Assembly: GCA_017961265.1 (NCBI GenBank)
Contig: JAGCXN010000001.1
Coordinates: 1 to 51,433 of the forward strand
Origin: Bacteroidales bacterium
Lineage (GTDB): Bacteria; Bacteroidota; Bacteroidia; Bacteroidales; WCHB1-69
DNA length: 51,433 nt
Direction of reading: 5' to 3'
The notes below the pieces were generated by a model that was not told the DNA's origin, ran no database searches, and was given only the letters and a program-made list of their open reading frames with translations. Each line of letters opens with the position of its first letter. Position 1 is the stretch's first letter. Below, one piece after another: positions 1 to 51,433 of this stretch. The translations under genes were made by a program, and so were the position numbers.

Positions 1-812
1 AAGTTGGGCTGGTAGCCGCCCGCCGCCGGACGCATCCGCGGGAACGACAAGCTGTACTCGGTTTTCCAATAGTTTTTGGTCATAAAACGCAAATGCATCG
101 CAAGGTAGGCCATCTCGGTGCGCCACTCTTCTAACCCGATGAGTGCGCCCATCCCCACACGGTGGATGCCGGCCTGCGCCACACGTTCGGGCGTGTTGAG
201 CCGCCACTTGTAGTTGCTCTTCATCCCTTTCGGATGATATACTTTGTACCGGCTCTCGTTGTAAGTCTCCTGATAGATATAGACGCTGTTGCAGCCCGCC
301 TGCTCCATCCGGCGGTACTCCTCCACTTTCATCGGATAGACCTCCAAGTTGATGGCGGCGAAGTGCTCTCGGCACAACTGGATGGCGTGCTCAATGTAGC
401 CGGCGCCGGCAGCACGCGGATGCTCACCCGTCAGCAGCAGCACATTATCGTATCCCATTGATTTTATGACCTTTATCTCCTCCAAAATCTCCTCGTCGGT
501 GAGCGTTTTGCGGGCGATGTCGTTGTTGTGGTTGAAGCCGCAATAGATGCAGTGGTTACTGCATTCGTTGGAAAGATAAAGCGGGATGTAGAGCAGAATC
601 ACCTTGCCGAAACGCTGCTGGGTGTAGTGGCGCGACAGTTGGGCCATCTGCTCCAGATAGGGTTCTGCAGCGGGCGAAATCAATGCTTTAAAATCCTCAA
701 CCGTAAGGACTTCCTTACTGAGGGAACGACGCACGTCGGCATCCGTTTTCTCGTAAATGCTGCGGGTCACATCGTCCCATACCAGATCTTTGATGGTATC
801 GTAAAATTCCAT
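1..812 (-). CDS. thiH: ThiH, 2-iminoacetate (dehydroglycine) synthase, 3' end cut by window
   Basis: Radical SAM tyrosine lyase that supplies dehydroglycine for the thiamine thiazole ring in anaerobes. The frame reads leftward from ATG at 812 and is open to base 1, so roughly the first 270 of about 370 residues are present. The radical-SAM cluster motif is visible as CSNHCIYCGF (Cx3Cx2C), followed by family-like segments such as LLLTGEHP and the run from VYIYQETYN to YHPKG. The start is supported by a strong Shine-Dalgarno AGGAGG six bases upstream (819-824), unusual here because most genes in the window lack one. The thiC stop codon overlaps this site, so thiC and thiH are translationally close-coupled. 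Last visible gene of the thiamine operon; thiF may lie beyond the left edge. Confidence 0.95.
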   Translation of the reverse strand, partial: MEFYDTIKDLVWDDVTRSIYEKTDADVRRSLSKEVLTVEDFKALISPAAEPYLEQMAQLSRHYTQQRFGKVILLYIPLYLSNECSNHCIYCGFNHNNDIARKTLTDEEILEEIKVIKSMGYDNVLLLTGEHPRAAGAGYIEHAIQLCREHFAAINLEVYPMKVEEYRRMEQAGCNSVYIYQETYNESRYKVYHPKGMKSNYKWRLNTPERVAQAGIHRVGMGALIGLEEWRTEMAYLAMHLRFMTKNYWKTEYSLSFPRMRPAAGGYQPN

Positions 813-823
813 TTTGTGCCTCC

Positions 824-2672
<1,849 letters not shown>

Positions 2673-3455
2673 TCAGTTTTCCATTTCCTCCAAGAACGCG
2701 GTGAGGGGTGAGGTGGCGACGGCGGTGAGGCTGGTGGTGCCGAGGCCGGCGAGGTAGGCCTGACGTCCGGCGCGGATGCTGAAGGCGAAGGCTTCGGCCA
2801 TCTGCACGGGGTCGCCGGCGATGGCGATGGCGGTGTTGATGAGGCAGGCGTCAGCGCCCATCTCCATGGCGCGGGCGGCGTGCGAGGGGGCACCGATGCC
2901 GGCGTCAATCACCACGGGAACATTGCTCTGCTCAATGATGATCTGCAGCATCTCCTCGTTCTTGATGCCCTTGTTGGTGCCGATGGGGGCAGCCAGCGGC
3001 ATCACGGTCACAGCACCTAACTCCTCCAGCTGCTTGCACGCCACGGGGTCGGCCTGCACATACGGAAGCACCTTGAAGCCAAGTTTCACCAGTTCTTCGG
3101 TGGCTTTCAGCGTTTCGCGGGTGTCGGGTAGCAGGTACTTCGGGTCGGGGTGAATTTCCAGCTTCAGCCACTCGGTGCCGAGGGCGGCGCGGTTCATCTT
3201 GGCAGCGAAGACCGCCTCTTCCGCGTCGCGCACGCCCGAGGTGTTGGGCAGCAACAGGCACTCCTTCGGGATGAATTCGAGGACGTTCTCGCTGCCGCTG
3301 TCCTGCGTATTGAGCCGCTTGAATGCGGTGGTCACCATTTCCGCGCCCGAGGCGACGATGGCCCGGCGCATCACTTCGTTGGACGGGAACTTGCCCGTTC
3401 CGATGAACAGGCGCGAGCCAAACTCGCGGCCTGCAATAATCAGTTTGTCGTTCAT
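2673..3455 (-). CDS. thiG: ThiG, thiazole synthase
   Basis: Forms the thiazole phosphate moiety of thiamine from 1-deoxyxylulose 5-phosphate, dehydroglycine and ThiS thiocarboxylate. 260 residues, full family length. Visible signatures include FIGTGKFPS near the N-terminus, the Schiff-base lysine region [16 protein letters not shown], and the phosphate-binding loop segments VVIDAGIG and LINTAIA. Start ATG at 3455. Works with ThiS (5347-5550) and ThiH (left edge) in the same operon. The stop codon TGA lies inside a GAAAACTGAAAAATT string that recurs next to other genes, so a dispersed repeat abuts the 3' end (see findings). Confidence 0.97.
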
Positions 3456-3591
3456 TTTTATTTGATTTTTAGATTTTTAGAATCGTCGTGAAATATTTTT
3501 TCGGATGTTCGCCAGTACCCATGTATCCAACCAGTAATATCCGAAGTTTTTCAGTTCCATAGAACAATAATTTACTTTTATCTTCCTCTTT

Positions 3592-4170
3592 CTATTTCCT
3601 ATCCCGTGCTATATACAGGTTGTTCTTCCGCACAATGGCTTTAACAAAATCTGCAGGCAACAGACTATAAAAATGCAGGTAGTATTCATAGCCGACATCA
3701 AGCTGCACATTGTGTCTTCCATTTGCAAGGATGCACCAATACTGCTCCCGCAAACATAGTTTCATCACGTAGTCAATGTCGTTTACCGACAGTCGATGCC
3801 CCTCCGTATACTGGCTTACAATCTGGTACATGGCCTTATTTTCATTATTGAATGCCTTAGCCCTACGAAGACCATAATCCTCAATGCCAACAACAGACAA
3901 ATATTTGCACCCAGCAGCGGCTACAAGTTCCTTGACTGTACTGATGTATGCGTTTTCTACCTCAAGATACTGATCTTTGGTCAGTTCTTCTCCGTCAAAA
4001 ATATTGCCAATATCCGACACCGAAGTCCATTCATCCTTCATATAAACGCCATGTTCATCATAAAATTCGGGACGATACTTGACAATCGAATACTTGTTAA
4101 GAAAGCAATGATTATCAATATCTTCCCAATTGCGAAGACATTGGACTTTATCTGATAGTTTCATGGTCAT
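3592..4170 (-). CDS. Hypothetical 192-aa protein inserted in the thiamine operon
   Basis: Soluble-looking protein with no signal peptide or membrane segment. I do not recognise the family. Its codons are clearly AT-richer than those of thiG and the thiE fusion on either side. It is rich in Tyr, Asp, Glu and Asn, with a central segment KYLSVVGIEDYGLRRAKAF and a C-terminal GYEYYLHFYSL stretch. Starts ATG at 4170 (an in-frame ATG at 4164 is an alternative). It begins 34 bases after the thiE fusion and ends 136 bases before thiG, so it is probably carried on the operon transcript. The composition and lack of a thiamine-related motif suggest a later insertion. Size and composition are compatible with small immunity-type or orphan Bacteroidales proteins, but that is only a guess. 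Confidence 0.7.
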   Translation of the reverse strand: MTMKLSDKVQCLRNWEDIDNHCFLNKYSIVKYRPEFYDEHGVYMKDEWTSVSDIGNIFDGEELTKDQYLEVENAYISTVKELVAAAGCKYLSVVGIEDYGLRRAKAFNNENKAMYQIVSQYTEGHRLSVNDIDYVMKLCLREQYWCILANGRHNVQLDVGYEYYLHFYSLLPADFVKAIVRKNNLYIARDRK

Positions 4171-4204
4171 TTATGCAATTTTCCCTTTCTTGTCATCTTT
4201 TTTA

Positions 4205-5359
4205 TTAATGTTCATTACTTACAAATTGAGAAACAACCGCAGCCACATTCTCACTTCCAATCACCCCACCCGACACTGCCACGCCGTAAACACCGGCTGC
4301 CCGCAGTTCGGGGAGGTCGGCGGGGGTGATGCCGCCGATAGCATACACCGGCAGCGCGTCCTTCCCCCTACCCTTCAGGATGCTTCGGTAGCCCTCGATG
4401 CCCAAGATCGGGGAGAGGTTCTTCTTGGTGCCGGTGAAACGGAACGGGCCCAGCCCGATGTAGTCGGCGCCGTCGCTGGTGGCCGCGGCCACGTCCGCCG
4501 CCGTGTTGCAGGTAGCCCCCAGCAAATAACGGCTGTCCGTCATTTCCTTGGCCGCCGCCACAGGCATATCGTTCTTGCCAACGTGCACCCCATCGAACAA
4601 CCCGCTATCCAACAGGTGGATACGGTCGTCCACGGTGAGCAGGGCCGCGTGGCGGTCGCAGACAGGACGCAACGCCTCGGCGGCGGCCAGCACCTCACGG
4701 TCGGCGGCGTCCTTCATCCGGAGCTGCACGAAGCGCAGGCCTCCCTCCAGCACCGCCATCGCGCCATCCACATAACCGAAGCGGTCGTTGTAGTGGGTGA
4801 TGAACATCGTGCGGGGCAACTCCCACAACGCCGACAGCAGGGCGAACGACCTGAAGCCGACCGCCTCCAACTGCGGGATATTGTCGAAGGTGACGCCCGA
4901 CAGCGCACAGACGCGGTCGTCAAGGACGCCGTCATCAAACAGCCGCTTCAGTTCGCTCAGAGCAAAGCCCGAACGGTAGCCCTGCTTGCTGATGGAGTCG
5001 AAAACGGGCGACAGGAAACAGTAGTCGGCTTCGGCTTTCCATTGCAGGATTTCTTCAATGCTGTGACACGATACGGAAACGCGTTTCCCTTTCAGGTTCT
5101 CAGCGAGTTGCGGATTCCTCCGGTTGAGGTGCACCCCGCCGATGCCCATCTCTGCCGCAAGAGCGTGATGGTCGTGGAGAGTGAGCCGTTCACGCACATC
5201 CTGCGGAAACGGACGGAGGTACGCCCGCAGCTGCTCCTCAGTGAAGGCGGGCTTGCGGATGTGGAAATAGCACACCCGTCCAGAGCGGATCATTGCCGTG
5301 ATGCGCTCCTGCTCCCGAAAAACGGGCTTCTCCGGTGTGATTCCTATCAGCCGCCGCAT
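4205..5359 (-). CDS. thiE: TenI-like domain fused to ThiE thiamine-phosphate synthase
   Basis: 384 residues, about twice the usual ThiE length (~205). The C-terminal half (about 205-384) is a canonical ThiE TIM barrel joining HMP-PP and thiazole phosphate: it has GGLRFVQLRMKD, DDRIHLLDSG, GVHVGKNDMP, YIGLGPFRFTGTKKN and PVYAIGGI. The N-terminal half (about 1-200) is a second, diverged ThiE/TenI-type barrel, with GGVHLNRRN, SVSCHSIEEI and DYCFLSPVFDSISKQGY. In related bacteria TenI-like and ThiE proteins are normally separate genes, so this is a fusion; there is no stop or frameshift between the halves. Start ATG 5359 overlaps the thiS stop by 13 bases, suggesting translational coupling. The N-half may act as a thiazole tautomerase, as TenI does in Bacillus; this is inferred. 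Confidence 0.93.
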   Translation of the reverse strand: MRRLIGITPEKPVFREQERITAMIRSGRVCYFHIRKPAFTEEQLRAYLRPFPQDVRERLTLHDHHALAAEMGIGGVHLNRRNPQLAENLKGKRVSVSCHSIEEILQWKAEADYCFLSPVFDSISKQGYRSGFALSELKRLFDDGVLDDRVCALSGVTFDNIPQLEAVGFRSFALLSALWELPRTMFITHYNDRFGYVDGAMAVLEGGLRFVQLRMKDAADREVLAAAEALRPVCDRHAALLTVDDRIHLLDSGLFDGVHVGKNDMPVAAAKEMTDSRYLLGATCNTAADVAAATSDGADYIGLGPFRFTGTKKNLSPILGIEGYRSILKGRGKDALPVYAIGGITPADLPELRAAGVYGVAVSGGVIGSENVAAVVSQFVSNEH

Positions 5360-5550
5360 ACCGCTCCAATGATGGTCACTTTGTCATTCTCTTTCAGCGG
5401 TGTGGTGCTCCAGCTGTCGCGCTCCACCACGTCGAAGCCGACCGCAACGGCCACGGGATTGTCGGACTTTATGCCGACCAAAGCGCACAATTGCTCCACC
5501 GTGCAGCCATCAGGCACTTCTTTGATTTTGTCATTTAAGATGATGTTCAT
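5347..5550 (-). CDS. thiS: ThiS sulfur-carrier protein
   Basis: 67-residue ubiquitin-fold sulfur carrier. The essential C-terminal Gly-Gly, which is adenylated and thiocarboxylated, is present (AVCGG, stop TGA). Visible features include the N-terminal INDKIKEVPDG strand, the VAVAVGFDVVERD strand and the DKVTIIGAVCGG tail. Delivers sulfur to ThiG. Overlaps the next gene (thiE fusion) by 13 bases; separated from thiD by a hairpin repeat of about 50 bases. Confidence 0.95.
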   Translation of the reverse strand: MNIILNDKIKEVPDGCTVEQLCALVGIKSDNPVAVAVGFDVVERDSWSTTPLKENDKVTIIGAVCGG

Positions 5551-5568
5551 ATAGGTATAGCTTTTCAG

Positions 5569-5617
5569 TTTCTACTACCCCGCCCTTCGGGCACCCCTTC
5601 TACATAGAAGGGGAATT
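5569..5617 (-). repeat. Dispersed double-hairpin element, copy 1
   Basis: On the minus strand this 49-base block contains two self-complementary parts, CCCCTTCTATGTAGAAGGGG and GCCCGAAGGGC, followed by GGGGTAGTAGAAA. A second copy in the opposite genomic orientation lies at 25552-25602, differing by one inserted base in the second loop. The element overlaps the last codons of thiD and contains its TAG stop. The stems could act as a processing or attenuation site between thiD and thiS. Confidence 0.85.
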
Positions 5618-6430
5618 CTCTATTCTCCATTTCCAGAAGTGGTTCGTGCTCCCGTGCCCGCGACCGATTTTGCAATCTTTGGCCGCGACAATCGCTTGAT
5701 AGACATACTCTTTGCCGAGGGCCACACTTTCTTCCAAGGAATGACCCTCTGCCAAGAAGGTAGCAATGGCCGACGAGAGCGTGCAGCCGGTGCCGTGGGT
5801 GTTTTCCGATGCTATCTTTTTGGCTGTGAAGGTTTTCACCTCGCCATTGCCCAACACCAGAACATCGGTCATTTCCTCCCCTACCGAATGGCCGCCCTTC
5901 ACCAGCACATTCTGACAATGATATTGCTCAATGATGGCTTTGCCACTTTCCGCCATATCGCTGATGGTCTGGATTTTGCTTCCGCAGATGGTTTCCGCTT
6001 CCGTGAGGTTGGGCGTGAGGAGGGTGCAGACGGGGAACAGCTCCTTTTTCAGCAGGTCGAGAAAGCCGTCAGTGGCGAGGTCAGCGCCGCTGGTGGCCAC
6101 CAAAACGGGGTCCAGCACCAGCGGATTGCGGTAGTCGTTGCGGCGCAAGGCGGCAGCGATGGCCAGCACGTTGTCGCAGGTATAGACCATCCCGATTTTG
6201 ATGGCGGCCACGGGAATATCCTCCAACACCGCGTCAACCTGGTCGGCCAGCACGGTGGAATCCACCGCCTGTATCGCACGCACGCCGCAGGTGTTCTGCG
6301 CCGTCACCGCGGTGATGGCCACCGCCGCATAATGGCCCAAGGAAAAGATGGTTTTGATGTCGGCCTGGATGCCGGCACCGCCCACGGAGTCACTCCCCGC
6401 AATCGAGAGAACGCACTTTACTTCATTCAT
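5600..6430 (-). CDS. thiD: ThiD, hydroxymethylpyrimidine/phosphomethylpyrimidine kinase
   Basis: Ribokinase-fold kinase phosphorylating HMP and HMP-P to HMP-PP. 276 residues. Visible: N-terminal LSIAGSDSVGGAGIQADIKT substrate loop, AVTAQNTCGVRAIQ, VLDPVLVATSG, LLTPNLTEAE and the anion-hole/catalytic motif NTHGTGCTLSSAIA. First gene after the TPP riboswitch, with ATG at 6430. The last five residues (NSPSM) and the stop codon fall within the dispersed hairpin element shared with the 25.55 kb region, so the native C-terminus was probably altered slightly by that element. Confidence 0.96.
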   Translation of the reverse strand: MNEVKCVLSIAGSDSVGGAGIQADIKTIFSLGHYAAVAITAVTAQNTCGVRAIQAVDSTVLADQVDAVLEDIPVAAIKIGMVYTCDNVLAIAAALRRNDYRNPLVLDPVLVATSGADLATDGFLDLLKKELFPVCTLLTPNLTEAETICGSKIQTISDMAESGKAIIEQYHCQNVLVKGGHSVGEEMTDVLVLGNGEVKTFTAKKIASENTHGTGCTLSSAIATFLAEGHSLEESVALGKEYVYQAIVAAKDCKIGRGHGSTNHFWKWRIENSPSM

Positions 6431-6436
6431 AATCCA

Positions 6437-6451
6437 CTCATTTTAAATGAG
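6437..6451 (-). promoter_or_regulatory. Small inverted repeat just upstream of the thiD start
   Basis: CTCATTTTAAATGAG is a near-perfect 15-base inverted repeat ending 6 bases before the thiD ATG and lying downstream of the riboswitch aptamer. It could form part of an expression platform controlling ribosome access. No poly-U terminator follows, which favours translational over transcriptional control; this is inference. Confidence 0.4.
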
Positions 6452-6481
6452 ATGCAAAAGAAAGAAAGTGGTTCTGAAGTT

Positions 6482-6552
6482 CAAATCCCTGGTTCGCATT
6501 ACCGAACCGGTCAACGGGTATGATCTCAGCCTACTTTTAATTCAGCACCCCA
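6482..6552 (-). promoter_or_regulatory. TPP (THI-box) riboswitch
   Basis: The minus strand shows the core of the thiamine pyrophosphate aptamer in order: GGGGTGC (5' side of P1), GGCTGAGAT, ATACCCGTTGA, the GGTTC/GAACC stem enclosing GGTAATGC, and closing AGGGAT. These are the conserved CUGAGA, ACCC, UAAUGC and AGGGA landmarks. It sits about 50 bases ahead of thiD and leads the whole thiamine operon, as expected for TPP feedback repression. Confidence 0.93.
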
Positions 6553-6565
6553 ATAAAACAGGCTG

Positions 6566-6573
6566 CAAAAGTA
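6566..6573 (-). promoter_or_regulatory. Putative -7 promoter box of the thiamine operon
   Basis: Minus-strand TACTTTTG matches the Bacteroidetes sigma-ABfr -7 consensus TAnnTTTG. It lies about 14 bases upstream of the riboswitch 5' edge, so transcription would start almost directly at the aptamer. No convincing -33 TTTG was seen. Confidence 0.6.
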
Positions 6574-6619
6574 CGCTTTTTTTCTGTGGTTTGAGCGGTG
6601 CAGTGTGAAAAAAATTCTG

Positions 6620-6627
6620 TATTTTTG
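6620..6627 (+). promoter_or_regulatory. Putative -7 promoter box for the DUF4301 gene
   Basis: TATTTTTG matches TAnnTTTG and lies 24 bases before ATG 6651, divergent from the thiamine promoter about 50 bases away. Confidence 0.5.
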
Positions 6628-6650
6628 CCCCCTGATTTGCAATAAAATAT

Positions 6651-8141
6651 ATGATTATGACAGCTTCATTTACCCCTACAGACCAAGAGTTTATCCGCCA
6701 ACGCGGAAGCAATGTGGAAGACGTGACCCGCCAATTCGGTTACTTTGAAAAAGGCTTCGACTTTGCTGATCTGCAACGTGCCGCCACTGCCGGAGACGGC
6801 ATCATCCGCCTCAACGACAGCGAGATTAAAGACCTTTTGGCCTCCTATCCCACCCTGCTCGGCGATAAGAAAGCTGTCAAGTTCGTGCCTGCTTCGGGCG
6901 CGGCCTCCCGGATGTTCAAGGAAGTTTTCTCCTACCTTGAAAATGATGATGAAGCTACCTGCAAAAAAGCATTACAACTCCTTCATTCACTAAAAGATTA
7001 TGCCCTATACGACGACTTGGCCGCCATTATGCTGAAAGACGGGCTTTCATTGGAAAAAGAAATTGAAGCCGACAACTACAAAGTGGTTATTTCCTATCTT
7101 TTAGAGGATAAAGGATTAAATTATGGAAAATTACCGAAAGGATTATTGAAATTCCATCGTTATGCCGACCGCTGCCGCACCGCTATGGAAGAACATTTGG
7201 TAGAAGCGGCACTATACGCACGGGGCAAGGACGGCATCTGCCACCTGCATTTCACCGTATCACCGCAGCACCAGCCCCTCTTCGAGCAGCTTCTGAAAGA
7301 GATACAACATATATATGAAGAGCGTTTCGGCGTGAAATACGACATCTCGTTCTCCACGCAAGCGCCGTCCACCGACACGCTGGCGGCCACGGAGGACAAC
7401 CAGCCGTTCCGCGATGCCGACGGCAACCTGCTGTTCCGTCCGGGCGGACACGGCGCCCTCATCAAGAACCTCAACGCCATTGATGCCGACATCGTTTTCG
7501 TAAAGAACATTGACAACGTGTTTTACGACGACACTGTGGCCGACACCGTCACATACAAGAAGGTGCTCGCCGCCTATCTTTTGCAGCTGCAAAAGCAGGT
7601 TTTCGACTACGTGCGACTTTTGAAAAACGGCCACCCCGATGAAAAAGATCTTATTGTAATACAACATTTTGTAAAAGAAAAGTTGCTTCAAGACGTGGCT
7701 CCCGAGAAGGAAGCATTAATAGCCATCCTCAACCGCCCGTTGCGTGTATGCGGCATGGTGAAGAACGAAGGCGAGCCTGGCGGCGGACCTTTCTTCGTAA
7801 AGAACAAGGCGGGACACACCTCCCTGCAAATCGTTGAATCATCGCAGATTGACAAAGGCAATCCGCAGCAGGCGGCCATCCTGCAAGGGGCCACACACTT
7901 CAATCCGGTGGATATGGTATGCTGCTTCCGCGATGCCGATGGCAAAAAGTTCGAATTAGACCGCTATGTGGATCCCGAAACGGGCTTCATCTCATCGAAG
8001 TCGTACGAAGGGCGGACGTTGAAAGCGATGGAACTTCCCGGCCTTTGGAACGGTGCGATGGCGCACTGGAATACGCTGTTCATTGAGGTTCCGCTCACCA
8101 CTTTCCACCCAGTCAAAACGCTATTCGACCTGAAAAAATGA
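6651..8141 (+). CDS. DUF4301 family protein, nucleotidyltransferase-like
   Basis: 496-residue cytoplasmic protein matching the Bacteroidetes DUF4301 family in length and motifs; function not established. The sequence contains KFVPASGAASRMFKEV (about residues 76-91), RPGGHGALIKNLN (about 262-274) and ADIVFVKNIDNV (about 278-289). Their order resembles the nucleotide-binding GxG(T)R loop, the sugar-phosphate GxGxG/GHG segment and the (V)xN/DN metal-binding strand of UDP-sugar pyrophosphorylase-type enzymes. A further Gly-rich stretch, GEPGGGPFFVKNKAG, lies near residue 378. A nucleotidyltransferase fold is inferred from motif order only. ATG 6651 or 6657 are both possible starts; it is monocistronic and divergent from the thiamine operon. 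Confidence 0.8.
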   Translation: MIMTASFTPTDQEFIRQRGSNVEDVTRQFGYFEKGFDFADLQRAATAGDGIIRLNDSEIKDLLASYPTLLGDKKAVKFVPASGAASRMFKEVFSYLENDDEATCKKALQLLHSLKDYALYDDLAAIMLKDGLSLEKEIEADNYKVVISYLLEDKGLNYGKLPKGLLKFHRYADRCRTAMEEHLVEAALYARGKDGICHLHFTVSPQHQPLFEQLLKEIQHIYEERFGVKYDISFSTQAPSTDTLAATEDNQPFRDADGNLLFRPGGHGALIKNLNAIDADIVFVKNIDNVFYDDTVADTVTYKKVLAAYLLQLQKQVFDYVRLLKNGHPDEKDLIVIQHFVKEKLLQDVAPEKEALIAILNRPLRVCGMVKNEGEPGGGPFFVKNKAGHTSLQIVESSQIDKGNPQQAAILQGATHFNPVDMVCCFRDADGKKFELDRYVDPETGFISSKSYEGRTLKAMELPGLWNGAMAHWNTLFIEVPLTTFHPVKTLFDLKK

Positions 8142-8285
8142 CGCTTCTTCCAGCTAAAACCTGTTTTGCCCGATTTTATGTAACTTTTACCGCAAAAAAG
8201 CATATTTTATCTTCAAAATCATGCATTTGGTCATATTGTTCATAAATTCTGATAAAAACGAAAACGAAAACGGGACTTTTGATAC

Positions 8286-8293
8286 TATCTTTG
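8286..8293 (+). promoter_or_regulatory. Putative -7 promoter box upstream of the 1253-aa T9SS protein
   Basis: TATCTTTG, matching TAnnTTTG, about 73 bases before ATG 8366. It follows a short (AAAACG)3 run at about 8254-8272. The rest of the 224-base gap from 8142 shows no gene. Confidence 0.5.
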
Positions 8294-8365
8294 CCCCACT
8301 GAATAGTCCTCGTAAACGAGTACACATGTGATTAAAAATCAATACTTTAATAAAAACAAATCATT

Positions 8366-11300
8366 ATGAAAAAGAGTTTTACATTTTTTAAAAATGCGTT
8401 TCTGCTGTTTTGCATCCTGACGATGGTGCAAACGGTATCTGCACAACGAATAGATATCGCCGGCTGGACATTCGCGAATACGACAAGCCAAGCTTCAGAT
8501 CCGACTTACGCCGCCCAGTGTGGTGAGGGTATGATTTATTTGGACGGTTCCTTCGGCTCTGACACATGGACGATTGGTCTCAGCAATAGCGTCAACAACA
8601 GTGCCTCCTTCTATCTGTCGGGAATCAATCCGACAGAAGCCGTTTGTGGTGATGAAGCAGCAGGCAGCTCTCTCGGTCTTGGCGGAAGCGGTAACAACGG
8701 ACATTCCATTGTATTTGCTATTGCTACCACGGGGTTGCAAGACATCCTGCTTTCCTATGATTTTAAAAGGACCGGTGCAGGCTTTAAGACGGCAACATGG
8801 GCCCACAGCACTGACGGGAGCAATTACACTACTGATACAACCATTACAGATGAATCGTCCTATACTTCAAGTTCCTCTGCCCCTGGCAGAAACTACATCA
8901 TTGATTTTTCCAATGCTACCGACATCAATGATCAAGAGATGGTTTACATTCGGCTGACTGTTGACGGCGCAACCAGTGCGTCTGGCAACAACCGGTATGA
9001 CAATATTCTTTTCACGGGTGCGTCTGATGTGCCTGCCGCCATCCAACCTGTTTTCTCAGTTACAACAGGAAAATTCTGCGTTCCCTTTGAAGTGACGATA
9101 ACTTCCGAGACGGAAAATGCAAGCATCTACTATACCCTCGACGGAAGCGAGCCGGACAATGTGAGCGGGACTCTCTACGAAGGTGCCCTCACCATTAACA
9201 GTACTTGCACACTGAAAGCCAAAGCGTATGCCGACGGTCTTGCTGCCAGCTTTGAACAAAGCGCTGTCTATACCTTCCCAACAGAAGTAGCCACCATTTC
9301 CAATTTCAAATCCCAAAGCAACAACACCTACTGCAAGATCACCTGCCCCGTAACCGCAATCTTTCAAAGTGGGAATTACCTCTTTGTAGAAGATGATAGC
9401 CATACGGGACTTTGCCTCTACCAGAACGGCGGAATTGGCACAGAGTTCACTAATGGGGATATCATCACCGACGGAATTTGCGGGACAAAGACCACTTATC
9501 AGAACCTCATCGAATGTCTGAACCCCGAATTCGTGAACCCCACTGCCACAGCAGGAGCACCTATTGAACCTGTCACCGTCACGATGGCACAGCTGCGCAC
9601 AAACTGGGACAACTACGATTCCCGCTTGGTCACCATCAGCAGTGTCACGTTCGAACAGGGTGCAATCCCCAGCTCCACTAATTTCAACAATAATTACCAG
9701 AAAGTCTATCAGGGTATCGATTCCCTCGGCTGCGCCAACACCTTTGGCACTATTTCTGGTGTCCAAGCACCCGTCTCTTTGGCCAATGTAACCGGCCTCC
9801 TGCTCAACAACGCCACTATCAAGCGCATCTCCCCGCGAAATGCCGAAGACATTGTTGACCTTCTTCCCTCCCTTGCCATCGTCAGCCCGACGGAAGGCCA
9901 GATTATCGAACAAGGAACGCCTGTCCATGTGGACCTTGAACTCGATAACTTCAACTTTGAAAACGGGAGTATGATTGAGGGCAAACTCCTCATCAACGGC
10001 GAAGCCGTAGCCACCCAATATCTGCACAGTGACACGGAACTCGCCACATTCGAGAGCATGGATCTCTCCTCTCTGATGACCATTTTTGGCGAATATACAC
10101 TCATCGTCTCCCTCGTTGATGCAAACAACCAGCAATTCCCAATTCCAGCTACCGACACCGTCCATTTCACCTACAGTGCCCTCTACATTGCCATTGAAAC
10201 AAATGAAACCGTACTGGAATTCACCGAAACAGGTGAAAGCCACACCTTCACTGTCACGGGTTACCACTTAGCCGAAACCATCACTCTCACCGTTGACAAT
10301 GACAACTTCACCCTGTCACCCACCTCACTTGCGGCCACGGCTGATGCCGAAACCGTAACAGTCACTTTCACTGGCGACGCTTCCGCTACGGGCACACTCA
10401 CCCTCACCTCCGGCAACACAGTCTCCACTGTAGCCCTCCATGCCGTCATCCCGATTGATGAACTTATCCTCTCTGTGGGCTTTGAGCCAAATGAAGGCTT
10501 CTCCAGTGCCTCTAACTATCAGAATGACGATCCCAACTATCTGGGACCTGATGGGCAAAAATGGGGCGGTGTTCACGGTTGCGTCTCAACCAGCAGTGCC
10601 ATTTCTGGATCCCAATCCATGCAAATGAGATATTACTTCAGCAACACCAGTCCCCACTATGGTCACATGGGCTATACCTACACCAATTTTGATGTTCACA
10701 ATGTGACAAAAGTGGAGTTTGACGCCAAAGTTTCTACAGGCAGCAACTTAAAGCTAATGGTCAGTTTCTCCCACGACGGTGGTGAAACCTATGAGGGCGA
10801 TTCCCTTTACAATACGACCGCCACAGCCCAACACTTCACTTATAACATTTCCGATTCGGGGCAATATTACTCCGTACGCGTGAAATTTGCCTATGTTGTA
10901 CCTGAAGAGATCACCGCTTCTGGCAGTAATCTCCAACTCATCATTGATGCTGTCGATTTTTACGGTGTTACCGGTCTTGACGCCAATGTGGTGGAAACGC
11001 CTGTCATTTCCGAACCCTCCGGCACGTATCTGAACCCGCTGACGGTCAGCATCACATGCGAAACCGAAGGAGCACGCATCTACTACACCACTGACGGCAC
11101 CACGCCTGATGAGAACAGCACCTTGTACGAAAGCGCACTCAACATCAGTAGTTCCTGCACCCTGAAAGCCAAGGCCTTCAAAGGCGGTATGGATCCGAGC
11201 AACACGGCCATTGCCGAATACAACTTCCCAATTGAGGTTTCCACTATCGCCGATTTCAAGGAAGCAGGAGCCGCTGACAACAGCATCACCTACAAGATTA

Positions 11301-12127
11301 CAGGAGATGTCACTTTTGTTTACCGCAACGCCCGCCGCATTTTCATCGAAGATGCCACCGGCGGCCTGCTCGTCTATGACAACAACAATCCCGTGGTGAC
11401 GGGCAGCTACAACGAAGGAGATGTCATCAGCGGCGGCATCGTCGGCACCTACACCGTTTACAACGGCATGTCCGAAATGATTCCCACGGCCGACTGGGCT
11501 GAAGCCTCCGGCAACGTTACGGTAACCCCCGTTGTGGCCACTACCGCCGATGTCACGGGGGACTTCGCCACCTACGAAGCCCGCCTCGTCCGCATCAATG
11601 CCGGCGTTTTCACAGAAGAGGCCTCCTTTAATACCAGCGAGTACACGGAAGCTACCTTCACCGATGCTGTCGGCGAGATTGTCTTCCGCAACCAGTTCAA
11701 AACATTAGATACCATCGTGAATGCCGGTGATTCCGTGGATGTCATCGGTCTGGCCGCCATCTATGTTAACAATGGCACCACCACTTACCAGTTGTTCCCG
11801 CGCACCAACGCCGACATCATCCCGATTGTTTCAGAACCCGAGGACACAACCGTCACGCCTCCTGACGATACCGTCAGCATCCACACCTTTGTTCCAGTCC
11901 TCCTCACGGTTTATCCGAACCCAACGACCGACATCATCACCGTCTCCACCGACCGTGACGGCGGCAGCCTCGAAATCCTCAACGCTTTCGGGCAGGTGAT
12001 TTATCGCAATGAAAGCCCCGTCTATCCGACGACAGTCGATATGAGCAAAAACGCCGCCGGCCTCTATTTCGTCCGTGTCATCACCACAGACAAACGGATC
12101 GCGATTGTCAAGGTCTCCAAAGAGTAA
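8366..12127 (+). CDS. T9SS type A cargo protein with duplicated chitobiase-like/OB-fold modules
   Basis: 1253 residues. Signal peptide at about 1-26 (FLLFCILTMVQTVSA|Q). Next comes a beta-sandwich at about 27-220 (GWTF start, ends with YDNILFTG), then a chitobiase C-terminal-like domain (CHB_HEX_C type) at about 227-300 with the typical IYYTLDGSEPD. An OB-like domain at about 305-490 carries YLFVEDDSHTGLCLY. Ig-like strands fill about 495-700 and a jelly-roll/MAM-like domain about 705-865. The CHB_HEX (IYYTTDGTTPDE) plus OB-like (RIFIEDATGGLLVYD) pair then recurs at about 875-1150. The C-terminus (about 1178-1253) is a type A sorting domain: VYPNPTTDIITV, LEILNAFGQVIY, AAGLYFVRV. Probably surface-attached or released. 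No catalytic domain recognised; binding or a metal-dependent role is open. Confidence 0.93.
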   Translation: MKKSFTFFKNAFLLFCILTMVQTVSAQRIDIAGWTFANTTSQASDPTYAAQCGEGMIYLDGSFGSDTWTIGLSNSVNNSASFYLSGINPTEAVCGDEAAGSSLGLGGSGNNGHSIVFAIATTGLQDILLSYDFKRTGAGFKTATWAHSTDGSNYTTDTTITDESSYTSSSSAPGRNYIIDFSNATDINDQEMVYIRLTVDGATSASGNNRYDNILFTGASDVPAAIQPVFSVTTGKFCVPFEVTITSETENASIYYTLDGSEPDNVSGTLYEGALTINSTCTLKAKAYADGLAASFEQSAVYTFPTEVATISNFKSQSNNTYCKITCPVTAIFQSGNYLFVEDDSHTGLCLYQNGGIGTEFTNGDIITDGICGTKTTYQNLIECLNPEFVNPTATAGAPIEPVTVTMAQLRTNWDNYDSRLVTISSVTFEQGAIPSSTNFNNNYQKVYQGIDSLGCANTFGTISGVQAPVSLANVTGLLLNNATIKRISPRNAEDIVDLLPSLAIVSPTEGQIIEQGTPVHVDLELDNFNFENGSMIEGKLLINGEAVATQYLHSDTELATFESMDLSSLMTIFGEYTLIVSLVDANNQQFPIPATDTVHFTYSALYIAIETNETVLEFTETGESHTFTVTGYHLAETITLTVDNDNFTLSPTSLAATADAETVTVTFTGDASATGTLTLTSGNTVSTVALHAVIPIDELILSVGFEPNEGFSSASNYQNDDPNYLGPDGQKWGGVHGCVSTSSAISGSQSMQMRYYFSNTSPHYGHMGYTYTNFDVHNVTKVEFDAKVSTGSNLKLMVSFSHDGGETYEGDSLYNTTATAQHFTYNISDSGQYYSVRVKFAYVVPEEITASGSNLQLIIDAVDFYGVTGLDANVVETPVISEPSGTYLNPLTVSITCETEGARIYYTTDGTTPDENSTLYESALNISSSCTLKAKAFKGGMDPSNTAIAEYNFPIEVSTIADFKEAGAADNSITYKITGDVTFVYRNARRIFIEDATGGLLVYDNNNPVVTGSYNEGDVISGGIVGTYTVYNGMSEMIPTADWAEASGNVTVTPVVATTADVTGDFATYEARLVRINAGVFTEEASFNTSEYTEATFTDAVGEIVFRNQFKTLDTIVNAGDSVDVIGLAAIYVNNGTTTYQLFPRTNADIIPIVSEPEDTTVTPPDDTVSIHTFVPVLLTVYPNPTTDIITVSTDRDGGSLEILNAFGQVIYRNESPVYPTTVDMSKNAAGLYFVRVITTDKRIAIVKVSKE

Positions 12128-12178
12128 TTTTCACAGACAACACATCATCAATTTATTATTAACCAAAACCAAATTATT

Positions 12179-13861
12179 ATGCTGATTGACTTTTTCACAC
12201 ACCACCGCATGGTGGCAATGTTGTTGGCCATTCTCGTAGTGATTATCCCGTTTATCATCTACTATGTGACTGTGGCCAAAAGACATCACCCGAAAGGGCT
12301 CATCGCTGCGGCGTTGAGCAACATGGGAGAACGCTTCGGATACTATATCATGAACGCTATTCTCCTGCTCTTCCTCGTCTCCAAGTTCGGTCTTCCCGAC
12401 GGAACTGCCGGTCTGATCTACTCCGTTTTTTATTTCGGAATCTACGTATTGAGCCTCGTCGGCGGTATCATTGCTGACCGTACCCAGAACTACAATGGCA
12501 CTATCCAGTGGGGTCTCATCATTATGTCATTAGGGTACATCGCCTTAGCTATTCCGTTATTCAGTATGGACAATGGAATCATCTGCGACGGCAATGGACA
12601 ATGGTGGAGCATTCTCATCTTCACCTGTGTCGCCCTTCTTTTCATTGCTTTTGGTAATGGCCTTTTCAAGGGCAACCTTCAGGCTCTGGTCGGTAAGATG
12701 TACGACGAATTTGAGGCTGAAGCTGCCAAGAAAGGCGATGAAGCCCTCCGTGAGGCCAAAGACAGACGTGACTCCGGTTTCCAGATTTTCTACGTGTTCA
12801 TCAACATCGGTGGCGTGCTGGCTCCCTTCGTTGCCCCGTTGCTCCGCGAATGGTGGCTCAAAGTCCACAACTTCACCTACAATTCCGATATGCCCGAATT
12901 GTGCCACAAGTATCTTTCTGACGGTACCGTCACGACCAAATTCACTGAAACCATGAACAGTTCCGTATTGTCAGGTGCTTCCTACACTGACTATACGGCC
13001 TTCTGCTCCGACTATATCACTGTTTTCAATGAAGGTATTCACTTTGCCTTCATTGCTTCCGTCATCGCCATGCTGATCTCCCTGACGATTTTCTTCATCA
13101 CCAAGAAGAAATTTCCCCAGCCGGCAAAGAAAGAAGCTGCTGCTGTCGTTGAATACACGGAAGAGGAGAAAGTGGCCATGGCCAAAGAAATCAAGCAGAG
13201 ACTTTATGCCCTGTTTGCCGTCTTGGGTATCGCCATCTTCTTCTGGCTCTCCTTCCACCAGAATGGCCAATCGCTGTCAGTTTTTGCCCGCGACTTCGTG
13301 CAGACCGATGCTATTGCTCCTGAAATTTGGCAGGCTTTGAACCCGTTCTTCGTCATCTTCCTTACGCCCATCGTGATGATTGTTTTTGCGGCATTGGCAA
13401 GAAATGGCAAGTCCATCTCCACCCCGCGCAAAATCGCCATGGGTATGGGTATCGCCGGCTGTGCCTACTTGTTCCTGATGATTATCTCCATGATCCACAA
13501 CTATCCGTCTGGAACTGAGTTCCGCGCAATGGATGCCGCTACGATGGCCGCACAAGGGTTAGCAAAAGCCTCCCCGTGGGTGTTGATCATCACCTACTTC
13601 TTCCTGACCGTTGCTGAGTTGTTCATCTCCCCGCTGGGTCTCTCCTTTGTTTCCAAAGTGGCCCCGCGCCACATGGTCGGCCTTTGCCAAGGTCTCTGGT
13701 TAGGTGCCACCGCCATCGGCAACCTGATGATCTGGGTCGGCCCCGTCATGTACAATGCTTGGCCCATCGAATATTGCTGGTTGGTCTTCCTCGCCGTCTG
13801 CGCCGTCTCCATGGGCATTATGCTCGGAATGGTCAAATGGCTCGAACGGGTCACGAAGTAA
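12179..13861 (+). CDS. POT/PTR-family peptide MFS transporter
   Basis: 560-residue inner-membrane proton-coupled oligopeptide transporter. The family signature is at about residues 43-60 (LSNMGERFGYYIMNAIL, containing ExxERFxYY-type residues), and GNGLFKGNLQALVG fits the conserved GNGLFKPN region. At least 12 hydrophobic segments are apparent, with a charged cytoplasmic loop (about 175-200) and an extended periplasmic loop around 230-280. Starts 51 bases after the T9SS protein; it may share its transcript or have its own promoter. Expected role is uptake of di- and tripeptides, in keeping with an asaccharolytic or peptide-using lifestyle suggested by Kce and the KamB-like gene; that link is inference. 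Confidence 0.93.
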   Translation: MLIDFFTHHRMVAMLLAILVVIIPFIIYYVTVAKRHHPKGLIAAALSNMGERFGYYIMNAILLLFLVSKFGLPDGTAGLIYSVFYFGIYVLSLVGGIIADRTQNYNGTIQWGLIIMSLGYIALAIPLFSMDNGIICDGNGQWWSILIFTCVALLFIAFGNGLFKGNLQALVGKMYDEFEAEAAKKGDEALREAKDRRDSGFQIFYVFINIGGVLAPFVAPLLREWWLKVHNFTYNSDMPELCHKYLSDGTVTTKFTETMNSSVLSGASYTDYTAFCSDYITVFNEGIHFAFIASVIAMLISLTIFFITKKKFPQPAKKEAAAVVEYTEEEKVAMAKEIKQRLYALFAVLGIAIFFWLSFHQNGQSLSVFARDFVQTDAIAPEIWQALNPFFVIFLTPIVMIVFAALARNGKSISTPRKIAMGMGIAGCAYLFLMIISMIHNYPSGTEFRAMDAATMAAQGLAKASPWVLIITYFFLTVAELFISPLGLSFVSKVAPRHMVGLCQGLWLGATAIGNLMIWVGPVMYNAWPIEYCWLVFLAVCAVSMGIMLGMVKWLERVTK

Positions 13862-13882
13862 TTCTGTTTTATACCAATAACA

Positions 13883-13914
13883 AAAAGGGCGCGGAAACAC
13901 TCCGCGCCCTTTTC
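13883..13914. terminator. Bidirectional intrinsic terminator
   Basis: AAAAGGGCGCGGA / TCCGCGCCCTTTT, a 13-bp stem with a 5-base loop, flanked by A-rich and T-rich runs. It lies between the convergent POT gene and the CHU_C protein gene and can serve both strands. Confidence 0.9.
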
Positions 13915-13936
13915 TTTTTGTCCTATATCCAATTGT

Positions 13937-15997
13937 CTAAAAGACCGTCACAATGCCCTTGTACATTTTGGCTTTGTGCCATTTGGCCTTCAACTTGATA
14001 TAATAGACGTAAGTTTCGCCACTTATCCATTTCCCGTTTATGGAACCGTTCCATTTGAAATGAGGCTCTTCCGACTGGAAGACCAGCATACCCCAACGGT
14101 CGAAAATCTTGATTTCAAACTTCTGAAGTTCCAACGTTTCTGGGATTGTCACACAAAAAACATCGTTAATACCATTCAAATCAGTAGGTGTGATTGCATT
14201 AGGGATGTACAGTTCGGCATCCGGACAAGGTATAAAGTTGACGAAGTCCGTTGCTGTACATTGGTGGTCAATAGCCGTGGCGATATACATTCCTGGTGAA
14301 GTGACCGTAATCGTCTCCGTCTGCTCACCACTACTCCATTTTATGGCTTCACCTTGTATGGTCGCCGTCAGTTGTACAGAACCATCCTCGCACAAATCAC
14401 CTTCACCCACTGCAATTTCCACCTGCGGGTCATAGACAGACAAATTCAAGGTAATGACACTATCACACCCGTATGCAGATTGCATCGACTGGGTATAGGT
14501 ACCCGCCTCTGTCTGGTTGAAACCGTAGCGGCTATACACTTCACCCTGACAGATGGAAGCATTGATTGTATCCACTACCGGTTCTCCGAAACCGTACAGG
14601 AAGGTGGTCGTAGCGCTTGTGCAATGGAACCGATCCCACACCGTAACAGTATAGTGCGTGGGTTCTGTGGGATCCGAAATGAAACCCGTGGTCAAAGAGT
14701 GCGGGTCGGACAAAAGGTCTGCCGGGGTCCATTGTATTTCACCAGGCATACCATTTTCCACCGATATGGAAATTTCGTCAACAGGCTGGCAAACAATAAC
14801 ATCCTCAGAGGACACTTCAATACCCGCATTTTTACACACATAAAGAGTAATGGTAATGCCTTCTTGGCAGACTATGCTCTCATAATAGATGTTCAATTCG
14901 AGGGTATCAGGGGTAAAGTCACCAATGGCGCGTACAACAATAGTGGCAGAAGTCTGTCCGGCAGGGATTGTGACTGTCGGCGGCAATGCAGCCACATCCA
15001 CCCCGTTGATTGCAGTTCCCGAATAGGTGAGCGGGATCACCACGTCCTGATTCTGCGGCTCGTTCAGATTGAAAGTAACAGTACATGTGTTACAATCCTG
15101 CACCACAATCGGCAAATCTTCACGATCATACACCAAATTTGACATCGTTGCATCGGCGGAGAAACTCTGCCCCTGCAAGAAAACTCCAGAATCATACATA
15201 TCATCGGTCACATTGGCAATAGCCAACTTAATATGGTACCAACGGCACGGCACCACCGAAAAGGTAGCAGCAAGCGGGCCGACGTATGCGTCATACTGCA
15301 TCCATGGCGAGTCTTCAGGGACAGTGTGGTAATAACTTGAATAGCTGCTTGCATTCACATTATTGATGGTAACCGGCACATTCGTGTTGGGAATCAAAGC
15401 GACATTAGAGGTCTGGTTCGTGGTGAGATCGGTGACAAAAAAACCGAAGGCATCATTGTAACTTTCACCCACCCATTCAGGATACTCCTCAGAAGCAAAG
15501 ACATAGTTGAATGTGACCATGTTGGAAGTCGTCATAAAGTCAAACTCCAAGACAGCCGGATTTTGCAATTCATTGATCACTTCTATGAGAATACCCAGCA
15601 AATATACATACTCCGTACCGGCAACATCTTCTAACTCAGTACATTCCACAGAATTTGAAACTTCTTCAGTAGCCGCATCATCGTCATTGGGTCCCTCTGC
15701 CACCGAAACATCTCCCGTAGTAAGAACTAGTCCGTCCGTGAATGTCAGCCCCGGAAAGCCAGAGAGATTGTTGGTAAATGTTCCTAACTGTGCCCCCGTG
15801 GTAGAGTTTAGCGTCCCACCGTTGTTATTAAACCGGACATCTCGCACAAGAACACCCTCCCCCACAAATACGGAGTTAACCAGTTCCTCTGCTGTCCGCC
15901 CGTTGGACGACTGCACCGATATTTGCGCGTGCAATGCTCCAGACAGCACAAACAAAAGCACTGCCAGAATAGTACCTTTTATCCATTTTTTAATCAT
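13937..15997 (-). CDS. Choice-of-anchor L protein with T9SS type B (CHU_C) sorting domain
   Basis: 686 residues from ATG 15997; a longer reading from a TTG at 16027 would place residues ahead of the signal peptide and is less likely. Signal peptide at about 1-25 (KGTILAVLLFVLSGALHAQ). The choice-of-anchor L domain spans about 30-275: VFVGEGVLVRDVRFNNNG, FTDGLVLTTG, FNYVFASEEYPEWVG, ending near VFLQGQSF. A Calx-beta-like segment follows (about 300-370), then Ig-like and CDS-type repeat (GCDSVITLNLSVYD). The C-terminal CHU_C domain (about 590-686) reads LYIPNAITPTD, INDVFCV, IFDRWGMLVF, GETYVYYIKL. Predicted to be secreted by the T9SS through the type B route. Function likely surface or matrix-related; no enzyme motif seen. 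Confidence 0.93.
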   Translation of the reverse strand: MIKKWIKGTILAVLLFVLSGALHAQISVQSSNGRTAEELVNSVFVGEGVLVRDVRFNNNGGTLNSTTGAQLGTFTNNLSGFPGLTFTDGLVLTTGDVSVAEGPNDDDAATEEVSNSVECTELEDVAGTEYVYLLGILIEVINELQNPAVLEFDFMTTSNMVTFNYVFASEEYPEWVGESYNDAFGFFVTDLTTNQTSNVALIPNTNVPVTINNVNASSYSSYYHTVPEDSPWMQYDAYVGPLAATFSVVPCRWYHIKLAIANVTDDMYDSGVFLQGQSFSADATMSNLVYDREDLPIVVQDCNTCTVTFNLNEPQNQDVVIPLTYSGTAINGVDVAALPPTVTIPAGQTSATIVVRAIGDFTPDTLELNIYYESIVCQEGITITLYVCKNAGIEVSSEDVIVCQPVDEISISVENGMPGEIQWTPADLLSDPHSLTTGFISDPTEPTHYTVTVWDRFHCTSATTTFLYGFGEPVVDTINASICQGEVYSRYGFNQTEAGTYTQSMQSAYGCDSVITLNLSVYDPQVEIAVGEGDLCEDGSVQLTATIQGEAIKWSSGEQTETITVTSPGMYIATAIDHQCTATDFVNFIPCPDAELYIPNAITPTDLNGINDVFCVTIPETLELQKFEIKIFDRWGMLVFQSEEPHFKWNGSINGKWISGETYVYYIKLKAKWHKAKMYKGIVTVF

Positions 15998-16075
15998 GTG
16001 TGCAAGATTTTTGTTATTTACATACAAAAGACGACAAAAAATGTTGCTTGTTGCACTGTTTTTAATAAAAAAAAA

Positions 16076-17572
16076 CTATCGGTGCAAAAACTTCCTTTTT
16101 ACCGTTGCGCCAACACTTTTTACCACCACTCTTTCATTGAAAGCCACTACAGCCAGATAAACCAACAGAAGCCCTGTATTCAGCACAAATACCAAAGTCT
16201 GACTTTCGGGACGGAAATAAACGCTGACAGCATACAATCCCAACGCCAAAGCGAAGTAACCGAGAATGGTCCAAACAGGATAGGGAACAAAGTATTTTTT
16301 CTGCCCGACAAAATAGGAAAGCAACATACACGTGCCGTAGCCCACGAAACCTCCCCACGCACACGCCATATAACCGTACTGCGGCACGAAGACGAAATTC
16401 ACGGCCAACAGCAGGGCGCAACCGATGCCAGAGAAGAGGGCGCCCCACCATGTCTCATCCGTCAGCTTGTACCAGAACGACAGGTTGAAATAGATACCCA
16501 TGAAAATCTCCGCCATCATCACAATCGGCACCGCTCGCAACGCCTCCCAATAGTCGGCTTTGACGATATATTTCAGGATGTCGATGTAAAAGACCACACA
16601 CAGGAAGGCCAGCAGCGTGAACATCACGAAATACTTGGTGGCCAGGGCCTGAAACTCCTTGTTGTTTTTGTCTTTGTGACCGCCAAAGACCAGCGGTTCG
16701 TATGCGTAACGAAAGGCCTGCGTGATCACGGCCATAATCATGGCAATCTTGACACACGCCCCGTAAATGCCGAGCTGCACTTCCCCCTCCTGCCCCGGCA
16801 CAATGAAGCGGAAACATATCTTGTCAGCCACCTGGTTCAAAATACCTACAAGCCCCAACAAAAGCAGCGGGAAAGCATACCGGATCATCTGCTTAAGAAG
16901 AGCAAAATCAACCCCGCTGCGGATTCTTTTCAGTTCGGGGATGAAACCGAGCGTGATGCCCGCCGTGCATATCAGATTAATCCAGAAGATATAACCCACC
17001 TGATAGGACGGGTCGTACCATGCCATCATATCGGGATGGCTTTGGGCGAGCGCGGGGGCCGCAAGGAAGATGAACAGGTTCAGGCCGATATTGCAGAAAA
17101 TGAAGGCCAGCTTGAGGAAAGCGAACTTCCAGGCTTTTTTGCGGCGGCGGAGGTCGGCGAACATGATGGCTTGGAAGGCATCAATGGCAACGATAACTGC
17201 CATCACCTCAATATATTCGGGATGGGCGGCATAGTCGAGGGCGACGGAAATCGGCTGAAGGAAGACCGTACACAGCAGCACGAAAAATGCCGAAAGTGCG
17301 CCCACGAACAGCAGCGAGGTGGAGTAGGCCTTTTCGGAATCCACGCCGTCTTTGTTGGCAAACCGGAAGAAGGTGGTTTCCATGCCGAAGGTCAGGATGA
17401 CCAGCAACAGCGCCGTATAGGCGTAAAGGTTCGTCACCACGCCGTAGCCGCCGGACTCCGCCGCAATCTTGTAGGTGTATAGCGGGACGAGCAGGTAATT
17501 CAGAAAACGCCCTACGATGCTGCTCAATCCGTAAATGATGGAATCGCTGAAAAGACTCTTTAACTTGCCCAT
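16076..17572 (-). CDS. Wzx-like polysaccharide flippase (MATE/MOP superfamily)
   Basis: 499 residues from ATG 17572; the longer reading from an upstream TTG crosses the probable promoter. Opening MGKLKSLFSDSIIYGLSSIVGRFLNYLLVPLYT is typical of oligosaccharide flippases of the polysaccharide-biosynthesis family, with about 12-14 hydrophobic helices and the internal TFGMETTFFRFANK motif found in Bacteroidetes members. Would move an undecaprenyl-linked glycan across the inner membrane. No glycosyltransferases or polymerase flank it, so it is not in a capsule locus in this window; it may serve O-antigen, A-LPS-like or another glycan. Confidence 0.92.
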   Translation of the reverse strand: MGKLKSLFSDSIIYGLSSIVGRFLNYLLVPLYTYKIAAESGGYGVVTNLYAYTALLLVILTFGMETTFFRFANKDGVDSEKAYSTSLLFVGALSAFFVLLCTVFLQPISVALDYAAHPEYIEVMAVIVAIDAFQAIMFADLRRRKKAWKFAFLKLAFIFCNIGLNLFIFLAAPALAQSHPDMMAWYDPSYQVGYIFWINLICTAGITLGFIPELKRIRSGVDFALLKQMIRYAFPLLLLGLVGILNQVADKICFRFIVPGQEGEVQLGIYGACVKIAMIMAVITQAFRYAYEPLVFGGHKDKNNKEFQALATKYFVMFTLLAFLCVVFYIDILKYIVKADYWEALRAVPIVMMAEIFMGIYFNLSFWYKLTDETWWGALFSGIGCALLLAVNFVFVPQYGYMACAWGGFVGYGTCMLLSYFVGQKKYFVPYPVWTILGYFALALGLYAVSVYFRPESQTLVFVLNTGLLLVYLAVVAFNERVVVKSVGATVKRKFLHR

Positions 17573-17597
17573 AGACTGGATTTTCTCAAAAACGGGA

Positions 17598-17605
17598 CAA
17601 AAGTA
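17598..17605 (-). promoter_or_regulatory. Putative -7 promoter box for the flippase gene
   Basis: Minus-strand TACTTTTG, 26 bases before ATG 17572. Its position supports 17572 over the longer TTG start. Confidence 0.6.
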
Positions 17606-17740
17606 AAGCAAAAGAATCTCCTTTTAGCATTTTTTAGCAATGAAATCTCACCAATGGATTGTTTAAAACATCAAAATATCCTCGTATCATCGCATCCTCG
17701 CATATACAAAAAATAGCGGGAAAATCTGCCAACAATTTTG

Positions 17741-17748
17741 TATATTTG
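17741..17748 (+). promoter_or_regulatory. Putative -7 promoter box for kce
   Basis: TATATTTG, matching TAnnTTTG, about 65 bases before ATG 17813. Just upstream (about 17677-17703) is an ATCCTCGTATCATCGCATCC-type repeat also seen near 2640-2660. Confidence 0.6.
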
Positions 17749-17812
17749 CCAACTTTTTGAAAATGGGAACAGAAAATACAAACAATTAATAATCAGCAAA
17801 ATAAAAATCAAT

Positions 17813-18643
17813 ATGGAAAAATTAATCATTACCGCTGCCATTTGTGGCGCCGAAGTGACGAAAGAACAGAATCCCGCAGTGCCCTATACCGTGGAAGAAA
17901 TCGTGCGTGAAGCCAAGTCCGCCGTGGACGCCGGCGCCGCCATCGTGCACCTGCACGTCCGTTTCGACGACGGCACCCCCACCCAGAGCCGCGACCGCTT
18001 CCAAGAGTGCGAGGAAGCCATCTACAAGGCCTGCCCCAACGTGATTCTGATCCCCTCCACCGGCGGCGCCGTCGGCATGACCCCCGACGAACGTCTCCAG
18101 TCCACCGACACCAACCCGATTCCGGAAATGGCCACTTTGGACTGCGGAACCTGCAATTTCGGTGATGAGATTTTCGACAATACGATGCCCACGATGCGTG
18201 CCTTCGGCAAGCGCATGATCGAACGCGGCATCAAGCCCGAATACGAGTGCTTCGAGATGGGACACCTCGACACCATCCTCACGATGGCCCGCAAGGGTGA
18301 GGTTCCCGGCGCCCCGATGCAGTTCAACTTCGTGCTCGGCGTTCCCGGCTGCACCCCCGCCACCGTTCCGAACCTCTGCTGGATGGTGAACGCCATCCCT
18401 GCCGGTAGCACCTGGACCGTCACCGGCATCGGCCGCCACGCCTTCCCGATGGCCGCCGCAGCCATCGCCATGGGCGGCAACGTGCGCGTCGGCTTCGAGG
18501 ACAACCTCAACCTCGCCAAAGGCGTGCCCGCCAAATCCAACGGCGAACTCGTGGCCAAGGTGGTCCGCATCGCCAACGAACTCGGACGCGGCATCGCCAC
18601 CTCTGACGAAGCCCGCCAGATCTTAGGTCTCAAAGCCCGCTAA
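17813..18643 (+). CDS. kce: 3-keto-5-aminohexanoate cleavage enzyme (BKACE/DUF849 family)
   Basis: 276 residues from ATG 17813. The family is the zinc-dependent beta-keto acid cleavage enzymes; Kce condenses 3-keto-5-aminohexanoate with acetyl-CoA to give 3-aminobutyryl-CoA and acetoacetate in lysine fermentation. The zinc ligands are visible as His46 and His48 in IVHLHVR, with Glu229 in VRVGFED. Glu14 (CGAEVTKE), Arg225 and Asp230 match residues known to be important in characterised Kce. This complete set supports Kce rather than another BKACE subtype, though substrate cannot be proved from sequence. Followed by an SDR gene 24 bases downstream, probably one transcript. Usual partners kdd, kal and kamDE are not adjacent. 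Confidence 0.88.
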   Translation: MEKLIITAAICGAEVTKEQNPAVPYTVEEIVREAKSAVDAGAAIVHLHVRFDDGTPTQSRDRFQECEEAIYKACPNVILIPSTGGAVGMTPDERLQSTDTNPIPEMATLDCGTCNFGDEIFDNTMPTMRAFGKRMIERGIKPEYECFEMGHLDTILTMARKGEVPGAPMQFNFVLGVPGCTPATVPNLCWMVNAIPAGSTWTVTGIGRHAFPMAAAAIAMGGNVRVGFEDNLNLAKGVPAKSNGELVAKVVRIANELGRGIATSDEARQILGLKAR

Positions 18644-18667
18644 TCCGCTGATTAACCTATAGCAACG

Positions 18668-19534
18668 ATGTCAAAGGTCGTCATCATCACCGGAGCCGAC
18701 GGAGGAATGGGACAGGAACACGTCCGCGCCACCGTCAAAGCAGGCTACGAAGTCGTCATGGGCTGCCACCATCCCGAAAAGGGGCAGGCCGTCCGCGACC
18801 GCCTCGCCGCCGAGACCGGTGGCTCCATCTCCGTGATTCCTCTCGACCTCGCCTCGTTCGACAGCATCTACGCCTTCGCGGAGGAAGTCAAAAACCGATT
18901 CGGCCACGTGGACCTGCTGCTCAACAATGCCGGCGTCCTCCTGCACAAAGCCGGACAGACCGAACAAGGCATCGAGAAGACCGTGGGTGTCAACTACGTG
19001 GGGCACTACCTGCTCACGCGGCAGCTGCTGCCCCTCATACCCGCCGGCAGCCGCATCGTCAACATGGTGTCGCTCACCATCCGCTACGGCAAAATCGACC
19101 ACGACATCTTCACCCCCGTGGACGAGAAGCACTTCAACCGCTTCCGCACCTACTCCGACTCCAAGCTGGCCCTCCTCTACTTCACCCTTGACCTCGCCGA
19201 CGAACTGAAAGACAAGGGCATCCTCGTCAACTGCGCCGACCCTGGCATCGTCAGCACCAACATCATCCGGCAGGGCAACGTTGTGGTGGACAAGCTCTGC
19301 GACTGGTTCTTCCGCCCCATCATCTACCAACCGGCAAAAGGAGCCAGCACCATGCTCCACCTCGCCCTCACCCCCGACCTTAACGTCACCGGCAAATGCT
19401 ACGCCAACAAGAAAGAGGTGAAGCTGAAACGGGAGATGATTGACAATCCGTACCGGAAGCAGCTGCATGACAAAACCGAGGAACTGATAAGCGAACTACG
19501 TGGAAGGCAGGAAGGGACAGGATTTGAAGGGTAG
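18668..19534 (+). CDS. Short-chain dehydrogenase/reductase
   Basis: 288-residue Rossmann-fold NAD(P)-dependent oxidoreductase. Cofactor loop TGADGGMGQ (about residues 8-16), structural LLNNAGVL (about 82-90), catalytic Ser in MVSLTIRYG and the YxxxK motif in TYSDSKLAL (Tyr near 161). Overall closest in look to retinol-dehydrogenase/WW-domain-oxidoreductase-like SDRs, which often include the SNAP-like 'NYVGHYLLT' segment seen here. Substrate unknown. Its place 24 bases after kce hints at action on a keto or hydroxy acid intermediate, but this is inference. The C-terminal residues (about GFEG) and TAG stop run into a 7-bp-period repeat. Confidence 0.9.
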   Translation: MSKVVIITGADGGMGQEHVRATVKAGYEVVMGCHHPEKGQAVRDRLAAETGGSISVIPLDLASFDSIYAFAEEVKNRFGHVDLLLNNAGVLLHKAGQTEQGIEKTVGVNYVGHYLLTRQLLPLIPAGSRIVNMVSLTIRYGKIDHDIFTPVDEKHFNRFRTYSDSKLALLYFTLDLADELKDKGILVNCADPGIVSTNIIRQGNVVVDKLCDWFFRPIIYQPAKGASTMLHLALTPDLNVTGKCYANKKEVKLKREMIDNPYRKQLHDKTEELISELRGRQEGTGFEG

Positions 19535-19640
19535 AAGGTAGAAGGTAGAAGGTAAAAGGTAAAAAGTAGAAGGCAAAAAGTTATTTAGTACAAAAAGGAA
19601 ATCCTCATACCTCATACCTTTTATATTATACAAAAGAAAA
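19529..19640 (+). repeat. 7-bp-period GGTAGAA array after the SDR gene
   Basis: Starts at the SDR stop codon: about seven heptamers drifting from GGTAGAA to GGTAAAA (19529-19582), followed by an AT-rich segment with CCTCATACCTCATACC (about 19603-19618). The TAG stop of the upstream gene is part of the first heptamer. Similar arrays occur at about 2545, 24370, 26330 and 26800. Confidence 0.8.
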
Positions 19641-19672
19641 TAAGAACACCGTATAAACCATCAGAAACTGAT

Positions 19673-20434
19673 ATGCTAAAGATTGAGAATTTACACGTTT
19701 CCATCAAAGGGAAAGAGATATTGAAGGGTGTCAATTTGGACATCAACAAGGGCGAAGTTCACGCCATCATGGGTCCCAACGGTACGGGCAAGAGCACGCT
19801 CGCGTCGGTGATTGCCGGCAAGGAGTTGTTCGAGGTCACCGAAGGGAGCATCACCTACAACGGAAAGGATCTGCTGGCGATGCCGATTGAGGACCGCGCC
19901 CGCGAAGGCATCTTCATCGGCTTCCAGTATCCGGTGGAAATCCCCGGCGTGAGCATCACCAACTTTATGAAGACCGCCCTTGAGGAAATCCGCCTCTACC
20001 GCGGACTTCCGCCGCTCACGGAACTGGAGTTCCGCAAGCTGATGAAGGAGAAGGCCAAAATCGTGGAACTCACGGAAAAACTCAGCAACCGTTCGGTGAA
20101 CGAGGGCTTTTCAGGCGGTGAGAAGAAACGCAACGAAATCTTCCAGATGGCCATGCTCGAGCCCACTCTCTCCATCCTCGACGAAACCGACTCCGGCCTT
20201 GACATCGACGCCCTCCGTATCGTCGCCAACGGCGTGAACCAGCTCAAGTCGCCTGACAACGCCACCGTGGTCATCACCCACTACCAGAGACTGCTGGACT
20301 ACATCGTCCCCGATTTCGTCCACGTCCTTTTCGACGGCAAAATCGTCAAGAGCGGCCCGAAGGAACTGGCTCTCGAGCTCGAACACCGCGGCTACGACTG
20401 GATCAAAGAAGAATACGAACAAAACCTGCAATAA
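19673..20434 (+). CDS. sufC: SufC, Fe-S cluster assembly ATPase
   Basis: 253-residue ABC-type ATPase of the SUF system. Walker A GPNGTGKST (about residues 34-42), the Q-loop region FIGFQYPVEIPG, signature FSGGEKKRNE (about 145-154), Walker B with the SufC-typical LDETDSGLD, and the switch His in VVITHYQRLL. Energises SufBC2D scaffold complex. sufD follows 6 bases later, so the two are an operon. sufB, which normally precedes sufC in Bacteroidetes, is absent; a repeat array and an unrelated SDR are upstream. Confidence 0.97.
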   Translation: MLKIENLHVSIKGKEILKGVNLDINKGEVHAIMGPNGTGKSTLASVIAGKELFEVTEGSITYNGKDLLAMPIEDRAREGIFIGFQYPVEIPGVSITNFMKTALEEIRLYRGLPPLTELEFRKLMKEKAKIVELTEKLSNRSVNEGFSGGEKKRNEIFQMAMLEPTLSILDETDSGLDIDALRIVANGVNQLKSPDNATVVITHYQRLLDYIVPDFVHVLFDGKIVKSGPKELALELEHRGYDWIKEEYEQNLQ

Positions 20435-20440
20435 CACGCG

Positions 20441-21802
20441 ATGACTCCTTTCACACAATATATCAAGGACTTATACAGCGACATCAAGGAGCAGCTGCCC
20501 GGCGCGGGCAACAACGCTGTTTCCGAGATCCGCGAAAAGGGGCTGATGGAACTTGTGGAGCGGGATTTCCGCACCTATAAGAAAGAGAACAAGGCCATCT
20601 TCGAGAAGCACATCGCCTGCGCTTCCGGCATGAAGCCGCAGCTCACTCCCCCGCCCTACCGCCCCGTCGAGGAGTATTTTCACTGCAAGGTGAAGGACTT
20701 CGACACCCGCATGTGCATCTTCCTCAACGGCTGGTACGTGCACAACGGCAACCCGCTCTGCGTCGAGGATAACGGCATCATCGTCGGCTCCCTGTTCGAG
20801 GCACTCCGCCAATACCCGAAGCTCGTCTTCCAATACCTGATGGCCGAGAACTCCAGCCGCGAAGACTCCCTCTCCGCCATCAACCGCACCCTGTTCAACG
20901 ACGGTCTTTTCGTCTATATCCCTGACAATGTTGTCGTTGACAAACCCATCCAGCTGATTTCGCTCACCGATTCTCCCGACGAACTGCTCCTCAACAACCG
21001 AAACCTCATCATCGTTGGCAAGAATGCAAAAGTGTCGTTCATCCAGTGCGACGACTCCATCCAGTTCAAACCGAGCTTCATCAACAACGTCACCAAGATT
21101 TATTTGGACGAAAACGCCGACTTCTCCTACTACAAGATGGAGAATAAGAACCCGGAGTCGCTGCTGTTCAACGAGGTGGATGTGGAGCAGAAAGGGCATT
21201 CGCACTTCTACTCCAACGCGATGACTTTCAACACAGGCTATCTTCGCAACAAAATCAACGTCTTCCTGAAAGAGCCCTTCGCTGCTACGAAAATGTACGG
21301 GCTGTACCTTGTGGACAAAAAACAGCATGTGGACAACCAGATTTTCATCGATCACCAAGTGCCTGATTGCGAAAGCTATCAGCTGTACAAGGGCATTGTA
21401 GATGACGAAGCCGTCGCCAATTTCCTCGGTCACGTGGTCGTGCGGCAGGATTCGCAACAGACGGTGGCGTCGCAGACCAACCGCAACATCACGCTTACGG
21501 ACAACGCCCGCGTCACTTCAAAGCCATTTTTGGAAATCTACGCCGACGACGTGAAGTGCAACCACGGCACCACGGTCGGGCAGCTGGACGAGGAGGCGAT
21601 GTACTACTTGCGCACCCGTGGCATCTGCGAGGTGAATGCCCGTCGTCTGCTGATGCTGGCCTTCGCCAACGAAATCGCCGAATTCATCCAAATCGACTCA
21701 TTGAAAGCTCGTTACAAGGAGATGATCCGCAAACGTCTGAACGGCGAGCTCACCATCTGCGACCAATGCGTGCTGCACTGCCCGCACTTGGGGATGGAAT
21801 AA
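20441..21802 (+). CDS. sufD: SufD, Fe-S cluster assembly scaffold protein
   Basis: 453 residues. Beta-helical SufB/SufD core with the family signature YADDVKCNHGTTVGQLDEE and YYLRTRGI near residues 365-395; the C-terminal helices (ARRLLMLAFANEIAEFI) are also typical. The last 20 residues contain an extra Cys cluster CDQCVLHC (Cx2Cx3C). Forms the SufBC2D complex with SufC. The operon ends here: two palindromic hairpins follow and no sufS or sufE is downstream. Confidence 0.96.
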   Translation: MTPFTQYIKDLYSDIKEQLPGAGNNAVSEIREKGLMELVERDFRTYKKENKAIFEKHIACASGMKPQLTPPPYRPVEEYFHCKVKDFDTRMCIFLNGWYVHNGNPLCVEDNGIIVGSLFEALRQYPKLVFQYLMAENSSREDSLSAINRTLFNDGLFVYIPDNVVVDKPIQLISLTDSPDELLLNNRNLIIVGKNAKVSFIQCDDSIQFKPSFINNVTKIYLDENADFSYYKMENKNPESLLFNEVDVEQKGHSHFYSNAMTFNTGYLRNKINVFLKEPFAATKMYGLYLVDKKQHVDNQIFIDHQVPDCESYQLYKGIVDDEAVANFLGHVVVRQDSQQTVASQTNRNITLTDNARVTSKPFLEIYADDVKCNHGTTVGQLDEEAMYYLRTRGICEVNARRLLMLAFANEIAEFIQIDSLKARYKEMIRKRLNGELTICDQCVLHCPHLGME

Positions 21803-21810
21803 AATAATAT

Positions 21811-21838
21811 GTAGAGACGTTTCATGAAACGTCTCTAC
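21811..21838. repeat. Variable-core palindrome, copy A
   Basis: Perfect 28-base palindrome with conserved arms GTAGAGACG / CGTCTCTAC and core TTTCATGAAA. It may also act as a 3' hairpin for the sufCD transcript. Confidence 0.85.
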
Positions 21839-21868
21839 AACCCAATATTACATATATGCCGGAATATT

Positions 21869-21896
21869 GTAGAGACGCAAAATTTTGCGTCTCTTC
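21869..21896. repeat. Variable-core palindrome, copy B
   Basis: Near-perfect palindrome with arms GTAGAGACG / CGTCTCTTC and core CAAAATTTTG. Only 30 bases from copy A with the same arms and a different, still self-complementary, core. Confidence 0.85.
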
Positions 21897-21900
21897 ATTT

Positions 21901-22674
21901 TTAATCCCTATTCTCTTCCGCTGCCAATATTCTGCTGTGGTGCTTCAATGTCCTGAGCACCAGCATCAGCACGAACATCACGGCGCAGATGATGCCAGAT
22001 ACCCGCAGCCAGCACACCTCCGACCAATGTCCGAAGTTCACCATTGCGAAGCGGATGTAGTCCACCAGCGTGAAACAGAGGGTGATGGCGAAAATGCCGG
22101 AATATTCGCGACGCAGCACCGACTTGAAATGGAAGGGCACGTCCCCCTTCTCAAACTGGCTCCACTTCGGCCAGAACGCCGGCACGGTGACGGACCAGTC
22201 GAGGTACTCCTGACCGAACTCCCGCTCCAGAAAGCGCTCCTCCGCATACATGATACGCTCGTAGTAAAGCCAATACACCAGCGACACGCACACAAGGAAG
22301 GGAATGTTGCCGATGAACAAGAGCAGCCCCAACCACATCAGGTAGTTGCCGAGGTACAGCGGGTGACGGACAACCGAATAGATACCTTTGGTGTTCAATG
22401 ACTTGGCCACCTGTTTGTCGGTGTTACGACCGGAAGTGCCGTGCGGGGTCGTGCCGATAGTGTAGGCACGCACCACAATGCCCGCAAAAGAGACGAGCGC
22501 CGACACGATGGCGACGGCAATCTGCCAACCGCACGGAAGCGCGGCCACCCCGATGCCAGGGTTGAGCGACAGGATCAGGACGGGCGAACAGGCAAGGAAT
22601 ACGAAAACCGGAACGATACCCCGGTGACGGAACAGGAAATTGCCTGATTTTTCAAAGGAATGGAGCAGGGCCAT
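21901..22674 (-). CDS. Integral-membrane methyltransferase of the isoprenylcysteine carboxylmethyltransferase (ICMT) type
   Basis: 257 residues from ATG 22674; a longer TTG reading begins inside the rplS terminator hairpin and is unlikely. At least six hydrophobic segments. The SAM-binding ICMT signature is at the centre: GIYSVVRHPLYLGNYLMWLG and the downstream EERFLEREFGQEYLDW helix. The preceding GTTPHGTSGRNT block resembles Bacteroidetes and Leptospira proteins of the lipid A phosphate methyltransferase (LmtA) type, so a role in modifying lipid A or another membrane substrate is possible. The fold-level call is firm, the substrate is not. Confidence 0.85.
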   Translation of the reverse strand: MALLHSFEKSGNFLFRHRGIVPVFVFLACSPVLILSLNPGIGVAALPCGWQIAVAIVSALVSFAGIVVRAYTIGTTPHGTSGRNTDKQVAKSLNTKGIYSVVRHPLYLGNYLMWLGLLLFIGNIPFLVCVSLVYWLYYERIMYAEERFLEREFGQEYLDWSVTVPAFWPKWSQFEKGDVPFHFKSVLRREYSGIFAITLCFTLVDYIRFAMVNFGHWSEVCWLRVSGIICAVMFVLMLVLRTLKHHSRILAAEENRD

Positions 22675-22690
22675 ACGGAAAAAGTTATAA

Positions 22691-22718
22691 AAAAAACGCT
22701 CTTGCAAGCGTTTTTTGG
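22691..22718. terminator. Intrinsic terminator after rplS
   Basis: AAAAAACGCT / AGCGTTTTTT stem of about 10 bp around a 6-base loop, 23 bases after the rplS stop on the minus strand and followed by a U-run. It separates rplS from the methyltransferase gene. Confidence 0.85.
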
Positions 22719-22740
22719 TTTATAGGGGAAATTGTAACGA

Positions 22741-23094
22741 TTAACCTCTCTTTTCTTTGATACGGGCTTTCTTGCCGGTAAGGCCGCGGAGGTAGAAAAT
22801 GCGGGCTCTGCGAACCACACCGCGCTTGTTGACCACGATATCCGTGATACGGGGGGAGTTGAAGGGGAAGATTCTCTCTACACCAATGCCGCTCGAAATC
22901 TTGCGGATGGTGAAGTTCTTGGTAGCACCAGCTCCGGCAATCTGCAGGACAACGCCCTGGAAGTGCTGGATACGCTCCTTGGAACCTTCAATAATCTTAT
23001 AGCCGACCGTAATGGTATCACCGGATTTGAATTTCGGATAATCTTTCTTCTCTACGAAAGTGTCTTCAACGTACTGAACTAATGGCTGTTTCAT
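22741..23094 (-). CDS. rplS: Ribosomal protein bL19
   Basis: 117 residues, the normal length. Typical strands FKSGDTITVGYKIIEGSKERIQ and FQGVVLQ, the FTIRKISSGIGVERIFPFNSPRI core, and the basic tail RRARIFYLRGLTGKKARIKEK. Located at the 30S-50S interface of the ribosome. Single-gene unit with its own promoter and terminator; trmD and rpsP are not neighbours. Confidence 0.99.
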   Translation of the reverse strand: MKQPLVQYVEDTFVEKKDYPKFKSGDTITVGYKIIEGSKERIQHFQGVVLQIAGAGATKNFTIRKISSGIGVERIFPFNSPRITDIVVNKRGVVRRARIFYLRGLTGKKARIKEKRG

Positions 23095-23134
23095 CTCTTT
23101 TATATTTACTTCTTTACTTCAAATTTTGAGGCTG

Positions 23135-23142
23135 CAAAAGTA
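23135..23142 (-). promoter_or_regulatory. Putative -7 promoter box for rplS
   Basis: Minus-strand TACTTTTG followed by CAGCCTC, about 41 bases before ATG 23094. The next 170 bases to the KamB-like gene are AT-rich and show no gene. Confidence 0.6.
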
Positions 23143-23313
23143 CAACTTTTTTTTATATAAAAAACATTTTACAACTTTTTTATTGAAAGATTTATAAAAG
23201 AAGGAATTAGATCGGTTTTTACTGTCAAAAAAATCTCTATTTCAATAGGATAAAACCTTCTGTAAATCCGTTTTTGGAATCTTTCGGGCAGAAAAATGAC
23301 ACCGGTGACAGAT

Positions 23314-24327
23314 TCAGACGAACGGGGTTTTTCGGATGTCATACACCGGCACGCCCAACGCTTCCGACAATGCGCCGCACGCCCGCTCCGAGTCCATCAC
23401 ATAACCCGTCGGTGACCACGGGTTCAGACAGATGCACAGCAGCCGCGCACGCATCAGCATACGGATTTTCCCGCCCTTCTGCAGGTACGCACTCACCGAT
23501 ACGGGAGAGGCAAAAATGCGGGTGAAGTCCCTGAGCACCAGCGTGGTGTCCGCCACCTGCGGCTGCTTGCGGAGAAAATCGAACAGGTTGTCCCCCACCG
23601 CCCCGCTCACATAAAGGGTGCCCCCGTGCTCGAAAAGGCGCGACTTGCTCTTCTCCAACAAAAAAGCGGAGGAGATGCCGAGATCGACCAAACCGCCGTC
23701 GGTGAAGGCATAGATGCCCGACTCAATCTCCAGCATTTCGGGAACAAGCGGGCTTTCAAAGGCAGGGATTTTCAGCAGGTCGTAAACAAAACGGGTTTTC
23801 CGCACCAGCTCACCGATGTTAGGCGACAATGCGGCACCGGTGGCCAATACCAGCGCATCCGTGACCGCGGGGGAACCCAGACTCTTGCGGGAAAGAGCCC
23901 CGTCCACGAAGACCGTCCGCGCCCCAAGCTCCTGCAACCGACGGATCACGCCCCGAACCTGCCCCGTGGCGGTCGGACCAGCCAAGACAGCCTTCCCCGT
24001 GGTCACGGCACGGGCCACAACCAGACGACCCAACGCCGTCTGCATGCCCCCGATGTCCAAAATCTCGGAAGTGAGCCGCCGCTCACGGTAGAAATTCTCT
24101 GCCGTGACAAACAACGTGCCGTTGTTCAGGACGATTTCCGGCTTCTCCGTACCCGTCACCTGATCCAGCGACTCGCCGTCGATGCCGATGGAGGTGACGC
24201 CCGCAAGGTGCCCACGGGCGGCACAGCCCGCCAAAATGTACTTCAAACACTCGGTCTTGCCGGTGTTCTTCGCCATCCCTACCACGGACACAGAGCGGTT
24301 TTCCAGAATTTCGTCGAAAACAGACAT
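23314..24327 (-). CDS. kamB: KamB-like P-loop protein, putative lysine 5,6-aminomutase reactivase subunit
   Basis: 337 residues. N-terminal nucleotide-binding loop VVGMAKNTGKTE (about residues 15-26), followed by GVTSIGIDGESLDQVTGTEKPEI, VTAENFYRERRLTSEIL, and TALGRLVVARA, then GPTATGQVRGV and FVDGALSRKSLGSP. From memory this pattern fits the KamB subunit that, with the MutS-like KamC, reactivates the B12- and PLP-dependent lysine 5,6-aminomutase (KamDE). The presence of kce about 5 kb away is consistent with that. No kamC, kamD or kamE is visible here. The alternative is a P-loop GTPase/ATPase of MobB-like type with another role; assignment is moderate. Confidence 0.6.
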   Translation of the reverse strand: MSVFDEILENRSVSVVGMAKNTGKTECLKYILAGCAARGHLAGVTSIGIDGESLDQVTGTEKPEIVLNNGTLFVTAENFYRERRLTSEILDIGGMQTALGRLVVARAVTTGKAVLAGPTATGQVRGVIRRLQELGARTVFVDGALSRKSLGSPAVTDALVLATGAALSPNIGELVRKTRFVYDLLKIPAFESPLVPEMLEIESGIYAFTDGGLVDLGISSAFLLEKSKSRLFEHGGTLYVSGAVGDNLFDFLRKQPQVADTTLVLRDFTRIFASPVSVSAYLQKGGKIRMLMRARLLCICLNPWSPTGYVMDSERACGALSEALGVPVYDIRKTPFV

Positions 24328-24345
24328 ATCTCACAAAATCGGCGG

Positions 24346-24353
24346 CAAAGTTA
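24346..24353 (-). promoter_or_regulatory. Putative -7 promoter box for the KamB-like gene
   Basis: Minus-strand TAACTTTG, 18 bases before ATG 24327, so the 5' leader would be very short. Confidence 0.55.
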
Positions 24354-24362
24354 CAACAATTA

Positions 24363-24495
24363 TATCAAGTAAAAAGTAAAAGGTGATAAGTAATAAGTAA
24401 TAAGTAATAAGTAATAGGTAATAGGTGATAAGTATGAAGAGAGGCTGTGCGCTGCAACCTCCTACCTTATACCTCCTACTTTATACACTATCCTT
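24363..24495 (+). repeat. 7-bp-period GTAATAA array with fold-back arm
   Basis: About nine heptamers of the form GTAATAA/GTGATAA (24370-24432), then TATGAAGAGAGG, a GC-containing spacer, and a right arm CCTCCTACCTTATACCTCC (about 24460-24478). Same block order as 2540-2615; the left and right arms are partly complementary. Confidence 0.8.
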
Positions 24496-24566
24496 TTATC
24501 GCGTAGCCAAACAGCACATCCACTTTAACCTTGAAAAAACTTGACAAACTATAAACTAATTATTCG

Positions 24567-24574
24567 TACTTTTG
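24567..24574 (+). promoter_or_regulatory. Putative -7 promoter box for pdxJ
   Basis: TACTTTTG, 36 bases before ATG 24611, with a TTGAC at 24541 upstream. Confidence 0.6.
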
Positions 24575-24610
24575 CGCTCCGTTTTTTCAGAACAAAAAGC
24601 AGACAGGAAT

Positions 24611-25330
24611 ATGAGAACCAGACTGAGTGTCAATGTCAACAAGATCGCCACGCTGCGCAATGCGCGCGGCGGCAACATGCCCAACCTGCTCCAGGTGGCC
24701 AAGGATTGCGAACGTTTCGGAGCGGAAGGCATCACCGTGCACCCGCGGCCCGACGGCCGGCACATCCGCTACAACGACGTTTACGACCTGAAGCGGATCG
24801 TCACCACCGAGTTCAACATCGAGGGGTATCCGTCGGAGTCGTTCAACGAATTGGTGTGCGAGGTGGAGCCCACGCAGGTGACCCTCGTCCCCGACGCACC
24901 CGACGCACTCACGTCCAACGCCGGCTGGGACACCGTCCGCAACGAACTGCTCCTCCGCAACCTCATCGAAGCGTACCACCGCAAAGGTATCCGCACCTCC
25001 ATCTTCGTCGATGCCGACGTGGAGATGGTGAAGGCCGCTGCACAGACCGGCACCGACCGCATCGAGCTCTACACCGAAAGTTATGCCCGCTACTATCCCG
25101 AAGACCCGGCAGCCGCCATCCACGACTTCGTACTGGCGGCGGAAGAGGCCCGCATCCAGAACCTCGGTCTCAACGCCGGCCACGACCTCTCCCTCGTCAA
25201 CCTGCAATATTTCGCCAAGCACATACCGGGCCTCCTCGAAGTCTCCATCGGACACGCCCTGATCTGCGACGCCCTCTATTTCGGCCTCGAAAGCACCATC
25301 CACCAGTACCTGCAACAGCTGGTTTTCTAA
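24611..25330 (+). CDS. pdxJ: PdxJ, pyridoxine 5'-phosphate synthase
   Basis: 239 residues from ATG 24611 (an upstream TTG reading lies over the promoter). TIM-barrel enzyme condensing 1-deoxyxylulose 5-phosphate with 3-amino-2-oxopropyl phosphate to give PNP. Family motifs visible: [54 protein letters not shown] and [11 protein letters not shown]. Monocistronic as far as visible. PLP made by this route would also serve lysine aminomutases and other amino-acid enzymes. Confidence 0.98.
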
Positions 25331-25410
25331 CCTCCTCCCGCCCTCCGCCCTTTTCAACTCCCCCCTGTTGATTTTTTTTCAAAATCTGTTATACGCTGTG
25401 ATTTTTTTTA

Positions 25411-25418
25411 TAAATTTG
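25411..25418 (+). promoter_or_regulatory. Putative -7 promoter box upstream of the PIN module
   Basis: TAAATTTG matching TAnnTTTG, but 238 bases from ATG 25656. If used, the transcript would carry the double-hairpin element in its leader. Confidence 0.4.
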
Positions 25419-25551
25419 CAGCGCATTTTTGTATTATGCTATAATAAGATTTTTATATCATAAAATATTGACTAATAAAACGATAACCAAACACTCGGTA
25501 CAAAAAAGTAACAAACTGCTTTGTACGGAGTATTATAAATTGAAAACTGAA

Positions 25552-25602
25552 AAATTCCCCTTCTATGTAGAAGGGGTGCCCGCAAGGGCGGGGTAGTAGA
25601 AA
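25552..25602 (+). repeat. Dispersed double-hairpin element, copy 2
   Basis: Same sequence as 5569-5617 in the opposite genomic orientation, differing by one base in the second hairpin loop (GCCCGCAAGGGC against GCCCGAAGGGC). Here it is flanked by TTGAAAACTGAAAAA on the left and (AAATTGA)-type units on the right. Confidence 0.85.
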
Positions 25603-25655
25603 ATTGAAAATTGAAAATTGAAAACTGAAACCATACTATTTACAATATATAAATT

Positions 25656-25874
25656 ATGACCTACTCACAGATAGCACAACTGGAACTGATGAATGCGGCC
25701 GCTAATGTCGCTTCACAAGAGGACCTCGATTCATTGAGGCTCACCCTCTCCCTATTCTTTGCTGAAAGGGCGCAACAAGCCATTGACAAAATGTGGGACG
25801 ACGGTATCCTTGACCAAGCAAAACTGGACCAGTTACGCGGACAGCATCTTCGCACTCCTTATAAAAACTGTTAG
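25656..25874 (+). CDS. Small antitoxin-like protein paired with PIN toxin
   Basis: 72 residues, no DNA-binding domain recognised. Helical and acidic in the first half; the C-terminal part (about 38-70) reads ERAQQAIDKMWDDGIL...RGQHLRTPYK. That tail is a pattern I associate with short proteins encoded directly before PIN-domain genes in Bacteroidales. The stop codon lies two bases before the PIN gene's ATG (25877), giving tight translational coupling. The probable role is neutralising the toxin. Confidence 0.75.
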   Translation: MTYSQIAQLELMNAAANVASQEDLDSLRLTLSLFFAERAQQAIDKMWDDGILDQAKLDQLRGQHLRTPYKNC

Positions 25875-25876
25875 TA

Positions 25877-26299
25877 ATGCGCTACATTGTTCTTGACACC
25901 AACTGCCTCATACAGGCGCTACCGACAGGAAGTCCTTATCATAAGGTTTGGACGGACTTTCTTGATGGTCATTATCGTTTGTGTGTCAGCAATGAGATTC
26001 TTTCAGAGTACGAAGAAATACTTTCACGTCTCACTTCACCCGAAGTGGCACATAACGTGGTGGAAGCCATCGCACGCCACCCTTTAACCTGTTACCGCGA
26101 AGCCTATTATCATTTCCGATTGCTGTCCGATGTGGACAAAGACGATGACAAATTCGTGGATTGCGCCATTACTGCCAATGCCGATTACATCGTAACTGAA
26201 GACACTCATTTCAAAATACTCAAAAGAATCCCCTTCCCCCTACTGACTGTTCTCACCTTAGATGAATTCGTAAACAAACTGAAAACTGAAAATTTGTGA
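25877..26299 (+). CDS. PIN-domain toxin, putative ribonuclease
   Basis: 140 residues. Fits the 'putative toxin component, PIN family' group (COG1569-like). Acidic residues for metal binding: Asp7 in IVLDTNCL, the Glu cluster in SNEILSEYEEI (about 38-48), and Asp residues in DKDDDKFVDCAITANADYIVTED (about 93-115). Expected to cleave RNA when released from its antitoxin. The last residues (NKLKTENL) are encoded by a CTGAAAACTGAAAA repeat string, so the C-terminus is partly repeat-derived. Confidence 0.88.
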   Translation: MRYIVLDTNCLIQALPTGSPYHKVWTDFLDGHYRLCVSNEILSEYEEILSRLTSPEVAHNVVEAIARHPLTCYREAYYHFRLLSDVDKDDDKFVDCAITANADYIVTEDTHFKILKRIPFPLLTVLTLDEFVNKLKTENL

Positions 26300-26440
26300 A
26301 TGCGATTATACGATGAAAAGATGAAAAGATTACACCTATAACCTATCACCTATTACTTATCACCTATCACCTGAAAACCATAATATATAATAGTACAGAC
26401 GATGTGCACATCGTCTCCCGACAGCCGAAAAAAACATCAC
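26300..26440 (+). repeat. Composite repeat, left copy flanking the nucleotidyltransferase gene
   Basis: Blocks in order: GATTATACGATGAAAAGATG (about 26303-26328), heptamers of ACCTATA/ACCTATC type (about 26334-26372), CTGAAAACCATAATATA (26372-26388) and the palindrome GTACAGACGATGTGCACATC… (26393-26422). The same blocks in the same order recur at 26748-26940. Confidence 0.85.
26393..26422. repeat. Variable-core palindrome, copy C
   Basis: Inner palindrome AGACGATGTGCACATCGTCT with the GTACAGACG arm and CGTCTCCCGAC on the right. Same format as copies A and B (GTAGAGACG arms) but with core ATGTGCACAT. Confidence 0.8.
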
Positions 26441-26448
26441 CTATCACT

Positions 26449-26745
26449 ATGGATAAAAAACAGGCTATAATGCTGGCCAAACAATACAAAGAGTATATCG
26501 CCGGCTGGTTCGACGGGCCAAAAGTATATCTCTATGGCTCCTACAGCAAGGACTGCGCCCGTAAGGACAGCGACATTGACGTGGCTGTGGTGATACCCGA
26601 ATTAAACGGTGATTTTTTACAGACACTCACAAAACTATGGACCGCCTCGCGCAAGGTCAGCACCCTGATTGAACCCGTGCTGATTGAAGAAGCCCATCCC
26701 AGCCCCCTCTACGACGAAATTATGACTACTGGCATTGCCGTATAA
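26449..26745 (+). CDS. Minimal nucleotidyltransferase (MNT-type) protein
   Basis: 98 residues from ATG 26449. A longer reading from a GTG at 26404 would translate the flanking palindrome and is rejected. Polymerase-beta-like nucleotidyltransferase motif: YLYGSYSKDCARKDSDIDVAVVI, with Gly30-Ser31 and catalytic Asp42 and Asp44. MNT proteins often partner with HEPN toxins and can AMPylate them; here no HEPN gene is adjacent. It is bracketed by two copies of a composite repeat. Confidence 0.88.
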   Translation: MDKKQAIMLAKQYKEYIAGWFDGPKVYLYGSYSKDCARKDSDIDVAVVIPELNGDFLQTLTKLWTASRKVSTLIEPVLIEEAHPSPLYDEIMTTGIAV

Positions 26746-26747
26746 AA

Positions 26748-26940
26748 ACGATGAAACGATTATACGATGAAAAGATGAAAAGATGAAACGATGAAAAGAT
26801 AACCTATAACCTATAACCTATTACCTATCACCTATCACCTCTAACCTATCACCTATAACCTATAACCTATAACCTGAAAACCATAATATAACCATAATAT
26901 ATATGTACAGACGATGTGCACATCGTCTCCCGACCACCGA
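26748..26940 (+). repeat. Composite repeat, right copy flanking the nucleotidyltransferase gene
   Basis: Same blocks as 26300-26440 but expanded: GATGAAA/GATTATACGATG units (26750-26800), about eleven heptamers mostly ACCTATA (26801-26876), CTGAAAACCATAATATA and a partial duplicate (26875-26900), then the palindrome (26905-26934). ACCTATA in tandem gives TAA on one strand and TAG on the other. Confidence 0.85.
26905..26934. repeat. Variable-core palindrome, copy D
   Basis: Identical in its 30 bases to copy C (26393-26422). Lies 37 bases before the start of the 4930-aa protein gene. Confidence 0.8.
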
Positions 26941-26970
26941 AAATTAATCAATAACTAAATCCTATAAATT

Positions 26971-29900
26971 ATGAAAGCACCTTTATCACTTTCAAAACAA
27001 TCTTCAAAATGGCAATGGCTCCTCGCCAACTGCTTGATCCTCTTCGCCCTGCTTGTACCAACAGGACTGAAGGCACAAACAACCGTAGATATTGGTACAG
27101 GAACTTCAACAGGATATTATCCTATTCCTGGATTTTGGGGATATCAATATGATGTGTATCTTTATACCCCATCAGAGGCTACTATCTTAAATAGCAATCT
27201 GACAATCAGCAAAATCGCATACCAAATATATTCCACTAGTAGTACTACCAATATAGCCGGATGGCAAATATGGGTGAAGGATGTTGATGCAAGCTACACA
27301 TTGTCTTCCAGCACTGCCTTTTCTACTTTTACGTCAGGAGCAACACAAGTATATAATACTACCAGTGGAACGATTTCTTCCACTGGATGGTACACATTGA
27401 ATTTATCGACCCCATTTCAGCACACAGCAGGGAAGGCTTTGCTCGTAGCAGTTCGCGGTGTTGGATGTACTTCAAGTGGTGGCTGTGGTCGAAATTGTTA
27501 TTATACTTCTGTTAGTAACACCCACTGGTACAAACACCAAGACAGCAGCGACCCAGGAACATCTACTACAGGATCTGTGGATAACTATCGAGCAAATATC
27601 AGACTGACATATACGACCGGTGGCGGCGGCACAACAGGCCCATCTATCAATTTGGCTAGCAACCTTAATCGGACCATCGAATGTGGCACTACCTACAACT
27701 TCTACGACTCTGGCGGACCAAGCGGCGACTACGCCGCTTCTGAAGATTATACCGCCACTTTCACCTCCAGCGGTAACATCACTCTTACGTTCTCAAGTTT
27801 TTCCACAGAGAGTGTTTCATGGGACTATATGTATGTGTACGACGGAACCTCTTCAGGTACAACACTCATTAATAAGGCAGGAGGATCAACGATACCTTCC
27901 GCTGTCACTGCCACCAGCGGCACTATGACCGTTGTGTGGCACTCTGATGGATCTGTCGTTTATCCCGGTTGGGCCGCCACCATCACTGCTAGCGGTTGCG
28001 TTTCCTGTGCCAAACCAAACAATTTATCCGTCAGCAATTTGGGGGCTTCTTCTGCTACTATTTCGTGGAGCGGTAGCGCCTCAAGCTACAATTTGCGCTA
28101 TAAAACCTCCAGCGCTACCTCGTGGACAACGCTGAGCAATATAACCAGCACCAGCCGGGCATTGTCCGGCCTCTCCTCCAATACTACCTATCAGGTAGAA
28201 GTGCAGGCGGTATGCAGTTCCTCCGACCAAAGTGCATGGTCAAATACATTCAGTTTCACCACGACCATGACACCCACAGCCATTGGCAATGGCTGGAGCG
28301 ACAATTTTGAAGGCTCCAATAACTGGGCTTTTGCGAATGGAAACCAGACCAATAAGTGGGTCCTCGGCACCGCCACCAATAACGGAGGCTCCAAATCCCT
28401 CTACATTTCCAACGATGGGGGATCCAGTAACTCCTATACAATGACATCGGTTCAAATATCATATGCCTATAAATTATTCTCATTCACAAGTGGCTCCTAT
28501 ATTTTCTCCTACGACTGGAAAACATACGGAGAAGGTAGCTATGACTACCTTCGCGTGTGGCTTGCCCCTGCAACGGCCACTTTTACCGCCGGCCAGCTTC
28601 CTGATGGAACCACTTCGCTCTATGATTATACTAGCACAACACCCAGCGGCTGGACTTCCCTGGACGGCGGAAGTAAGCTGAATCTGCAGTCCTCATGGCA
28701 AAACCAGACCGTACAGAATGTAAGTGTGTCTGCAGGCAACTACTATTTGGTCTTCATGTGGGCAAATGACGGTAGTTCTGGAAGCAATCCTCCCGCCGCC
28801 ATTGACAACGTGACTATCACACCGCCTCCTACCAATGTCACCATTAATGTAAGTGCCGGCACTGGCGGCAGCGTGTCGGGCGGCGGAGTCAAGACATATG
28901 GCAGCTCCGTCACCGTCACCGCTAACCCGGCCTCCTGCTACAACTTCGTAAGCTGGACCGAGAACGGCACTGTGGTGTCCACAAACGCTTCCTATACCTT
29001 CACCGCACAGAATGATCGCAATCTTGTGGCGAACTTCGAGGAAGTGCCGTGGCAACCCACCCTCACCTCCAACCCCTCCGCTACCACCTGCATCACACAG
29101 GGTACACCCGTCACCCTCACGGCTGGTATCACAGGGGTGAGTAATGCCAACTCCCTTGCCGAATACACCTTTGCCACCGGCACGGATGCCTCAAAATGGT
29201 ACACACTGACGAATACAACCAACCTTATCACCTCATCTGGCGATAGCTATGCCTCCAGCCTTCAAGATATTGGTTTCGCCTTCCCCTTTGCTGGAACCAA
29301 TTACACCCAGTTCTCGGTAAATTCTGATGGAAATCTCCGTTTAGGTTCGACGGTTACAGGAACATCTTATTATAGTACTCCTTTTAGTTCATCCTCCGCA
29401 AACTATAACAATCCCAAAATTAATGGGATGGGATTTGATGGCTATTTTGACATTTCAACCTATAACAACCACGTTTACAAGCAAGTTTTCGGCACTGCCC
29501 CCAATCGTGTGTTGGTGGTGGAATTCCGTGAGTCTCCCTATAGTTCAAGTTATAGAGCCAACGTATGGAACTGGCAGGTTCAGCTAAGCGAGAACGGTGA
29601 CATACAAATTGTCTATGGTTCCACAGCACCTGGTTCCTATGGTTCTTCGAACCAGATAGGATTGTGCGTAAGTGCTTCAGACGGATGGACTATCAATACC
29701 TCCACGCATACACCAGCCCATTTCACGGCAGGGACCTCCACGACCAATGCCAGTGCCAATTCATGGCCAGGCGTCAACCGCTACTACCGCTTCACGCCCC
29801 CGACAGTTCAAGCTGACAGCTACGCTTGGAGCGCTGTCGGTACGGCAGGAACCCCCTCTGGCAGCACCTACAGCGTGACACCCACACAGTCAGCCAACCG

Positions 29901-32900
29901 TTATACCGTATCAGTTACCTATGAGGGCTGCACCCGATCCACCAACACGACCATAACCGTACAGGATGCCACACCTACCGGCCTCACTTTCTCAAATGTG
30001 ACTACCAACCGCGCCACCGCATCATGGAACGCCGGCAGCGCCACAAGCTGGGAGTACTGCTACGACGGGACCAACTGGCATAGCACCACCTCCAATACCG
30101 TGACCCTTACGGGGCTCACCATCGGTACTCTCTATCATTTCCAAGTGAGAACCGCCAGCTCCGCATGTCCCAGCGGAATCGCTGCGGGTGACTTTGAGAC
30201 CGCCTGCACCGCACGCTCCCTCACATGGAACGACGGCGGCAGCAGCATCAACCTCCATCCGTTTGAAACAGCTCAAATACCGGCTAACGTCTCCACCGGT
30301 GGCGGCACCATCACCTATACTTCATGGGATCCCACTGTGGCCACCATCGATGAAAACGGTACTTTGACCGCCCTGCGCCCAGGCACCACCACCATTACTG
30401 CCGAAGTGCCCGTGGACGACCCCTATTGCGGCTATATCATCACCCGTAACATCACCGTGAACGCCTGCCCCGAAATCACCCTCGGCAGCGGCACCACCAA
30501 CAATGCTAATCTGCCGTCGTACTACAACAACAGCTACTCCCTCTCCGAACAGCTCTACAGCCCCTGCGAAATCGGCAAGGCCGGTACCATCAGCAGCATC
30601 GCCCTCTACAACAGCAACAGCTCCAACACCACCAACCGCAAATTCGACATCTACCTCGTCCACACCGACAAGAACTCCTTCAGCAGCACTTCAGACTGGA
30701 TCCATCCGACTGCTGCCGACAAAGTGTATAGCGGCACCGCCAACACCACCTTCGCAGCCAACGGCTGGACTACCATCTATTTCGACACCCCGTTCGAGTA
30801 TGACGGTATTCACTATTTGGCCTTGATTATGGACAACAATATGGGATCCACCTCCACCAGTGCCAATTTCCGTACCTATGCCGCTGAAGAAAGCCTATCT
30901 CAAGCACTTAGAATCAACGGAACTACCGACTATAACCCAACCAGCATTACCACTGCCGGTAACCTTCATCAAATAAAGAATCAGGTGAAGTTCGGCATCT
31001 GCAACCAAAATGACGTGACCACTACGGTCTCCATCGCAGCCACAGCAAACCCGACTGGCGGCGGCACCATTACAGGAACGGGCAGCTACGACCTCTGCGA
31101 AACCGTCACCCTCACCGCCACTCCTGACCCGTGCTACCGCTTCGTGCGCTGGACTGAAAACGGCACTGCTCTTCCTGCAAATGCCACCAGCACCGCCATT
31201 TCGTTCAAAGCGACAAAAGACCGTACTTTCGTGGCCGTCTTTGAAGAGTGGGGTGTAAGCCTCGCCGCCAACGGACAGGCCAGCGACATCACCGTGGATC
31301 GCGGCAGCGAAGTGACCCTTACCGCCTCCACCTCTCCGGCACCGCCGGTAACCCCCACCTACACATGGGCTGTGACCGCAGGCACCGAAGGAGCCATAGG
31401 CACTAATGATCGAACCTATGTGGTTAATCCCGAAGAGGTGACAAACACCTATACCGTGACTGCCGAGGTAAACGGCTGCCAGAAGAGCGCCACTCGCACC
31501 GTCACCACCCGCTGTCCCGCTCCCACCAATCTCCAAGTGACCTACACCGCCAACGGTGCCGAAATCACGTGGGACGGCGACGCCGACAGCTACAACGTGC
31601 AATACAGCACCGATGGCGGTTCTTATACCGAAACCCTCTTCTCTGATGATTTTGAAAATGGATTGGACCGCTGGACCCTGATTGATAACGACGGCGACGG
31701 CTACCCGTGGATGAGCCTTAGTAACTTAACCGACTATACTACCTCTTACTCATCAGTGAGTAGTTGGGCTCACAACGGAACCAATGCTGCCCTCAGTGGT
31801 TCCTTCATCAACGGTCCTGGTGCCCTATCCCCTGACAACTACCTTATTTCACCCCAAATCACTTTGGGTGGAACACTCACCTTCTATGCAAGATCTTTGG
31901 ACGCAGACTGGCCAGAACATTTTGGCTTAGCTGTATCCACCACTAATACTAATGTCAGCGCCTTCACCACTATCCAAGAATGGGACACCTATGAAGACAC
32001 TGAATACCATCTTTACACAGTTGATCTCAGCAATTATAGTGGACGAGGCTATATCGCATTCCGCAATTTCGACGTGACAAACCAATACATTGTTATCATT
32101 GATGATATCAGTATTACACGAGAAGTGCAGGCTGAGCCATACACTTCCGATCCCGAAACCGTAACCAGCAACGCCTATACCCTCACTTGCATCGGTTCTA
32201 ACGCTCACACCGTACAGGTACAAACAAACTGCGGCATTGACCTGAGCGAATGGAGCGAGGTAATTGTAAATCCGAACGGTGGAGGTGGTGATGTTACGAT
32301 TGGTGACGGAACAAACACCTACTATTACTATCCTGTTAATATGTACTATAACTATTCCCTTACCCAGCAGCTATATACAGCTGATGAGATTGGAACAGCA
32401 GGCCCCATCAACTCCATTAGTTTCTACTATGACTACACAAGCAGCTTCTCTCTGCCAGCAGTTGAGCTTTATATGAAAAATGTAAGCAGAACTTCCTTTG
32501 CAAGCAATACTGATATGGAGCCCGTTGCAAACAGCGATATGGTGTGGACAGGTACTTTTTCCGCATCTGCTGCAGGTTGGGTGACTATTGATCTCACCAC
32601 TCCGTTCCAGTATGACGGCACCAGCAATCTTCTTGTGTGCATGCGTGACCCGACTGACGACTATCCTGGTTCTTCATTTAAATTCCGCACACATGTGACA
32701 GACAGTTACAGCGGCATACATTGGTATAGCGATTCTTATACTCCGTCTATTGGGACTACTTCATTTGACGGTAGTAAGTCATATACACAATACCGCAACA
32801 ACATCAAACTTACAATAGGGTCATCCGTACCTAGCACCTCACCTGGCGGCGCCATCGCCAGCAGCACTAATGTCACCGCTATCGATGTCTGCGCAAGCCA

Positions 32901-35900
32901 GACACAACCTATTGTCATCGAATCAGTGGTTGGTGTGAGTAACGGACATTACAAATGGTACCGCAACGGCGTGGAGATTCCGGCCAGCGACACCGATTCC
33001 TACACCATCACCTCCGATGAGTTGCAGAGCCTCGATCCCGGCACCTACACCTACACTCGTGAAGCCTACAACGTCTGTACAGAGGCATGGGAACCCTCCG
33101 AAGGCGCATACACCATCGACATCGCCCCAGCACCTACCTACCCTGATATCGTAGTCACCGGCTATGAAGAACCTATCGTCTGCGGCAATGAAGCCACCCT
33201 TTCTGTGAACACCCACCGCGACGACCTCACCCACTACTGGTATGCCGATGCAGAATGTACCATCCCCATCGGTACCAGCTCCGACGGAACCGGCGTGGGC
33301 GACGCTATCACCTTCAATGTGTACGAAGACACCACTATCTGGCATCAGATACAAGAAGAATCTACACCCACAACTGAGACCGTAACATTCTTGCAACAAA
33401 ATTGTGACAATTCGGATTTCAACGGCTGGAGGATTTCTACTAGCACAGAAGATCAATGGGAGGTGGGTAGTGGTTATCCCTCTAGTTATAATTATTCCAC
33501 TCATTCTGGTAGTTATTGCTTTCAAATTTATGGACAAAGAGCAGAGGAATGGAGCTATCTCTATACCCCCACACTGGATTTAAGCAATTGTTCAGAAGTC
33601 ACTCTCACTTTCTGGTACGCAAATGCCGAATGGGCTGGCGACATTGATTATTTGGCTGTTATTTACTCTACCGATGGTGGAAATAATTACACGCAACAAT
33701 GGATTACCCAAGCTGCACATAGCAGCTGGACTTCACAGACTCTCACTCTTCCCGGTGGAAGCGCAAACTTTGTGATTGCTTTTGCAATGTATGACAACTA
33801 TGGGTATGGTGTTGTTTTGGATGACATACAGGTCACAGGAGTCGAAACCATATCTAACTACATCTGTCCTTCCACAGCCGAGCCTATCACGTTGCACGTA
33901 AGCGATCTGCCGACACCCGAAGTGCAGGCTGCCAATGTAACTACCCCGTGCGGTGTGCCCGTCACCCTCTCCGTGGGCAACAACTACGACGAGAACCTCC
34001 ACTACGAATGGAGCTTCAACGATACTGAGTTCGCCACCGAGAACATTGTCGGTGAAGGCCGCAGCATCACCATCAGCCAGCCCACCAACGCAGACGGCTA
34101 CAACTACTATGTGAGATGCTACGTCATCAAGAACAATAACGAGCATGGCTGCGAATCTGCGTATGCCACCGTCCACGTCACCGTGGAGGATGCTCCCGAA
34201 TTCACCTACACTCCTGAAACCTCCATCTGCGGCGACAATGTCACCCTCTCTCTCGAAAACACCGTGGAAGGCTACACCTACGACTGGTATCAGGATAATG
34301 AACCCGTCAATACTGGCCTCAACCTCTTGCTCGAAAATCTTACTGAGAACACCTCCTTTGTCATTAACTACTACCCCACCGACAATACCCAGATGGAAGC
34401 CTGCTATAAGGAAAAAGAGATAACGGTCACCCTCCGTCCGATCATTGCTCCTGTTGTGGCTATCTCCGGCTATGCAAAAGATGCTGAGAACGACATCTAC
34501 TACTGCGGTACACCTCTCACCTTCACTGTCACCAACGACACCGCCGACATGGCCAACTTCGACTATGTATGGTTCAGCGATGAGGCTTGCACCCAGACCC
34601 TCAACGGCGGCAGCAGCAACCGCGAGCTCAACATCGGCAATCTCAACAACCTTGAGGACCGCACCGTCTATGTGAAGGCCTGCCGTATGAACACCAACCT
34701 CTTCGAGCCTCAATCGGCAGCCTGTCTCTCCAACGCCACTTCCGCCTCCATCACCATCGCCCCGATCGATCCCGTTGTGAACGCCTACTACCTGATTGAC
34801 CCGTTCACTTTCGAGACTGCTACCAAGGTCGATGTCTGCCAAGATGAAACCATCGAACTCATCGGCAGCAACGATTACAGTGGCACTATTCTTGGCGATG
34901 CTGTTGACGATCAAGAGATCGAAAACAAATTAGTATGGTACCGTACCGACGGCAACGGCGACAGCACCATGGTTGGCGTCACCGATAACGAAACGGCTTT
35001 GCAAGTAAGCGAAAGCGAACCCGGCACCTACTACTACTACGCCTTTGCAGTGGGCCACGCCACACAGGACGAGGTCTCTAACAGTGACATCACTACCACT
35101 TGGAACGGTGTGGAAACCGACAAGGGAACTGCCCTCGCCTTCAATGTCACCAGCCCCAACTACACTATCTACCTCAACTCACTCGAAGTGTATCCCTATG
35201 ATGACAACAACGCCACCAATGTGACTGTTTACTACGCACAGACTGCCAATGCCGATCCTAAGGACGAAGATGCCGGCTGGGCACAGGTCGGAACCTACCA
35301 GATTATGAAGAACGGCAACAATGCTGTGCCGATCGTCCTCAACAACAGTGCCGACGAAGTTGACAATTCCATTGTAATTCCTGCCAACAGCACTTACACC
35401 ATCTATCTGTCGGCAGACAACGACCTCTACTACAACATCCACAGCGACGACAACCCGAGAAGAGCATCGGATCCGATCAGCGGTGCTGGTCTCCTCTCCG
35501 GTACAGCTTATGGATTCGGCAGCAACTGTAACCAAAACTTCCCGGTTCCCACTTGTGCTTCCGAACAGTCCAAGATGGAATTCGCCGGAAAGCTCAACCT
35601 CACTCTGTATGGTGGCAACTTCTGCTTGTCAGAAAACTCAGAAAACCACTACGCAGTGGATACGGTAGTCGTACACGAGCAATCCACCACGCCCAAATTG
35701 GAGATCTCCAACAACCAGTACTACGTATGCCATGGTGATGATCCTATCACTCTGACAGCTACTGCCACAGTGACTGGTGATGATATCTCCTACGTTTGGA
35801 TGATGGATGGCGAAACATTCGCCACCACTACTGAAAACTACATCGAAGTTCCGATTCCCGACGATGAAGAGATTACGTCAGTCGAATACAGTGTGGTTAT

Positions 35901-38900
35901 CAGCTCTCTCACCTGCGAAATGACCGATCCTGGCTCTGTCACCCTCAATATCTCCGTGGTTCCGGGAGTTGAGGACATCGTCAGCGACACCCTCTGTGCT
36001 CCGGCTAACATCAGCCAGCTCAGTCCCTCTGTAGAAGGTGAAGAATTCATCGAAGAGATGGGTTGGCAGTATGCCGACAGCGAAGACAGTGAAGAGTGGA
36101 CCACCCTTGAGGATGTGACCCACCTCACCAGCGAGCTCAGTGGCAAGTATTTCCGTTTCTTCGCCAGCACCCCCTGCATCACAGGCTACAGCAACGCCGT
36201 GGTCTTTGTGATTGACTCTGTCCCCTACTACGATGAAGACGCTCTGAAGACGCCCGATCCCATTTGCGCCGGTGCCGCCTTCGATTGGGAAGGCAACAAT
36301 GCCGTGCCGAACCACATCAACAACAGCGGTCGTGAGACCCGTTCCGGCTGGAACCTCTTCGCCGGCGGCCAGCTCACCACCCTCACTGCTGACTTCCAGT
36401 TCGAATTCCACGGCATCCAATCCGACTACTACCAGTACAATTGTTACTATGTATCCCGTTGCGGTGACACTTGGGACTCCATCGTAAGCAACACCGTCAC
36501 CATCACCATTTGGGATGTGCCTACTATTGACAACGACATCATTATCGGCAACAAGCCCGTCTGCGCCGGCAATCCGATCAGCATCGACGCTCCTGCGTTC
36601 ACACCTTACGGCGAAGTCATCGCCCACGGTTGGGAGTATGCTGACTTCCCGGGCGCCAACCATTACACCCGTCTCTCCGACGGTGTGGATATCATGGACG
36701 GCGACTTCACCCTCGGCTACGACATGAACGGCAAGTTCGTCCGCTACTATGTGGAGACCCAGTGCGGTACCGCTGTTTCCAACTCAGTACAGTTGGCCAT
36801 CACCGCTCAACCGCAACTGTCCAACCTCACGACTCCGGAAGCCATCTGCGACGGCACTCCGTTCACGCTGGATGCTCCTGAGGTGACCGACAACGGCGGC
36901 CTTGACATCATCAACGCCGACTGGTACGTCATCATCGGCCAAGACGATCCCGCCAAGGTTGATGCCGACGCCACCATTACCGAAGAGTGGAACAACGCCC
37001 GCCTCTTCTACCTCGTGGAGAACGAATGTGGCATCACTTCCTCCGACACCATCACGCTGACCGTCAACCCGGCCATCGGCCTCAAAGCCTATGCAAGCCT
37101 TGACGGTGACACTGAGCTGGAAGGTAACGGCTGCTTCGGTCCTGACTACTACCTCGTCGCCCAGACCAACGACATGGAGAATGTCGAGTTCGCATGGTCG
37201 AACCAGATGACCGGCGAAGTCGTCACCCTCGAACGTCCGGAGGCCGGCACCTACGAATACACAGTTATCGCCACAATGGGCACGGGTTGTGAAGCCACCG
37301 CTACGGTGACCTTCACCGTCAACGAACTCATGCACAAAGACACTACCGTCAATGTGTGCTTGGGCGAACTCCCCTACACCTTCGACAGCGAGCGTCAGGA
37401 TGCCATCTTCGAAAACGGCGGCGACTACGAACTGAACTATCAGGTCGGTGCTGAGGGCTGCGACTCCGTCGTCACCCTGCACCTGAACGTCTATCGTCCC
37501 ACCATCGAGCACACCAACATCCACCTCTGCGGTGGCGAAAGCTACACTTGGGAAGTAAACGGTTTGACTTACGGCGGTGCCGGCATTGCTGACACGACCC
37601 TCATGGACACCGTATATGTTAAAGGTACGACGTGGATCAGCGACCTCGGCAACCACGAGGCGTGCGACTCCGTCATCCAGACCTTGCGTGTGGTCATCTC
37701 CGACGGTCTCTTCATCGACATTCCGAACGATGACTTCACCGTGGCCGTGGGCGAACAGGTTTCTGCCGTCGCCAACGTGCGCATGGGTTGCCAGCCGACT
37801 GCTGCCAAGACGATTATGTCCTACCAGCTCTACAAGGACGGCGAACCGGTTGACGATGCCAACCGTTATGGTGCACTGAACTTCACCACCTATCTGCCGC
37901 AACAGAACAGTCACTTCAGCACCGACATTGCAGAAGGCAACGGCAATATCCCGGGTACCACCTTCAATGTCTATAACTACGCATTCAATTACTTCTATGC
38001 AAACTTCTTCGATGAAATCGAGAACCAGATCACAGCTACTTGGAACGAGCCTGGTGAATACGAAATCAAGTTCGTGGTGGCTGAGATGACCAATGGTCAG
38101 GATTTCCCGATGACCTATCCGACAACGGTGAACGGCACGGCCACGCAGATTCCTATGGGTGGCGCTGGTTCGACGCCCACCGGCCTCACGCTGACTGACA
38201 CCGCAAGCATCGTCTTCCACGTGGATGGCGAGCCTGTAGAGGAAGAAGAGACCGAACCCACCGCGAACTATAAGGGTCACCTCGACATCGACACCACCGT
38301 CTTCACACAAGACATCAACGCCACAAGCGAATTCACACTCAGCATTGTTCCTGATGCTGCCAATGAACCGACGAAGTTGGCTGTTGACTACGAAATCTAT
38401 CGTAACGACGAGATGGTCGCCACCGGCGCTTACGGCAATGTACACTTCCAGACGAAGGTACAGCGTCTGAACCGCTGGTTCGGCAACGACCTGACAGGTG
38501 CAAACGGTTCCATCCCGGCCAACACCTTCACCATCGTCTATCACAATTACGACTACTTCTACAACCACTTCGCTGAGAACACCGAACACCAGTTCACCGC
38601 TGTCTGGAACCAGCCGGGTGAATACAAGGTGAAGTTCATCCTCCGCGAGCGTACGGCAGGTCAGGATATCCCGCTGCCCTACAACGCCAATGGCGACATG
38701 CTGATCGGCGGTCACGGCTCCGCTAACGGTGCCATCGTCGCTTCCGACTCTGTCGTCTTCGTGGTCAAGGGCGAAACCGTCACCCTCGAACTCGACGAGA
38801 CCATCTGCGAGGATAATCTCCCGTTCGAGTACAACGGCCTCACCTTCACCGAATCTACGACCGACCCGGTTACCATCCCCGATGTGAACGGCCTTTATGA

Positions 38901-41763
38901 CACCCTCCTCACGGTGAACCTCACCGTCATCACTCCTGATACGGTACGTCTTGAGGAAACAGTTTGCGACAGCTACGTCTGGAACAACGAAGAATTCACT
39001 GAAAGCGGTGTCTATACGAAGAACTTCGAGAACGTCCACGGTTGCGACAGCGTCGTCATCCTGACGCTCACGGTCATCGGCCAGCCCGAAGTGACGATCT
39101 CCACTGCTTACACTACGGTTTGCGCAGGCACAGACGTTCCTGTCACGGCCACGCTGACCTACCGTGCCGGCGAAAGCACCTCCAATGCAACAGAGGTGAG
39201 CTTCACCAGCGACGAAACCTCACGTGATACCACGGCCGGCATCGTCACGGTGATTTACGAAAGCACGCTTTCCGAACTTGCCACCACTACCCAGCTGACC
39301 GCTCAGAGCATCAGCACCGCCAATGGTGTCACCTGCACTGCCGTTGACACGATCGAGATCACGGTGCTGCCCACCGACTCCATCGTCAGCTTCACGGCTA
39401 CGGTCTGCCAGGGTGAGGCCTTCGACCGCAATGAGGAATGGGACGAAGTCTTTGCCTTCGGTATCTCCGGCGAGCGCACACAGGCCGCTATCGCCGCTGA
39501 CAACCGCATCCCGACCGAGATGCGCGACACCATCATCACCGGCCAGAACTCCTGCGGTATCTACCGCGCCGAGCTCATCCTGACCGTCAACCCGTCATTC
39601 ACGGCCAATGATCCTAAGGTTGTGGAAGATGTGGTCTGCGAAGGCTACGACTACGACGGCAATTACAACTTCAACTTCTCTGCTGAGGAGATCGCCGACA
39701 TGCTGACGACCGCTACGGCCAACATCGTCATCGCACGCAGCGAGAACGAATCTTCCACTGGTTGCGACAGCATCACCGAGCTGCGACTCACCGTGATGCC
39801 TTCCGCACGTAGCGAAGCTTACGACACCGTCTGCGGCGTTTACTACGACCAGCGTCAAAACGAAATCACCGAAAGCGGTGACGTTGACTTTATCTATCCG
39901 AATGCTGCTGCCAGCGGTTGCGACTCCATCGTAACCGTCCACGTGACCGTCTATCAGCCCGTCGTGAAGGAAGTTTACGACACGGTCTGCGATGCCTTCA
40001 CTTGGAGCGACAACGATGAAGAGCCTATCACCACAAGCGGCGACTACACGCGTGTCTTCACCGAAGGCGCTGCCAACGGCTGTGACTCTACCGTAATCCT
40101 GCACCTGACAGTCAAAAACAGCACGCACGAGAGCTTCACTGAAGCCGCTTGCGACAGCTTCGCATGGAACAATATTACCTATTACACAAGTGGTACTTAC
40201 ACTTACGAGTACGAGAATGAAGCCGGCTGTCCGAGCGTTGACACGCTGCATCTGACCATCAACAACGCCAGCCGTGTTACAGCAAGCCGTGAGATTGCAC
40301 TGGCTGAGATTCCGTACGAATGGAACGGCGTCACCTTCACAGCTCCTGGCACACAGGAGGTCACCCTCACCAGCAGCACCAACTGCGACAGTGTTGTGGT
40401 GATGACACTTACCATTGAAGGTATGGACAACACCGGCAATGAGCCGACGATTGCTGTCACTTACAACAGCACTGCAGACACCGCCACCATCCGCGTCTTC
40501 GCCAACCAGGCCGATCCTTCCGCCAAGTACTCCCTCAACTACACGTTGACGAAGGATGAGGAAGAAGTGAACGACATGGACTTCGACTGCGGCGGACGTC
40601 TCTACATCGGCACCGAAATGGGTGAATTCATCTATGGTGAAGAACTCAACGCAGTTACTGGCAACGTGCCGCAGAACACGTTCCATATCGCCAACTACCA
40701 CTACGACTACTTCTACCTCAACTTCTTGAACGGACGCGCCAACATCGTGACCAACAGCTTCACACAGCCCGGTACTTATACCGTCACCTTCGAGATGGTG
40801 GCTGAGTCCGATGGTCAGGACTTCCCGATCCCGTTCGACGAAGACCTTACACACCTCATTGGTGGTAAGAACAGCACGCCTTCCACAGAAGTGGTTGCCA
40901 CTGCTACGGTCACCTTCACTATCACTGATGACGGCCAGGGTGGTTCCAGCACTTCCGGACCGGTTCTCGTTCTGACACAGAATGGTCAGGATGTGGAAAC
41001 CGTCAACGATCTCAACACGCCTGTACGTATGACAGTGGATGCCAACGGTTACACCACCAACGAGCGCGTAGCTATCAACTACACGATCCTCGACGAGAAC
41101 GACGAGCCGCTGCCGATGCTCACCAACATCGGTACGGTGAATGTCAAGACGTCTTGGAACGGTCAGCTCTATGGTCAGAATCTGGCTGAAGCCACCGGTT
41201 CAATCCCGAGCGCTTCCTTCTGCCCGATCATCAACTACCGTTACAATTACTTCTATCTTGACTTCCTCACCTTCGACGAGACCTATAGCGAAATCGCCGC
41301 TACTTGGAACGTGCCTGGCACCTACAAGATCAAACTCGAACTGGTACAGATGGCCAACGGTCAGGACTTCCCGCTCACCTACGGCACAAACGGCCAGCGC
41401 ATGGGCGGTAAGATCGCTACCGCTACCGGTGTCACCTTCGATACGAAGACCCTCACCTATAGCGGCTCGAACCAGGCGGCTAACCCGGCAGCTACCGGCA
41501 TCGCTGAGAACAACGGTATCGAGGGTATCTCCCTCTATCCGAACCCGACTCGCGACATCGTCAACGTGAAGCTCAGCCTTGACGGCAACGACAACGCCGA
41601 ACTGCGTCTGTACGACGTTTATGGCAAGCTGCTGAAGACGGTGTCCGTCTCAGGTGCTGTCACCGAAATTGACCTCTCTACCTACGCCAGCGGCATCTAC
41701 CTCGTCAAGCTCGTCAACAACGGCGAAGTGACGGCTGTCGCTAAGGTGATGAAACAACACTAA
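26971..41763 (+). CDS. Giant 4930-aa T9SS type A surface protein
   Basis: Secretory signal at about 1-35 (LILFALLVPTGLKA|Q). Approximate layout: repeated N-domain a1 39-217; CUB 224-344; Fn3 346-431; jelly roll 434-620; InlB-B 620-694; Ig with insert 696-995; Fn3 999-1079; BIG2-like 1080-1167; a2 1168-1345; InlB-B 1350-1427; Ig 1427-1514; Fn3 with a cleaved-adhesin-like insert 1515-1770; a3 1773-1951; Ig-like array with two inserts 1954-3453; CDS-type repeats (CDSxVxLxLxV) 3454-3573 and 3938-4487; four copies of an unassigned ~170-residue domain at 3575-3765, 3766-3937, 4488-4655 and 4656-4832. The type A sorting domain is at 4851-4930 (LYPNPTRDIVNV, LRLYDVYGKLL, ASGIYLVKL). No enzyme motif seen; adhesion or matrix function is likely. 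One uninterrupted frame. Confidence 0.95.
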   Translation: MKAPLSLSKQSSKWQWLLANCLILFALLVPTGLKAQTTVDIGTGTSTGYYPIPGFWGYQYDVYLYTPSEATILNSNLTISKIAYQIYSTSSTTNIAGWQIWVKDVDASYTLSSSTAFSTFTSGATQVYNTTSGTISSTGWYTLNLSTPFQHTAGKALLVAVRGVGCTSSGGCGRNCYYTSVSNTHWYKHQDSSDPGTSTTGSVDNYRANIRLTYTTGGGGTTGPSINLASNLNRTIECGTTYNFYDSGGPSGDYAASEDYTATFTSSGNITLTFSSFSTESVSWDYMYVYDGTSSGTTLINKAGGSTIPSAVTATSGTMTVVWHSDGSVVYPGWAATITASGCVSCAKPNNLSVSNLGASSATISWSGSASSYNLRYKTSSATSWTTLSNITSTSRALSGLSSNTTYQVEVQAVCSSSDQSAWSNTFSFTTTMTPTAIGNGWSDNFEGSNNWAFANGNQTNKWVLGTATNNGGSKSLYISNDGGSSNSYTMTSVQISYAYKLFSFTSGSYIFSYDWKTYGEGSYDYLRVWLAPATATFTAGQLPDGTTSLYDYTSTTPSGWTSLDGGSKLNLQSSWQNQTVQNVSVSAGNYYLVFMWANDGSSGSNPPAAIDNVTITPPPTNVTINVSAGTGGSVSGGGVKTYGSSVTVTANPASCYNFVSWTENGTVVSTNASYTFTAQNDRNLVANFEEVPWQPTLTSNPSATTCITQGTPVTLTAGITGVSNANSLAEYTFATGTDASKWYTLTNTTNLITSSGDSYASSLQDIGFAFPFAGTNYTQFSVNSDGNLRLGSTVTGTSYYSTPFSSSSANYNNPKINGMGFDGYFDISTYNNHVYKQVFGTAPNRVLVVEFRESPYSSSYRANVWNWQVQLSENGDIQIVYGSTAPGSYGSSNQIGLCVSASDGWTINTSTHTPAHFTAGTSTTNASANSWPGVNRYYRFTPPTVQADSYAWSAVGTAGTPSGSTYSVTPTQSANRYTVSVTYEGCTRSTNTTITVQDATPTGLTFSNVTTNRATASWNAGSATSWEYCYDGTNWHSTTSNTVTLTGLTIGTLYHFQVRTASSACPSGIAAGDFETACTARSLTWNDGGSSINLHPFETAQIPANVSTGGGTITYTSWDPTVATIDENGTLTALRPGTTTITAEVPVDDPYCGYIITRNITVNACPEITLGSGTTNNANLPSYYNNSYSLSEQLYSPCEIGKAGTISSIALYNSNSSNTTNRKFDIYLVHTDKNSFSSTSDWIHPTAADKVYSGTANTTFAANGWTTIYFDTPFEYDGIHYLALIMDNNMGSTSTSANFRTYAAEESLSQALRINGTTDYNPTSITTAGNLHQIKNQVKFGICNQNDVTTTVSIAATANPTGGGTITGTGSYDLCETVTLTATPDPCYRFVRWTENGTALPANATSTAISFKATKDRTFVAVFEEWGVSLAANGQASDITVDRGSEVTLTASTSPAPPVTPTYTWAVTAGTEGAIGTNDRTYVVNPEEVTNTYTVTAEVNGCQKSATRTVTTRCPAPTNLQVTYTANGAEITWDGDADSYNVQYSTDGGSYTETLFSDDFENGLDRWTLIDNDGDGYPWMSLSNLTDYTTSYSSVSSWAHNGTNAALSGSFINGPGALSPDNYLISPQITLGGTLTFYARSLDADWPEHFGLAVSTTNTNVSAFTTIQEWDTYEDTEYHLYTVDLSNYSGRGYIAFRNFDVTNQYIVIIDDISITREVQAEPYTSDPETVTSNAYTLTCIGSNAHTVQVQTNCGIDLSEWSEVIVNPNGGGGDVTIGDGTNTYYYYPVNMYYNYSLTQQLYTADEIGTAGPINSISFYYDYTSSFSLPAVELYMKNVSRTSFASNTDMEPVANSDMVWTGTFSASAAGWVTIDLTTPFQYDGTSNLLVCMRDPTDDYPGSSFKFRTHVTDSYSGIHWYSDSYTPSIGTTSFDGSKSYTQYRNNIKLTIGSSVPSTSPGGAIASSTNVTAIDVCASQTQPIVIESVVGVSNGHYKWYRNGVEIPASDTDSYTITSDELQSLDPGTYTYTREAYNVCTEAWEPSEGAYTIDIAPAPTYPDIVVTGYEEPIVCGNEATLSVNTHRDDLTHYWYADAECTIPIGTSSDGTGVGDAITFNVYEDTTIWHQIQEESTPTTETVTFLQQNCDNSDFNGWRISTSTEDQWEVGSGYPSSYNYSTHSGSYCFQIYGQRAEEWSYLYTPTLDLSNCSEVTLTFWYANAEWAGDIDYLAVIYSTDGGNNYTQQWITQAAHSSWTSQTLTLPGGSANFVIAFAMYDNYGYGVVLDDIQVTGVETISNYICPSTAEPITLHVSDLPTPEVQAANVTTPCGVPVTLSVGNNYDENLHYEWSFNDTEFATENIVGEGRSITISQPTNADGYNYYVRCYVIKNNNEHGCESAYATVHVTVEDAPEFTYTPETSICGDNVTLSLENTVEGYTYDWYQDNEPVNTGLNLLLENLTENTSFVINYYPTDNTQMEACYKEKEITVTLRPIIAPVVAISGYAKDAENDIYYCGTPLTFTVTNDTADMANFDYVWFSDEACTQTLNGGSSNRELNIGNLNNLEDRTVYVKACRMNTNLFEPQSAACLSNATSASITIAPIDPVVNAYYLIDPFTFETATKVDVCQDETIELIGSNDYSGTILGDAVDDQEIENKLVWYRTDGNGDSTMVGVTDNETALQVSESEPGTYYYYAFAVGHATQDEVSNSDITTTWNGVETDKGTALAFNVTSPNYTIYLNSLEVYPYDDNNATNVTVYYAQTANADPKDEDAGWAQVGTYQIMKNGNNAVPIVLNNSADEVDNSIVIPANSTYTIYLSADNDLYYNIHSDDNPRRASDPISGAGLLSGTAYGFGSNCNQNFPVPTCASEQSKMEFAGKLNLTLYGGNFCLSENSENHYAVDTVVVHEQSTTPKLEISNNQYYVCHGDDPITLTATATVTGDDISYVWMMDGETFATTTENYIEVPIPDDEEITSVEYSVVISSLTCEMTDPGSVTLNISVVPGVEDIVSDTLCAPANISQLSPSVEGEEFIEEMGWQYADSEDSEEWTTLEDVTHLTSELSGKYFRFFASTPCITGYSNAVVFVIDSVPYYDEDALKTPDPICAGAAFDWEGNNAVPNHINNSGRETRSGWNLFAGGQLTTLTADFQFEFHGIQSDYYQYNCYYVSRCGDTWDSIVSNTVTITIWDVPTIDNDIIIGNKPVCAGNPISIDAPAFTPYGEVIAHGWEYADFPGANHYTRLSDGVDIMDGDFTLGYDMNGKFVRYYVETQCGTAVSNSVQLAITAQPQLSNLTTPEAICDGTPFTLDAPEVTDNGGLDIINADWYVIIGQDDPAKVDADATITEEWNNARLFYLVENECGITSSDTITLTVNPAIGLKAYASLDGDTELEGNGCFGPDYYLVAQTNDMENVEFAWSNQMTGEVVTLERPEAGTYEYTVIATMGTGCEATATVTFTVNELMHKDTTVNVCLGELPYTFDSERQDAIFENGGDYELNYQVGAEGCDSVVTLHLNVYRPTIEHTNIHLCGGESYTWEVNGLTYGGAGIADTTLMDTVYVKGTTWISDLGNHEACDSVIQTLRVVISDGLFIDIPNDDFTVAVGEQVSAVANVRMGCQPTAAKTIMSYQLYKDGEPVDDANRYGALNFTTYLPQQNSHFSTDIAEGNGNIPGTTFNVYNYAFNYFYANFFDEIENQITATWNEPGEYEIKFVVAEMTNGQDFPMTYPTTVNGTATQIPMGGAGSTPTGLTLTDTASIVFHVDGEPVEEEETEPTANYKGHLDIDTTVFTQDINATSEFTLSIVPDAANEPTKLAVDYEIYRNDEMVATGAYGNVHFQTKVQRLNRWFGNDLTGANGSIPANTFTIVYHNYDYFYNHFAENTEHQFTAVWNQPGEYKVKFILRERTAGQDIPLPYNANGDMLIGGHGSANGAIVASDSVVFVVKGETVTLELDETICEDNLPFEYNGLTFTESTTDPVTIPDVNGLYDTLLTVNLTVITPDTVRLEETVCDSYVWNNEEFTESGVYTKNFENVHGCDSVVILTLTVIGQPEVTISTAYTTVCAGTDVPVTATLTYRAGESTSNATEVSFTSDETSRDTTAGIVTVIYESTLSELATTTQLTAQSISTANGVTCTAVDTIEITVLPTDSIVSFTATVCQGEAFDRNEEWDEVFAFGISGERTQAAIAADNRIPTEMRDTIITGQNSCGIYRAELILTVNPSFTANDPKVVEDVVCEGYDYDGNYNFNFSAEEIADMLTTATANIVIARSENESSTGCDSITELRLTVMPSARSEAYDTVCGVYYDQRQNEITESGDVDFIYPNAAASGCDSIVTVHVTVYQPVVKEVYDTVCDAFTWSDNDEEPITTSGDYTRVFTEGAANGCDSTVILHLTVKNSTHESFTEAACDSFAWNNITYYTSGTYTYEYENEAGCPSVDTLHLTINNASRVTASREIALAEIPYEWNGVTFTAPGTQEVTLTSSTNCDSVVVMTLTIEGMDNTGNEPTIAVTYNSTADTATIRVFANQADPSAKYSLNYTLTKDEEEVNDMDFDCGGRLYIGTEMGEFIYGEELNAVTGNVPQNTFHIANYHYDYFYLNFLNGRANIVTNSFTQPGTYTVTFEMVAESDGQDFPIPFDEDLTHLIGGKNSTPSTEVVATATVTFTITDDGQGGSSTSGPVLVLTQNGQDVETVNDLNTPVRMTVDANGYTTNERVAINYTILDENDEPLPMLTNIGTVNVKTSWNGQLYGQNLAEATGSIPSASFCPIINYRYNYFYLDFLTFDETYSEIAATWNVPGTYKIKLELVQMANGQDFPLTYGTNGQRMGGKIATATGVTFDTKTLTYSGSNQAANPAATGIAENNGIEGISLYPNPTRDIVNVKLSLDGNDNAELRLYDVYGKLLKTVSVSGAVTEIDLSTYASGIYLVKLVNNGEVTAVAKVMKQH

Positions 41764-41784
41764 TTGCGGTAATCCGTACAATTC

Positions 41785-41818
41785 AAAAAGGAGGAGATGA
41801 AAATCTCCTCCTTTTTTT
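41785..41818 (+). terminator. Intrinsic terminator of the giant gene
   Basis: AAAAAGGAGGAGAT / ATCTCCTCCTTTTT, a 14-bp perfect stem with a GAAA tetraloop and a T-run, 22 bases after the stop codon. Very strong. Confidence 0.95.
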
Positions 41819-41839
41819 CATTCTTCCCCAAAAATAATG

Positions 41840-41847
41840 TATCTTTG
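41840..41847 (+). promoter_or_regulatory. Putative -7 promoter box for ribE
   Basis: TATCTTTG followed by CGCCG, 24 bases before the ribE ATG at 41872 and just after the terminator of the previous gene. Confidence 0.65.
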
Positions 41848-41871
41848 CGCCGTTTTTGCAAAATCACAACT

Positions 41872-42483
41872 ATGTTTACAGGAATTGTAGAAAAAACCGG
41901 AAAAATCGTCAAAATTGAACAGGAAAACAGCAACTTCCACTTCACCATCGAGGTGGACTTTGCCGACGAGCTAAAAATCGACCAGAGCATGGCCCACGAC
42001 GGCTGCTGCCTGACCGTCGTAAAAGTAGATAAGGAACATAACCAGTACGTGGTAACGGCCATGGACGAAACCATGCTGAAGACCAACCTCCGTACGTGGA
42101 AGGTGGGCTACGAGGTGAACCTCGAACGCAGCATGCGCATGGACGGCCGCTTCGACGGACACATCGTGCAAGGTCACGTCGATCAGACCGCCACTTGCGA
42201 AAAGGTGGTGGACGACAACGGCAGCTGGCGCTACTACTTCACCTACGACACCAAAGGCGGCAACATCACCGTGCCGAAGGGATCCATCTCCGTCAACGGC
42301 GTGAGCCTCACCGTGGTGGACTCCGAAAAGGGACATTTTTCCGTCGCCATCATCCCCTACACCCACAAAGTCACCAACTTCCACAATTTCCAGCCGGGAA
42401 CGGTTGTCAACATCGAATTCGACGTGTTCGGCAAGTACGTCCAACGCCTTTTAGAAGAATACCTTAAAGATTTCAAAAAATAA
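41872..42483 (+). CDS. ribE: Riboflavin synthase, alpha chain
   Basis: 203 residues from ATG 41872; the longer frame from 41797 starts inside the terminator hairpin and is rejected. Two lumazine-binding repeats: first with the N-terminal MFTGIVEKTGKIV and DGCCLTVV, second with GHIVQGHVDQTA and SISVNGVSLTVV. Dismutates 6,7-dimethyl-8-ribityllumazine to riboflavin. The ROK kinase gene begins 4 bases after its stop codon, so they share an operon. Confidence 0.97.
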   Translation: MFTGIVEKTGKIVKIEQENSNFHFTIEVDFADELKIDQSMAHDGCCLTVVKVDKEHNQYVVTAMDETMLKTNLRTWKVGYEVNLERSMRMDGRFDGHIVQGHVDQTATCEKVVDDNGSWRYYFTYDTKGGNITVPKGSISVNGVSLTVVDSEKGHFSVAIIPYTHKVTNFHNFQPGTVVNIEFDVFGKYVQRLLEEYLKDFKK

Positions 42484-42486
42484 CCT

Positions 42487-43413
42487 ATGGGACACACCTA
42501 CGCCATCGGAATTGATATCGGCGGTACAAATACTGACATCGGGCTGGTACGCTCCGACGGGAGCTGCCTCGCCCGCACCAATCTGCCGACCCAAAGTTTC
42601 CGCAGCATCGAAGCTTACGCGGACGCACTCGCGGAAGAAATCCGCAAACTACTATCGGACAAAAAGATAACCGCAGTTGAAGGCGTCGGTATCGGAGCGC
42701 CCAACGGCAACTACTACACCGGCACCATCGACTACGCGCCGAACCTCCCATTCAAGGGGAGGCTGTTCCTTCAGGAGATGATCAGCAGCCGTCTGAACGT
42801 GAAAGTGGTGCTGACCAACGACGCGAATGCAGCGGCTTTCGGCGAGAAAGTTTACGGCGGTGCCCGCGAACTCAGCGACTTCATCCTCATCACCTTAGGG
42901 ACGGGCGTGGGTAGCGGCATCTTCGTCAATGGACAGATGGTTTATGGGCACGACGGTTTTGCCGGCGAACTCGGCCACGCCACCCTCTATCCGGACGGAC
43001 GGCTCTGCTCGTGCGGGCGCAAGGGATGTCTGGAGCAATATACTTCTGCCCGTGGTATCGTACAGACTTACAAGGTGATATGTCAGGAGACGAGCCTTGC
43101 GCCCGCAGAAGTCACCTGCCGCGACCTGACCCAGATGGCCGACAACGGTGACGAACGGGCCCGTGAGACGTGGCGCCGGACAGCCCGTTGTTTAGGCATC
43201 GCTTTGTCCAACGCCGTCTGCTTCTCCTCCCCCCAAGCCATCTTCCTGATGGGCGGCCCCGTCAAAGCCGGTCACTGGCTGCTCGACCCTCTGCAGGAGT
43301 TCTTCGAAGAGGCACTCCTGCCCATCTACAAAGGGAAAACGAAAATCCTTCGCTCACAGCTCCCCGAAAACGATGCCGCCGTCTTGGGCGCCGCAGCACT
43401 AGTGTACGAATAA
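42487..43413 (+). CDS. ROK-family sugar kinase (glucokinase-like)
   Basis: 308 residues. Phosphate-1 loop GIDIGGTNTDIGLV (about 8-21), catalytic Asp in LTNDANAAAFGE, phosphate-2 LGTGVGSGIF, and the ROK zinc site GELGHATLYPDGRLCSCGRKGCLEQY (His plus CxCxxxxC). Probably phosphorylates glucose or another hexose with ATP. Downstream of ribE in the same transcript; it ends 6 bases before the converging parC gene. Confidence 0.93.
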   Translation: MGHTYAIGIDIGGTNTDIGLVRSDGSCLARTNLPTQSFRSIEAYADALAEEIRKLLSDKKITAVEGVGIGAPNGNYYTGTIDYAPNLPFKGRLFLQEMISSRLNVKVVLTNDANAAAFGEKVYGGARELSDFILITLGTGVGSGIFVNGQMVYGHDGFAGELGHATLYPDGRLCSCGRKGCLEQYTSARGIVQTYKVICQETSLAPAEVTCRDLTQMADNGDERARETWRRTARCLGIALSNAVCFSSPQAIFLMGGPVKAGHWLLDPLQEFFEEALLPIYKGKTKILRSQLPENDAAVLGAAALVYE

Positions 43414-43419
43414 AGTACT

Positions 43420-46164
43420 CTAAAACAGTTCCAGCTGCTCCCCTGCCCCGCCGAAACCGGAATCCTCGGCATTGGCATCCTCAGCATCAATGTTTTCAAA
43501 TGCCTCCTGTGCCTCGGCCTGCTCGATTTCCTCGAGGCTGCCGGCTAACACCGTATCTTCATCGACTTCTTCGGGTTCAACCTCTTCCGGTTCCTCGTAA
43601 GGCAGCGGGTCGAGCCACTTCACGCTCTTGACCGTGCCGAGGCTGATACGTTTGCCCTTCGCCTTAAAGCCCTGCACATCCACAAAATCAGCAATCGGAA
43701 TCTGGTCGGTGAAGGTCGCCTTCGGGTCTTTCTTGTAATATTTCACCTCCATAACCGGCAGATAGTCAATGGATACCAGCACCAATTTCGTGCCTTTTTC
43801 CATCGGAATGAAATCCATTTTCTTGTCCGTGAGCTGCGGATTGAACCGCTTGACGAAGTACTTGTCCTCCGACTTGCTGTAATAAACGGCCGTAATAACT
43901 TTCTGGGAAGAGAACTTCTTGATGATGGAAAGGTCGTCCTCAAAGTGGACGGAAAGATCGTAACCAGTAATTCTATAATTACCTGATTGATAAACTGATA
44001 TTATCTTATCATCCTTCTTGAACTGTCCGAGGAATTCGCCGCGTTCGTCGTTGTTGAGGCGCATAACGGTGGGATCGAACCAAACACCGATGGCCGAAAG
44101 GGTGGAAACGCCCTTCTCGCTCATCTCGACGCGGGCCACGGGATTGCGCGACAGGATGTTGCCCTTGGCGCTACGCCCCTTGATGGCCAACGTGCCGAAA
44201 TCGAACTCGAAGTTCTTCTTTTTCAGCCCCTTCTTGAGTTTCAATGTCACCTTCACCTTCTCAGCCTCGCCGTTCGGGTTGGAGGTGAAATAGAGCACTT
44301 CGGTGCCCGTCTCGCCGCTTGTGAGGTCGTACTCCTTGTTGCGGGTGACGCCTCCGATGGAGAAGCGCTTCACCATCGCGGCACCGTTCTTGCCCTTCGA
44401 ATAGATCATATTGTAAACGGTGCGATCGTCGTTGCGCTTGAAAACCTCCACATGGAGGATGTTCTTGCCGACGAACTGCTTGTTCACTACCTTGGTTACA
44501 AGGAACTTACCATTGCGGAAGAAGACCACGAGATCGTCAATGTCGGAACATTCGCATGCGAGCTCCACGTTCTCGTCCCGCTTCAGGGCGGTGCCAATGA
44601 AGCCCTCCGCCTTGTTGACGTACAGCTTCTGGTTGGCCACGGCAATATGGACGGCATCAATGGAATCGAAGTTCTTGATTTCGGTCTTGCGTTCCCGTCC
44701 CTTGCCATATTTTTTCTTTAACTGCCTGAAATAGTTGATGGTAAACTCCACGATATGTTCGAGGTGGTTCTTTGTCTCCTCAATCTGAGCTTCCAAATTT
44801 TCGATGTATTCCTCCGCCTTCTTGATGTCGAATTTGGAGATTTTGCGCACCGGCTTTTCGCACAACTTCAGGATTTCCTCGTGGGTGATTTCGCGCTTGA
44901 ACAGCGGCTGGTACGGGATGAAGGCGGTCTGGATGTTCGCAATCTGCGTCTCCCACGTGTCCGTATCCTTTTCCAATTCCTTATAGATTCTCTTTTCAAA
45001 GAAAATCTTTTCGAGCGAAGACCAATGCCACTGTGCCTCAAGCTCTTGAAGGAAGATTTCCAGCTCCTGTTTCAGCAGTTCGAGGGTGTTGTAGGTGCTG
45101 ATGCGGAGGATTTCGCTCACGGAAAGCATCACCGGTTTGCCGTTGTAGATGACCCACGGGTTGGGGTTGAGCGACTTTTGGCAGTCGGTGAAGGCGTACA
45201 GGGCGTCGATGGTCTGGTCGGGTGAGGTGCCGGGCTGGAGGTGCAGCACGATTTCGACCGTCTTGGCGGTGTTGTCGTCGATCTTGCGGATTTTCAGTTT
45301 GCCCCGTTCGATGGCGGGAGCGATGGAGTTCTGTATCAGGTCGATGGTGTTTTCACCGAAAGGTATCTCGGTGATTACCAACGTTTTGTTATCAACAATG
45401 GAAATTTTGGCGCGGTTGATGATTTTGCCACCGAGGAGTCCGTCGTTGTACTTGCTCACGTCGATAGATCCGCCGGTGGGGAAGTCGGGGTACAGTTGGA
45501 ACGGCTTGTTTTCGAGGACGGCGACGGAAGCGTCGAGGAGTTCGTTGAAGTTGTGGGGCAGGATGTTGGTGGCCATACCGGCAGCGATGCCCTTCACGCC
45601 CTGTGCCAGCAGCAGCGGGAAACGGATGGGGAGCACGACGGGCTCCTTGTTACGTCCGTCGTACGACATCTTCCACTGGGTGATTTTCGGCGCGAAGACG
45701 ACTTCGAGGGCAAACTTGGTGAGGCGGGCCTCGATATAACGGGAGGCGGCGGCGGGGTCACCGGTGAAGATGTTACCCCAGTTACCTTGCGGGTCGATGG
45801 TGATGTCCTTCTGCCCAAGCTGCACGATGGCATCTGCGATGGAAGCGTCGCCGTGCGGGTGGTATTTCATCGTGTTACCCACAATGTTGGCCACCTTGTT
45901 GTACCGTCCGTCTTCCAGTTCCGACATAGAATGGAGGATGCGGCGCTGCACGGGTTTCAGACCGTCCAGAATATCGGGGAGGGCACGGTCAAGGATGGTG
46001 TAAGAGGCATAATCCAAATACCAATTCTCGAACATCGACTGCACATAGACCACATTCTGCAAATGCGCGTCATTTCCGTCTGAATTTTCTATGGGAGAAT
46101 TCGATATACCTTCCCTATTCTCAATTTCTTCACTTTCAAGATTTTGATTTTTCTCGTCTTCCAT
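43420..46164 (-). CDS. parC: DNA topoisomerase IV subunit A
   Basis: 914 residues. Acidic N-terminal tail (about 1-35), then the GyrA/ParC breakage-reunion domain: RALPDILDGLKPVQRRILHSM, KYHPHGDASIADAIVQLGQ, and the active-site Tyr143 in AASRYIEARLT. A long coiled-coil-like stretch follows (about 405-490), then a beta-pinwheel C-terminal region, and an acidic tail (EEPEEVEPEEVDEDTV). The Bacteroidetes topoisomerase IV A form rather than gyrase A, based on the GDASI sequence and no GyrA-box seen. parE is not adjacent. Promoter-like TACCTTTG is at 46188-46195. Confidence 0.93.
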   Translation of the reverse strand: MEDEKNQNLESEEIENREGISNSPIENSDGNDAHLQNVVYVQSMFENWYLDYASYTILDRALPDILDGLKPVQRRILHSMSELEDGRYNKVANIVGNTMKYHPHGDASIADAIVQLGQKDITIDPQGNWGNIFTGDPAAASRYIEARLTKFALEVVFAPKITQWKMSYDGRNKEPVVLPIRFPLLLAQGVKGIAAGMATNILPHNFNELLDASVAVLENKPFQLYPDFPTGGSIDVSKYNDGLLGGKIINRAKISIVDNKTLVITEIPFGENTIDLIQNSIAPAIERGKLKIRKIDDNTAKTVEIVLHLQPGTSPDQTIDALYAFTDCQKSLNPNPWVIYNGKPVMLSVSEILRISTYNTLELLKQELEIFLQELEAQWHWSSLEKIFFEKRIYKELEKDTDTWETQIANIQTAFIPYQPLFKREITHEEILKLCEKPVRKISKFDIKKAEEYIENLEAQIEETKNHLEHIVEFTINYFRQLKKKYGKGRERKTEIKNFDSIDAVHIAVANQKLYVNKAEGFIGTALKRDENVELACECSDIDDLVVFFRNGKFLVTKVVNKQFVGKNILHVEVFKRNDDRTVYNMIYSKGKNGAAMVKRFSIGGVTRNKEYDLTSGETGTEVLYFTSNPNGEAEKVKVTLKLKKGLKKKNFEFDFGTLAIKGRSAKGNILSRNPVARVEMSEKGVSTLSAIGVWFDPTVMRLNNDERGEFLGQFKKDDKIISVYQSGNYRITGYDLSVHFEDDLSIIKKFSSQKVITAVYYSKSEDKYFVKRFNPQLTDKKMDFIPMEKGTKLVLVSIDYLPVMEVKYYKKDPKATFTDQIPIADFVDVQGFKAKGKRISLGTVKSVKWLDPLPYEEPEEVEPEEVDEDTVLAGSLEEIEQAEAQEAFENIDAEDANAEDSGFGGAGEQLELF

Positions 46165-46187
46165 GATAAAATATAGTAAAGAGCTTG

Positions 46188-46195
46188 CAAAGGTA
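46188..46195 (-). promoter_or_regulatory. Putative -7 promoter box for parC
   Basis: Minus-strand TACCTTTG, 23 bases before ATG 46164. Confidence 0.6.
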
Positions 46196-46343
46196 CATCA
46201 ATTTGCGAAAAAAGGGGGAGGCTTTTGCAGGAATTTATCAATAGAAGTTTTTTAATAAAATTCAGAAAAAGAAAACATCATCCCGTAAGATAACCTTTCC
46301 GCTTTTGTTGAAAACAATTCAAAAAAAAATCAAAGTTATAAAC

Positions 46344-46360
46344 ATACTTTTGTTACTTTT
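46344..46360 (+). promoter_or_regulatory. Two -7-like boxes upstream of the right-edge giant gene
   Basis: TACTTTTG occurs twice nearly in tandem (46344-46351 and 46353-46360), about 68-77 bases before ATG 46428. Either could be used; they give transcripts differing by 9 bases. The rest of the 263-base gap after parC is AT-rich and has no gene. Confidence 0.5.
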
Positions 46361-46427
46361 GCATTTGCTAAAATGCAGATACATCTATTTGAAAATAAAA
46401 TAATTAAATTAATAAAACACAAAAATT

Positions 46428-49400
46428 ATGAAGAAACTTTATTCTTTTCTGATGCTTGCGCTAACCCTCGCCCTGGGGGCGGCAAATGCTCATGCACAAT
46501 CCATCACCGTCTCTTCCTACGAGATCAGCGCAGGGGTAGAGGGCTACGACGGCACATTGTACGTATCTTTTGGTTATGATATTTCTGAATATCGTCCCGA
46601 CCTGCAATTCTATGCCGATGGCATAACTCCTGTGGAAATGGGCGCATATAGCTGGCTAAGTGCCACTTTTCGGAACGATAACTACGATGAACTCCGCTGT
46701 GGATTCGGCAATAATCCTGGGATTGCCCGCACGGCCTACCTGAGAGTGGTGCTGCGCGACAATGCCTACCCCTACGCCGTGATCGACTCCTCCGACCTCA
46801 TTACCATTTATCAGGAAGGTGCCGACTGTCCGGCTCCCGACCACCTCGCCCTGACCGAAGGCAGTATCACCCAAAAAGGCGGCTCTTTCACATGGACGGG
46901 CTATACGAATGAATATTGGATGTATATCGATTTGGTGGAGGAGGCAGATGAGGGACGCTTATTCACAGCTAACTTCAATGAAGAGTCTCTACCGAGTAAC
47001 GAAAATGGCTACTTCATTAATAATAGTTTTTCTTGGGGTGATACTGAAGGTGTAATTACTGCTTCCAATCCAAACCTCGGTTGCATCAAAAGCGACAACT
47101 ATCTCTGGGACGGCACTGCGACATTGGAACTCTATATGTTTTCGAAGGGCTACCCGACACTCATCAGCTTTGAGGCGATGCTCTTGGCTGGAGGGAATAA
47201 CAAGGGCAGCTTTTGGATTGATGGCATAAAGGTGTTGGAGTTATCCGGCGGCGATTTCCAGACAAAAGATTGGAGCCACTACACCTTCGAGCTGTCTGCA
47301 TACTACCCGCACACTCTTGAATGGAAATTTACCAAGAGCGACGACCCTCAGTATGTTGACGACGCTTTCTTCATAGACGACATCCTCATTTATAAATATA
47401 CCGAAGCCTATAGCTATGATCCAGTTCACGTATATAGCAACAACGTAACGCTCAACGATCTTGGATGGGGATACACTTACCGTGCTTACGTTCAGGGCGT
47501 ATGTCCTGAAGTATATGATGAACAATGGGGTTACTGGTACAGTCCTCAGACTGGTTCGAGCAATTACGTATTCTTTACCACGGCCGTAGAATGCCAGAAA
47601 CCTGACCATTTGACTGCCACGAATATGACCGGCAGCTCCACCGACATCAGTTGGGCGGGCTATGGGTACGATCACTTCGACATCTATTGTGCCACCGAGG
47701 ACCTCTCCAATGTTAACTTCCGTCGTGTCACGGGGACCTGTTCGTCCACTATCACCGGCCTTTCCCCTAACACCACTTACAAAGTGTGGTTGGAGACCAC
47801 CTGTGAGGCAAGCATGCAAAAGGGGAATTCCACGAGAGGGACAATGATCCTAATATCGGATACGCTGCTGATCACCACCAACTGCGGCGCCGCTCTCCCC
47901 TACTTTGAGGACTTCGAAAATTGCGCGGCGACCACCTCGGATCAAGTTCATTATCACAGTCTTCCTGTGTGCTGGGAAAGTTATAACGAAACCTTCAATG
48001 ACACCTGGTACGACGGTTATCCGACCGTCATGCTGACTGATTCGGTCAGCCGATACTCATATTCAGGAGAGCAGCTCCTATGTCTGAAATCCCGTTATGC
48101 TTCCAGTGTAACTAATACGGATCAGTATGCTATTCTACCGGCTATGGGCACGGTTCCGGTGAACACATTACAACTAAGTTTCTATGCCTGCCGCGGTCGT
48201 GATAACTACAATAATATTCCGCTTTATGTCGGTGTGATGTCCGATCCCGAGGACATCGGTACGTTTGAGCTTTTTAAAACCATCGAAATCACGGGCGTAA
48301 ATACTGATGTATGGGGAAATGATTACGATGGTTACTGGTATCACGGTTACAATCAATATACGGTGGACTTCAGTAACTATACAGGGCAGGGAAAATACAT
48401 TGCCTTTATGATGGAGCGGGCAACAAGTTCATATGAGCCAAAAGCCATTTACATCGACGACATCTCCTGTGTGAGTTCGGTCGTTCCTTCTTCCACCTGT
48501 CCCACTCCCACCGGACTAACAGCCTCCAATGTCACCACCACTTCCGCAGACCTTTCGTGGAACAGCGAAAACGGCATTTCCAGTTACAACGTCGAATACC
48601 GTGAGGGTGCCAGTATGAATAGCACCTTCTTTGAAGAACCGTTTAACAACAGCGGGATATCCTGGAGCTGGGACCAATATTCCGGTTTGGTGGATGACGT
48701 GCTTGCCGGCACCACTGAACTTACATACAGCAGCGTGTGGGGCACATCATCTAATGCCTTGGGGGCATACAGCGCCAAAATCAACATTTACGGAGATGAG
48801 CGCATGGGCTGGCTTGTGACACCGGAAACCACACTTCCAACAGACGCGGCCTTGACTTTCGATCTCGCCCTTACCAGTTACAACTCTTCAAACGCCGCCA
48901 GCACGACTGGCAATGATGACCGTTTCGTTGTCTTAGCGTATGCCGACGGGCATTGGACCAAACTGCGCGAGTGGAACAACAGCGGTTCCTCCTACGTTTT
49001 CAACGACATTGCCACCACGGGAGAGAATGTGTTCATTGACCTTTCAGCCTATGGTAACAAAAACGTGAAGATTGCCTTTTACGGCGAGTCAACTCAATAT
49101 AACGGCGATAATGACCTGCATATCGACAATGTGACCTTAGGCACTGCTTCAGGAGCTGGCGAATGGCAGTCCGCCGCAGAAAACACCCACAACACTTCCG
49201 CTGAAATCACCGGACTAACTCCTGATACCCGGTACGAAGTACGGGTACGATGTAACTGCGCTGGAGAGGACGTGAGTGACTGGTCAGAACTTTTCACCTT
49301 CAATACTCCGCCCTCCTGCCCAACAGTGAGCCAACTTGAAGTCCTCCAAGTCACCAATAGCACCGCCACCATTACGTGGAGAGAAGGCGGCGATGAATCG

Positions 49401-51433
49401 TCGTGGGACATCTATGTTACAACCGACATCAATGACGTTCCCAATGCCAGCACCACACCCACTGAGGAATACACCGATTACAATCCCTATCTTGTGGAGA
49501 ACCTCTCCCCTGCCACTACCTATTATATATATGTGCGTGCCGTCTGCGATGAGTATGAAAAAAGTGAATGGAGCATACCCGCCGTCGCAATGACCAAATG
49601 CGAAGCCATGACGCTGCCATACACATACGGTTTTGAGGATAATCAAGAATTCCTATACTGCTGGAGTTACATCAAAGAAGGCTATCATTCGATCTATACT
49701 GTAAATTCGAACCCTCACGATGGCAACAGCAGTTTGTACCTTTATCGGTCTTCTGCTTCTAATACTCTAATTGCCATTTTACCCGAAGTGCAGGCCAACT
49801 ACAATTTGAAGAACTATGAAATATCACTCTATGCTAAGATGGTAGCGCCCCAAGAAACTTTTGCCGGCACATTGCATGTGGGTATAATGACCGACCCGAA
49901 TGATGCCTCTTCTTTCGTTCAGGTGGGTGAAAATATCACGATGACCACTGACTATGCCCAGTACTCAGTAAATCTCAACAGCTACACCGGCAATGGACAC
50001 TACATTGCCATTAAAGTCACCTCTGGATCATGGGGTTACCTCTACATTGACGACATCAATGTAAGCCAGACAACACAGGGCACACACACTGTCTCCGTCA
50101 CGTCCAACTCTACTGAAGGCGGCACTGTGACCGGTGCAGGCACCTACAACGATGGCGAAACCGTCACTCTGTCTGCTACGCCTACCCCGTGTTATCACTT
50201 TGTGAACTGGACGGTCAATGGCGTTGAAGTTTCCACCGAGGCAATCTACTCGTTCACAGTTACGGACGACGCTGTTTACATGGCCAACTTTGAACTCAAC
50301 CAGTCCACGGGGATCTTTGACGAGCAGACGGCTTGCGGCTCCTTCACTTGGATTGATGGCGTAACCTACACCGAAAGCGGATACTACTTCTACAGCCACG
50401 AAGACGACAACGGGTGCACGAAGATCGATACCCTCCACCTTACCATCTACAATCCGACCCACACAGCCATCACCAAAACGGCTTGCGGCAGCTACACGTG
50501 GAACGGCACAGCCTACACCGAGAGCGGCACCTACACCTACAGCCACGAAGACTCCCACGGCTGCACGCAGATCGATACCCTGTACCTGACCATCAACAAT
50601 GCCACGACGGGCATTGACGAGCAGGAGGCTTGCGGCTCCTACACCTGGATTGATGGCACGACGTACAACGAAAGCACCGACGAACCGACCTTCACCATTG
50701 AGAACGGCAGTGCCAACGGTTGCGACTCCATCGTCACCCTCCACCTCACCATCCACAATCCAGCACACACTGCCACTACCGAAACGGCTTGCGGCAGCTA
50801 CAAGTGGGCAAACGGTGATGGCCAGACCTACGACCAAAGCGACACCTACACATACAGCCACGAAGATGCCAACGGCTGCACACAGGTCGATACCCTCTAC
50901 CTCACCATCAACAATCCAGTGAATGAGGTCACCACGGTGGTCGAATGCGGCAGCTACACCTGGAACGGCACAGCCTACACCGAGAGCGGCACTTACACCT
51001 ACAGCCACGAAGACGGCAACGGCTGCACGCAGGTCGATACGCTGTACCTCACCATCAACCTACCCACGACGGGCATTGACGAGAAGGAGGCTTGCGGCTC
51101 CTACACCTGGATTGATGGCACGACGTACAACGAAAGCACCGACGAACCGACCTTCACCATTGAGAACGGCAGTGCCAACGGTTGCGACTCCATCGTCACC
51201 TTGCACCTCACTATCTACAACCCGGTGAATGAGGTCTCCACCGCCTCTGCGGTCGAAACCTATACATGGAACAACCAAACCTACACACAAAGCGGCACCT
51301 ATACCTACAATCACGAGGATGACCACGGCTGTACGCAGGTCGATACCCTCTACCTCACCGTCTATCACGCTTCCGCCGATGAGTTCGCCGCCACAGCTTG
51401 CGAATCTTACACTTGGAACAACGAGACCTACAC
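46428..51433 (+). CDS. Giant adhesin-like secreted protein, 3' end beyond window
   Basis: Open from ATG 46428 to the right edge (1668 codons); I followed the frame by eye and met no stop. Signal peptide at about 1-23 (LALTLALGAANAHA|Q). Layout: N-domain to about 130; Fn3 with jelly-roll insert (about 135-380); Fn3 (about 391-475); jelly roll (about 485-685); Fn3 with insert (about 690-960, insert about 734-905); Fn3 (about 963-1055); jelly roll (about 1058-1215); InlB-B repeat (about 1218-1290). From about 1300 there is an array of CDS-type repeats such as ACGSYTWNGTAYTESGTY ending CTQVDTLYLTI. A T9SS sorting domain is expected beyond the edge. Modules match those of the 4930-aa protein, so both likely act at the cell surface. 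Confidence 0.88.
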   Translation, partial: MKKLYSFLMLALTLALGAANAHAQSITVSSYEISAGVEGYDGTLYVSFGYDISEYRPDLQFYADGITPVEMGAYSWLSATFRNDNYDELRCGFGNNPGIARTAYLRVVLRDNAYPYAVIDSSDLITIYQEGADCPAPDHLALTEGSITQKGGSFTWTGYTNEYWMYIDLVEEADEGRLFTANFNEESLPSNENGYFINNSFSWGDTEGVITASNPNLGCIKSDNYLWDGTATLELYMFSKGYPTLISFEAMLLAGGNNKGSFWIDGIKVLELSGGDFQTKDWSHYTFELSAYYPHTLEWKFTKSDDPQYVDDAFFIDDILIYKYTEAYSYDPVHVYSNNVTLNDLGWGYTYRAYVQGVCPEVYDEQWGYWYSPQTGSSNYVFFTTAVECQKPDHLTATNMTGSSTDISWAGYGYDHFDIYCATEDLSNVNFRRVTGTCSSTITGLSPNTTYKVWLETTCEASMQKGNSTRGTMILISDTLLITTNCGAALPYFEDFENCAATTSDQVHYHSLPVCWESYNETFNDTWYDGYPTVMLTDSVSRYSYSGEQLLCLKSRYASSVTNTDQYAILPAMGTVPVNTLQLSFYACRGRDNYNNIPLYVGVMSDPEDIGTFELFKTIEITGVNTDVWGNDYDGYWYHGYNQYTVDFSNYTGQGKYIAFMMERATSSYEPKAIYIDDISCVSSVVPSSTCPTPTGLTASNVTTTSADLSWNSENGISSYNVEYREGASMNSTFFEEPFNNSGISWSWDQYSGLVDDVLAGTTELTYSSVWGTSSNALGAYSAKINIYGDERMGWLVTPETTLPTDAALTFDLALTSYNSSNAASTTGNDDRFVVLAYADGHWTKLREWNNSGSSYVFNDIATTGENVFIDLSAYGNKNVKIAFYGESTQYNGDNDLHIDNVTLGTASGAGEWQSAAENTHNTSAEITGLTPDTRYEVRVRCNCAGEDVSDWSELFTFNTPPSCPTVSQLEVLQVTNSTATITWREGGDESSWDIYVTTDINDVPNASTTPTEEYTDYNPYLVENLSPATTYYIYVRAVCDEYEKSEWSIPAVAMTKCEAMTLPYTYGFEDNQEFLYCWSYIKEGYHSIYTVNSNPHDGNSSLYLYRSSASNTLIAILPEVQANYNLKNYEISLYAKMVAPQETFAGTLHVGIMTDPNDASSFVQVGENITMTTDYAQYSVNLNSYTGNGHYIAIKVTSGSWGYLYIDDINVSQTTQGTHTVSVTSNSTEGGTVTGAGTYNDGETVTLSATPTPCYHFVNWTVNGVEVSTEAIYSFTVTDDAVYMANFELNQSTGIFDEQTACGSFTWIDGVTYTESGYYFYSHEDDNGCTKIDTLHLTIYNPTHTAITKTACGSYTWNGTAYTESGTYTYSHEDSHGCTQIDTLYLTINNATTGIDEQEACGSYTWIDGTTYNESTDEPTFTIENGSANGCDSIVTLHLTIHNPAHTATTETACGSYKWANGDGQTYDQSDTYTYSHEDANGCTQVDTLYLTINNPVNEVTTVVECGSYTWNGTAYTESGTYTYSHEDGNGCTQVDTLYLTINLPTTGIDEKEACGSYTWIDGTTYNESTDEPTFTIENGSANGCDSIVTLHLTIYNPVNEVSTASAVETYTWNNQTYTQSGTYTYNHEDDHGCTQVDTLYLTVYHASADEFAATACESYTWNNETY
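50484..51240 (+). repeat. 462-bp tandem duplication inside the right-edge giant gene
   Basis: Repeats beginning at 50484 and 50631 are repeated at 50946 and 51093, i.e. with 462 bases (154 codons) between copies. The second pair (from about 50626 and 51088) is nearly identical for about 120 bases, including synonymous positions. Confidence 0.88.

Follow-up and report, generated by a model that had tools for sequence, protein, structure and literature searches.

A four-copy domain of a giant T9SS surface protein and its placement beside the sorting signal in Bacteroidales

Results

A giant ORF with a T9SS sorting domain

The window (the whole stretch of Bacteroidales DNA analysed, 51,433 nucleotides) carries on its forward strand a giant surface-protein ORF of 4,930 aa (26971..41763), the N-terminus of which is hydrophobic as judged by eye. 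In an hmmscan of the whole protein against Pfam, 12 families were listed and six were above the cut-off: Flg_new_2 (InlB B-repeat), Cleaved_Adhesin, Por_Secre_tail, fn3, CUB and Big_2. The T9SS C-terminal sorting domain (CTD; Por_Secre_tail, 41533..41745, forward strand) scored 48.5 bits against the curated Pfam cut-off of 27 bits and passed the NCBIfam cut-off too. SprA was found over its cut-off in the same genome and in 13 of the 13 genomes of the genus. The tail together with SprA marks the giant as probable T9SS type A cargo, in line with the T9SS protein noted from the sequence earlier.

SprB-type giant T9SS adhesins are likewise giant, repeat-rich and T9SS-tailed. In comparison with them, the tail of the window giant is of the Por_Secre_tail type. 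The downstream neighbours scanned were a riboflavin synthase, a ROK kinase and a topoisomerase/gyrase A; no PorP/SprF match was present in these three, and a gliding cluster with PorP/SprF beside the giant was rejected. A second long open frame (46416-51431, forward strand, 1,672 aa) reaches the window edge and contains a stretch ~35% identical to the CDS-repeat region of the giant.

Four homologous copies in one frame

Towards its C-terminus, the giant holds four homologous copies of a domain of ~170 residues, all in the one open frame of ORF 26971-41763, as the earlier note had described. By profile bounds, C1 spans 37699..38235, C2 38266..38778, C3 40435..40935 and C4, which adjoins the sorting domain, 40951..41478 (all on the forward strand). 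The bounds proposed before were in frame except for the third start, 40431; the in-frame start lies at ~40435. Between C2 and C3 there is a 552-residue stretch with seven CDS motifs (38779..40434, forward strand).

The motifs read in the earlier note recur in all four copies: GNIPGTTF, GSIPANTF, GNVPQNTF or GSIPSASF, then a YFY box, P-G-x-Y, GQD and a late GG. On the forward strand, the aromatic box is FNYFYANF in C1 (37984..38007, YFY at 37990), YDYFYNHF in C2 (38548..38571, YFY at 38554), YDYFYLNF in C3 (40702..40725, YFY at 40708) and YNYFYLDF in C4 (41242..41265, YFY at 41248). GQD lies at 38095 (C1), 38659 (C2), 40813 (C3) and 41359 (C4). This motif holds for the window copies but not for the family, as relatives have GGxD, GTD and others.

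Identity among the copies is low, as claimed: in the alignment of the four, C2-C4 are 29-38% identical to C1. A search of the own genome with copies 1 and 2 recovered copy 4 at E 2e-20 and copy 3 at 6e-16. A profile made from distant copies in other proteins only found all of C1-C4 (E 8e-19 to 1.4e-12), and so did a second profile of this kind (E 5.7e-23 to 1.2e-11). Judged by these searches, the four copies are certainly homologous and not a chance likeness.

Searches against named families

In the whole-giant scan, none of the best stretches listed fell on C1-C4. When scanned alone against Pfam, copies 1, 2 and 4 gave no match, and copy 3 matched PKD (PF00801) at 11.5 bits and PKD_4 (PF18911) at 9.5 bits, well below their respective cut-offs of 23.5 and 27. 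Against NCBIfam, copy 3 matched TIGR03769 (P_ac_wall_RPT) at 21.2 bits (cut-off 30.9) and NF038134 (choice-of-anchor M) at 17 bits (cut-off 55), together with one further unrelated model, also below cut-off. What copy 3 shares with TIGR03769 and NF038134 is a segment of ~20 residues about its P-G-x-Y strand; the other three window copies matched neither. Ig and fn3 profiles did not match the window copies.

We scanned 38 close members of the family in the same way at E <=1. In Pfam, PKD_4 and PKD each matched five members (best E 1.2e-4, the best of any family match, and 1.7e-3; these are E-values and not gathering scores), while Ig_2 matched three (best E 0.0018), SusE three and Ig_3 one (E 0.0096). 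Eleven more Pfam families each had a single matching member; the strongest of these matches was DUF6911 (E 6e-4). In NCBIfam, TIGR03769 matched nine members and choice-of-anchor M two (best E 0.0003 and 0.0047, as E-values only), and thirteen more models matched one member each. Among 15 distant members, there was one PKD match (E 0.013), and four other families matched one member each (E 0.05-0.16).

The PDB search with the 38-row profile was empty at E <=10; with the four-row profile it gave 30 weak matches, the best at E 0.2. In a literature search limited to open-access PMC, none of the paper titles listed named such a domain. The earlier claim that no named family covers the copies stands after the Pfam and NCBIfam scans of copies and relatives and the PDB profile search. 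As far as these scans reach, the domain family is absent from the protein-family libraries searched.

Distribution among genomes

The domain was matched in 69 of the 104 genomes of the window's Bacteroidales family at E 1e-5, including 12 of the 13 of the genus. In a set of 60 relatives, 19 matched at E <=1e-3, with none of the 24 other-family genomes of that set among them. Order-wide, six of 393 genomes matched at 1e-5, and G183 was the sole one outside the family; with the C-end profile (below), five of 393 matched at 1e-4, all of them in the family and G183 not among them. Phylum-wide, one of 395 genomes matched, which was the own genome. In the large genome searches a first-look filter scores part of the candidates, so that match counts are lower bounds. 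A single-row scan of genome contigs found no relative among 38 stretches, and a four-row scan found four loci, all in uncultured Bacteroidales MAGs; two of these have 'RUG' in their isolate names, which presumably points to a rumen origin. On this distribution, the domain family is lineage-restricted, with matches almost confined to one Bacteroidales family.

The own genome (77% complete) has 52 T9SS-tail matches, and the domain was found in the window giant only. A general requirement for T9SS export was rejected: with just one of the 52 tail matches found to carry it, T9SS export as such does not depend on the domain.

Placement at the chain ends

We measured the position of the domain in 42 matching ORFs whose C-terminus was in hand; ORFs cut by a contig or fetch end were left out, each set of identical tails entered the count a single time, and the rows include some near-copies within one genome. 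In 40 of the 42 (39 of 41 from the main measurement plus L115, found with filters off), the last copy stops 88-113 residues short of the C-terminus, directly ahead of the T9SS tail; as the regions were mostly picked for two matches in one ORF, this is a measure of geometry and not of frequency. The PNP motif of the tail follows the domain after 15-34 aa in all 39 rule-abiding ORFs of the main measurement. In one giant in which C4 was not found (G001, L038), C3 takes the same slot, 94 residues from the end.

The two exceptions, L055 (G023) and L130 (G183), both have spaced tandem copies. The L055 ORF (1423-7599) has four diverged copies ~320 residues apart and away from the tail, and the YFY box is absent in the three that were aligned. 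The L130 ORF (2920-14925, 4,002 aa) has nine distant copies spaced ~345 residues; it comes from another Bacteroidales family and is the sole out-of-family case seen.

The domain occurs at each end of the chain in 21 other giants for which both termini were available; L057, of which the C-end is cut by the contig, is a further such case. These bookend giants belong to other genera and also to some members of the window's own genus. Of their copies, the 23 at the N-end start between residues 26 and 95 of the open frame. The C-end copies number 25; 24 of them end 98-113 residues before the frame end, and the 25th is that of L057. SprB repeats were found in one (L131) of the two bookend giants scanned. 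Profile-profile comparison gave probabilities of 99.9% for close versus N-end copies, 99.9% for close versus C-end copies and 99.6% for N-end versus C-end copies. A profile scan of the window giant gave no copy at the N-end: apart from C1-C4, its best stretch reached 0.6 bits.

Position-specific copies and layout

The tree was built on 40 close copies, drawn from 14 proteins and named after their order in the chain. Five of the proteins have four copies, two have three (G010, cut by a contig end, and G001, with C4 not found) and seven have a C3-C4 pair only, all seven being cut by contig ends; some rows are paralogs or near-copies within one genome (G005, G006, G008 and G009). We observed that C3 (14 rows) and C4 (12 rows) form one clade each (support 100/98 and 99/99), a branch with support 82/85 separates C1 (7 rows) from the rest, and all C2 rows but that of G001, six out of seven, share one clade (99/95). 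In an extended tree built with a quick method, 23 N-end and 23 C-end distant copies were added, two incomplete C-end copies being omitted. One branch (support 88) separates the N-end group from the remaining rows, and another (support 77) the C-end group; C1 and C2 need two changes each. The six position labels together require six changes, where the minimum possible is five and shuffled labels give 51.9.

On these trees, the copies are position-specific across the genus, with C3 and C4 in one clade each and C1 and C2 nearly so. These clades support the earlier suggestion of an old domain under constraint. In their C-terminal halves, the giants from G009, G010, G005, G002 and G008 are collinear with the window giant (31-35% identity over 1,222-1,320 aligned columns). 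The position clades and the collinear halves indicate that the four-slot layout predates the divergence of these members of the genus.

The layout of two adjacent pairs split by CDS repeats is general only in part. C3 and C4 are adjacent in 12 of the 12 proteins where both were found. C1 and C2 are joined by a linker of 7-12 residues in three of seven giants (window, G010 and G001), whereas in the other four (G009, G005, G002 and G008) they lie 191-212 residues apart with two CDS motifs inside, and therefore their adjacency is not a rule.

These data bear on whether the domain is a plain spacer, that is, a diverged PKD/Ig domain of no special role spread by duplication. Weak PKD/Ig matches in a minority of members would fit this, as would the fn3, Big_2 and similar modules that the giant also carries. 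We nevertheless consider a plain spacer unlikely in view of the near-complete separation of the position classes on the tree, the terminal placement in 40 of 42 ORFs and the near confinement of matches to one family.

The presence of the domain at both chain ends in the bookend giants, and the separation of the N-end copies, and likewise of the C-end copies, from all others by a single branch, are what would be expected if the end copies (or C1 with C2 and C3 with C4) bound mutually, as a homotypic clasp that turns the chain into a loop or ties neighbouring giants together as filaments. Such a clasp appears improbable, and the window giant, without an N-end copy, speaks against it. A very doubtful proposal is that of a lineage-specific end-capping domain, the copies of the two ends recognising each other to give loops or end-to-end surface filaments, and the tandem C1-C2/C3-C4 arrangement in the window genus being derived.

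Fold and the aromatic box

The PKD domain is a seven-strand beta-sandwich. In profile-profile comparison, a PKD profile (22 rows drawn from 30 loci) matched the close-family profile with a probability of 29.8% over 37 columns, against 0.1-0.3% in five column shuffles and 0.5% in the reversed control; with the N-end and C-end profiles, the values were 0.9% and 2.9%. The copies and PKD (PF18911 / PF00801) have in common a WxxPG-x-Y-x-V-x-F strand pair, within this weak profile similarity. The copies differ from PKD in length (~170 versus ~85 residues, with a long region on either side of the shared strands), in the absence, by reading, of the W-D-F-G-D-G motif from all four window copies, and in that the window copies stay below the gathering score. 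In a hydrophobic-moment scan, KVAIxY and PGxYxIxF were among the strands marked; of the windows over the aromatic box, only one was marked. On these weak hints, the domain is probably a beta-sandwich related to PKD/Ig, and an Ig-like fold of the copies, as suggested earlier, is plausible.

The aromatic box pattern was present in 37 of the 40 close copies, compared with 2.5% of shuffled sequences, and lies 15-18 residues from G-x-Y in 35 of the 37 close copies that bear it. This conservation would suit a ligand-binding adhesin module, in which the box and the GGxD...GG loop form a putative site, repeated for avidity; the ligands would perhaps be plant or mucin glycans. The use of several copies on giant surface proteins fits avidity too. 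On the other hand, the box is relaxed in the distant copies (present in 12 of the 23 at the N-end and in 12 of the 25 at the C-end), no carbohydrate-binding family occurred among the Pfam matches of the 38 close members, and a membrane-proximal copy is poorly sited for adhesion. In the weak profile-profile alignment, moreover, the box aligns to the PKD strand Y-x-W-x-F-G-D-G. Should this one alignment be correct, the box would form a strand of the core and not the inserted loop suggested earlier, and its conservation may reflect core packing. We regard ligand binding as possible but rather unlikely.

A putative role next to the sorting domain

The role that we tentatively consider most likely is that of a structural module which precedes the CTD and ends the chain in giant T9SS surface proteins. 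In its favour count the almost constant spacing between the last copy and the sorting domain (40 of 42 ORFs), the filling of the C4 slot by C3 in G001, the position clades, the tail and SprA matches above cut-off and the PKD similarity above shuffled and reversed controls. Against it count the single carrier found among the 52 tail matches of the own genome, the loss of the PKD similarity with the N-end and C-end profiles, the placement in L055 and L130 and the match-based choice of regions. C1, C2 and the N-end copies, moreover, need another role because they are far from the CTD.

A PAATGI motif directly behind C4 (41485..41502, forward strand) resembles the PT/GI cleavage consensus reported for the CTDs of Prevotella intermedia (PMC11969387), and may serve as such a site. 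Breaking the contact between the CTD and the preceding domain of P. gingivalis RgpB is reported to have blocked secretion (PMC11285876). Ig-like domains of T9SS cargo are reported as essential for stability (Sato 2018, cited in that paper). The motif likeness and these two reports lend support to, but do not establish, a structural role before the CTD. The domain preceding the CTD in P. gingivalis T9SS cargo (RgpB; Ig-like) occupies the same slot directly before the T9SS CTD; the present domain differs from it in that the PDB profile search yielded no match by sequence, and in occurring up to four times per protein, and in other giants near the N-terminus too.

We propose that C4 would pack against the CTD during export. 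The CTD would then be cut at the PAATGI-like motif after export and the new C-terminus linked to LPS, whereby C4, the last copy, would become the outer-membrane-proximal domain and later secure the fibre at its base. The copies earlier in the chain, namely C1 and C2, and the copies at the N-end in other giants may be further rigid modules built alike, with position-specific surfaces.

A domain family whose placement is near-strict, next to the T9SS sorting signal and, in many giants of these uncultured Bacteroidales, close to the N-terminus as well, offers a handle for finding and aligning giants that otherwise seem loosely related repeat proteins. It also raises the question of whether a dedicated domain before the CTD aids the export or anchoring of chains of several thousand residues.

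Genes adjoining the giants

In the window (41763-41872), the giant lies directly upstream of the riboflavin synthase; the start of the ORF listed at 41797-42483 is probably too early, the synthase beginning near 41872. In G003 (L041:2279-2405), a different giant of 4,143 aa with distant end copies is also directly upstream of riboflavin synthase.

A conserved genomic locus was rejected: G010, with a 99% identical riboflavin synthase, has an 877-aa ORF before that gene. A common ORF of 504-513 aa upstream in the stretches fetched from G001, G012, G002 and G007 likewise speaks against a conserved locus. From their N-termini, we take the 877-aa and the 504-513-aa ORFs to be ClpB and AtpD, respectively.

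Directly upstream of the bookend giant of L037 there is an OmpA + PD40 gene (L037:6864-8897) with a weak carboxypeptidase-regulatory match, presumably of PorE-like architecture. The flanks fetched for L116, L117, L123, L124, L126, L127 and L131-L133 showed no homolog of this gene; one that is 71-86% identical in the main segment was present in L057, L114, L119, L120, L121, L122, L125, L128 and L129.
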